Source: a virus
Virus record (IMG/VR): IMGVR_UViG_3300021961_008259
Location: 1-45,375 of that record
Reading direction: 5' to 3' (one strand)
DNA: 45,375 bases
Part shown: in pieces, positions 1-45,375 of the stretch
Numbering within the stretch: the first letter of the stretch is position 1
How the letters are laid out: each line of letters starts with the position of its first letter
Program-made: the position numbers and the translations under genes
Notes under the pieces: generated by a model
The model's database searches: none
What the model was told of the DNA's origin: nothing
Seen by the model: only the letters and a program-made list of their open reading frames with translations

Positions 1-2
1 AC

Positions 3-938
3 TATCATGTTTGGGACAACTTCCCAGTACCGCATTTTAACGCACGCTGGTACCGCTCAAATGATCATATTGCATGTATTTCTAAGGTTACTCACCAAGT
101 TGTACAAGCAGCAGCGCCTGATGTTGATAGCACTTATCTCCCACATGCTGTACCAAACACGGTATTCCGACCCGCTGAAACAGCAGAGGAAAAAGCTTCA
201 GTGCAACAAGTCAGACAACAGGTTTTTGATTCTAGTTCAATGAAGAACCCAAACAAGAAGATTTTCTTTTGGAACAGCAGAAATGCACGTAGAAAGCAAA
301 GCGGAACACTTATTTGGTGGTTCAAAGAGTTTCTTGATGAAGTTGGGCACGATAAGGCATCCCTTTTGATGCACACAGATCCGCGAGATCCTCATGGACA
401 AGATTTGCCGCATATTATCGAACACCTTGGAATTACAGACGGTCAAGTTTTACTCTCGTCGCAGAAGGTTCCACCAGATGGTTTAGCATCTATGTACCGT
501 GCAGCAGACTACACTATTGGTATTAGTGATGCAGAGGGCTTCGGTTTATCAACTTTGGAGTCCCTGTCTAGTGGTACTCCCATCATTGTTAACATGACTG
601 GTGGCTTGCAAGAGCAAGTTACCGATGGAAAGAACTGGTTTGGGTGGGGAATTCAACCGGCTAGTAAGTCTATCATCGGCTCTTTGCAGGTTCCATACAT
701 TTATGAGGACCGCATAAGCCAAGAAGACTTCAATAAGGTGATGAAAAGCGCACTTAAATTGACCGCTCCAAAATATAAAAAGATGGTCGAGGCGGGTTTG
801 AAGCACGTCAAGGACAACTACAGCTTTGAGAAGTATGAAACTTCATGGATAAATTTAATGGATGAAATTATAGAAAAACACGGTTCTTGGGAAAACAGGA
901 CCAATCACAAAAGATGGTATCTCATGGAGGTGGCATAA
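3..938 (+). CDS. GT4-type glycosyltransferase, 5' end cut by window edge
   Basis: The reading frame is already open at base 3, so the gene starts upstream of the window. The ATG at 201 is internal, because the codons before it encode typical GT-B N-domain sequence (YHVWDNFPVPHF, then YLPHAVPN). The C-domain carries the GT4 donor-site signature ISDAEGFGLSTLESLSSGTP, an E-x7-E pattern that normally contacts the nucleotide-sugar. The role is transfer of a sugar from an NDP-sugar to a glycan acceptor, probably in the cytoplasm; donor and acceptor cannot be told. It is the first visible gene of a glycosyltransferase run and its stop codon overlaps the next start by one base (TAATG). Family assignment is firm, the exact function is not. 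Confidence 0.88.
   Translation, partial: YHVWDNFPVPHFNARWYRSNDHIACISKVTHQVVQAAAPDVDSTYLPHAVPNTVFRPAETAEEKASVQQVRQQVFDSSSMKNPNKKIFFWNSRNARRKQSGTLIWWFKEFLDEVGHDKASLLMHTDPRDPHGQDLPHIIEHLGITDGQVLLSSQKVPPDGLASMYRAADYTIGISDAEGFGLSTLESLSSGTPIIVNMTGGLQEQVTDGKNWFGWGIQPASKSIIGSLQVPYIYEDRISQEDFNKVMKSALKLTAPKYKKMVEAGLKHVKDNYSFEKYETSWINLMDEIIEKHGSWENRTNHKRWYLMEVA
926..930 (+). promoter_or_regulatory. Shine-Dalgarno site that fixes the start at 938
   Basis: GGAGG lies 7 bases before the ATG at 938. The longer open frame reaching back to 887 has no such site and would lie inside the preceding gene, so 938 is the better start for the second glycosyltransferase. Confidence 0.7.
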
Positions 939-2242
939 TGAAGAAAACTGTATTGTTGAGAGGACCAGTTCTCAGTCGTTCCGGATACGGAGAGCAAACT
1001 AGATTTGCTTTAAGAGCATTGCGCAGTCGCGAGGATATGTTTGATATTTTTATTCATCCGCTCGGATGGGGACAGACGGGCTGGGTTTCCTCTACCGATG
1101 AAGAAAGAAAGTGGATCGATCAAAAGATAGAGAAGACAATTAGTTACGTCCAAAATGGTGGTACGTTTGATATTTCTGTCCAATCTGCACTTCCTAGTGA
1201 GTTTGAGAAGTTGGCGACCATAAACATCGGTTACACTGCTGGAATAGAAACAACAAAGTGTGCGGCAGAGTGGATAGATAGAGCGAATTCTTCTGTTGAT
1301 AAGATAATTTTTGTTTCAAGTCACTCCAAGAATGTATACGATAACACAACTCACATTGTTGCCGTTAATGCTCAAGGGCAAGGAAAAGTAATTGAAAATC
1401 AAAACGATCCGATACTTCAAGATCCAAATTTTCAAAAACAGGAATTTCGTTCAACCGTTGAAACACACGCAGTAAATTATCCAGTCAAGAGTTATGATGA
1501 TCTTAGCGCACTTGAACTAGATCTAACAACAGACTACAACTTTGCTTGTGTTGCTCAGTTTGGTCCACGAAAGAACCTTCAAAATACAATTGAGTGGTTT
1601 ATTCAGGAGTTTCACGATGATGCCGAAGTGGGACTCGTGGTGAAGACAAACATTGTTAAGAACAGCCTTTTAGATAGAGAAGCATGCGAGGGAAGGCTTA
1701 AAGGATTGATATCAAAGTATCCAGACAAAAAGTGCAAGGTATATCTTCTTCACGGTGATATGACTGATAAAGAAATGCATGAGATTTACTTAAACGATAA
1801 GATATTTGCTGCTCTGTCATTGACACATGGTGAGGGCTTTGGGCTCCCACTATTCGAGGCAGCTTACATGGGCGTCCCCGTAGTCGCTCCGGGCTGGTCA
1901 GGACAAATGGATTTCTTGTGCGATGAGAATGGTAAAGAGCATTTTTATAATGTTGCGTTCGACTTGAATCCTGTGCAAGAAGAGGCAGTTTGGCAAGGTG
2001 TTATTCTTAGGAATTCTATGTGGGCATATGCTCGTGAAACCTCCGCAAAAGAAAAGATGCGCGCATGCTACAATGACGCTAAAGAAGGCAAGCTAGATGA
2101 ATATCAGCAATATGCCGAATCCCTTAAAGAAAGATTCAACGAGAGCAAGATGTACGAACAATTTATTGCGGCTATGGACGTTGAAGCTTCCTTTAATGTT
2201 GAGTCTTGGTTGAATGATTTAGATATCGAAGAAATGGAATGA
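938..2242 (+). CDS. GT4-type glycosyltransferase
   Basis: This is a 434-residue GT-B fold glycosyltransferase. The N-domain starts MKKTVLLRGPVLSRSGYGEQ, with the glycine-bearing first loop used for acceptor or donor binding. The C-domain has THGEGFGLPLFEAAYMGVP, giving the GT4 E-x7-E pair at E299 and E307. The start at 938 is chosen over the longer frame from 887 because GGAGG sits 7 bases upstream and the ATG overlaps the previous stop. It overlaps the next gene by four bases (ATGA), implying translational coupling. It resembles the upstream partial gene in C-domain motifs and the two may be old paralogues. The sugar donor is unknown. Confidence 0.9.
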   Translation: MKKTVLLRGPVLSRSGYGEQTRFALRALRSREDMFDIFIHPLGWGQTGWVSSTDEERKWIDQKIEKTISYVQNGGTFDISVQSALPSEFEKLATINIGYTAGIETTKCAAEWIDRANSSVDKIIFVSSHSKNVYDNTTHIVAVNAQGQGKVIENQNDPILQDPNFQKQEFRSTVETHAVNYPVKSYDDLSALELDLTTDYNFACVAQFGPRKNLQNTIEWFIQEFHDDAEVGLVVKTNIVKNSLLDREACEGRLKGLISKYPDKKCKVYLLHGDMTDKEMHEIYLNDKIFAALSLTHGEGFGLPLFEAAYMGVPVVAPGWSGQMDFLCDENGKEHFYNVAFDLNPVQEEAVWQGVILRNSMWAYARETSAKEKMRACYNDAKEGKLDEYQQYAESLKERFNESKMYEQFIAAMDVEASFNVESWLNDLDIEEME

Positions 2243-3075
2243 AAATAGTATTTGTCGCTGACTTCTTTGCTGATCAAGTGCTTGGCGGCGGAGAACTAAA
2301 CAACGAGGAGCTAATAAATATACTAGTTTCACAAGGACACTCTGTAGAGAAAGTTAATAGCCATGTTGTAACAAGCGAATTCGTTGAACAAAGAAAAGAT
2401 CACAAGTTTGTAATTGCTAACTTTGTAGCACTTCCTCATGGAGCCAAAGAACTGTTTTATGATAAGCAGTATATAATATACGAGCATGATCACAAATATT
2501 TAAGCACCCGCAATCCGGGTGTTTTTCCAAATTTAAAAGCACCAAGCGAGCACGTCATTAATTTGGAATTTTATCAGAACGCCAAAGCAGTATTGTGTCA
2601 GTCGGCATTCCATACAGACATCGCACTAAAGAACACAAATCTAACAAACCTTGTAAATCTTGGTGGAAACATATGGGACATAGACTCATTGAACTTTGTA
2701 TCCGAGCAAGCCGATGTAGAAAAAAACGGCAGATACGCTATAATGAATTCAAACATAAGACACAAGAATACTGCTGGTGCAATAAAATTTTGTAATGCAA
2801 AGGGATATGATTATACTTTGATCCAAAGTGGAGAATACAAGCAGTTTCTCAAAGCAATGGGAGAAAACAAGTCGCTAGTGTTCCTCCCAGAAACCCCAGA
2901 AACGCTTTCTAGAATAGTTGTAGAGGCTCGGATGATGAACATGGGGGTTGTTACCAATAAGTTAATAGGAGCCGCTAGCGAGCCTTGGTACGCTCTTAAA
3001 GGGCACGAACTGATAGAAGTGATGAAACAAAAGAGAAGTGAAATAACAAACAAGGTTTTGGAGAGTTTAAAATGA
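2239..3075 (+). CDS. GT-B glycosyltransferase-like protein (GT4 type)
   Basis: A 278-residue protein that is short for a GT4 enzyme. The N-terminus MKIVFVADFFADQVLGGGEL holds the glycine-rich GGGE loop seen in GT4 N-domains. Near the C-terminus, ETLSRIVVEARMMNMGVV replaces the usual E-x7-E region in a degenerate form: the second glutamate (VEAR) is kept and the first part is altered. It could be a small active transferase or a non-catalytic partner of its neighbours. It begins inside an ATGA overlap with the previous gene and ends overlapping the next start, so it is probably translated as part of one coupled run. Confidence 0.75.
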   Translation: MKIVFVADFFADQVLGGGELNNEELINILVSQGHSVEKVNSHVVTSEFVEQRKDHKFVIANFVALPHGAKELFYDKQYIIYEHDHKYLSTRNPGVFPNLKAPSEHVINLEFYQNAKAVLCQSAFHTDIALKNTNLTNLVNLGGNIWDIDSLNFVSEQADVEKNGRYAIMNSNIRHKNTAGAIKFCNAKGYDYTLIQSGEYKQFLKAMGENKSLVFLPETPETLSRIVVEARMMNMGVVTNKLIGAASEPWYALKGHELIEVMKQKRSEITNKVLESLK

Positions 3076-4037
3076 AAGAAAAAAAGGTTTATTGCCTTAA
3101 CTATAATAAACATGCCGGCAAGTGGATATATGATGGATATCAAAGTGCTTGGGAACATCTAGGCTACGAATTAGAAATTGCTTCTTCCAACGAAAAAAAT
3201 CAAACGGCTGATGGTTCTCCGGTCCCGCTTACCTCTGAACTATTGAGCGAAGAATACTATATAATGTCATCAGCTAATTTGTTTGTCCAAGAGCGTTATA
3301 TTGACGCACTGGCGCATTCAAAGAGGTCTTTTCTTTTTGTACAACCAAGAACCTTTGTGGAACCGTGGGGTAGGCACCCAAATTATGTTTGCGACTTGAA
3401 CCAGCAGTGGGTTGATGAGATAAACAAGCTAGATAATGTTATATTGTGGACATTTGTGAGCGTGGGCGAAGAAAATAAACATTTTTACAGCCAATGGGAT
3501 AAAAAAATACACACTTTCCCATTAGCATTTGACTCTATCAACTATAAGCCACAAGAAGTTGAGAAAATGAAACAGTTCGATATATGTTTCGTTGGCGGTT
3601 GGGCGGACAATGGTTTTAATGAGAAAAGAAAGATAATTTTAGATATCTTCAAGAGCTTTATGGAAACTGATTTAAAGTGTGGTTTTTTCGTAAACAAAAA
3701 TCTGACTCACCAACAAGAATGTAATCTTCTAGCAAATAGTAAGCTGACACTCAACATTCATGATGCTTACCAAAGGGTTCTAGGATTCGATACAAACGAG
3801 AGGACGTTTAAGTCTTTGGGTCTTAACGGACTCATGGTATCAGACACGGTCGGACAGTTGAACCAAATATTTCCAGATGTAAGGACAAGTTTGGAACCAA
3901 AGCAACTCGTAGAAATTACGAAAGAAATATTAGCAATGCCGGAAAATGACAGAGAAGAGTTGCGTCAAAAGAACAAAGATGATATATTAAAGAACCACAC
4001 CTATGTGAACAGGGTGCAAGAGATGCTGAAAATATGA
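3072..4037 (+). CDS. CgeB-like glycosyltransferase
   Basis: A 321-residue protein with the C-domain pattern of the CgeB-like glycosyltransferase family (named after a Bacillus spore maturation protein). It has FDICFVGGWADNGFNEKR opening the C-domain, then an NERTFKSLGLNGLMVSD segment followed by QIFPD. In this family the arginine/glutamate pair before the small-residue loop is thought to bind the nucleotide donor. A GGAGAG ribosome site at 3060-3065 supports the ATG at 3072. A second CgeB-like gene lies at 5896, so the cluster carries two divergent members. The sugar donor and acceptor cannot be inferred. Confidence 0.8.
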   Translation: MKEKKVYCLNYNKHAGKWIYDGYQSAWEHLGYELEIASSNEKNQTADGSPVPLTSELLSEEYYIMSSANLFVQERYIDALAHSKRSFLFVQPRTFVEPWGRHPNYVCDLNQQWVDEINKLDNVILWTFVSVGEENKHFYSQWDKKIHTFPLAFDSINYKPQEVEKMKQFDICFVGGWADNGFNEKRKIILDIFKSFMETDLKCGFFVNKNLTHQQECNLLANSKLTLNIHDAYQRVLGFDTNERTFKSLGLNGLMVSDTVGQLNQIFPDVRTSLEPKQLVEITKEILAMPENDREELRQKNKDDILKNHTYVNRVQEMLKI

Positions 4038-4768
4038 GTCCCAAAGTAACCATCATAATACCTTGTTATAACTCAGAGAAGTGGATCGAAGAATGTATCA
4101 TGTCTGCGTTAAATCAAACTTATGATAACAAGGAAGTAATTTTTGTTGACAATGAAAGTTCTGATTCAAGTTTAGAAATAGCAAAAAGAATACAAGAAAC
4201 TCACAAAGAATTAGTAGTCGAGACAGCAGAAAACATCTACAAACATTCTTATCAGGAACCAGTAGAAAAGGCGCTGAGTATTTCGACCGGTGAATATGCA
4301 ACAATATTGGGATCTGATGACTTCATCGATGAAGACTATATAAAAAATATAGCCGAAATTTTAAGCAAGTCTGATAAAATTTCCGTATTACAGTCTCCGG
4401 TAAGGGGCGTGAAGGGCGTAGAAAAAACATTTGTAGGGGAGATCTCCCATTCTTATAAAAACCTGCAACAGTTTAAAGAACAGCTTTTCATTCGATGCCC
4501 AGTAACGACTCCGACGATAGTGTTTAAAAAAACTTTGTATGATAGCGGAATTGTTAGATGGAAGTCAGAAGAATACCTTGGCGCATGCGACTATGAATTA
4601 TATTTCAACTTGACAGATAATAATATTTTCATATATCCTTTTCCGAAATGGATTGGGTACTACTACAGATGGCACGAAGATCAATGTACTTGGGGAATGC
4701 ACAAAGAAGAAACTAACTTCGATCAAAAAATCAAAGACTATTGGAGAAACAAGTGGACACGAACTTAA
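4034..4768 (+). CDS. GT2 family glycosyltransferase
   Basis: A 244-residue GT-A fold enzyme of family GT2, which usually makes inverting linkages. It starts VTIIIPCYNSEKWIEECIMS, and the UDP-binding aspartate is D39 in IFVDNESSD. The metal-binding DxD-type motif is SDD at 94-96 in ILGSDDFIDED. A conserved-looking WIGYYYRWHEDQCTW follows near the C-terminus, but I see no membrane segment, so it is likely soluble. It overlaps its upstream neighbour by four bases and the next gene starts inside its 3' end. The substrate is not predictable from sequence alone. Confidence 0.92.
   Translation: MSPKVTIIIPCYNSEKWIEECIMSALNQTYDNKEVIFVDNESSDSSLEIAKRIQETHKELVVETAENIYKHSYQEPVEKALSISTGEYATILGSDDFIDEDYIKNIAEILSKSDKISVLQSPVRGVKGVEKTFVGEISHSYKNLQQFKEQLFIRCPVTTPTIVFKKTLYDSGIVRWKSEEYLGACDYELYFNLTDNNIFIYPFPKWIGYYYRWHEDQCTWGMHKEETNFDQKIKDYWRNKWTRT
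4743..4747 (+). promoter_or_regulatory. Shine-Dalgarno site favouring a GTG start at 4753
   Basis: GGAGA at 4743-4747 lies 5 bases before GTG 4753. The open frame also allows TTG at 4741, but nothing resembling a ribosome site precedes that codon. Confidence 0.5.
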
Positions 4769-5361
4769 CAGAAGAAGACTTGAGAAATTTTGAATTAGAA
4801 ATATTTGATTTATTCAAGAATAAAAAAATTCACTCTCCAATCCATTTACGTGGCGGAAACGAGAAACAGTTAATAGAAATTTTCAAAAACATAAAACACG
4901 AAGATTATTGTTTTGCGACTTGGGCTAGCCATTTAGAATGTTTATTGAAAGGTGTACCAAGAGAAGAATTAAAGAAAGCAATATTGAAAAATAAATCTAT
5001 TTGCTTATCTTTTAAAGAATACAATATTCTGTCTTCTGCAATTGTTGGTGGAAATGCACCGATCGCCGTTGGTATAGCAAAAGGCTTGAAGATGAAAGGT
5101 TCAACTCAACACGTATGGTGTTTCGTGGGCGATATGTCATTCTACACAGGTAGTGTACAGGAAAGCTTAAGGTATGCAGAGGTACATGACCTGCCAATTA
5201 CTTTTGTGGTAGCCAATAATCACAAAAGTGTTGAAACGCCGACAGAAGAAGTGTGGGGTAATGATATTAAGGAACTTGCAATTAACTCAAAGAAATGCAT
5301 CTATTATGAATATGAAAACCATTTCCCTCATGCTGGAATTGGAGAGAAGGTATTATTTTAA
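4753..5361 (+). CDS. Thiamine-diphosphate enzyme, E1 alpha-like subunit (PP domain)
   Basis: A 202-residue protein related to the alpha subunit of 2-oxoacid/acetoin dehydrogenase E1. Visible matches are SPIHLRGGNE near the N-terminus, then YCFATWASHLECLLKGV, then SSAIVGGNAPIAVGIAKG. The thiamine-diphosphate/Mg motif is VGDM at about 125-128, followed some 28 residues later by NN (155-156); the usual third residue, Gly, is Met here. Family alpha subunits are about 320-360 residues, so this is a compact form that stops soon after the cofactor motif. The partner gene at 5361 supplies the pyrimidine-binding domain. The GTG start at 4753 is chosen for its ribosome site. The context suggests two-carbon transfer onto a sugar rather than central metabolism, but this is inference. 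Confidence 0.82.
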   Translation: MDTNLTEEDLRNFELEIFDLFKNKKIHSPIHLRGGNEKQLIEIFKNIKHEDYCFATWASHLECLLKGVPREELKKAILKNKSICLSFKEYNILSSAIVGGNAPIAVGIAKGLKMKGSTQHVWCFVGDMSFYTGSVQESLRYAEVHDLPITFVVANNHKSVETPTEEVWGNDIKELAINSKKCIYYEYENHFPHAGIGEKVLF

Positions 5362-5894
5362 TGACTAACTTAAACTACGCAGAAGAATTAAACAAAGCAA
5401 TGTCTTATCTTTCTGAACAGGAAGATACCATTTTTCTTGGACAAAGCATGGTATATGGAGGAATTGCTATCGCTAATTCATTTAACTCTATACCTTTGGA
5501 AAAAAGAATTGAGATGCCTGTCGCAGAAAACCTACAGTTAGGCATCTCAACTGGAATGGCGTTGACGGGTTATGTCCCGATATCCGTGTATCCAAGATGG
5601 AACTTTTTGATCTTGGCATCAGACCAATTGGTGAATCATTTAGACAAGCTTTCGGAAATGACTTTGGGACAATATAAGCCAAAAGTAATTATAAGAGTAG
5701 CAGTCGGAGTAACAAAGCCTGTTGATCCACAAGAGCAGCATGTCGGAGACTTTACAGAAGGTTTTCAGAAAATTGTAAAGAATATTAATATTGTGAAGCT
5801 AGAAAAAGCAGAACAAGTGATGGAAGAATACATCAAGGCGTATACACGCACAGATGGAGTTTCGACTATTCTAGTAGAAGAACATCAGTTTTAA
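5361..5894 (+). CDS. Thiamine-diphosphate enzyme, E1 beta/transketolase-like pyrimidine-binding subunit
   Basis: A 177-residue protein matching the pyrimidine-binding domain of E1 beta and transketolases. MPVAENLQLGISTGMALTG carries the glutamate (E56) that in the family contacts N1' of thiamine diphosphate, and ILASDQLVNHLDK matches the conserved DQ-x-N stretch. The C-terminal transketolase domain (about 130 more residues in normal E1 beta) is absent, and the stop at 5892-5894 is followed at once by the next gene, so nothing suggests a frameshift. TAATG coupling with the alpha-like gene implies equal synthesis of the two subunits. Together they would form a minimal thiamine enzyme with the active site at the subunit interface. 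Confidence 0.82.
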   Translation: MTNLNYAEELNKAMSYLSEQEDTIFLGQSMVYGGIAIANSFNSIPLEKRIEMPVAENLQLGISTGMALTGYVPISVYPRWNFLILASDQLVNHLDKLSEMTLGQYKPKVIIRVAVGVTKPVDPQEQHVGDFTEGFQKIVKNINIVKLEKAEQVMEEYIKAYTRTDGVSTILVEEHQF

Positions 5895-5895
5895 A

Positions 5896-6801
5896 ATGAA
5901 GATACTGTTAGTAGCAAATAAAACTATCGGAGGAAACCCAGATAGTATTTCTTGGTATTTCGCAGACCCGATGAAAAGTCTTGGGCATGAGGTGTATTTT
6001 TACGACACTGTCGAGGGCGATCCATCTGGTACTTTTACATCAGTTCTAGAGAGCTTTAAACCAGATCTGGTGTTCTGTATTACAACAGGAAACCAAAACA
6101 TGACGCCATATGAGCCATGGGAAGAGCTTCTTGAGGAAACGAAGTCTGGTCGAACTAAAACATTTAATTGGTTCTGTGATGATACATGGAGATTTGACAG
6201 CTTTTCTTCAAAAGCATGCGAGAACTTCACGGTGTGTTCGACTCCAGAGAGGAGCCACTTACAAAAATACAAAGAAATAGGTTACGACAATATTATATTA
6301 GCCAATTGGCATGCTCCTTCTGAGTATTTTCCAAGTGTAAAATTTCAAGATAAGAAATTTGAAACTACTTTTATTGGTAGACTTTCGCAACAAAGAGTAA
6401 GGTTTCTTGAAAAAACAAAAGTAAAAATACAAGTCATACACAACTTAACTCAGGAACAAATGTTTCATGCATTTTCAAATACAAAATTTGGAATCAACCT
6501 ATCAGTAAACTACAATGATCCAGAACTGAAAACACAAATGAAACAAAGAATATTTGAAACTACCGCTGGTGCTGGGTTGCTTGTTACTGAATATCACCCC
6601 GGTATAGAAGAATACTTTGAGATAGATAAAGAAATAATAACGTTCGAAACAACAGAAGAGTTTAGAGAAAAGGTAACCTTCCTACAAAACAAACCACAAA
6701 TAGCTGAGAAGCTAGCAAAAGCAGGTCATGAAAGGTTTTTGAAAGAACATGACTCAAAGATAAGACTAAGCAGAGTATTAGAAGAGATAATGGCAATATG
6801 A
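5896..6801 (+). CDS. CgeB-like glycosyltransferase (second copy type)
   Basis: A 301-residue protein of the CgeB-like glycosyltransferase type. The N-domain starts MKILLVANKTIGGNPDSISW and includes FNWFCDDTWRFDSF. The C-domain opens with FETTFIGRLSQQR and has the family signature MKQRIFETTAGAGLLVTEY followed by IEEYFEID. It is only distantly like the gene at 3072, so the pair is not a recent duplication. It starts one base after the stop of the thiamine-enzyme beta-like gene and overlaps the following SDR gene by four bases. It may use the sugar made by those flanking enzymes, but that is only a guess from position. Confidence 0.8.
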   Translation: MKILLVANKTIGGNPDSISWYFADPMKSLGHEVYFYDTVEGDPSGTFTSVLESFKPDLVFCITTGNQNMTPYEPWEELLEETKSGRTKTFNWFCDDTWRFDSFSSKACENFTVCSTPERSHLQKYKEIGYDNIILANWHAPSEYFPSVKFQDKKFETTFIGRLSQQRVRFLEKTKVKIQVIHNLTQEQMFHAFSNTKFGINLSVNYNDPELKTQMKQRIFETTAGAGLLVTEYHPGIEEYFEIDKEIITFETTEEFREKVTFLQNKPQIAEKLAKAGHERFLKEHDSKIRLSRVLEEIMAI

Positions 6802-7646
6802 ACGTGTTAATTACTGGTGGAAATGGCTTTCTCGCAAAAGAAATGGTGCGATATTTTTCGAATAAAAAAGAATACACTCTGATCGTTACCGATAGAAATA
6901 CACTAGATCCCACAAATTATGAAAATGTAAAAGACTTTTTTAATGACATCAAAGTCGATATTGTGATTCATACTGCTGTAAAGGGCGGAAAAAGAGGACA
7001 GTACCAAACAACAGAGCAGTTTTTTCAAAACATTACAATGTTTGATAACTTATCAAAATTCTCAGACAAGTTTGAAATAATGTTTAATTTTGGTTCAGGC
7101 GCCGAGTTTGATAGAAGGTTTGATATTAAAAATGCAATAGAGTCAGATATCTTCAAGTCAAATCCAATCGAAACATATGGTCTAGCCAAGAATCTTATAT
7201 CTAAAAGAATATACGAACTTGACAACAACATTTACAATTTACGATTATTTGGATGTTTCGGAACTTTCGAAGAGCCCCAGCGGTTGTTCAAAAAATGCTA
7301 CGACAATTTTTCAAAAGGAATAAATGCCAACATAACCCAAGATAGGTATATGGACTATTTCTACGCACAGGATGTTGGTCGTGTTATAGAGCACATCATA
7401 GCAAACCATGATATATGGCGAATGTCGCCAGACTTTAATTTGTGTTATCGAGAGAAATACAAGCTAAGTGAATACGCCGAGATGATAAAAAAATTGACAA
7501 ACAATGCCGAAGATGTTATTATTAAGTCTAACGAGATTGCATATTCTTATACGGGAGACAACTTTCTTCTGGAAGACTTGGGCGTCAAACTCGTTGGACT
7601 AGAAAAGGGAATGAAAGAATGTCTGAAAAATTGGAGCAAATCCTAA
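6798..7646 (+). CDS. NAD(P)-dependent NDP-sugar epimerase/reductase, extended SDR family
   Basis: A 282-residue extended short-chain dehydrogenase. The nucleotide-binding loop is VLITGGNGFLAKE, in which the third glycine of GxxGxxG is alanine (A13). The catalytic Tyr-x3-Lys is YGLAK (Y127, K131), and the serine region is NFGSGAEFDRR. It resembles NDP-4-keto-sugar reductases and epimerases more than dehydratases, as it lacks a TDE motif. It lies between the thiamine-enzyme/CgeB genes and the RfbH-type dehydratase, so a role in reducing a keto-sugar intermediate fits. It overlaps the next gene by 28 bases. Substrate and exact reaction are inferred only. Confidence 0.8.
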   Translation: MNVLITGGNGFLAKEMVRYFSNKKEYTLIVTDRNTLDPTNYENVKDFFNDIKVDIVIHTAVKGGKRGQYQTTEQFFQNITMFDNLSKFSDKFEIMFNFGSGAEFDRRFDIKNAIESDIFKSNPIETYGLAKNLISKRIYELDNNIYNLRLFGCFGTFEEPQRLFKKCYDNFSKGINANITQDRYMDYFYAQDVGRVIEHIIANHDIWRMSPDFNLCYREKYKLSEYAEMIKKLTNNAEDVIIKSNEIAYSYTGDNFLLEDLGVKLVGLEKGMKECLKNWSKS

Positions 7647-8959
7647 ACTTAGTTTCTGAGTATGTTGCTGAGAAACAAGAAAACGAGAAGTGGACACCCG
7701 GTCAAGACTGGGTTTCTTATTCTGGACCGGTCTTTGACGATAAGGAATATCTTGCGGCTGTTAGGCAAGTACTTGACGGTTGGATGATCTTTGGAAAGAA
7801 CGCAAGCGAGTTCGAGCAAAAGTTTCCATCAAAGCTTGGAAAATTGTACGGAGCACTCACAAACTCCGGAAGCTCCGCCAACCTTCTTATGGTTGCAGCT
7901 ACAAAGTCCAATAGATTCAAGAAACAACTGAAAGACGGTGATAAAATCATTACACCAGTTGTTTGTTTTCCGACAACCATCAACCCCATCATCCAAAACA
8001 ATTTGGTTCCAGTATTTGTAGATGTTGAGTTGCCCAGTGTTAACTTGGACCTCGACAAAGTTGAGGAAGCCCTTGAGGCAGACCCAAGCATCCGAGGAAT
8101 TATGTTTGCTCATGTTCTTGGAAACCCACCGGACATGGACCGCTTGATGGCGCTTATTGAAAAGTATGATCTTGTCTTTTTAGAAGATGCCTGTGATGCT
8201 CTTGGTTCTTATTACGACGGCAAGAAACTTGGTTCGTTTGGCGATATGTCTACTTGCTCTTTCTTCCCTGCTCACCACATGACGATGGGCGAAGGTGGCT
8301 TTATCGCAACAAACAGTTTGAGGACAAAGACTATTCTTGCTAGTGTTCGTGACTGGGGTCGTGCTTGTTATTGCAACACGCAGAAGCCCGGAAACGTAAC
8401 AAGCGCGACAGCATGCGGAAACAGGTTTAAGAACTGGTTGCCGGGACTTAAGGAAGCCGTGTATGACCATCGCTATGTCTTTGACGAAATTGGATATAAC
8501 CTCAAGCCGCTCGATTTACAGGCTGCAATGGGTCTACAACAGCTTGATAAGCTTGAGATGCTAGATAGTGCTCGTAGAGTTAACTGGGAGAAGATGAAGC
8601 AAATATTCGCCCCTTACGAGCGTTTCTTTCACATTCCAGAAGCAACAGAAAAGTCTGATCCTTGCTGGTTTGCTTTTCTTCTGACTGTGAAAGAGGACGC
8701 CCCGTTCTCCAGAAGTGATATTGTTGAGCACCTAGAAAGCTTCAAGATCCAAACAAGATCTTATTTCTCTGGAAACATTCTTGCTCACCCCGGTTACATA
8801 CACATGGCTGAGGAGTATGGTGACATGAACGTTACATTCCCTAATGCTCAGTTGGTTACAACCAACTCATTCTTCTTGGGGACATATGCTGGTCTGACTG
8901 ACGAGAAGATTCAGTATATTAAAGAAGCAGTTGATGGTTTTTTGGGAGACTTTGAGTGA
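7619..8959 (+). CDS. rfbH: RfbH/E1-type NDP-4-keto-6-deoxyhexose 3-dehydratase (PMP and [2Fe-2S] dependent)
   Basis: A 446-residue member of the DegT/DnrJ/EryC1 fold. The usual PLP-binding lysine is replaced by histidine in SFFPAHHMTMGEGG (H219-H220), the hallmark of E1/RfbH (CDP-6-deoxy-hexulose-3-dehydratase) and of ColD. Length matches RfbH (about 437) rather than ColD (about 390). Four cysteines are placed like the E1 iron-sulfur ligands: C192, C250, C252 and C266, a C-x57-C-x1-C-x13-C pattern. The first two gaps equal those I recall for E1, and the last is longer than the usual seven. The expected reaction removes the C3 hydroxyl of a 4-keto-6-deoxyhexose, giving 3,6-dideoxy sugars. No E3 reductase or CDP-glucose genes are seen in the window. 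Confidence 0.88.
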   Translation: MSEKLEQILNLVSEYVAEKQENEKWTPGQDWVSYSGPVFDDKEYLAAVRQVLDGWMIFGKNASEFEQKFPSKLGKLYGALTNSGSSANLLMVAATKSNRFKKQLKDGDKIITPVVCFPTTINPIIQNNLVPVFVDVELPSVNLDLDKVEEALEADPSIRGIMFAHVLGNPPDMDRLMALIEKYDLVFLEDACDALGSYYDGKKLGSFGDMSTCSFFPAHHMTMGEGGFIATNSLRTKTILASVRDWGRACYCNTQKPGNVTSATACGNRFKNWLPGLKEAVYDHRYVFDEIGYNLKPLDLQAAMGLQQLDKLEMLDSARRVNWEKMKQIFAPYERFFHIPEATEKSDPCWFAFLLTVKEDAPFSRSDIVEHLESFKIQTRSYFSGNILAHPGYIHMAEEYGDMNVTFPNAQLVTTNSFFLGTYAGLTDEKIQYIKEAVDGFLGDFE

Positions 8960-9906
8960 AACTCGTTTATGTGACTGGATGTCTAGGCTTTATAGGATCC
9001 TATGTAACAAGAAAATGCTTGGAGCGCGGCTGGAAAGTTTACGGCATTGATAAGGAAACATATGTCGCCAACAGGTCTTTGTTACAAGAGTTTCTTGCTC
9101 ACGACAACTTTCATTATTTAAATGTTGATATAAAAGACCTAGACCATCTATATGACTGTGACTATGTTATTAACACTGCCGCCGAATCTCATGTTGGAAA
9201 CAGCATTATTGATAGCAAAGAGTTTATCAACAGCAATATTGTTGGCGTACAGAACCTTCTCGATCTAATCAAAAATAAGCCCGTTAATTGTAACCGCCGT
9301 CCAATTTTCTTCCATTTTAGTACCGACGAGGTATATGGAGACATTGTTGAAGGCGAGCACACGGAAACAGATTTACTTCATCCCAGTAACCCTTACTCTG
9401 CCGCTAAAGCCGCGGCAGACATGCTTGTTCTTGCTTGGGCGAGGACTTATGACTTAGAATACGTCATATTGCGACCAACGAATAACTATGGTATTGGACA
9501 GTATCCCGAAAAGCTTATACCTCTGTCTGTTAAAAACCTCATGAGAGACAAAAAGATACGCTTGCACAACGGGGGCACTCCAGTTAGAAATTGGCTCCAT
9601 GCAGATGATACTGCGGAAGCCGTGATGGCTATTATAGACTCCGGAAATGTAAATGAGATCTATAATGTTGCCGGCGGCTTTGAACAAAAGAATATTGAAA
9701 CAGTCCTGAAGGTGATCGACTGCTATTGTGAAGGTGAATATAAGTGGGAAGAATACGTTGACTTCTCATATTCTCGCGAGGGTCAAGACGTTCGCTATGC
9801 GTTAAACGACGAAAAACTGCGTAGCCTTGGTTGGAGCCCTAAAAAGGTTTTCGATAACGAAATAAATGCGATTGTACAATATTACAAAAATAATTTTATA
9901 TGGTAA
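8956..9906 (+). CDS. dTDP-glucose 4,6-dehydratase-like enzyme (RmlB type)
   Basis: A 316-residue extended SDR starting with GTG inside an overlap with the RfbH gene. VYVTGCLGFIGSYV gives the NAD-binding GxxGxxG loop. FSTDEVYGD carries the catalytic Thr-Asp-Glu (123-125) typical of NDP-glucose 4,6-dehydratases, and YSAAK gives Tyr147 and Lys151. RPTNNYGIGQYPEKLIP is also RmlB-like. CDP-glucose dehydratases (RfbG), as I recall them, have TSDK-type sequence instead of TDE, so this looks like the dTDP-type enzyme, although substrate choice is not certain. It is somewhat shorter than usual RmlB (about 350). It should produce a 4-keto-6-deoxy intermediate, the class of substrate the neighbouring 3-dehydratase needs. 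Confidence 0.86.
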   Translation: MKLVYVTGCLGFIGSYVTRKCLERGWKVYGIDKETYVANRSLLQEFLAHDNFHYLNVDIKDLDHLYDCDYVINTAAESHVGNSIIDSKEFINSNIVGVQNLLDLIKNKPVNCNRRPIFFHFSTDEVYGDIVEGEHTETDLLHPSNPYSAAKAAADMLVLAWARTYDLEYVILRPTNNYGIGQYPEKLIPLSVKNLMRDKKIRLHNGGTPVRNWLHADDTAEAVMAIIDSGNVNEIYNVAGGFEQKNIETVLKVIDCYCEGEYKWEEYVDFSYSREGQDVRYALNDEKLRSLGWSPKKVFDNEINAIVQYYKNNFIW

Positions 9907-9921
9907 TTTAAAGGAATACAA

Positions 9922-11667
9922 ATGAAAATTTTACTCTGCTGCACGTCTATCCAAGACGAACATAGAAGTGACGACAACCACGACAGTCACTACCCACTTG
10001 GGCTTGCATATTTGCAATCTTATATTGAGCACCATCGCCCCGGTAAGGATGAGTTTATTAACCTTTACCTGAATAATGTGCCATATGAACAATGTTACGA
10101 TGAAATCAAGAAAAATCTAGCAGAGTTCCAACCAGAAGTTTTCGGTGTATCAATTATGACTCACAGTAGGGTTACAGCGTACAGAATGATCGAATATGTA
10201 CATGAAAACTATCCCGATACCAAGATAGTTGTTGGTGGTATGCACCCGAGTGTTATGTGGAAGCAGATGGTAGAAAAGTATCCATACATCGTCGCAGTCC
10301 GCGGCGAGGGAGAAGTTACCTTCAATGAGCTTATTGAGTTCTATGCCGGCGAAAAAGATATGAATATCGAAGATGTCGCTGGTATCGCATTTCACGATGG
10401 AGAGAAGGTAGTAGCTACAGCAGCTAGACCGCTCGTTGCCAATATTGATGACCTTCCGTTTCCAAAACATGAGCTTTTTGTTAAAGATGGAAAAACAATG
10501 GGCAATCTTTTGACAAGCAGGGGTTGTCCATACAAGTGCAATTTCTGTGTTCTAGATCATACATCTTTGAGAAAGGTGCGCTTCCGCTCAGGAGACAATA
10601 TCGCAGATGAAGTAGAAGAGTTAATAACAAAGTTTCCAAGTATCAATACTATTTGGATCCACGACGATGCGTTCATGATCAATAAAGAAAGAACCCTTGA
10701 GTTTTGCGAAGCAATCATCAGAAGAGGTATCAAGACTCAGTTTGTTGCTAGTGCGAGATTCCGACCCATTGATGAAAATGTTGTGCAGAAAATGGAACAG
10801 GCTGGATTTATTCATGTTCTTTTTGGGCTCGAAAGTGGCGCCGATAATGTTATTAGTGGAATGAGAAAAGGTATAACCAAGGAGCACGTCCGTTACGGCT
10901 CCAGTCTTTTTGCAACAACAAAAATGAAAGCAACTGCCTTTCTTATTGCTGGTCTTCCGGGTGAAACAGACGAGACTATCGATGAAACAATTGACTTCGT
11001 TCAAGAAATTCAAAATATTAATTATCTTTTCTATGATGATATTGGTGTATCGATGATCTACCCCGGTACAGAAATGTACACGATGGCAAAAGCCACAGGA
11101 AAGATTGACGATGACTACTGGCTTACAGATAAAGATGTTCCCTATTATACAGTTGAGAATGGCGGGGTCCATACATATGAAAAGTTATTAGAAATGAAAG
11201 AAAAGATTAGACAGGCGGTATCACTACAGCATATGTTTACGCCAGAAGGTTTCTTGAAACAAAGAAAGGTTATTCCTAGTATGTTGAAGTATGCACAGAT
11301 TCATAATATGACAGCTATTAATAATATTCTATTCGACGCTTTTAACAGATTTGGTCTAGCAAATGAAATGATAAAAGCTGTAATGTCTGGGGATCCGGTT
11401 GATGAAATTGTAAAAAAGGGAGCAATTGCTTTCGAAAAGATGCTTATTAATATTATCATGCATAACAATAATATCAGCACCCCTGATCAGCAAAAACTTT
11501 TTATTAATAAAGTCGTTGCACAAACTAAAATAGATGCTTTGGCATTAAAAGAATACGAAGCACGTCGAAATGCTATTCAATATGATGGTGACAAAGATAA
11601 GGGCGATATTGATTACAAGAAGAATTTTATTGAAAACAAACTCGACATTAATATCATAGGTCAATAA
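9922..11667 (+). CDS. B12-binding domain radical SAM protein
   Basis: A 581-residue protein with a cobalamin-binding-type N-domain (about 1-140; SHYPLGLAYLQSYI, VVGGMHP, VRGEGEVTFNELIEF) followed by a radical SAM domain. The [4Fe-4S] cysteines are C202, C206 and C209 in SRGCPYKCNFCVLD, the CxxxCxxC motif. FGLESGADNVISGMRKG and FLIAGLPGETDET are standard motifs of this class. These enzymes often methylate unactivated carbons or perform other radical chemistry, but the substrate cannot be read from sequence. A clear ribosome site (AAGGAA at 9911-9916) precedes the start, after a 15-base gap. The context suggests sugar or glycan modification; methylation of another target is possible. The C-terminal 180 residues have no motif I recognise. 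Confidence 0.88.
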   Translation: MKILLCCTSIQDEHRSDDNHDSHYPLGLAYLQSYIEHHRPGKDEFINLYLNNVPYEQCYDEIKKNLAEFQPEVFGVSIMTHSRVTAYRMIEYVHENYPDTKIVVGGMHPSVMWKQMVEKYPYIVAVRGEGEVTFNELIEFYAGEKDMNIEDVAGIAFHDGEKVVATAARPLVANIDDLPFPKHELFVKDGKTMGNLLTSRGCPYKCNFCVLDHTSLRKVRFRSGDNIADEVEELITKFPSINTIWIHDDAFMINKERTLEFCEAIIRRGIKTQFVASARFRPIDENVVQKMEQAGFIHVLFGLESGADNVISGMRKGITKEHVRYGSSLFATTKMKATAFLIAGLPGETDETIDETIDFVQEIQNINYLFYDDIGVSMIYPGTEMYTMAKATGKIDDDYWLTDKDVPYYTVENGGVHTYEKLLEMKEKIRQAVSLQHMFTPEGFLKQRKVIPSMLKYAQIHNMTAINNILFDAFNRFGLANEMIKAVMSGDPVDEIVKKGAIAFEKMLINIIMHNNNISTPDQQKLFINKVVAQTKIDALALKEYEARRNAIQYDGDKDKGDIDYKKNFIENKLDINIIGQ

Positions 11668-11668
11668 T

Positions 11669-11815
11669 ATGAAGAAGCAGCAAATGATGATGTCCAAAGA
11701 TGATTATGACCATACAAGATGCAATGAAATTGTAAACGAAATATTTGAGAAGTATAAGGCTTCAAAAAAAAATGAAGAACAACATGAACAAAAACGTTTT
11801 AGTAACCGGAGGTAG
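11669..11815 (+). CDS. Possible small protein of 48 residues
   Basis: An open frame beginning two bases after the radical SAM stop and ending inside the fucose synthase gene. The product is very polar and basic-acidic (MKKQQMMMSKDDYDH at the start, a [11 protein letters not shown] stretch at the end), with one cysteine and no domain I recognise. Only a weak ribosome site (AGG, about 8 bases upstream) is visible. It fills what would otherwise be the only gap of more than 100 bases in the island, which favours a real gene, but such a short charged frame could also be chance. Confidence 0.4.
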   Translation: MKKQQMMMSKDDYDHTRCNEIVNEIFEKYKASKKNEEQHEQKRFSNRR

Positions 11816-12686
11816 CGGTTTTCTTGGACGAAGACTTAAGTTGTCGAAACCAGACTGGACTTATATCTCTTCTAAAGACTGCGACCTAACCAACACCGAA
11901 CAAGTAAAGCAACTATTCGGAGATATAAAGCCAGATGCTGTTTTGCATTTGGCTGCACGTGTTGGTGGTATCAAAGATAACATAGAAAACCAAGCAGACT
12001 TTTATCACATTAACACAATGATGAACACAAATGTTATTCATCAGGCATATAAGGTTGGTATTCCTCGCGTTCTTTCATCTTTGAGCACATGCGCGTTTCC
12101 AGAGGAAGTATCATTCTTTCCATTTTTGGAAGAAGAGTTTTTTAAAGGACCACCAACAATAACAAACTTTTCATATGGAATGACGAAGAGAATGCTTCAC
12201 GTATCGTCTTGCGCTTATCGCGAGCAATATAATATGAACTATTCTACGTTTTGTCCGTCAAACATATATGGACCAGAAGACCACTTCGGAAGTCAAGCAT
12301 CGCACTTTGTAGCAGCACTTATACACAAAATATACAACGCAACTGATGGCGATATCGTAGAAATGTGGGGAACTGGAATGCCCCTACGACAGCAGTTGTA
12401 TGTTGATGACCTATGCAAGATCATTCCTATATTACTTGAAAAGCACAACACTAGCATTCCTTTGATAGTTGCACCAAATGAAAACCTTTCTATCTTGGAA
12501 ATGACCAGAACTTTGGTTGAACAAACAGGCAAAAATGTGAGAACATTATTTAATGGGAATATGGATGGACAGTTCCGTAAAGACGGTTCCAACGGTCGTC
12601 TACTAGAACTCATAGGACCATTCGACTTCACTAGTTTTAGAGATGGAGTACACAAAACATACCAATGGTATTCGGAGAATAAATGA
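11784..12686 (+). CDS. fcl: GDP-L-fucose synthase
   Basis: A 300-residue bifunctional 3,5-epimerase/4-reductase that converts GDP-4-keto-6-deoxymannose to GDP-L-fucose with NADPH. Visible motifs are [13 protein letters not shown] (cofactor loop), [22 protein letters not shown] (Ser101 and Cys103 at the positions of the E. coli active-site Ser and Cys), YGMTK (Tyr131, Lys135), [10 protein letters not shown], and [15 protein letters not shown]. The start at 11784 is chosen because the family begins just before the cofactor loop; ATGs at 11772 and 11745 (the latter a non-ATG start) would add an uncharacteristic basic tail. The gene directly precedes gmd with a four-base overlap, so both steps of the pathway are coupled. 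Confidence 0.93.
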
Positions 12687-13672
12687 GCAAACAAAAGAAA
12701 GCATTAGTAACAGGCGCCACGGGTCAAGACGGCTCGTATTTAGTTGATCTGCTACTAGATAAAGGCTACGAGGTTGTAGCAGTCAAAAGAAGAACATCGC
12801 TTATCAGCACAGATAGGATCGATCATGTATTTTCAGACTTACAAAAGATGGACAATTTTAGTTTAGTTTATGGAAACATGATTGATGCTGGAAATATCCA
12901 TCGCCTACTTCTGGACCACAAGCCAGATGAAATCTACAACCTAGCCGCCCAGTCGCACGTCCGAGTTTCATTTGATACGCCAGAGGAAACTGCTGAGATA
13001 GTTGGTATGGGCACTCTTAGACTTTTAGAGGCAGCCAGAAATATTTGTCCTGATGTGAAGATCTATCAAGCATCGTCCTCCGAGATGTTTGGCGACAACC
13101 CAGAGAACCCACAGTCAGAAGCCACACGTTTGATGCCTGCTTCGCCTTACGCTTGCGCTAAGGTGTTTGCCCATAACCTTTGCCGAAACTACCGAGAAAG
13201 TTATGGTATGCACATTTCTAGCGGTATTCTGTTTAACCACGAGTCACCCCGCCGCGGCGAAACATTTGTAACACGAAAGATCACAAAGGCTGCTGCTCGT
13301 ATTCGTCTGGGACAGCAAGATAAATTATATCTTGGTAACCTTGAAGCCAAGCGCGACTGGGGGTTTGCAGGCGACTACGTGGAAGCAATGTGGTTAATGC
13401 TACAACAAGAAAACCCAGATGACTATGTTATTGCAACTGGCGAGACACACACTGTTGAAGAGTTTCTTCACGAAGTGTTTGACTATGCTGGTTTAGACGT
13501 TTCTAAATACGTTGAGATAGACGAGAGGCTGTTTAGACCTCACGAGGTACCTCTTCTGCTAGGAGACCCCACAAAAGCCAAGGAACAGCTTGGATGGGAA
13601 CCAAAAGTCAAGTTCAAAGAACTGGCTAGGATGATGTATGACGAAGACCTCAAAGCCAACGCAAAACACTAA
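12683..13672 (+). CDS. gmd: GDP-mannose 4,6-dehydratase
   Basis: A 329-residue enzyme that converts GDP-D-mannose to GDP-4-keto-6-deoxy-D-mannose, the precursor of GDP-L-fucose and of colitose, rhamnose and perosamine. Motifs are unmistakable: [13 protein letters not shown] (NADP loop), [22 protein letters not shown] (Ser133, Glu134), SPYACAK (Tyr156, Lys160) and [15 protein letters not shown]. Length is near the usual 330-370. GGAG at 12674-12677 supports the start. The partner fcl lies just upstream, and no GDP-mannose synthesis genes are present, so GDP-mannose is expected to come from the host or from genes outside the window. Confidence 0.97.
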
Positions 13673-13892
13673 GTTTTCCAAAGGACAACTTATCAGGTGG
13701 AATGAAAGATATGCTGATGGTATTGCTATCAAGGATGTCGGTGTTGGGGTAATAATTGATATTAAAGAATACTCTTACAATTCACCCGATGGGAGTGTGT
13801 ATGAGTATACAAATTTTGAAGTATACAGAAACGAATTTAATGATATAATAACGTTAAGTGAATACGATATACAATCTTTACAGGAGAAATAA
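13638..13892 (+). CDS. Small protein of unknown function, possible SH3-like fold
   Basis: An 84-residue protein that begins inside the 3' end of gmd (35-base overlap), with AGGA about 6 bases before the ATG. After a short polar head, [27 protein letters not shown] and [11 protein letters not shown] alternate hydrophobic and polar residues as in a small beta barrel. Similar GxL(V/I)RW...GVI arrangements are common in small phage proteins next to structural genes, but I cannot name a function. It is the first of a run of short genes leading into the late sigma factor, so it marks the end of the glycan island. Confidence 0.7.
13882..13887 (+). promoter_or_regulatory. Shine-Dalgarno site that fixes the start at 13894
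   Basis: AGGAGA lies 6 bases before ATG 13894. A longer frame from 13858 would place this site inside the coding region, so 13894 is the preferred start. Confidence 0.6.
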
Positions 13893-13893
13893 G

Positions 13894-14100
13894 ATGCATT
13901 TATCAAATCAAGCCCTTGGTGCTATCATGATGGCGCTCCAAGAGTCACTTTTAAACGAGTTGGACATTGTTCCAATTTTGAGCGGTTTCAAGTTAACTGA
14001 GACAGACGATGGACTAGTTGTAGAAAACCCACCAACTGTTAGAGTCAGTGATAGCTCAGCCATCACCGAAGAAGACCTCGAAAAACTGGCACAACGATAA
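13894..14100 (+). CDS. Small hypothetical protein
   Basis: A 68-residue acidic protein (MHLSNQALGAIMMALQES..., ending ITEEDLEKLAQR). The first 25 residues look like an amphipathic helix and the rest is polar. The start is set by AGGAGA six bases upstream, giving a shorter product than the full open frame. It sits two bases after the preceding gene and its stop overlaps the next ATG by one base. I do not recognise a family. The gene order (small acidic gene, zinc ribbon, membrane protein, sigma factor) suggests a late-transcription or assembly neighbourhood. Confidence 0.65.
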   Translation: MHLSNQALGAIMMALQESLLNELDIVPILSGFKLTETDDGLVVENPPTVRVSDSSAITEEDLEKLAQR

Positions 14101-14360
14101 TGCCAATTTTTAAGTATAATTGTGAAAAGTGTGAAGAAATCACAACCGTCATGCACATGATAGGAGACAATTTGCTTACTTGTCCTCATTGTAATGAGGA
14201 GGGTCACATGACCCGTTTGCTTAATAAGCCTTACATAACCAAGAAAAAAGAAAACCCAAACAATGTTGGGGACTTAACTAAGAAATTTATTGAAGAGAAT
14301 AGAGAAGTCCTCGAACAACAAAAGAAGGAAATAAAAGAACAAACATATGACGAGTCTTGA
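14100..14360 (+). CDS. FmdB-type zinc ribbon protein
   Basis: An 86-residue protein with a single zinc ribbon: MPIFKYNCEKCEE gives C8 and C11, and LLTCPHCNEEG gives C28 and C31, a C-x2-C-x16-C-x2-C arrangement like FmdB-family putative regulators. The head M-P-x-F/Y-x-Y-x-C is typical of that family. The remaining 45 residues are a highly charged helix (KKFIEENREVLEQQKKE). In phages such proteins occur near late genes, but their target is unknown. The ATG overlaps the previous stop by one base (TAATG), so it is probably coupled to it. It might contact DNA or RNA polymerase. Confidence 0.75.
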   Translation: MPIFKYNCEKCEEITTVMHMIGDNLLTCPHCNEEGHMTRLLNKPYITKKKENPNNVGDLTKKFIEENREVLEQQKKEIKEQTYDES

Positions 14361-14691
14361 AATCATATTATCAGCAATACTTTTATTGTCCATCGTTTTA
14401 AATGGGTTTCTTGTTTACTACGTCAGAAACGCTATTGTCCGTCTTTTGTCTATATCCGAAGAGATGTATGACTTCAAGACAATGACGGACAACTTTGCGA
14501 CACATTTAGAACAAGTTTACGAACTTGAAATGTTCTACGGAGATGAGACACTTGGGGGACTTATGGAGCACGCAAGGTCCTTTAATGAACAATTAGAGAC
14601 CTTCGAATATATTTATGGACTAATTGAAGAAGATGCCCCAAACGAAACAGACGACACAGCAGACACCGACACCGAAGAAGAAGCGTCGTAA
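14347..14691 (+). CDS. Small membrane-anchored protein
   Basis: A 114-residue protein with one clear N-terminal membrane segment at about residues 4-27 (LEIILSAILLLSIVLNGFLV, then YYV). A helical middle follows, and the tail is very acidic (EEDAPNETDDTADTDTEEEA). It looks like a single-pass inner-membrane protein with its charged part in the cytoplasm, but topology is not certain. It overlaps both neighbours: the previous zinc ribbon by 14 bases and the next sigma factor gene by 59. No family is recognised. It is not a typical holin, which would be expected to have more membrane segments. Confidence 0.65.
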   Translation: MTSLEIILSAILLLSIVLNGFLVYYVRNAIVRLLSISEEMYDFKTMTDNFATHLEQVYELEMFYGDETLGGLMEHARSFNEQLETFEYIYGLIEEDAPNETDDTADTDTEEEAS

Positions 14692-15358
14692 GAAAAACCA
14701 CTATTTCACACAAGATCATGAAGATGCAATAGTAAGATATTGCCAGACGAGATGTGTGCGCGAAAGAACAGAACTTTATGTAAAATGGATCGAGCCAGCC
14801 TTTGATGAAATGGTTGATAAGATAGTATTCACATACAAGTTCACAAACTTACCAAACATCGATTACCTCAGAGACGAGTGTAAGGTTTGGTTAATGACGA
14901 TCTTAGATAAGTACGACCCAGCAAAAGGCTCAAAGGCGTTCTCTTATTTTTCCGTTATTACAAAGAACTGGTTTATTCACAAAGTTAAAAAGCAACAGCG
15001 CAAAAACAAAACAGAAGTTAACTTTGATAATCTAGCCAAAAACTACGAAGAGCAGTATCTCTCCACAGATGAGTCATATGTTACTGAGCGAGAGGAAGAC
15101 GAGTTCTGGAAACTGTTCTATAAGGAACTAAAATCTTGGGACACATCCCAAATGAAAGAAAATGACTTGAAGGTTTATCAAGCCATTTGCGTTCTGTTTG
15201 ACTCAAAAGAAGATATCCAAATTTTTAACAAAAAAGCTATTTACTTATATCTGAGAGAACTGACTGGTTTGAATACAAAACAAATAGTTAACTCTCTTAA
15301 GAAATTTAAAAAGAAGTATTATTACTTCACGCAAAGTTGGAATAGCGGTGTCTTATGA
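14633..15358 (+). CDS. gp55-like late sigma factor
   Basis: A 241-residue protein that resembles T4 gp55, the sigma-70-family late factor that directs host RNA polymerase to phage late promoters. After a basic head (TPKKKRRKKNHYF), the core has DYLRDECKVWLMTILDKYDP, then SKAFSYFSVITKNWFIHKVKK, which match sigma region 2 and gp55 (the aromatic stretch followed by K-x-K-K). T4 gp55 is about 185 residues, so this has extra N- and C-terminal parts. ATG 14633 is preferred to TTG 14624. It overlaps the membrane protein gene by 59 bases. It probably recognises an AT-rich late motif for the tail genes that follow. Confidence 0.8.
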   Translation: MPQTKQTTQQTPTPKKKRRKKNHYFTQDHEDAIVRYCQTRCVRERTELYVKWIEPAFDEMVDKIVFTYKFTNLPNIDYLRDECKVWLMTILDKYDPAKGSKAFSYFSVITKNWFIHKVKKQQRKNKTEVNFDNLAKNYEEQYLSTDESYVTEREEDEFWKLFYKELKSWDTSQMKENDLKVYQAICVLFDSKEDIQIFNKKAIYLYLRELTGLNTKQIVNSLKKFKKKYYYFTQSWNSGVL

Positions 15359-15654
15359 GTAAAAACGATCTGGAATCATTAATAGCAGAAGCACTGGGAA
15401 ACATCCGAGATGACCGAAAGTCAGCAAGAGAGTTCCTCAATGAGATAGCGAACTGTATCGCTACATCACCAGATCAAAACAAATACCTTAGCCCTGTAGC
15501 AGCAAAGCATATAGAAACTCTACAACGCTCAAACGAACAACTTGTAAAAATTATTTCTATACAAAAGAAAGATCAGGAAACGTCATTTGAGTTAACAGAT
15601 GAAGATAAAGATAATTTGTTTAACCTGATACAGGGAGAGACCGCTGATGGCTAA
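15355..15654 (+). CDS. Hypothetical helical protein; possible small terminase or transcription co-factor
   Basis: A 99-residue, mostly helical protein. Residues about 20-70 (RKSAREFLNEIANCI ... AAKHIETLQRSNEQLVKI) look like a coiled coil, followed by an acidic end (LTDEDKDNLFNLI). The coiled-coil part is vaguely like the small terminase subunit of T4-like phages, whose middle has a similar helix-turn-helix pair, but it is shorter than gp16. The position directly after a gp55-like sigma factor also fits a late-transcription co-factor such as gp33. I cannot decide. It overlaps both neighbours (4 and 8 bases). Confidence 0.6.
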   Translation: MSKNDLESLIAEALGNIRDDRKSAREFLNEIANCIATSPDQNKYLSPVAAKHIETLQRSNEQLVKIISIQKKDQETSFELTDEDKDNLFNLIQGETADG

Positions 15655-16795
15655 AGACCTGTTATCATTTCCAGATATCCTTAGTAATATGGGCGGCATA
15701 GAAATGCTGGCTGACACTATTAGAAAAACATCTGGACAAAGTGCCGACCAAGATAAAAATACTTTCAAGGCAATTGTATTAAGAGGAACAGACGGCACAC
15801 AAACCAATAATGCAGCCCTTGGCGGCGCCCTTGGAAGCAACGACTTGACAAAAAGCAATCGTAACAGAGCCGGCATTACTCGCACATATTTTGTGAAGAT
15901 ACTCGAAGATTCGCCACATGCGTATCTACCAGATCCGTGTATTCAGGGCTCTACCCAAATAACGGAAACTAATAACAATCATTTGATACAGGGCATGTAC
16001 ACTTATGCTATCGACCAAAGTGGGCAACCATTGAATGAAAATGACATTATTTTATTGAGACTAGAAAAAAGAGACTTCGGATACGACACAGATATAGGCT
16101 ACATTGTCGGTGTTGTGGGACAAAAAGAAGCAGCTAAACTGAAAGCTGAAGAAGAGATAGGTTGTGCTAGTCCCTCAAGTGCTTTTAATAATAAAAACCT
16201 AGCAGTCTTTGATAATCAAGGACAAACATCTAACAATAAGCCGGCCATATTGGGTGGTGTCGCATCTACAGTCTCTGATATAAATACAGCATATCCAGAG
16301 ATAGCCGCGGTGCCGGGTTGGGCGGAAAAAATTGTAGAAGTTGCAGGTAGGCTAGGAATTCCAGACCCCGGTTGGCTTGCAAATGTTATGTGGTTTGAAT
16401 CTCGCCTTGATCCTGCTGCTACAAATGCATCATATGGTTGTACTGGTTTAATTCAGTTTTGTCCCAACTCAGGTGCAAAAAAAGTAGGCAAGACAACAGA
16501 TGAGTTAAGGGCTATGGGTGCTATTGAACAGATGGATTATGTTGAGAAATATTTAAGAAGTTATAGGGGTAGAATGAATACTTCTGCCGATTTATATATG
16601 GCAATTTTCTTTCCAGTAGCAGTTGGAATGGGACCAAGTTATGACATTTATAATTGGTATTTTGTTAACAAGGGCCCAAAAACCGCCGAGGGATATTTAA
16701 AAGCCAACAACGGCATAAGAACTTCTGGAGATTATCAAAGCTTTGCAGATCGCCGCGCTCGCTTACCAACAGCACTAGGACAACAAGTTGTCTGA
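15647..16795 (+). CDS. Baseplate hub protein with lytic transglycosylase domain (tail lysozyme)
   Basis: A 382-residue virion protein. Residues about 78-160 (RTYFVKILEDSPHAYL... GYIVGVVG) look like an OB-type fold. The C-terminal half is a soluble lytic transglycosylase (goose-lysozyme-like) domain: NVMWFESRLDPAATN carries the catalytic glutamate E251, followed by GCTGLIQFCPNSG. Cleaving peptidoglycan at the tail tip lets the tail tube cross the periplasm. A good ribosome site (GGGAGAG) precedes the start. T4 gp5 uses a T4-type lysozyme instead, so this is an alternative enzyme. It is followed by a separate spike-like gene. Confidence 0.82.
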   Translation: MAKDLLSFPDILSNMGGIEMLADTIRKTSGQSADQDKNTFKAIVLRGTDGTQTNNAALGGALGSNDLTKSNRNRAGITRTYFVKILEDSPHAYLPDPCIQGSTQITETNNNHLIQGMYTYAIDQSGQPLNENDIILLRLEKRDFGYDTDIGYIVGVVGQKEAAKLKAEEEIGCASPSSAFNNKNLAVFDNQGQTSNNKPAILGGVASTVSDINTAYPEIAAVPGWAEKIVEVAGRLGIPDPGWLANVMWFESRLDPAATNASYGCTGLIQFCPNSGAKKVGKTTDELRAMGAIEQMDYVEKYLRSYRGRMNTSADLYMAIFFPVAVGMGPSYDIYNWYFVNKGPKTAEGYLKANNGIRTSGDYQSFADRRARLPTALGQQVV

Positions 16796-16831
16796 TACAA
16801 CCGCGGTGACTAGCCTATATTAGAGAGTTTT

Positions 16832-17827
16832 ATGACAACAAAAATTAATAACAACCCAAACGTTAAGAATAATCCTACTACGGCAGAACAAAGAAAAGCA
16901 CAAGGCGTAACACCACAGTTTGCAGAGAACGGCTTATTCCACACCCCCCAGCCACAGCAAAACATATCATATAAAGCTGCGCCAAACGAGCACGTTATTC
17001 AAAACGAGGGCTCCTATATCGTATTGGGTACAGATAGACCAGACGGAACTGCTAGTGGATATGGTGCCATGGGCTCCAATAGAGCTAACTCAATTGACTT
17101 GGTTGTTGGTAGAATGTCTAATGCGAGAGGTGGTGATGGTCCCCCCGGACAAGAAGATGGATCATCAGAAGTTGATAGTTCGCCGTTTGCAGATGCAGCC
17201 AGAATTTACATAAGCCAACTAACAGATGTAGACAAAAACTTTGGATTAGCAGCAGGAAATACTGGAGCTTCTAAGGCTCGCGCATCAGTTGCTATAAAAG
17301 CAGACACTGTTCGTGTTATTGGTAGAGAAGGTGTTAACATAGTCACAGGCGAAGCGCAGGGTGTCGAGGGCTATTCTTTAACTGGCGAAACAAACTCCAT
17401 GGGCGGAAGAATAGTCACGAGAGCGCCTCAAATTAATCTTATTGCGGGAAACCATACCGGCACTTATATCACTTTTGGTGGCATTTATCACCCTCTTGAG
17501 AAGATCGGAAACCTACAACCAGCAGTCCGTGGTGAACTAGCCAGAGATGCATTCTTGGAATATGCAGAGGTTACAGAAGATCTGATATCTATTGTTACAG
17601 CACATGCATTAACGAACTTGTATCATAATTTCGTATTATCTTTTTTGGTTCCCTTTTATAACTGGGGAGGTTCATTGGCTAACTTTACGTGGTATGGAGC
17701 AATGTTAAGTAACTGGACGCTACAGTCTTTGTACCAAGCAAGAACAACACTCAATTTCATCAATTTTAACTATTGTAACTCTGGAGGCTACAAGTATATT
17801 TGCAGTAGAAACGTGCATTTAACGTAG
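16832..17827 (+). CDS. Baseplate spike-like protein
   Basis: A 331-residue structural protein. Residues about 140-190 (FGLAAGNTGASKARASVAIKA, then VRVIGREGVNIVTG) have the short repeating pattern of the phage and VgrG spike beta-helix, and NSIDLVVGRMS is a conserved-looking segment before it. In related phages such a protein forms the central spike beneath the hub. The C-terminal 100 residues are aromatic-rich (NWGGSLANFTWYGAMLSNW) and not recognised. The head is polar and flexible, rich in Asn, Pro and Gln. Its neighbour upstream supplies the enzyme domain, so in this phage hub enzyme and spike are separate genes. I infer the role from fold and context. Confidence 0.65.
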   Translation: MTTKINNNPNVKNNPTTAEQRKAQGVTPQFAENGLFHTPQPQQNISYKAAPNEHVIQNEGSYIVLGTDRPDGTASGYGAMGSNRANSIDLVVGRMSNARGGDGPPGQEDGSSEVDSSPFADAARIYISQLTDVDKNFGLAAGNTGASKARASVAIKADTVRVIGREGVNIVTGEAQGVEGYSLTGETNSMGGRIVTRAPQINLIAGNHTGTYITFGGIYHPLEKIGNLQPAVRGELARDAFLEYAEVTEDLISIVTAHALTNLYHNFVLSFLVPFYNWGGSLANFTWYGAMLSNWTLQSLYQARTTLNFINFNYCNSGGYKYICSRNVHLT

Positions 17828-17835
17828 GATAAGAA

Positions 17836-20800
17836 ATGGCTGAAGATAAATTTGTAACATTTAATAAGACTATGGTCCCATCTAACGAGATGGAAATGAC
17901 GCCTCGTGCGCAATCTCCATTCATTAGGTTTCAAGATAAGAATGGCGATGGCATTGATGATGTATGTGCTGACGGACCAACCCCAATCCAAAAATGCAGA
18001 CAATGTATACCTAACCCTTATTCCATCATCGGAAACTGGCGCAACAGAAACCAGTTGAACCCCATTCTTAATGAAAAAAGCTGTAAGTATCAAATAACCT
18101 ACGTTACCCCTGAGACAACAACTGGTTATGTAGAAGGGATGACCGAAGAAGAAGCAGCGGTTGTTTTGAAATCGATTTATGACAAATACGCTGCCAGAGC
18201 AGTACAAGCCCTAGTAGAACATTTCCAAAAAGATGACTCACGTGAGACAATAGAAAAACTATTGAAAGTAACTGACTACACTGACTTCTACCTTGAAGCT
18301 CGCGCTGGTTCAAGACTTAAGTTATTGTATTCTTTAGACTTTGATGACATTTATGAGTTGCCACCTATTAAAGATGATTATTCTGATTCTGATGAAGAAG
18401 AAGTAGAAGCAGATGATATAGTTGTCACAATATTAGCAGCTAGTATGAATGAGCAAATAACAAAGCTCAGAAAAACATTAGATCTCTACAATAGATATCT
18501 CAAAGTATTTAGAGCCACTGAGGGTGGAAACCTGAAGTTTAAGAAAACTGATAGAATGTTCAACCTCGGAGACTATGGCGACGATGGCTTTTTCGGATCC
18601 GGTATTTTAGCAGACACGTACCATCAGTTAGATAACTGGCTTGCTGCGAGGGGATATACACTTGGTGTTAGTTTCTTTGACTTTTTTAGTTCGGATGAAC
18701 TTATAACAAAGATGCGAATGGTATTTTCCGGAGACTATAGAATTAAGAAACTGTCAGTTTATACTAGAGGCTGTAGGGATAGACCAGCCGCCGTATATAA
18801 ACAAAGAAGGCTTGCTAGCTTAAGAAGACAAAGTGGTTGGAGAGATAGAACAGCCGTAGCATATTTTGCTAACCAGAAAAATATGATTCGTGATGCAGAA
18901 GCTCGCCGCCCAAAGCCTTGGCTTGATTTCTTACAAGAGTACACGTATCCAGAGATTTATGTTTACAAGCCCGCGGAAGGACCAGTTGGAAAACCCAGTA
19001 TTAGTGGCTGCGTAGCCAATAACCTCGAAAATGAATTTAAGGAACTTGGACAGGACATTTTTGACGAAGTGTTTAGCATTGGAGACGCAATTGCTAAACA
19101 ATTCCATGAGTCACTTTGTCGTTCAAATCCAGATGAAGTAAGAAAAGATTTGGCAGCACAAGGTCTGGCACCCGGTTCCACGTTCACAGACCTGTTTAAC
19201 ATGGAAGCCCAGTCACAGATGCAAGCCTTTTTTACGGTTGATGAAAAGGATCCGATCTTTGTCAACATGTGTAAGAGAGCGTTATTAGCGCATGGTTTCG
19301 GTGGTATGGGAATGGACCAAATGGATCAACTGTACCGACATGGACTAGGGCCATTAAAGTTCTGTGGTTTATTCGATCTTCTCTTCGAAGCAATGGAATG
19401 TTTATTTAAGGGTTTGGCACTAGAAGAGGCATTAGGTAGAATCTTGCTGACATCTCTAAAAGCCATGGGTGTCGAAGACTTCGGAGCACTTTTTGTTGGG
19501 CTTCCACCAGAAAAGAGAGCAGAGCTAGATGCATTAGTAAGAAAGAATCTGAGAGAAGGAAAGCCTTTCCAAAACTTAGGTGACCGCTCACCTGCTGCTG
19601 AATCCGCACCTTTCTGGGGTGGATACAGGATTGAAAAACCATGGGAAAACGAGGAATATGTAGCCCATCAGCAAGCTATTGGTCGCCCCGGACCATTTGG
19701 CGGCACACAAGCATCCAAGAACCCCGGTATTGTTGGATATGACCCAACACAAGAGAGGAGAACTCTTTCTGAAAAACTTGGTGGACCTTCATCTGCTTCT
19801 AAGGACGGTTTAGATCCGAGTGTCGTGCTTGACGCATATGTCTTAGCTTTAATCGAGGTTTATGAAGACAACTATCTGGCTCTTCTGGACCATCTCAGTG
19901 CTTTCCCCGGTGCTCAACTTATCTCCGCAGTTATATCTTTGTTTGACTGTCCGACACCGCCGTTATTTAACCCCGGTATCATGGACTTCATTAAGAGTCT
20001 ATCGCTACCATTCTGTCAGAGCCCTACAGATATTGTATCAATAAGAATGGAAAACCCATTTAGGGCTTGGCCAAAACTCAGTGACATCTTGGGTTTAATT
20101 TTCGCAGTATTGAAAAAGCTGCTGATAATGTTACTTGTTAAGATACTTCTGATGATTCTTGCAAAGATATGCGAAATCATTGGTAATGCCATCTGTAAGG
20201 CTTTGGAAACTGTCGGCGCTATCGCTGGGTCATTACCCGACTTACTGAGCGGTAGAGATACTTTGTATGGAGTTATTAGGGATACTATTTGTGGACCTAC
20301 GGCTGACGATAAGCTTGTTGAAGATACAGTTGTATCGTTGGTTGACCAGCTTGGTGTTGGCGGCGCTGCGTTGGCTGATAGGGAGACTGCTGTCAACTTC
20401 TTCGCGGATGCGATTAACACGATGACTAGAGAGGAAGTGTTTGAGTCTTTCCTGTCTGGACCGTCTTCTACTGCGCTCGAACTGGTTGACAATATCATTG
20501 AGTTCGATTACCCAGAATACCGCGATGCTTTCCCGAGTAAGTCTTCCATCTCTAGCTTCTTTACAAATGTTGGCGTTCTTATTCCTGCTCAAACAAGAGC
20601 AGATATGAGAGAAATTCTTGAAGCATTCCCAGAGGAAATAGCAGGGCCTGCAAACCCATCGATGTGTTCGACTCCAGAGGAGCTTCAGCTTTTCGAGCAA
20701 CAAAGATGTTCACTCTTAGAGGGCAGAATGTCACCTGCACAATGTGAGTCCTTAAACCAAAACGCAAAACAACAGTTGCTCGAAGATCTAGACGATGTAG

Positions 20801-23800
20801 CAAATACTTTGCAGATGGGTATACCAAACTTAATCGAAGCGAATATGCCACCGGTATTCTCTGATCCGGGTTGCGAAAATGGCTTGTTACCTTACGAACC
20901 TGAAGAGTTGAAAGAAGCAGCTATGCTCACCGTTGAGGGCGATGTTAAGAGAATAGAGGCGATGTTCGCCGCGGATATGTTGGGCGAAGGTGGTTTCTTC
21001 TCGAAACAAAAAGACTGGGGCTTTCTTAATATGGTCCTTTCCGATACATACGGAAACCCTTGGACCGTTCATCAAGAGAAAACAAATGCCGGTGCAGAAT
21101 GGGTATCTTATTATGGAGAACCATCAGAAGGCGGACTCGAAGGACCCCCCAGTATACCATCAAGTGTGTGGAAAATACCAATTTGGCTTGTAAATTTCGT
21201 AGCTTACATCGTAACATTACCCTTTTTAATTTTCATTTACTTAATAGATCTGCTGCTTTTCAGTTCTCGCCGCGGCGCCTATCCAAAATGGGTTGCTGGA
21301 TATCTTCATGAGCAATTTAACCCCAGAGGTGCTGGTGTCGGTACGGCAGTTGGGGGCTATAGTCAAGACTCAAGATTCAAAAACGAATTAAGAGGAGGCG
21401 CTACATTTAAATTCTACGGAGGTTCAAGTCATATACCGTTTCAGTCTATGAAATTTTCTTCAACAAATGACTGGCGACCATCCAAGAGTTTTTCTAGAAG
21501 TTTTGACAAGCTTGGCTTCGAGGGTTTCTTCTGGGACACAGATGTAGAATTGGTTGACACAGCAAACTATGGCTATAATGTCTCTGCGAGAGTTGATTTC
21601 GGCAATGATCGGGTTGTTTTTACAAAGAAGGGTAGAAAGAGGACGCCTGATATTGTTTTAACTTATCGCGATAATGGAAAGGGCTATCGCTCTGGCTGGG
21701 GTGCCCCAAGTAATGTATTTGGTGGTGGAAGCAAAGATGCCGGTTTCGGCTTTGGTTATGAAATTAGAGCATATTACCAAGATTTGATAATTGAAGATTC
21801 AGCCGTCAAAAATAGACCTGATGATTGTGTACGTGTCGAAGTAATGACAGCTATCAACTTAGATTCTCCTTTTGGGCTTGGTAATCCTTCTATTTCGTCC
21901 GGACAAGAGAATGAAGCATTAAAGAATTTTGACGGCGCCGAGAGTGTCATAACCTCTCAGAGGTTTGAATTCTTGTCTATTGACGATACACTTGGTGATA
22001 TTGATTTGGCAAATATGCCACTATTAGCATCAAGCTTCGAAAGACAAAGTCCGCTTTCGCCTCCGGTGCTTGGTTTGATAGACATGGTTAGAATGTCAGA
22101 AAGAGAAAATGGTATCACTACTAGCATTAATGGGAACTCCGCAGAGTCTGTATATAACAGAATCAACGAACGCTTTTTTGAAGACTTTGCCACGAAAATT
22201 TATGATAACAATAACGGTTGGCTATTTGGTGCTACATTCCCGAACTATACACGAAAGGATTTTGAGTATGGCGTTACGCTTGATGCCGAGCTATACCAGT
22301 ACAATAAAGACGACTATGAGATAGGAGATTGGGTACCTTACTGGAACCTTAAGGTTTCTGATGGAGAAGGTGGTTCAACATACGTATGGATGTCCGATGA
22401 AGCATTCTTAGGCATAAGCTATAACGCTCACAAAAACCAAGAAAACCCAGAAGATATAGGTATATTCTATCTTGAGCCCGGAAAATATGGCGGTTCTTAT
22501 GTCTTCCCGCCTGTATACGCCAAGCCGCCTCCCAACACAGGTTGGACTGGTATGATAGATATTATGTTCCCAGAACAAAGTCCGCGAACTTGTAAGAGTA
22601 AGCAAGAAGGAATAACTGGCTTTGGAGAGGTGCAGAAGATGGTTCGTGATACGTATGCATCTTTATCAGAGGATGATCGATTAACAGGCGACCCAGACTG
22701 CACCAAGGAGCTTCCGTTCGATAGAATTCTTCCGAGAACTGGAAAAGCGGCAATTCGTGGACTTATAATGGCTGGTATACGCTGTTTTGCTAATGTTGAA
22801 ATAATGAGAGGCCTCGGAACATTTGCTACTTTTGCACCAAACTTTGAAGAAAACTATAGCAAGATATACTCTGGCTTTATCGTAGAGATCATGAAAGAAT
22901 CTTGTATGAGCACTGGCGGCAACTGGCTTAACCCATTCAATGATAACGAGTTTTGGTATGCTTTCTTGGAGATGAGTGTTCAATATTACATTGCGCGCTT
23001 GGATGATCCAAACGATGAATACATTACACTAGAGAATATGCCCGATCCTATCCGTAGGGCACTTGAGAAAATTGACAGACTCCAGAAGTCGTATAAGTAT
23101 CCATGGGACTTCGATGACTTCAACAGTGAAGACTATGGCACATTTGAGTCTATCAAGAGTTTCCGTGAGAGCAAAAACCTTGAAGCAGTTAAAAAGGTCG
23201 AAGACGAAGCAAAACTGGTGTTACAAGAACTAGTCCATGAGCAGTTGGTTGCTGTTGGAAACTTGTTTATTAAGAACGCCGGTAGAGGTGGTTTGAGTCC
23301 AAAGTACAACAATATGAACTACTATTTCTTCAATGAGTACTGCGCTGGTGGAGAAAACTTAGAGCTACATGGAGAGCACAAGTTTAGAGTCAAAAGAGAT
23401 TCGTTGCCTACGTCTGGCAATAACCACTATTCAACTGGCGACCAGCTTGTATTACCAAGCGGCGATCCATATGTGGGAGAATACCACACTCACATTGATA
23501 TAGATGGAGAGTTGATATACATGGCAGGCGCTGAACACAGCGACACAGAAGAGCAAGATAGATTAATACCATTTGCTCATGAGCTTGAAGTATATTCACT
23601 CAAAGAAGAGGTCGTCCCGAATGAAGGTGCTAATGGCTACACGATACAGCGTACCGAAAATACTCTCGGAGACATAGGTTCAACTGCTGATACGTCAAAA
23701 GACTTTTACTTGGCGAAGTTTATTGTCATTAACGGAACAAAATATTCAAATGAAGAAGGCGTCAACAAGGTCCGAGCAGAGACAGGCTTTATTTCAGACA

Positions 23801-24639
23801 ATTTCCCCGGAGACATGAGACTTGTTAAGGAGAAAATAATAAGAGACAATGAAGTGATTGGCGAAGGTCGTCCTGTCGGCGTAACTGGAAACCTTGGAGT
23901 CGAATACATGCTTGAGTTTGGTATGCTTGATCCCGCCACAAAGCAAAAGATACCAATGGCATCTACAAAGATGAGCGCCGTCGATGTTGAGTGTCCTCGC
24001 TTTATCGGTATTGAGGCAGACAGTAAGATATTATGGTGCCTGATTAACCAACTTCAACACGAAGCACATTATCGCTTTGTTGTTGATTATATTTTCTCTA
24101 TGAAGAAGTCGTTGTCTCTTCTTGCAATGTATAACAGCCTTGGACTTACTCCGTCTATTGGCGAATGGGTAACTCCTAGTGGAACATTGAATTCGCCTAA
24201 ACTGCCAACATCGCTTGATGATTTAGCTGGAACCGATGCGAAGAAGCCCGGTGCCCACTTCAAGGGATTCAGGTGGAATGACGAGATAGATCCCCCAGAC
24301 TGGGTAGCGGAGATTACAAACATTCCGGGCTGGTTGTCTGAAGACGATCGTAATGGATGGTTCACAAGCTTTGGTTTCTTAGACTATGACGAATGGGACC
24401 AAGAAATTCTTCGCAAGACAACACGCTTTATGAAGAATGCCTTCCGTACTCACTATCGCAACAGAAAATGGTCAACACCAGATTATGGTGATAGAGATCC
24501 TGTTGGAGAATGGGTTAGCGGCATTGTTGAGAAATTTAGGTTTAATCCTTCATACAAGATTCTTCCATCGTTCCAGAAGAAGCAAGCCCGCGGAAATGTT
24601 TTTGATGCTAACGGAAACGAGTGTAAGAAAAAGGGCTAG
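17836..24639 (+). CDS. Very large virion protein of 2267 residues, possible tail/baseplate component
   Basis: I do not recognise a complete family. The N-terminus has a calcium-loop-like sequence FQDKNGDGIDDVC (D34, N36, D38, D41), then cysteines in QKCRQC and EKSCKY. About 750-805 is strongly hydrophobic (LLIMLLVKILLMILAKI), and about 1111-1145 is another hydrophobic stretch (WLVNFVAYIVTLPFLIFIYL); such stretches occur in tape-measure proteins that enter membranes, but this is no proof. There are many charged and aromatic segments, and the whole is in one uninterrupted frame of 6.8 kb. It lies between the spike-like gene and the gp25-like gene, in the baseplate region. TAGGAT precedes the start. 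Confidence 0.8.
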   Translation: MAEDKFVTFNKTMVPSNEMEMTPRAQSPFIRFQDKNGDGIDDVCADGPTPIQKCRQCIPNPYSIIGNWRNRNQLNPILNEKSCKYQITYVTPETTTGYVEGMTEEEAAVVLKSIYDKYAARAVQALVEHFQKDDSRETIEKLLKVTDYTDFYLEARAGSRLKLLYSLDFDDIYELPPIKDDYSDSDEEEVEADDIVVTILAASMNEQITKLRKTLDLYNRYLKVFRATEGGNLKFKKTDRMFNLGDYGDDGFFGSGILADTYHQLDNWLAARGYTLGVSFFDFFSSDELITKMRMVFSGDYRIKKLSVYTRGCRDRPAAVYKQRRLASLRRQSGWRDRTAVAYFANQKNMIRDAEARRPKPWLDFLQEYTYPEIYVYKPAEGPVGKPSISGCVANNLENEFKELGQDIFDEVFSIGDAIAKQFHESLCRSNPDEVRKDLAAQGLAPGSTFTDLFNMEAQSQMQAFFTVDEKDPIFVNMCKRALLAHGFGGMGMDQMDQLYRHGLGPLKFCGLFDLLFEAMECLFKGLALEEALGRILLTSLKAMGVEDFGALFVGLPPEKRAELDALVRKNLREGKPFQNLGDRSPAAESAPFWGGYRIEKPWENEEYVAHQQAIGRPGPFGGTQASKNPGIVGYDPTQERRTLSEKLGGPSSASKDGLDPSVVLDAYVLALIEVYEDNYLALLDHLSAFPGAQLISAVISLFDCPTPPLFNPGIMDFIKSLSLPFCQSPTDIVSIRMENPFRAWPKLSDILGLIFAVLKKLLIMLLVKILLMILAKICEIIGNAICKALETVGAIAGSLPDLLSGRDTLYGVIRDTICGPTADDKLVEDTVVSLVDQLGVGGAALADRETAVNFFADAINTMTREEVFESFLSGPSSTALELVDNIIEFDYPEYRDAFPSKSSISSFFTNVGVLIPAQTRADMREILEAFPEEIAGPANPSMCSTPEELQLFEQQRCSLLEGRMSPAQCESLNQNAKQQLLEDLDDVANTLQMGIPNLIEANMPPVFSDPGCENGLLPYEPEELKEAAMLTVEGDVKRIEAMFAADMLGEGGFFSKQKDWGFLNMVLSDTYGNPWTVHQEKTNAGAEWVSYYGEPSEGGLEGPPSIPSSVWKIPIWLVNFVAYIVTLPFLIFIYLIDLLLFSSRRGAYPKWVAGYLHEQFNPRGAGVGTAVGGYSQDSRFKNELRGGATFKFYGGSSHIPFQSMKFSSTNDWRPSKSFSRSFDKLGFEGFFWDTDVELVDTANYGYNVSARVDFGNDRVVFTKKGRKRTPDIVLTYRDNGKGYRSGWGAPSNVFGGGSKDAGFGFGYEIRAYYQDLIIEDSAVKNRPDDCVRVEVMTAINLDSPFGLGNPSISSGQENEALKNFDGAESVITSQRFEFLSIDDTLGDIDLANMPLLASSFERQSPLSPPVLGLIDMVRMSERENGITTSINGNSAESVYNRINERFFEDFATKIYDNNNGWLFGATFPNYTRKDFEYGVTLDAELYQYNKDDYEIGDWVPYWNLKVSDGEGGSTYVWMSDEAFLGISYNAHKNQENPEDIGIFYLEPGKYGGSYVFPPVYAKPPPNTGWTGMIDIMFPEQSPRTCKSKQEGITGFGEVQKMVRDTYASLSEDDRLTGDPDCTKELPFDRILPRTGKAAIRGLIMAGIRCFANVEIMRGLGTFATFAPNFEENYSKIYSGFIVEIMKESCMSTGGNWLNPFNDNEFWYAFLEMSVQYYIARLDDPNDEYITLENMPDPIRRALEKIDRLQKSYKYPWDFDDFNSEDYGTFESIKSFRESKNLEAVKKVEDEAKLVLQELVHEQLVAVGNLFIKNAGRGGLSPKYNNMNYYFFNEYCAGGENLELHGEHKFRVKRDSLPTSGNNHYSTGDQLVLPSGDPYVGEYHTHIDIDGELIYMAGAEHSDTEEQDRLIPFAHELEVYSLKEEVVPNEGANGYTIQRTENTLGDIGSTADTSKDFYLAKFIVINGTKYSNEEGVNKVRAETGFISDNFPGDMRLVKEKIIRDNEVIGEGRPVGVTGNLGVEYMLEFGMLDPATKQKIPMASTKMSAVDVECPRFIGIEADSKILWCLINQLQHEAHYRFVVDYIFSMKKSLSLLAMYNSLGLTPSIGEWVTPSGTLNSPKLPTSLDDLAGTDAKKPGAHFKGFRWNDEIDPPDWVAEITNIPGWLSEDDRNGWFTSFGFLDYDEWDQEILRKTTRFMKNAFRTHYRNRKWSTPDYGDRDPVGEWVSGIVEKFRFNPSYKILPSFQKKQARGNVFDANGNECKKKG

Positions 24640-24657
24640 TGTAATATTTAACACAGA

Positions 24658-24665
24658 TCTAAATA
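24658..24665 (+). promoter_or_regulatory. Possible late promoter, TCTAAATA
   Basis: TCTAAATA is one base from the T4 late promoter core TATAAATA and lies 17 bases before the gp25-like start, in the longest gap (43 bases) of the tail gene block up to that point. A gp55-like sigma factor is present. The window is AT-rich, so chance is a real alternative. Confidence 0.25.
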
Positions 24666-24682
24666 TCTAAAAGAGGAAGAAC

Positions 24683-25051
24683 ATGTCATCTCTCGGAGTT
24701 AAGCTTCCATTAGCACGAGATGCTAGTGACGGTTATGGAATGATAAAAAGTTTCAAAACCATGATAAGACAAAATTTTAAAATGTTGCTCTTAACGAGCC
24801 CCGGTGAAAGAGTCATGGAGCCTGAGTTTGGTGTCGGTCTCAAGAAGTATTTGTTTGAAAATTTTAATGAAGGCACCTTTGCGAAAATAGAGCGAGATAT
24901 CTTCAGACAAACAGAAATATATCTTCCCGTAATTACCATAAATGAAATTTCATTTAACACGACACGAATGGATAGCAACCAGTTAGGTGTTCAGATTCGT
25001 TATGCAATACCAAATTTAAATATTCAAGATTTACTAGAATTTACTATTTAA
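24683..25051 (+). CDS. Baseplate wedge protein, gp25-like
   Basis: A 122-residue protein matching phage baseplate wedge gp25 (132 residues in T4) and the related GPW/gp25 family. The signature LLLTSPGERVMEPEFGVGLK is followed by KYLFENF, which is the conserved core of the family, and the C-terminal part is a small mixed fold ending in LNIQDLLEFTI. In T4, gp25 joins the wedge to the hub and triggers sheath contraction. AGAGGAAG precedes the start. Its placement directly before a gp6-like gene matches the partner roles of the two proteins in the wedge. Confidence 0.93.
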   Translation: MSSLGVKLPLARDASDGYGMIKSFKTMIRQNFKMLLLTSPGERVMEPEFGVGLKKYLFENFNEGTFAKIERDIFRQTEIYLPVITINEISFNTTRMDSNQLGVQIRYAIPNLNIQDLLEFTI

Positions 25052-25065
25052 AATGAGGGTTTTTT

Positions 25066-26862
25066 ATGTCTAAAAATCAAAAGAAACTTCTTCCAATAGA
25101 TTATACTCATCGCGACTTTGAAACAATACAGCAAGATCTATTGGAGATAGCAGAGAGGTTTTATCCGGATTCTTTCCAAGACTTCAGCGAGGCTTCTTTT
25201 GGTTCGCTTATGATAGATGCGGTTTCATATGTTGGTGACCAGCTTTCTTTCTACCTTGACTATAACGTCAATGAGTCATTCCTAGATACAGCATATCAGT
25301 ACAACAACGTTGTTCGACACGGCGCAGTCATGGGATACAAGTTCACCGGTAGACCATCTACATACGGAGAAGTCGCACTCTTCATATTGGTTCCAGCCAC
25401 TACTACAGGTATTGGTCCGGACTCGGACTATCTCCCGATATTAAAACGAGGAACTGTGTTTGGAACGGACAACGGCTTAAGTTTTGTATTAACTGAAAAC
25501 GTTGACTTTGCAAAACCAACAAACACATTCGTAGTTGCACGAACAAACGCATCGACCGGCGCTCCAACTTTCTATGCAGTCAAAGCATACGGCAAAATAG
25601 TGTCTGGAAACTTTGGACAAGAAAGAGTTGCAGTCGGCGCCTTCGAGAGGTTTAGAAAAGTCACACTAGAAGCACAGAACGTTGCTGAAATTATATCTGT
25701 ATTTGATACCGAAGGAAATGAGTACTTTGAAGTTGACTACTTGGTTCAAGATACAATATTCAAGGAAATACCAAACTCAAACTTTCAAAACGACAATGTT
25801 CCATCGCTGATAAAGCCCACATTAGTTTCCAGAAAGTTTGTGACACAAATGATAAGAGATACTGTTACGCTTCAATTCGGTAGTGGTAAAATGTCAAACT
25901 CGGATGTAGTGGCAAACCCACAAAACTTTGCAGTAGATGTTTTTGGCAAGACCTATGTCAATACAACAACATTTGACCCAAGCCGCCTCAGCGAGAACGA
26001 AAGTTTTGGAATTGTTCCCACAAACACAACACTTATCGTAACTTACAGGACAACAAACGGAATAAATTCGAATGTTGCAACCGCAGGAATTAATAATGTC
26101 ATAACAGCAAACTTTGATTTCAAGAACAGAGAAACTCTCGTGGAATCAAAAGTTAGGGGTGTAGAAACATCTATAGAAGCAACAAACGAAGAGCCAATAA
26201 CAGGTGACGTTACCTACCCAACTACAAGTGAAGTTAAGCAACGAATCTACGACACTTTCCCCACACAAAACAGAGCGGTAACACAAGCAGACTACGAAAA
26301 CTTAGCTTATCGTATGCACTCGAAGTTTGGCGCCATCAAGAGATGCTCCGTCCAGAAGGACTTAGATTCGCAAAAGAGAAACCTAAACATGTATGTTGTA
26401 TCGGAAGATACCGCTGGCAAGTTAGTTCTGGCTAACTCAACCATTAAAAATAATTTAAAAACATGGCTGAATCAATATAGAATGATCAATGACACAATCG
26501 ATATTCTCGATCCGTATATATTGAACTTCGGTATAAACTTTGTTGTCAAGCCACAAAAGATGTCAGACAAGTTTATCGTTATAGATAACTGCGTTGAAGC
26601 ACTTAGAAAGCATTTTGAGCAGCCCCTCTTTATTGGAGAAGCATTGTACATCAGCGACATTTATCAAGTTCTTAAAGACGTGACTGGTGTATTGGACGTA
26701 GTGAAAGTAAAGATCTTTCTCAAGAGCGGCGGAGACTATTCAACTGCATCTATTGATGTTGACAAGAACATTTCTCCTGATGGTTCATATTTAGCAGTCC
26801 CGAACAATGCGATAATGGAACTTAAGTTCCCCGATGTTGATATAATAGGAAAGGTTAGGTAA
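25066..26862 (+). CDS. Baseplate wedge protein, gp6-like (baseplate J type)
   Basis: A 598-residue protein resembling T4 gp6 (660 residues) and the baseplate J family. The N-terminal segment DYTHRDFETIQQDLLEIAER, then FGSLMIDAVSYVGDQLSFYL, is the family's start, and TQNRAVTQADYENLAYRM is the second typical block. gp6 forms the iris of the wedge, joining neighbouring wedges around the hub. GAGGG lies 6 bases before the ATG. It ends with a TAATG overlap onto the next gene, so wedge proteins are probably made together. No missing motif is apparent. Confidence 0.93.
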   Translation: MSKNQKKLLPIDYTHRDFETIQQDLLEIAERFYPDSFQDFSEASFGSLMIDAVSYVGDQLSFYLDYNVNESFLDTAYQYNNVVRHGAVMGYKFTGRPSTYGEVALFILVPATTTGIGPDSDYLPILKRGTVFGTDNGLSFVLTENVDFAKPTNTFVVARTNASTGAPTFYAVKAYGKIVSGNFGQERVAVGAFERFRKVTLEAQNVAEIISVFDTEGNEYFEVDYLVQDTIFKEIPNSNFQNDNVPSLIKPTLVSRKFVTQMIRDTVTLQFGSGKMSNSDVVANPQNFAVDVFGKTYVNTTTFDPSRLSENESFGIVPTNTTLIVTYRTTNGINSNVATAGINNVITANFDFKNRETLVESKVRGVETSIEATNEEPITGDVTYPTTSEVKQRIYDTFPTQNRAVTQADYENLAYRMHSKFGAIKRCSVQKDLDSQKRNLNMYVVSEDTAGKLVLANSTIKNNLKTWLNQYRMINDTIDILDPYILNFGINFVVKPQKMSDKFIVIDNCVEALRKHFEQPLFIGEALYISDIYQVLKDVTGVLDVVKVKIFLKSGGDYSTASIDVDKNISPDGSYLAVPNNAIMELKFPDVDIIGKVR

Positions 26863-28460
26863 TGGCGATATTAAGGTATACAGCAAGTGCTGATAATACA
26901 ATTGTAAATGCTTTTCAACCAAATTTGACAACCCGCGGAACAGGTTCAAACGCAGGTCAAGCAGATGTATTGGAGACATACTCGATATACGGTCGTCAGC
27001 AAGCGTCTAGCTCTGCCACCAGCGGCTCACAAGAGTTGTCTAGAATTCTTATTAAGTTCCCAATAACGGACATCACTGCCGACAGATCAGCCGGTAAGAT
27101 ACCAGCATCTGGTTCTGTTAGCTTCTATCTCAAGTTGCACAACGCAGAAACAAGCAAGACTGTTCCGAGAAATTACACGCTGGAAGTACTTCCTATCGCC
27201 CAAGACTGGCAAGAAGGTAGCGGACTCGATCTTGAAAACTACTCTGACCTTACCAGAGGAAACATCGGCTCGAACTGGATGTCGGCTTCGAACTCTTCGC
27301 AATGGCTGAGAACAGACGGAGAAGAAATCGTTGGAGGCTCGTATTTAACTGGTGCATCCGATCCACAATTCAAACAAGACTTTGCCACTGGTTTAGAAGA
27401 CTTAGAAATTGATATCTCTCCTCTCGTTGAGCACTGGATTGCCGGAACAAAGGACAACTACGGTATCGGCGTCATGCTGTCGTCATCATTCGAAGCATAC
27501 TTTTCAGCATCAAACGACGAAGGATACGATCCTTATTACACTGGCAGCATTTTGAATAACACTGGCGGAGCTACAACATCTTATTACACAAAGCGTTTCT
27601 TTGCTCGCGGTACACAATACTTTTTCAAGAGACCAATGATCGAAGCGCGCTGGGAGTCTATCACAAGAGATGATAGAGGTGACTTCCACTTTAGCAGTTC
27701 TTTAGCGCCCGCCGCAGATAACTTAAACACTCTTTACTTGTACAACTACGTTCGCGGAAAGCTGACCAACATCCCTGCGATCGGAACAACCGGCTCTATA
27801 ATGGTTAGCCTCTATTCTGGCTCGGCTGACAACTCGGAGCCCTTAGAGAAACTTACGCTCTACAACAGCGCCACAGCAGTTACAGGCGGCTACGTCTCGA
27901 CAGGCATATACTCCTGCTCAATAGCCGTAACCGGCGCTACTTCTGATATAGCGATACTTTATGATGTATGGTTCTCTGGTTCTGGCGAGGATCCATCTAC
28001 TAATAACATCGAGTTCTTTACTGGCTCTATTAAGACCAAAGACTTTGGTGCGACAACAGATGTCCGCGAACCTGTATACTTTATCAACATAACCAATCTA
28101 CAGAATAGATATAGCTCGACAGAGACGGCTAGATTCAACTTGTATGTAAGAAACAAGAACTGGAATCCAACCATTTATACAAAAGCTGTTGCAACACCCG
28201 AGCATGTTCCAATTGTTAGTGCTTCTTACCGCGTCGTTAGAATTCTTGACGCACTTGAAGCAGTTCCATACGGTACAGGTAGCGAATATGCAACTGGTTT
28301 GTCTTATGACGTTTCTGGAAACTACTTTGATTTCAACATGAAGTTACTTGAGCCCGGATATGAATATGGTTTCAAGTTTGCTTTCTATGATGATGAGCTT
28401 TCTTCTTGGTTAGAGCAAGATAAGATATTCAAGTTCAGGGTGGCAGATAATGAGTATTAA
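26862..28460 (+). CDS. Tail-associated protein with DNRLRE-type domain
   Basis: A 532-residue protein. Residues about 1-215 look like the DNRLRE/CBM96 type of beta-sandwich: SRILIKFPITDI, then SVSFYLKLHNAETS, then LPIAQDWQEGSGLDL, then DISPLVEHWIAGTKDNYGIG. In bacterial proteins this fold is a carbohydrate-binding or surface module. The rest is rich in Ser, Thr, Gly and Tyr and probably beta-sheet; I recognise no further domain. It lies between the gp6-like and 3603-residue genes, so it is likely a part of the wedge or an attached fibre. Whether it binds sugar is inferred from the fold only. Confidence 0.7.
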   Translation: MAILRYTASADNTIVNAFQPNLTTRGTGSNAGQADVLETYSIYGRQQASSSATSGSQELSRILIKFPITDITADRSAGKIPASGSVSFYLKLHNAETSKTVPRNYTLEVLPIAQDWQEGSGLDLENYSDLTRGNIGSNWMSASNSSQWLRTDGEEIVGGSYLTGASDPQFKQDFATGLEDLEIDISPLVEHWIAGTKDNYGIGVMLSSSFEAYFSASNDEGYDPYYTGSILNNTGGATTSYYTKRFFARGTQYFFKRPMIEARWESITRDDRGDFHFSSSLAPAADNLNTLYLYNYVRGKLTNIPAIGTTGSIMVSLYSGSADNSEPLEKLTLYNSATAVTGGYVSTGIYSCSIAVTGATSDIAILYDVWFSGSGEDPSTNNIEFFTGSIKTKDFGATTDVREPVYFINITNLQNRYSSTETARFNLYVRNKNWNPTIYTKAVATPEHVPIVSASYRVVRILDALEAVPYGTGSEYATGLSYDVSGNYFDFNMKLLEPGYEYGFKFAFYDDELSSWLEQDKIFKFRVADNEY

Positions 28461-31400
28461 GGATTTGTTTGGTAGGCAAGTCCTATCCGATAAAAACAAA
28501 AAAGATTTAGCGTCAGACATTGAATCAACAGATAACTTAAAAGCGATAAAAACAAAGCAAGAGTCTTTTGTTCCGCAGGTTAACTATGATAACCCCGATA
28601 CATTTGCTAAGTACGGCTCTGCTAACCTTTATTACAAGAGCGCGCTCGATCGTATCATCAACTATTACCCATATGATGGTTCTGATGCAGAGATAAACAC
28701 TTTCTACAACAAGTCTCTTGATATAGAAAAATATATTTTCGATAAAAAATATCCGAGGACAAATGGATATATTAACTTATCGGCAAATGGTTGGGGTACA
28801 TCCACCAAATTAAATGGATATGGTGTTCCATCTACATTAGAGTATATTACTTTTGACGGTGGTCCTAATACCGTTAATGAGACTGCATCATTAAGCAAGT
28901 TGATGCCGGATCCAACGAACAGCAAGTTCCAATACAACAACGTATATGATGATAACCTGTACGTAAATAATGGATATCCTTCGGGATATGGTGAAGGAAC
29001 TCGCGACTCAAACTTAAAAGCTAATTTTAATACCGGCGTGACTATCGAGTTCTGGGCAATGACGGGCTCTACGCCTGCTGTAATAAGTCCTTTGACAGAT
29101 CGCCAAGTCGTTTTTGACATGTGGAACAATAATCTTAGTTCCAGTGCCGACGAGTCTTATGGTCGCATTCGTATTGAGTTGCAGAACACAGATACCAGTG
29201 CTAGTCCATTCTTGGTGACAGTACAGTCCGGAACACTTAGCGCCTCAGCCAAGCAAATTAATACTGCTTCTATTGGTACTACGTCGCTTTCTTCAAGTCT
29301 CAATGGCTGGGGGCATTATGCGTTTGTATTCAAAAACCCAACATCCACAAGTTTCGAGATAAAGCTTTACGTCAACGGAGAGTTGAACGACACCAAAACT
29401 TATACTTCTACTACTATCGGAGAACTTTCCGCAAAGGGTATGCAAGGTAGACTTGGTGGACTCCTCACGGCGCCATCATTCCTTGCAGATTCAACATTAG
29501 TAGACAACTATATTGGTGGTGGTAAGTTAAGTGGCTCGTTAGACGAGTTCAGATTCTGGAAAACAGCTAGAACAGCAGAGCAGATTGGCAGAAACTGGTT
29601 CGATCAAATACGAGGTGGTGTCAACTCAGATATAGCAAACACCACTTTGGGAATGTACTACAAGTTCAACGAAGGCATCACCGGCACGTCTAGCATCGAT
29701 AGTGTTGTTCTGGACTACGGTGGTCGCATTTGTAACGGTACTTGGACCGGATACAGTTCAGTATCTAGGAACACTGGTTCAGCTATTGTTTCGGCATCTG
29801 CTGCTGACTTCGAGTACTTAGACCCAATTGTGTATGATACTCACCCAAGCGTTGTGAGCCTTAGAAACGAACTAGAAGAAAAGGGACTTTATCACGATCG
29901 CCAAAACTCAACACAATTCATAAACCTGATCCCTTCTTGGGTCATCGAAGAGATGGAAAACGAAGGTGGAGCAAACGGCGATAGTGATCTAGAAAAGCTC
30001 TCTCATATTATGGGTGCTTACTTTGATAAGCTGTATTTACAAATTTCTGCATTACCAAGTCTCCGTCACGAGCAGTACACAAGCTCGTCTTACAAGGCGC
30101 TTCCCTTTGCACAACACTTACCAGAGTCTCTAGGCTTAACGATGCCGGAGCTTTTTGTTGATGCAAATGTTTTAGAGAAGTTCAAAAACAGAAACAACAC
30201 AGAGTTGTATGATGGCGATCTTAACGAAGCAAAAAACCTGATTTATCAAAACCTTTACAACAGCTTAGCTGGTATCTTTAAATCCAAGGGTACTCACAGG
30301 TCAATTAGAAACGTATTAAGATGTTTTAACATTGATGATAACTTGGTTTACTTCAAAACCTACTCTGATAATCAAACTTACGAATTGAACACTAATGTCA
30401 AACAGACATTAAAGAAAAGAAAGAGACTGAACTTTAATACCGCATCGGCTGCCCACGCAGTGATGTATCAAGACGCCGATCCGGCTATCCCCGGATCTCA
30501 AGGATACATATCTGGTGGTACTGGTCAGCCAGAGATTGCTGGTGTGCCCTCGCCAGTATACGAGGCAACAGGCTCACAAGATAGATACGGCTTCACGGTA
30601 GAGTCTAGCATCTACTTCCCCAGATTCTTTAACATAGCAGACTCTTATCAAAGAAACTTCTTCACAGCGTCTTTATTCGGTATGCAGACGGTCTTTACGG
30701 GCTCGACTGGTACTGGATATGCTGGTGGGACAACATCGCTTACAGGTGCTCAAGACATCGCAAACTTCCAAGTGTATGCCGTTAGAGATGCTTTGAACTC
30801 TAGAAATGTTCGTTTTATATTAACATCATCGTTTGATCCTCATCCGTTCGATGCTTTAGAGTCACAAACATTCTTATCCACATACAACTCAGAAAACTGG
30901 AACTTATCTGTCGGTCTGCGTCCAACCAAGAAGTTCTCCGGCTTTGTGTCAGGTTCTGACGACTATGGTTACGAGGTTATCTTTAGAGGATACAACAACA
31001 AGCTGGGAACAATAAATAACTCGTTCGCTGTTAGTGCCTCGATATCCTCCACAGTTGGTAAGAATATGATTCGCTCCAACAAGCGTTTGTATATCGGAGC
31101 CCAAAACACAAACTTAACTGGTGCTAACGTACATCCTTCTGACGTTGAGTTTAATGGCTTAAAATATTGGACTCAATATATTGATGATCTGAGCCTTAAG
31201 CAGCATTCTCTGGATAGAGAAAATGCAGGTATTTCAGGATCTTACCAAAATACATCACCATTTGATAGCGAGAACACAACGCACGATGTCTATAACTTAA
31301 ACGCACTCGCACTTAACTGGCACTTCGGCACCGTTACTGGTTCCGATGGTTCTGGTAACTTCTACTCAACAGATATCAGTTCGGGTTCTGCATTTGTAAG

Positions 31401-34400
31401 AGACAACTTTGGCTGGAACGCTAAGATATCTGGATATGTACATCCCGGTAAGGGTCATGGTTTCAAAGCCGACAGTGATAATGTAGTTAACAATGAGTTG
31501 GTAAACGAATACAAGTTTATTGATCCAGAAGTTGTGACATCTGACGATATGGTCAACGTGCTTTCTGCTGATGATGAATTATATGGCTTGTTTGACGAGG
31601 TACCATCATATGTCCACACAGTCGAGAAGAGCCTCTACGCTGCTATTTCTGAGGAAATCTTAGATTACTTTGCAGGCGCTGTTGACTTCAATAACATTAT
31701 TGGCGATCCTGTACATCGTTACAGAGAAGACTACAAGCCTCTTGAGACATTAAGAAACATTTACTTTGAAAAGTTCAATAACCTGAGAACTGTTGAGGCA
31801 TTCACGGAATACTATAAGTGGTTTGACGACGCAGTAGCTAACATCATCGAACAGCTTGTACCAGCATCAGCCAACTTTGTGGGCGATACATATAATATTG
31901 TAGAAAGCCACGTATTAGAAAGACCAAAGTATAAGTCGCAGTTTCCAACAATTGAATTCAATGCGCCAACTGTTGATGCCAGCATCAGTGGTATTGGGGC
32001 ATTCCTGCTTTCTTATCAAACTGATTTGTTTGGTGGTGTCGAAGCATCTCCTCGTCCAACGAACTTGCACAAGAACTACTGGAAGAAGCGCGCCCAGCCC
32101 GGTGGACGCGGAACAGGTTCATTTGAAATTGAATCAGGAGATGCTGATGTCGATGCACAAAGAAGAAAGTTTAGAAACATCATGCACAGCAAACCAGCTT
32201 TCTCTGGTTCACGTGTAATACTCTCTCAAATTGACGGTACGACATATGAAAGAGAAAGGCTGCTCCAAACCCAACTGGGTGGCACTGTTAGCTTCAGAAA
32301 CGCTGAGTTAAACAGAACTATTAAGGGCGGCGTTAACTTCCCACCAAACAAGAGTTTCGCATTCGCATATGCCTCAACATACCCTGCTGGTCCCGTTAAC
32401 ACCACCGATGGTGTTTTCATTCCTGAAAACGTTCTGCTTGGCTTCACAGAAGACTTCACAGCGATCGAAAACATTGAACAGTGGGACGAAGAAGGAAACG
32501 TTGGTAAGAAGCGCCACCGCACAATTGGTGTTGTTCAAGGTAGAGACTATGATGGCGACTACACAAACTATACAAACGTAAAGAGCAACTTTGCATTCCC
32601 GTTCAACATAATGAGTGGCACCATCAAGGGCGGAGCAGATGATTATATTTCTGAGCGCCTTTCGTCGAGTGTCACAATCACAAACTTACACAACGATGTA
32701 TATGGTGACGAACTTGAGAAGCCAATGCAAGGACCATTCACGGAATATGCCGTTGGTGGTCATCAGTCACGCCACGTTAGCCTGAACTCTGGCTCCGACG
32801 ACTACACTAATAGAGCAGAAGCATGGAAGATCCTCTTGGGTCTTCGTGGTCCTTGTCCGGGCGACGTATGGTTGTCTGGTGCGATCGGCTTAGTCAGTGC
32901 CGACTATCCATGGCCAGAAGCAAACGAAGTTGGCGAAACGCCTTATCCGATGACTGCATCTCACAAAGCAGTTTACTATCGTGACTTTGTTGCAAAGCGC
33001 CCAGTCAACATTCGTAACATTCTTATGCGTACTGGCTCAACGATCCTTGGAAACTACGAGCACAACTATGAAGTTATTCACTCGTTTGATACATACGCCA
33101 ACCCAAGACAGTTTATTGAAACGCAGCCAGCACTTCCAACACAAATATTCCAAAATAACTCAACAAGTTCAACGCAGACAAGAACATTCTTAGATTTACA
33201 CAGAACTGATGAGGGACACTATCAGTTTGTTGACGAGTATAACACTCACTACCTCACAGGCACAGCAAACAAGTCTATCATTGCTACTCGTTTTAGCACC
33301 GTTGGTGGGGCACTTACAGATGGAACAGGATACAGAGACTTCCGCTCTAACACATTCTCCCCTTACAACGCTATTAATAACAGATATTTAACAGTCATTA
33401 AGCCCTCTCAGGGACCGTCTGGGAGCATTTCAGAAGCGACAGGCAGTGGTACCACCGGTATTCGCGTATACGACATCCACGGCAAAGACTACGGGCTTCG
33501 TTCACATTATGCTCGCCACACTGCTCGCTTCGGTCGCGACTCGCTTTTTGTGACTGCTCCGGGCACATCATATGAAGAACTCCCCGGTTTCCACAAGACA
33601 CATAGAAACAATATTTGTAGAATAGGTGAGGCGTCCACAACTATTACACCAATTCTTGAAGGCTTGACTCTTAACAATGATGACTGCTTGTTGTATCAAG
33701 ACGAAACGAAAAACTCGACACTATTGCATACGGCAAGTATTTTATCCTCTACGACGCCAGAAACGCTGCTGCAAGCCATTACTGGCTCCGGAACTTCTTT
33801 CTCGTGGTCCGGTTGGGTAAAATTCGGAGAGCAAGGCAGTCAAGATGAAGAAACAATCTTTGCAATTGGCTTGCGACAAGGAAATGCACCGCTGTTTAGC
33901 TTAAGAAAGAACTATGCTGGTTCTACGCCAAACAAATATGAGATTGAACTGTACATCCGAACAAACGGAAATGCAGACGGAAAAACAGGAACCAACTCCT
34001 ACACCACTTGGTACTGGGCAGTTGACGAAGATCTCACAGATGGCTGGCATCATCATGTTTTAACTTGGGATGCAATTGCTGATGGAAACTTGGGGACCTC
34101 AAACCCCGCAAACATCAGCGCCGCAAAGCTTTACATAGACGGCACTTTGCAAGCCTCCGCGACGTTAGGCTTCGATCCGACAGCACAAGGTTACTACAAC
34201 CAAACAAATGGAACCTTGAATGTTCGTGGCTTCACTTCGCAGAAGCGCGTCGATAACGAGTTCATGACTCTTGGTGGTGACTGCCAAGGGGCAGGAAACC
34301 TCCGAGCCCTCACTGCCTCTGTAGATGAATACTCTTTCTGGACTAGTGAGTTGTCTGCTGATAATGTAGATACGCTATACAACGGAGGCATTCCTTGCGA

Positions 34401-37400
34401 TATTGATGGTGCTATCACTGCTTCTAACTTACCTAATTCAATTTGGGAATGGTTGAGATTTGAGACTGATCAGTCTGCTGGAAGATTCTTTTTGGATAGC
34501 AGCAATCCGGGTGTCTACAGCACCAGCAACCGAGCTATCGGATATTATGGTGAAGTCTTTGTTCCCTTGGCTATAACAGGCGCCGCTCTGTCACTAGATC
34601 TACCAACTAATGCATCTCTTGGTTTCCCTCTTCCCGGCTGCACACAAACGGTTGTCGGTTACGCCGAGACAACGACTTACGACACTGAACAACTCTACGA
34701 CAACTTTAACATCCAACACCAGATCCCTCGCGACACAAGACAATACGCTTGGATCACTGCTTCGCTTGAATCGACAGCATCGTGGTGGAGTTGTGGTTTT
34801 ACTCCTGCAAGGTTCGAAATCAGAAGCGGTTCAACCATGATAGAACCTCTCAACTTTGTTAGTGCGAGTGAAGCAGGAAGTTATATCATTTTAGGTCAAA
34901 GAACTTTTAGTGCAGAAATAACAGAACTTGGTCCTCCGTATAATGTAGAGTCCACATTTTTACCATCCGTAAATCGTATCAACTATCATGTCACCGACCC
35001 TATAACGTCTTCGACAAATACTTTAGGGTATGCAGCATCTGTTCCTTTGACAGATCGTAGAAGTGCCGCCCCATTTGGAACTCAATATAGAAATACAGAT
35101 TTTGTTCCTGCTAGGAATGATTCGGGTGACGAAGACTTATTTAACTCTCTTATGTTTAAGCGCGGCAACCAATATGCCGGCGCCAACTGGGTTCGTATGC
35201 GTCAAGGCGATCATCCAATCTTAGTTAACGAGAGAAGAAATAACACACTCTCGACAATATACACAGGCAGTGCTTTGAGGCACTTCGCTTTGCCTCCAGT
35301 TTCCACAAAGGGTCGTCCGGTCCTGCTTAATATGGACTACGCTAACTCGTTCTCTACGTCAGTCGGCGGCTACCGCGAGCAAGTAGAAAACGTAACACTT
35401 CAAACAACTTACAACAATGAGATGATCGGCTTCAATGAGCAAGAGTTAAACACATTTACTAACATTAACTTTGATAGCGAAGTCACTTCGTTCGAACAAC
35501 TTGTTGCGATGAGGGCGAGAAACAACATCAACTTAAACTGGATTGTTTACTCAGAGAACTTATTCCCCTCGGCTAGAAGAGAGTTTATTTCCTCCTCTAT
35601 GACTCGTGTTGGATACGACAACGCATTCTGGCGCGATACCATCGAAAACAGAGTAACAGGCGGAATGGGTGTGCCAAACTCTGTTGGAGTTGAGGAGTAC
35701 ACTGATTGGGATTCTGTAACGCGCTATATTACTCAAAGTCTCTGGCCTCTTGATGCTCCAAGCGATTTTGAAACCAGAACCGCCCCGCCAGAAGTTGCTT
35801 ATACGACGGACCCTATTTTTACGAATGCTAGATACTATACCGGTTCGAGCTTAATTTATTCAAATAGTGCTGGTGAATTACAAAATACGTATAGTTTCTA
35901 TCATTTTACAGATCCTCAACCCGGCAGCGGAGTCACATACTTTTTCAACGCTGGACAAATTCCACTAGTAATAAGAAACGCAGGTTTATATTCTCGCAAG
36001 CACATGCTTAACTCCCCACTGTCGGCATTTAACCCAGTTGGTATATCATCATCTACAAATAACTTAGTAGTAGGTATGGAAGCAAACAACACACGCCTTG
36101 CGCTTCCTTCTGATCCTGTTGCTGCTGGTGTGACTGCTTCGTTTGCTACGGGCTCTGGCGAAGCTGCTTGGCAAGCACCTGCCCAAGCAGGATACCTCAC
36201 AACATCAAATGGTATTGCCGGGTTTGTCTATGATTCGTCTAAGCCTTGGTATAACGACTATGACGACTTCCGTTACGACATTAAGACAATGGCAAAAGGC
36301 TACGGAGTCGTACCAGAGTTCAGAGTTTCGGAACAAATTGAGAAATATGGTAAGGTTGGTATCGATGGCGAGATATTCGATTACTTGGAGATCCCCGGAA
36401 CGAACTTAAGCAGTTCACAAGACACGTTCTACAAAGACTACTCCAACTCTGACTTCATGCAAAACTTCTTGGACATTAAGGGTATGTCTGGGCTGAAAGC
36501 ATCTGAAATCAGACTCACCTGCAAGGCTGCAATTAAATTCAACCCATATAAGGGTTTCTATCCAGCACAAAGAACATTAGATCTAGTAAGTCAGTTCTCA
36601 AGATCATACGCTGATAGTTTAACGTTTACGTATTTTAGTTCATCTGCTGGAGCAGATGCAGCATCCATATCGAACACTGCCCTGATGCAATACTCTTATG
36701 CAAGACCGGTCATGCAACCGCTTTTTGCACCCGGTATTATGTATAACTCTATTAAGTCTGGAATGGCAGTCGATTATCCGGTTGTCACTAATGGATATAA
36801 AGTATATAAACAACTTGTAACTGGTGCCGCTGATGGATCAGGAGATTATCCAGAAAACTATATGATTGCTGCGACAATATCGGGTAACATTAAAGCAGAC
36901 GAAGGTGGTGCGAAATACATATCTGGTGCTTTCTGGGATTTAAGGGTTCCTTTTGAAGCGATAATGAATCCTGCTAAATATCTTAATGGCGTAGAATTGC
37001 CAGATATAGAGCCCCATCCCCAAGTGAGTTTGCCATTTGCAGCAACAGCATCTCTTCAGGTTCAAAATGCAGCAGAAGCATATAATAGAATGTCTTCAAA
37101 CTTCTTTGCAGAAGTCGGAAAGTTCTTCTTACAAGGTGGCGATTATACCAAACTTCGCTCTACGGGAGTTGATTTAGGTAAAAAGAAATTCACTGGTGAA
37201 GAGGTGTACGGCGCCCGTTTAAGAATGAGAACATCTTACGAAGGTTCTAGGACTTATGAGTTCGAACAGGGTTCTGATGGAACTAACTATTTTTACTCAA
37301 CTCTAGGCGCCCAAGCATTCTTCAAAAACTTTACAGCAGTCACTATTCCCACCGCGTCACCTATTACCGGTATTTCTGGTTCTTATGAATTGCCTCAAGA

Positions 37401-39261
37401 TCCAGAAAAGCAACCATCATTCAAACACAACTTTGTTATGTACAGCAGACCTACAGCGTTTGGACCAGCGGTTTCTGGGCGTCAAGATTTAAATCCGATG
37501 AGTGCCTCGGCTGGCGCTCCTTCGCTCGCTACAACTGGTGATCATTTCAACTTATCAGCATCAGCATATGGTGTGAAAGACTCTCTCAACGGCTACAACT
37601 GGTCGTTCACGCCTCCATACTACTATGGAGAGGCTTGGGTTGACTTTATTTTCAGACCATCTGCCAGTGTTGAATACGATCTCACAAGAATCTTGGCTGA
37701 AACAAGAATTGTTAAGAGAAGGTATGATCCCGGCTCCGATATGGTCGATCACAAAAAGGTCGATGGATTTTATCGTAGAACCCTCCACAGAGATCAAGAT
37801 ATTCGGTTCACAGAAGCAGGTGCGCCTGCTCTTGGTCCAACTTACGGAAGAAACTTCACACCATACGCTAGTGAAAACATCAATGACAACGCGATGCAGT
37901 TGGACTCATGTCTTAACTTATTCGGTATTGAATACGAACAAAAAGCAAAAACCAACAAGTTCGGTTTACAAATATCAAAGGACAATGAGCAAGCAAGCCA
38001 AAGATGGGTTATTCAGCCTAAGTTTGAAACCCCAATGATGAACTTCGTTGACTACACTTCAGCTAGCGCACCACCGGAAAATCCACCTCCGGGCTGGACA
38101 CCAGATGAAACAGAAATTTCAATACCGCAAAACTTTGGTTCCGAGTCGGTACCACGCGGTATGTGGCATCAGTTTGGTAGGCTTCCTAAAACACGAGAAG
38201 AGGGTATCTTCATGGAGATCGGAGACATCCCACCAAACTGGCTTAAGAACCATTACGAAGTTGTGACTGGGTCATCAATTTACAACAATTACGCTGCTAG
38301 TGGAGATCCGGAACTATACAAGAACATGAAGTCATTCTCTAAACTTTGTGGCTTTGATGAGAACAACTCAAGCGTAAGACTTGGTGAAGTTGCCAATAAA
38401 CAAACAATTCGAGAAGCAGTTGTTGCTATTCCATATCTGGTCGAAGGTTTGACGGAGGGTGAAACACAACCCACAACAGAGAACGCCAAGACTAGAAAGA
38501 GATTTATTAACATTCCAACGAAGAGATGGAAAAACGCTCGCCAAGAAGAAGAAGGCAGCATTGAAGGCGATTCACTCAACACTGCTGGAGCATCTATCCG
38601 CCGTCTTGCGGAGCAGATGGAAAGGTACGTACTTCCTCCGCAGTTTGACTTCTTGAACAACAAAGACATTGACCCGATCGCTATGTATATCTTTGAGTTC
38701 AAGTATGAGTTGGACAAGAATGATCTTGCTTACATCTGGCAAAACCTTGCACCAAGAAACTATGAAAAGGCTACCTTTGAGAAAGATATGGTTGCGCACG
38801 AGCTTCTGAACACAGAGTTGCTTACGGAGCAAAACCTGTTATCTAACCCGAACTTGCGATGGATGGTGTTCAAGGTCAAGCAAAGAGGACAAACGCTGTA
38901 CCGAGACATGATCACTGGTCAAATCGACGAGTCCACCTTCCAGCCCGGTTTTGCTGAAAACGATGCAAGCGGCTATCCTCTACTGTATAACTGGCCATAT
39001 GACTACATTTCCATTGTCGAAACAATTAACTTTGATGTAGACGTTAAATACGATAGGGAAACAGCTAAGAAGATGAAGTCCGATTCAATGAGAAACATCG
39101 GCGCCCAAAACCAAATTCTTAACAAGAAACGTCGTCAGCCCGGTATTACGGCAACCAAGTTGAATGAAAAGCAAGCAACAAATGATGTTCCACAAAAAGG
39201 CGTGAAGCCAAAAGCGCAAAACAAACTATCTAAACGCATATCTACAAAATATAGAAAATAA
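28450..39261 (+). CDS. 3603-residue tail/baseplate protein with two LamG-like domains
   Basis: One uninterrupted frame of 10.8 kb. Two concanavalin-type (LamG/Laminin G-like) domains are visible: about 190-415 (VTIEFWAMTG, WGHYAFVFKN, KLYVNGELNDTK, GSLDEFRFWKTART), and about 1777-1995 (FSWSGWVKFG, GWHHHVLTWDA, KLYIDGTLQAS, ASVDEYSFWTSELS). They often bind glycans or other proteins. At about 610-630, IFKSKGTHRSIRNVLRCF is a baseplate-like helix seen in many phage tail proteins (gpI/gp7-type). The C-terminus is basic (KKRRQPG..., ISTKYRK). It might be a wedge-plus-fibre fusion or an oversize gp7-like protein, but I cannot assign it. It overlaps the previous gene by 11 bases. Confidence 0.82.
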   Translation: MSIKDLFGRQVLSDKNKKDLASDIESTDNLKAIKTKQESFVPQVNYDNPDTFAKYGSANLYYKSALDRIINYYPYDGSDAEINTFYNKSLDIEKYIFDKKYPRTNGYINLSANGWGTSTKLNGYGVPSTLEYITFDGGPNTVNETASLSKLMPDPTNSKFQYNNVYDDNLYVNNGYPSGYGEGTRDSNLKANFNTGVTIEFWAMTGSTPAVISPLTDRQVVFDMWNNNLSSSADESYGRIRIELQNTDTSASPFLVTVQSGTLSASAKQINTASIGTTSLSSSLNGWGHYAFVFKNPTSTSFEIKLYVNGELNDTKTYTSTTIGELSAKGMQGRLGGLLTAPSFLADSTLVDNYIGGGKLSGSLDEFRFWKTARTAEQIGRNWFDQIRGGVNSDIANTTLGMYYKFNEGITGTSSIDSVVLDYGGRICNGTWTGYSSVSRNTGSAIVSASAADFEYLDPIVYDTHPSVVSLRNELEEKGLYHDRQNSTQFINLIPSWVIEEMENEGGANGDSDLEKLSHIMGAYFDKLYLQISALPSLRHEQYTSSSYKALPFAQHLPESLGLTMPELFVDANVLEKFKNRNNTELYDGDLNEAKNLIYQNLYNSLAGIFKSKGTHRSIRNVLRCFNIDDNLVYFKTYSDNQTYELNTNVKQTLKKRKRLNFNTASAAHAVMYQDADPAIPGSQGYISGGTGQPEIAGVPSPVYEATGSQDRYGFTVESSIYFPRFFNIADSYQRNFFTASLFGMQTVFTGSTGTGYAGGTTSLTGAQDIANFQVYAVRDALNSRNVRFILTSSFDPHPFDALESQTFLSTYNSENWNLSVGLRPTKKFSGFVSGSDDYGYEVIFRGYNNKLGTINNSFAVSASISSTVGKNMIRSNKRLYIGAQNTNLTGANVHPSDVEFNGLKYWTQYIDDLSLKQHSLDRENAGISGSYQNTSPFDSENTTHDVYNLNALALNWHFGTVTGSDGSGNFYSTDISSGSAFVRDNFGWNAKISGYVHPGKGHGFKADSDNVVNNELVNEYKFIDPEVVTSDDMVNVLSADDELYGLFDEVPSYVHTVEKSLYAAISEEILDYFAGAVDFNNIIGDPVHRYREDYKPLETLRNIYFEKFNNLRTVEAFTEYYKWFDDAVANIIEQLVPASANFVGDTYNIVESHVLERPKYKSQFPTIEFNAPTVDASISGIGAFLLSYQTDLFGGVEASPRPTNLHKNYWKKRAQPGGRGTGSFEIESGDADVDAQRRKFRNIMHSKPAFSGSRVILSQIDGTTYERERLLQTQLGGTVSFRNAELNRTIKGGVNFPPNKSFAFAYASTYPAGPVNTTDGVFIPENVLLGFTEDFTAIENIEQWDEEGNVGKKRHRTIGVVQGRDYDGDYTNYTNVKSNFAFPFNIMSGTIKGGADDYISERLSSSVTITNLHNDVYGDELEKPMQGPFTEYAVGGHQSRHVSLNSGSDDYTNRAEAWKILLGLRGPCPGDVWLSGAIGLVSADYPWPEANEVGETPYPMTASHKAVYYRDFVAKRPVNIRNILMRTGSTILGNYEHNYEVIHSFDTYANPRQFIETQPALPTQIFQNNSTSSTQTRTFLDLHRTDEGHYQFVDEYNTHYLTGTANKSIIATRFSTVGGALTDGTGYRDFRSNTFSPYNAINNRYLTVIKPSQGPSGSISEATGSGTTGIRVYDIHGKDYGLRSHYARHTARFGRDSLFVTAPGTSYEELPGFHKTHRNNICRIGEASTTITPILEGLTLNNDDCLLYQDETKNSTLLHTASILSSTTPETLLQAITGSGTSFSWSGWVKFGEQGSQDEETIFAIGLRQGNAPLFSLRKNYAGSTPNKYEIELYIRTNGNADGKTGTNSYTTWYWAVDEDLTDGWHHHVLTWDAIADGNLGTSNPANISAAKLYIDGTLQASATLGFDPTAQGYYNQTNGTLNVRGFTSQKRVDNEFMTLGGDCQGAGNLRALTASVDEYSFWTSELSADNVDTLYNGGIPCDIDGAITASNLPNSIWEWLRFETDQSAGRFFLDSSNPGVYSTSNRAIGYYGEVFVPLAITGAALSLDLPTNASLGFPLPGCTQTVVGYAETTTYDTEQLYDNFNIQHQIPRDTRQYAWITASLESTASWWSCGFTPARFEIRSGSTMIEPLNFVSASEAGSYIILGQRTFSAEITELGPPYNVESTFLPSVNRINYHVTDPITSSTNTLGYAASVPLTDRRSAAPFGTQYRNTDFVPARNDSGDEDLFNSLMFKRGNQYAGANWVRMRQGDHPILVNERRNNTLSTIYTGSALRHFALPPVSTKGRPVLLNMDYANSFSTSVGGYREQVENVTLQTTYNNEMIGFNEQELNTFTNINFDSEVTSFEQLVAMRARNNINLNWIVYSENLFPSARREFISSSMTRVGYDNAFWRDTIENRVTGGMGVPNSVGVEEYTDWDSVTRYITQSLWPLDAPSDFETRTAPPEVAYTTDPIFTNARYYTGSSLIYSNSAGELQNTYSFYHFTDPQPGSGVTYFFNAGQIPLVIRNAGLYSRKHMLNSPLSAFNPVGISSSTNNLVVGMEANNTRLALPSDPVAAGVTASFATGSGEAAWQAPAQAGYLTTSNGIAGFVYDSSKPWYNDYDDFRYDIKTMAKGYGVVPEFRVSEQIEKYGKVGIDGEIFDYLEIPGTNLSSSQDTFYKDYSNSDFMQNFLDIKGMSGLKASEIRLTCKAAIKFNPYKGFYPAQRTLDLVSQFSRSYADSLTFTYFSSSAGADAASISNTALMQYSYARPVMQPLFAPGIMYNSIKSGMAVDYPVVTNGYKVYKQLVTGAADGSGDYPENYMIAATISGNIKADEGGAKYISGAFWDLRVPFEAIMNPAKYLNGVELPDIEPHPQVSLPFAATASLQVQNAAEAYNRMSSNFFAEVGKFFLQGGDYTKLRSTGVDLGKKKFTGEEVYGARLRMRTSYEGSRTYEFEQGSDGTNYFYSTLGAQAFFKNFTAVTIPTASPITGISGSYELPQDPEKQPSFKHNFVMYSRPTAFGPAVSGRQDLNPMSASAGAPSLATTGDHFNLSASAYGVKDSLNGYNWSFTPPYYYGEAWVDFIFRPSASVEYDLTRILAETRIVKRRYDPGSDMVDHKKVDGFYRRTLHRDQDIRFTEAGAPALGPTYGRNFTPYASENINDNAMQLDSCLNLFGIEYEQKAKTNKFGLQISKDNEQASQRWVIQPKFETPMMNFVDYTSASAPPENPPPGWTPDETEISIPQNFGSESVPRGMWHQFGRLPKTREEGIFMEIGDIPPNWLKNHYEVVTGSSIYNNYAASGDPELYKNMKSFSKLCGFDENNSSVRLGEVANKQTIREAVVAIPYLVEGLTEGETQPTTENAKTRKRFINIPTKRWKNARQEEEGSIEGDSLNTAGASIRRLAEQMERYVLPPQFDFLNNKDIDPIAMYIFEFKYELDKNDLAYIWQNLAPRNYEKATFEKDMVAHELLNTELLTEQNLLSNPNLRWMVFKVKQRGQTLYRDMITGQIDESTFQPGFAENDASGYPLLYNWPYDYISIVETINFDVDVKYDRETAKKMKSDSMRNIGAQNQILNKKRRQPGITATKLNEKQATNDVPQKGVKPKAQNKLSKRISTKYRK

Positions 39262-39283
39262 TTGAAAGGCATAATTATTATAA

Positions 39284-40369
39284 ATGACCAAGATCCTCGA
39301 CAAGAAACAAACAGTAATAGATTTTCAGCTAACTGGTTACGGCAAATACCTGATGTCCATCGGGCAGTATGCGCCGGAGTATTATGCTTTTTATGATGAC
39401 AACGTTGTATACGACAACCAATACAATAATATAAGCGAGTCACAGAACTCAATTAATGAAAGAATTAAAAACGAAACACCGTACATAAGCACACTAACCT
39501 TGTTCGAAGATATTGATGGTACCCAACAGCAGTTGGTCCGAACAGATCCAGAAGATGTGTTCATCACTGATGCTGCAACGGACACAACATATCGATTCAC
39601 AAAAGCTGAAAACTACTTTTTATCTGATGTCACGCCTATCAGATATATGCCACGCAAAGACATTTTCAGATATGGAGCAGCTATTGGTGATGCTCTCTTG
39701 GAAGCAAAGGAAACGGACGCAGCCCCAGCTTGGAAAGTTATTGTACTAAATGGAGAGATAACAAGCACACAAACTCATTTTGAAGTACAAACAAACGTTT
39801 CGGGAACTATCCCGCAAATAAACATAGCGGTCGATTACAAAAAAGAAATCAGAGACAGCAGATATCCCACCAGACAGTCAGACCAGATTCCAGTTGATGA
39901 TGGAAGCCCGAGAGCAGAGGTCAGTTCAACAATAAACTTTGAAGATGGAAACTTCGTCTATTTATCCGCACAAGATCCAATAATATATGTTGACGAAGTT
40001 AACACAGAGCTATTAAACGAAAACTATGATGTAGAAGTTTTCATAGTCTCATCGTCAGCAACTACTGCCCCAGTGTTAGAAAGGAAATTTTTTGAAACGG
40101 TTGATGAACAAATAGTAAACGGGATGATGGTTAGGGCGAATCCTGAGCAAAAGTATTCCGGAGAGTTGCCAAGAACGGCAGTCGAATATTACTTTGACTT
40201 TAAGAGCGACAAAATGGCTGACCGAGATATAGTTTGTAGACAGCTACAAAATTATAACAAAACGTCGTATTATATTGACTTGGACATAGACTGTACAGGT
40301 AGAGAAACTGATGATGTATACTTTGATATTTATGGAAGCCAAGTGGAGCCTGAGATATGCCTAGACTAA
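39284..40369 (+). CDS. Virion structural protein, unknown (361 residues)
   Basis: The N-terminus DKKQTVIDFQLTGYGKYLMS, then PEYYAFYDDNVVYD, has the shape of a conserved head seen in uncharacterised phage tail proteins, and the rest is acidic and beta-rich with no recognisable domain. The length is close to T4 gp8 (334), another wedge protein, but I see no gp8 motif, so this is only a positional suggestion. The best ribosome site is AAAGG about 15 bases before the ATG, longer than usual. TATAAATG covers the start codon, so a promoter reading cannot be excluded. It overlaps the next gene by 13 bases. Confidence 0.7.
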   Translation: MTKILDKKQTVIDFQLTGYGKYLMSIGQYAPEYYAFYDDNVVYDNQYNNISESQNSINERIKNETPYISTLTLFEDIDGTQQQLVRTDPEDVFITDAATDTTYRFTKAENYFLSDVTPIRYMPRKDIFRYGAAIGDALLEAKETDAAPAWKVIVLNGEITSTQTHFEVQTNVSGTIPQINIAVDYKKEIRDSRYPTRQSDQIPVDDGSPRAEVSSTINFEDGNFVYLSAQDPIIYVDEVNTELLNENYDVEVFIVSSSATTAPVLERKFFETVDEQIVNGMMVRANPEQKYSGELPRTAVEYYFDFKSDKMADRDIVCRQLQNYNKTSYYIDLDIDCTGRETDDVYFDIYGSQVEPEICLD

Positions 40370-43300
40370 CAAAACAACAATCCGTAGAATATTACGGCAG
40401 AAACCTTCCAACCCCGACAATTGAGAAGATAACATTATCAAATGTTCAGAGTGATGACGAAATATACGATACTCTGAGAATAGCTAGCGAGGCAACGGGC
40501 ACCGAAGTTAGCGATGCAGCCATAGAAACTATCACTAGAATTGATACAGACATTTCATTTCATTTTTCAACAGATGAAGATTTCAAAGTAGAAGAATTTG
40601 AGAAAAACTTATTTGATGCTGGTGCCGAAGAGTCTCTATATATCACTTTATATTTATCTTATAGCGCACTGGGGGACAATCAAAAGGTTTTCAAGACTAA
40701 CATTATAAAAGAATTTGATAACAATTCTGGTCTTTTACGTGAAACGATCCTTTCTTATCCTCGTGGTACTGTCAACTATACCGAAGCAGGAATAGGGCTT
40801 TTGGCTATCGGAAAAACTGACTCGCTTAGTTTAGTTTCAGTTCCTTTATCTGACTTCCACAGTGTAGCAGAATTGACTTCTGATGTCGATGCCGATGATA
40901 ATGCAGTCATCAGAGTAACTAATATAAAAATTACAACTTATGTAAGAAACTTCACTAGCAGAGAAAATATCAACGTATTTTGTTGCGCCAGCACGAGACA
41001 CCCATATGAGATAGAGACGCCAACATCTTTTTCGTTGGATCCAATAACGGTCTCAATGAATTACAGCGATGTGACTTATGAGCAGATCGTTAGAAACAGT
41101 ACCTTAGCAACTTTTAGTGAGCCTGTGTTTGTTGACGCTCAAGGGCTTCACTATCCGAACTATCCATTGGCATCAATAAATAAGAAATATTACAAGACCG
41201 AAGAGTATGGTTCCAAAGAAGTATTCGATTCAGTAAATGCCCTTTTGGCTGAATATGAAGCAAGATCTCTTTTGGATGAAGAATTACAAAGAGTAACAGA
41301 CCAAGTAAAACTGGTTCTTGCAGTGCATGAAAACGATGTAGAGTTTTTACAACAACTCAACAAGGCAGCACAAGGGTTTTCTGTGACCAGCACAGAGTCA
41401 CAAGCCATTGCCTTTAACCAAAGGTTTAGAGACTTAATAAACAATGCAGATGCAATATTGAGACAACAAGAAGAGGTTGTAAAAAGAATCTTCCGCAATT
41501 ACAAGATTGTAGATTCAAGGGACACCACATTGCCCGAGTTTACAGCATATTCTTACGTGACTGGCTTACAAGACAAAGACTTCTTATATCAAAATATTTT
41601 TAATACAAACATTGCCAACTATGTGCCGATGATTACTGCCCCCGCGGACTACCCCGGTAAAGCAGAATTGCCCGCAACACCAGCAGAGATGGTTAGCGAA
41701 TTTAGAGAAGATGCGCTTTCAATTAGAAAAGAACTAGAAAGTATCATGATTCCATTCACAACACCCGGTGCTGCTGCTAGCGGAGCCACAACATTTTCAG
41801 GCGTAACATACACTGGTGTCACAGCCGGCGTCCCATCTGCTACACCGGCTGCTGCTGCTGCTGCAGCAACGTCACCAGTAAAAGAAAAGATTGATGCAGC
41901 AGTTAGGGATATGGCTGACTGGTGTTTTAATGTTTGGGCAGGAAGATTTATCAAAGGTAGTGCTCATCCGGCGTACCAAAATGCAGACGGACATTCCGGC
42001 GCCCACTATTATGTTGTTAACTTGACCAGTCCTTCTATTGATACAGAGCCGTCTCCATCAGAGTGGAACTGGGCGCCCGATCGGGATGATTACGGTATTA
42101 CTGGTGATGAAGTATTCTATTGGGATGACACCGCGCCGGGAAACTATGAAATTGCTAGGTGGGCTAACATGGTTGGCACCTTACCAACTGCTGAGTGGCA
42201 AAACCATGAACGCCAAATAACAGCCGCTTCTACTGCTGATTTCGAGTCTGGAGATGAATATTACGAAGATATCTTGAACAAATTCGGGTATGTGCCCTCA
42301 AGAGACGCATCAAGACCGGATAGTTCTCCCAGAAATGGAGGTCCTGCTTATACTGTTACTTGGAATACCGATCCGGCAGTTACAGAATATGTAGATAATC
42401 CAGCAGCGACAATGCCTCGTACATGGCGCTGGTTTGATCAATATTTCTGGACGCCAGTTTCTATGTTTCTATTGAGTGCTTTATATTATTTAGCTCAGCA
42501 AGAGCACCAAATTGAGTTTTTCGTTCCTAAAGACGCATCTGGTCCAGTTCCGACTCTTGAAGAGACTATTGAAGATTCGCTAGCTGCAACTGCTTTAGGA
42601 GACCTAGTAGGAGAGCTTGGTGGCGAGTCCGTCCTCCGCTTTCAGTTTGCTAACAAATATATGAGCGACTATTATGAAAAAGTTGGAGGCATAAGCCCAC
42701 TACACAGAAACTCAATCGATTCAGATTCAGAAAGAAGAATACACCAGCTTATATATGATACTAGTGCTGATGCTGGTGGAGACTATCGTTACACTGAATC
42801 TAAAGATATGGACGGATATGGTATTGGGTGGTGGCGCTGCGCAAGAAGAAAATATAATGACATTTACCAGAAGGTAGAGCAAATATTTTATAGTGTTTAT
42901 GGTATTGATCCTGACACATTAGCATACGAAGCCGGCTCAGCAGCACTTGTTGATGGACCCCCGCCAGTAGACACAAACACTGCAACAACTCTCGATACAT
43001 ATATTTCCGAAGGTCCTTTGCGTATTGCAGAAAAAGTCATATCAGATACTCTTGAAAAAATTGATAATAGACCGGCGGACGATTTCGATACTGAAGCTGA
43101 AAGAGATAACTGGACCAATGTCTACACTGATCAAATTATAGAAGCAGCATTTAGTGAAATAGAGACATATTACGACAAAAAGTTTTGCAAGATATATGCA
43201 TGCACAGCATTGCCAGATGAAAAAATTACAACATTCTGGGAAGAATGGCGAACAGACATTGGTGGTCCAGCGCCTCTTATAGTAGAGTTGCCAGATAGCA

Positions 43301-45060
43301 CTAAAATTAGAAATCTAGATTATGTTTATGCAGTTGGCAGAAACCGCGGCGAAGATGTATATCCAAATATCGCTTATGGCGGTTGGGGCGGATTGACTAT
43401 TTCAGAGACAGTCGAAGGAGAAACATCATCTTCAAGCAATACGCATATAATTAATTTAGGTCAAGCATTCATAGACCTGCTAAAAGAAAACATTAACACC
43501 AATAGAGATCGGATAAGACAAACAATAAAAAGATATATTACTGCCCACGCTCTGTTTACAGGCTTCAATAGTGATATTGGTATCCACTCGGCATTAGCGG
43601 AAGTTGATATCGTTCTGAGTAAATACGGCTATTTCTTCTTTGATATGGAGAAATACATAAGAAAGAACTCTCATCTTTCTAAAGTATTGAACGTCGATAG
43701 ATTATTAATAGACTTTCCGTCTGCCAAGCAAATGACCAATGCTGCATGCCGACTTAAAGAAGTTGGCGTAAAGCTGGACAACTTTGGTGTTGATCCTGCA
43801 ACGGGACTCACAACTACAACAACAGCAGCAAAACTTCGCTTAGTAAAAGATGAAAGCAATATTGTAACAACTTCCTTTATTAATGACTTTAAAGAATTAG
43901 AGTTTGAAACTCCCATTGATCCAAAAACAGGAAGACCTCGTGTATATCGAAGAATTAATGCTTTGCAAGCAATTTCTTTTGATCAAATAACAGAGTACAC
44001 TGGTGCTAGGGAACTGGCTTCTAGTGCTGGTACATCTGCTTCTGATACGTTCCGCCAAGAAGCTGATAGAGTATTGGGAGGCTCCGCCGCTCCCACGACC
44101 ACCCCGGCCACAGGTACAGGTGGCTATACTCTTAGTGACAGTATAACTGATTTTATTTCATCTACAGCCGGCCCCCGCCTTGGCGCAGGTACTGCTGCGC
44201 AGCAAGAGGCGCTAGCCGGACTGACGACTACTTTGGCAGACCGTCTAAGCGTGGACATCACAGATCTTGTTACAGATGTTGCACATGCTCCAAAACAAAT
44301 GCATACAGGTTTGGTTATGAGAAACTACGCTTTCCCCGGTTTTGCTAATGCAGCCCTTCTCGGTGGAAAGGTCTGGCGAAATGATTATCGAATGATGATG
44401 TTTAAATATCAGTTCTTTTTAGACGACGACGATGCCTTTTCGTTTGCAGGTGATCCAGAATTAGATGATGGTAACGTATCTTACGATAACTTAACTTTTG
44501 ACTTACAAATAGTTGACAATTCACCAGAGATATTTTATACATTGGTTCAAAAGTTTAGGAAAAATCTCAAATTATTTAAAATGAATTATGTGGATTTTGC
44601 AGAAGAGGCTTGTGCGTTCAACTCTTTCGATCAAAACTTTAACAGATTTTTTGTTGATCAAATGCTGATTAGATATCCGACGCCACCAAAAACACCATGG
44701 CATACGATGGTTGCTACATATATTTCATATACAAATATTATGACCGAATCATATCGTGGCGACAGGCTTACAATGTTTGAAGCGGGTAATAATATTCTTG
44801 AACTCATAAGACCGGAAACCGGAAATCTTAATTCATTAAGGTTATTTTATGAAAATTGCGAGAGCATGTTAGACAAATTGATATCCGCAGAAGAAGTACT
44901 GAGAGAAACAGCAACTCAAACAATATTTGACTTTACATATGAAGACGTTATTGGTGCGGCAGTTATAGATCATATAGGAGACTATTCAGATAGACTTGAG
45001 GATCCTAGAGTGTCCGAGTTCGGAGGGGACGAAGATTTATATGGTATTGAAGATTTTTAA
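40357..45060 (+). CDS. Large virion protein of 1567 residues, unknown function
   Basis: I do not recognise a family. The head (residues 1-300) is a beta-rich, acidic region with repeated Asp/Glu and Thr/Ser. A helical segment lies at about 290-390. A seven-alanine run at 498-504 and a Thr/Pro/Gly-rich stretch at about 1245-1260 look like flexible linkers. The C-terminal part is helical and aromatic (HTGLVMRNYAFPGFANAAL, then RNDYRMMMFKYQFFLDDDD). No signal peptide or membrane segment is seen. It is in the tail-gene run, with GGAGCC before the ATG, and is probably a structural protein. It overlaps the preceding gene by 13 bases. Confidence 0.75.
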   Translation: MPRLTKQQSVEYYGRNLPTPTIEKITLSNVQSDDEIYDTLRIASEATGTEVSDAAIETITRIDTDISFHFSTDEDFKVEEFEKNLFDAGAEESLYITLYLSYSALGDNQKVFKTNIIKEFDNNSGLLRETILSYPRGTVNYTEAGIGLLAIGKTDSLSLVSVPLSDFHSVAELTSDVDADDNAVIRVTNIKITTYVRNFTSRENINVFCCASTRHPYEIETPTSFSLDPITVSMNYSDVTYEQIVRNSTLATFSEPVFVDAQGLHYPNYPLASINKKYYKTEEYGSKEVFDSVNALLAEYEARSLLDEELQRVTDQVKLVLAVHENDVEFLQQLNKAAQGFSVTSTESQAIAFNQRFRDLINNADAILRQQEEVVKRIFRNYKIVDSRDTTLPEFTAYSYVTGLQDKDFLYQNIFNTNIANYVPMITAPADYPGKAELPATPAEMVSEFREDALSIRKELESIMIPFTTPGAAASGATTFSGVTYTGVTAGVPSATPAAAAAAATSPVKEKIDAAVRDMADWCFNVWAGRFIKGSAHPAYQNADGHSGAHYYVVNLTSPSIDTEPSPSEWNWAPDRDDYGITGDEVFYWDDTAPGNYEIARWANMVGTLPTAEWQNHERQITAASTADFESGDEYYEDILNKFGYVPSRDASRPDSSPRNGGPAYTVTWNTDPAVTEYVDNPAATMPRTWRWFDQYFWTPVSMFLLSALYYLAQQEHQIEFFVPKDASGPVPTLEETIEDSLAATALGDLVGELGGESVLRFQFANKYMSDYYEKVGGISPLHRNSIDSDSERRIHQLIYDTSADAGGDYRYTESKDMDGYGIGWWRCARRKYNDIYQKVEQIFYSVYGIDPDTLAYEAGSAALVDGPPPVDTNTATTLDTYISEGPLRIAEKVISDTLEKIDNRPADDFDTEAERDNWTNVYTDQIIEAAFSEIETYYDKKFCKIYACTALPDEKITTFWEEWRTDIGGPAPLIVELPDSTKIRNLDYVYAVGRNRGEDVYPNIAYGGWGGLTISETVEGETSSSSNTHIINLGQAFIDLLKENINTNRDRIRQTIKRYITAHALFTGFNSDIGIHSALAEVDIVLSKYGYFFFDMEKYIRKNSHLSKVLNVDRLLIDFPSAKQMTNAACRLKEVGVKLDNFGVDPATGLTTTTTAAKLRLVKDESNIVTTSFINDFKELEFETPIDPKTGRPRVYRRINALQAISFDQITEYTGARELASSAGTSASDTFRQEADRVLGGSAAPTTTPATGTGGYTLSDSITDFISSTAGPRLGAGTAAQQEALAGLTTTLADRLSVDITDLVTDVAHAPKQMHTGLVMRNYAFPGFANAALLGGKVWRNDYRMMMFKYQFFLDDDDAFSFAGDPELDDGNVSYDNLTFDLQIVDNSPEIFYTLVQKFRKNLKLFKMNYVDFAEEACAFNSFDQNFNRFFVDQMLIRYPTPPKTPWHTMVATYISYTNIMTESYRGDRLTMFEAGNNILELIRPETGNLNSLRLFYENCESMLDKLISAEEVLRETATQTIFDFTYEDVIGAAVIDHIGDYSDRLEDPRVSEFGGDEDLYGIEDF
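41848..41862 (+). repeat. GCT trinucleotide run in the alanine linker
   Basis: Five tandem GCT codons, followed by two GCA, encode the run of seven alanines at residues 498-504 of the 1567-residue protein. Such simple repeats can change length by slippage without altering the frame, consistent with a linker. Confidence 0.5.
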
Positions 45061-45112
45061 ACTAAATTGATATTTTACCATAAACACTAATTATTTCGAA
45101 AGAGGATACGAA
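45061..45112 (+). other. 52-base gap, possible weak promoter
   Basis: The gap between the 1567-residue gene and the next one is AT-rich. TTGATA at 45067-45072 could be a -35-like box but no good -10 box follows at the right distance. AGAGGA at 45101-45106 is the ribosome site for the following gene. I see no terminator hairpin. Confidence 0.2.
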
Positions 45113-45375
45113 ATGTTAATTAGAGCATCCATAGTAAAGCCACAAAAGGCACCGATCAGTTCTAAAGTAAACAAAAAGCAAATTTTTATAGATAAAATTG
45201 TTGATCCAAGAAAAGAGCCAACACTGTATAATATTGAATCGGCAAGAATGAGTGTTGCGGCCAAAACAGGACCAGTTCAGTCAGTAAAACAAATAAGAAA
45301 ACCGGGACCAGTAAAACACAACAGAAGAGATGTAGTGGCTCGCGATACGCTAGCAATACTCAATATCACAGCCAC
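45113..45375 (+). CDS. Hypothetical protein, 3' end cut by window edge
   Basis: The frame starts MLIRASIVKPQKAPISSKVN with ATG 45113 and is open to the last base, giving about 87 residues here. The visible part is basic and proline-rich (KKQIF, VDPRKEPTLYNIE, KQIRKPGPVKHNRR), with no domain I recognise. AGAGGA six bases upstream supports the start. It is in the same orientation as the tail genes and probably another late gene. Total length is unknown. Confidence 0.65.
   Translation, partial: MLIRASIVKPQKAPISSKVNKKQIFIDKIVDPRKEPTLYNIESARMSVAAKTGPVQSVKQIRKPGPVKHNRRDVVARDTLAILNITA

Follow-up and report, generated by a model that had tools for sequence, protein, structure and literature searches.

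A compact E1-type thiamine enzyme pair without the transketolase C-terminal domain, encoded by phages and bacteria among keto-deoxysugar genes

Introduction

To our knowledge, all E1, transketolase and DXS enzymes bear a C-terminal domain. The function of such extra domains has been termed obscure (PMC2831816). A natural, conserved version that lacks the transketolase C-terminal (TKC) domain and has a smaller PP domain is a direct test of the purpose of the C-terminal domain. Among thiamine diphosphate (ThDP) enzymes, E1-type pairs are known to put C2 branches on antibiotic sugars, and for AviB1/AviB2, Pau11/Pau12, KbDH and EvdU5/EvdS3 a C2 branch from pyruvate has been proposed or shown (PMC12247030; PMC4425429; PMC10338323). 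In yersiniose A biosynthesis, YerE moves activated acetaldehyde from pyruvate onto CDP-3,6-dideoxy-4-keto-glucose (PMC12247030).

Here we describe a much smaller pair, encoded in a 45,375-nucleotide viral stretch (IMG/VR record IMGVR_UViG_3300021961_008259, positions 1 to 45,375; hereafter the window), whose most likely role is to add a two-carbon branch to a sugar of the cell surface. The finding reaches beyond one phage: a bacterial and viral family, a second loss within the PP domain and a link to sugar 3-dehydratases add to the original prediction, which had been made from the sequence alone.

Results

A genuine compact pair

The PYR gene starts on the final base of the PP-gene stop codon (5361), and a Shine-Dalgarno-like GGAG at 4743-4746 lies six bases ahead of the GTG of the PP gene (Table 1). 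Pfam E1_dh matches the PP subunit at 4.9e-16 over profile positions 6-171 of 300, Transket_pyr matches the PYR subunit at 3.4e-4, below its gathering cut-off, and no Pfam match to the TKC domain is found in the 177-residue PYR subunit. The NCBIfam models for E1-alpha (6.3e-21 against the PP subunit) and E1-beta (PRK09212; 2.9e-12 against PYR residues 1-138) both score far under their curated cut-offs, so that neither subunit is an ordinary PDH subunit. The open reading frames and Pfam domains bear out the original prediction of a small two-gene thiamine enzyme of 202 + 177 residues at 4753-5894 whose beta-like gene lacks the transketolase C-terminal domain; on the latter point the family profile agrees, as it covers only the PYR half of E1-beta.

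Two circumstances that could have made the pair merely look small had been raised with the prediction, a frameshift in the beta gene and a third protein supplying the missing domain, and neither survived. In relatives at 81% identity both genes have lengths identical to those of the window pair, and comparison with the two nearest relatives gives pN of about 0.13-0.16 and pS of about 0.75-0.89, strong purifying selection acting on both genes. Equal lengths and selection together rule out a sequencing frameshift or an assembly truncation. Supply of TKC by a separate gene was rejected because a Transketolase_C family search found no stand-alone copy in the 20 records and genomes behind the loci. 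The window record, the complete S-SM2 genome and the 735-kb phage LR756501 gave no Transketolase_C match; where the family is present (in bacteria, and in one phage also bearing a full-length pair) it always lies within frames of at least 307 aa.

Table 1. Features of the window that bear on the compact pair (positions in the window)
Feature	Position	Strand	Remarks
PP (alpha-like) subunit	4753..5361	+	202 codons/aa, GTG start; longer TTG start at 4741 possible
G126-D127-M128, altered GDG motif	5128..5136	+	M128 invariant in 35 diverse members
N155-N156, GDX25-30N thiamine motif	5215..5220	+	N156 invariant
PYR (beta-like) subunit	5361..5894	+	177 codons/aa, ATG start; terminates where the TKC domain would begin
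E56, catalytic glutamate of PYR	5526..5528	+	100% of 85 PYR sequences
H127 of PYR	5739..5741	+	Aligns with human E1-beta catalytic His (AAQHSQ); 100% of 85 PYR sequences
SDR epimerase/reductase	6798..7646	+	Pfam Epimerase 1.2e-18; cluster shared by 8 window-like or related viral loci
RfbH-type NDP-4-keto-6-deoxyhexose 3-dehydratase, His for PLP Lys	7619..8959	+	NCBIfam RfbH 482 bits vs cut-off 423
NDP-hexose 4,6-dehydratase, closest to dTDP-glucose type	8956..9906	+	TIGR01181 294 bits, below cut-off 365
B12-binding radical SAM protein, recurrent neighbour	9922..11667	+	NCBIfam matches; cluster in 75/151 loci

Distribution and evolution of the family

The compact form recurs in viruses and bacteria, with full-length E1-like pairs beside some of its copies. 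A scan of viral contigs yielded 162 related stretches, from which 80 loci were taken; bacterial and archaeal genomes, scanned likewise, yielded 118 further stretches and another 80 loci, so that the compact pair is found at about 80 loci in viruses and about 80 in bacteria or archaea. In nearly all viral loci a PP gene of ~200 codons has a PYR counterpart of ~178 codons, mostly adjacent, and the same gene lengths are found in Nitrospira, Pelagibacteraceae, Prochlorococcus, Verrucomicrobia, Burkholderiales and other bacterial and archaeal carriers, the PYR chain of the family typically having 174-182 aa. The two genes are neighbours in 120 cases, with fewer than 50 bases between them in 116. 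Twelve loci have other sugar genes, ~3 to 6 kb of them, between PP and PYR, from which it follows that the chains need not be cotranscribed neighbours, and at three loci one phage holds two copies of the compact pair, with several kb between them. Single PP-PYR chains of ~400 aa, also without TKC, occur in S-SM2, P-TIM68 and 57 further viral loci. Among the matches listed for a plasmid collection there were only ordinary E1-alpha genes, at no more than 35% identity. We found no description of the compact pair in the literature searched, with subscription papers largely outside that search.

Viruses and bacteria alternate about ten times in the PP-domain tree, which indicates that the pair has moved repeatedly between them; the clade of the window (3 rows) sits on a long branch and has viral members only so far. 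In seven Pelagibacter loci and one phage locus the compact pair is closely preceded by a full-length E1-like pair (~279 + 305 aa), and several of the loci with both pairs also hold an acetolactate-synthase-like gene. In profile comparison the compact and full-length PP types remain alignable (probability 98.9%), and the PYR types weakly so (82%). On grounds of parsimony, the simpler reading is that TKC was lost by the compact form and not primitively absent. We hold it very probable that the pair represents a genuine compact family of E1-type ThDP enzymes.

Enzyme class and a second loss

The PP family profile matches human E1-alpha at 1.1e-16 and BCKDH at about 1e-10 but split transketolase at only 1e-4, and the PYR family profile matches human E1-beta at 9.4e-14, over the PYR half only, with no other class matched. 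For the AlphaFold2 model of the window PP subunit (pLDDT 91.3, pTM 0.89) the best fold matches are E1p-alpha structures (3dva, 3exe and 1ni4; TMq up to 0.78). In the sulfopyruvate/phosphonopyruvate decarboxylase class the PYR domain precedes PP, whereas in transketolase and E1 it is PP that precedes PYR, as in the fused relatives of the pair. Profiles, fold and domain order thus support placing the pair in the E1 (alpha-ketoacid dehydrogenase 2) class, and they uphold the resemblance to E1, separate from sulfopyruvate decarboxylase, that had first been noticed.

The profile match to the PP subunit ends at residue 164, right after the NN motif, the alignments of its model to E1p-alpha span ~240 columns for 202 residues and are therefore gapped, and its C-terminal segment, IYYEYENHFPHAG, looks like the final strand plus HS loop of E1-alpha. 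From these three observations we infer that, besides the TKC domain missing from the pair, the PP subunit has shed one strand-helix unit between the NN motif and the last strand.

Active-site residues

The catalytic residues that the original prediction had picked out, E56 of PYR and the GD...NN pair of PP, are kept: E56, D127 and N156 are each present in 85/85 sequences of the first, viral set, across which PP residues H60 and H193 are likewise invariant; the catalytic Glu and both E1 histidines are retained across the family. By our reading of the alignment, H193 would be the counterpart of the alpha-subunit loop His studied in BCKDH (1ols/1olx). The Met noted as third residue of the GDG motif is confirmed as well and proves to be a trait of the whole split family, in which Met follows GD throughout with few exceptions. 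Split members have GDM in phages and GDM, GEM or GGM in bacteria, with N156 kept, in place of the standard GDG...NN thiamine/metal motif of the E1 class, while fused members retain GDG. The bacterial motif counts are 35 for GDM, 26 for GEM and 6 for GGM, the frequency of GDM being inflated because the search patterns included 'VWCFVGDM' and 'WCFVGDM'; the bacterial GEM and GGM members entered via another pattern, so the invariance of Met among these members is not circular. The replacement of the Mg-binding Asp by Glu or Gly in some bacterial members suggests that cofactor binding may be unusual. In six marine loci, mostly from Prochlorococcus, GGM stands in place of GDG, the metal-binding Asp is gone and NN has become IN.

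Gene neighbourhood

The RfbH-type protein of the window matches PDB entry 3bcx at 2.5e-105 and carries the motif SFFPAHHMTMGEGG. Replacement of the PLP Lys by His in a DegT fold is the defining change of sugar 3-dehydratases (PMC8987622), and an H-type DegT protein, the signature of ColD/RfbH-type 3-dehydratases, is found nearby in 107 of 151 loci. Across the loci the DegT proteins divide into 120 H-type and 9 K-type, counts that are not independent as the loci are related; a sample of DegT proteins drawn from nine of the bacterial genomes concerned comprises 27 K-type and 7 H-type, some of the 7 being the linked ones. Two different 3-dehydratases fill this slot, a ColD-type (2gms/3gr9) and, in the window, an RfbH-type. 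They are not orthologous but share a product type, and their occurrence next to the pair is the best indication of what the pair acts on. With 4,6-dehydratase-type SDRs in 128 of the 151 loci as well, the E1-like pair is encoded together with keto-deoxysugar genes, a feature of sugar-branching alpha-KADH2 enzymes.

The cues to the nucleotide conflict, since the 4,6-dehydratase of the window is nearest the dTDP type and a GDP-mannose 4,6-dehydratase (GMD) is also present; RfbH normally acts on CDP sugars and needs a reductase. The GMD (12683-13672) scores above its NCBIfam cut-off and is preceded by a GDP-fucose-synthase-like gene, which points to a further deoxysugar route in this phage. The SDR of the window could be the enzyme that reduces the branch or completes the sugar, and the B12-binding radical SAM protein may modify the same sugar as the pair. 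Many bacterial loci add an HddA-like kinase, an HddC-like nucleotidyltransferase and GmhA, which suggests heptose rather than hexose precursors in those loci. In about 30% of loci, including that of the fused GDG cyanophage form, the examined flank contains no 3-dehydratase. In S-SM2 (10978-13197) a Zn-dependent alcohol dehydrogenase comes immediately before the fused form, no member of the 3-dehydratase cluster is nearby, and the fused form may have another substrate. Elsewhere in the window, two very long open reading frames around the baseplate genes (17836-24639, 2267 aa; 28450-39261, 3603 aa, with a LamG-like domain) probably encode tail or adhesin proteins.

Discussion

Since the window encodes a 4,6-dehydratase, a 3-dehydratase, a ThDP enzyme and an SDR, the set that such a branching route would call for, we propose that the pair is a carboligase of the E1 type and that its acceptor is the C4 ketone of an NDP-3,6-dideoxy-4-keto sugar, to which it would add an acyl unit (probability about 0.5); ThDP binding, reaction, donor, acceptor and product are all predicted from sequence and gene context. 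The 4,6-dehydratase would provide an NDP-4-keto-6-deoxy sugar, from which the RfbH- or ColD-type enzyme would strip the C3 hydroxyl. The PP/PYR pair would then use ThDP to decarboxylate a 2-oxo acid, probably pyruvate, and load the resulting activated acyl unit onto the C4 ketone; the SDR would reduce or epimerise the product to give a 4-C-branched 3,6-dideoxy sugar for a surface glycan. Counting against this reading are the ~30% of loci without a 3-dehydratase, the full length of the known branching E1-type enzymes, the variation of the metal-binding Asp and the heptose-type clusters, and we put a 4-C-branching role for the compact pair at roughly even odds.

The heptose-type clusters, in which sedoheptulose-7-phosphate isomerase recurs with the HddA-like and HddC-like genes, also fit a transketolase-like reaction in which the pair takes a hydroxyacetyl (C2) unit off a ketose phosphate and adds it to a keto sugar or aldose, giving a branched or higher-carbon sugar. 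The AlphaFold2 model of the fused S-SM2 protein (pLDDT 92.1, pTM 0.92) matches human transketolase and DXS in fold, and split transketolases have been proposed to branch the miharamycin sugar. However, the sequence profiles prefer E1 to split transketolase by the difference given above, and we consider this reaction unlikely. Somewhat less probable still is a simple 2-oxo acid decarboxylase that releases its aldehyde for a partner enzyme, on the pattern of the sulfopyruvate and phosphonopyruvate decarboxylases, whose two-subunit format is equally small; a Zn-alcohol dehydrogenase also adjoins the fused cyanophage form, but the fused forms have the reverse (PP-PYR) order, no such chain appears among the PDB profile matches, and the 3-dehydratase link indicates a keto-sugar acceptor. 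The loss of TKC and of part of the PP domain, together with the change of GDG to GDM, GEM or GGM, might suggest a degenerate pair, that is, a regulatory, structural or inactive E1 remnant; this is improbable given the invariance of the catalytic Glu and His in 85/85 sequences, the strong purifying selection and a conserved operon spread over many phyla and phages. A role as the E1 of a conventional dehydrogenase complex that feeds a lipoyl E2 protein would suit the sequence class but can hardly be entertained: the neighbours are sugar enzymes, the annotated clusters that recur beside the pair were not seen to include any E2- or E3-like gene, and the TKC domain of a normal E1 is missing.

For the sugar-branching carboligase, gene linkage predicts that a C-C bond is formed on a 3-deoxy-4-keto nucleotide sugar, and so points to unrecognised branched sugars in the glycans of Pelagibacter, Prochlorococcus and Nitrospira as well as phage-encoded surface changes. 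More tentatively, and with less conviction than for the window pair, the compact family could be a widespread and undescribed TKC-less class of E1-type enzymes, with an obligate Met and a drifting metal residue (GDM/GEM/GGM), by which 3,6-dideoxy-4-keto hexoses and GDP-heptoses are generally 4-C-branched for the surface glycans of environmental bacteria and their phages. For biocatalysis, the pair would be a small, fusable, ketone-accepting carboligase.

Comparison with known systems

A direct homologue is the cyanophage 'transketolase central region-containing protein' (S-SM2, P-TIM68; PHROG 34187), which, unlike the window pair, has both domains fused in one 402-aa chain, keeps GDG and has no 3-dehydratase cluster member in the examined flanks; the LPS-type gene clusters of S-SM2 have been described, though not what they do (PMC3037559). 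In split-gene transketolases the C-terminal subunit comprises PYR and TKC, whereas the beta chain of the compact family stops after PYR. ComDE and RhiEF, the sulfopyruvate and phosphonopyruvate decarboxylases, likewise consist of PP and PYR domains alone, in some cases split over two chains (PMC12141560), but they belong to another superfamily whose fused forms run PYR-PP and gave no profile match to the PP-PYR compact family. Membership of the ComDE/RhiEF group was rejected on sequence class and domain order.

YerE shares the proposed type of substrate, an NDP-3,6-dideoxy-4-keto sugar made by an RfbH/E1-type 3-dehydratase (PMC12247030), but it is a single-chain ThDP/FAD flavoprotein of the acetolactate synthase (DC) type, whereas the compact pair has two chains and is of the E1 class. 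AviB1/AviB2, Pau11/Pau12, KbDH and EvdU5/EvdS3 are, like the compact pair, two-gene E1-like ThDP enzymes of keto-sugar pathways. Pau11/Pau12 are full length (325/345 aa; PMC4425429), in contrast to the 202/177 aa of the compact pair, which lacks TKC, and the compact pair further differs from the sugar-branching alpha-KADH2 pairs in having GDM for GDG and in its location in phage and bacterial surface-glycan clusters. On these analogies, the compact pair is best read as an enzyme that would do YerE-like work with AviB1/AviB2-like parts, minus the TKC domain.
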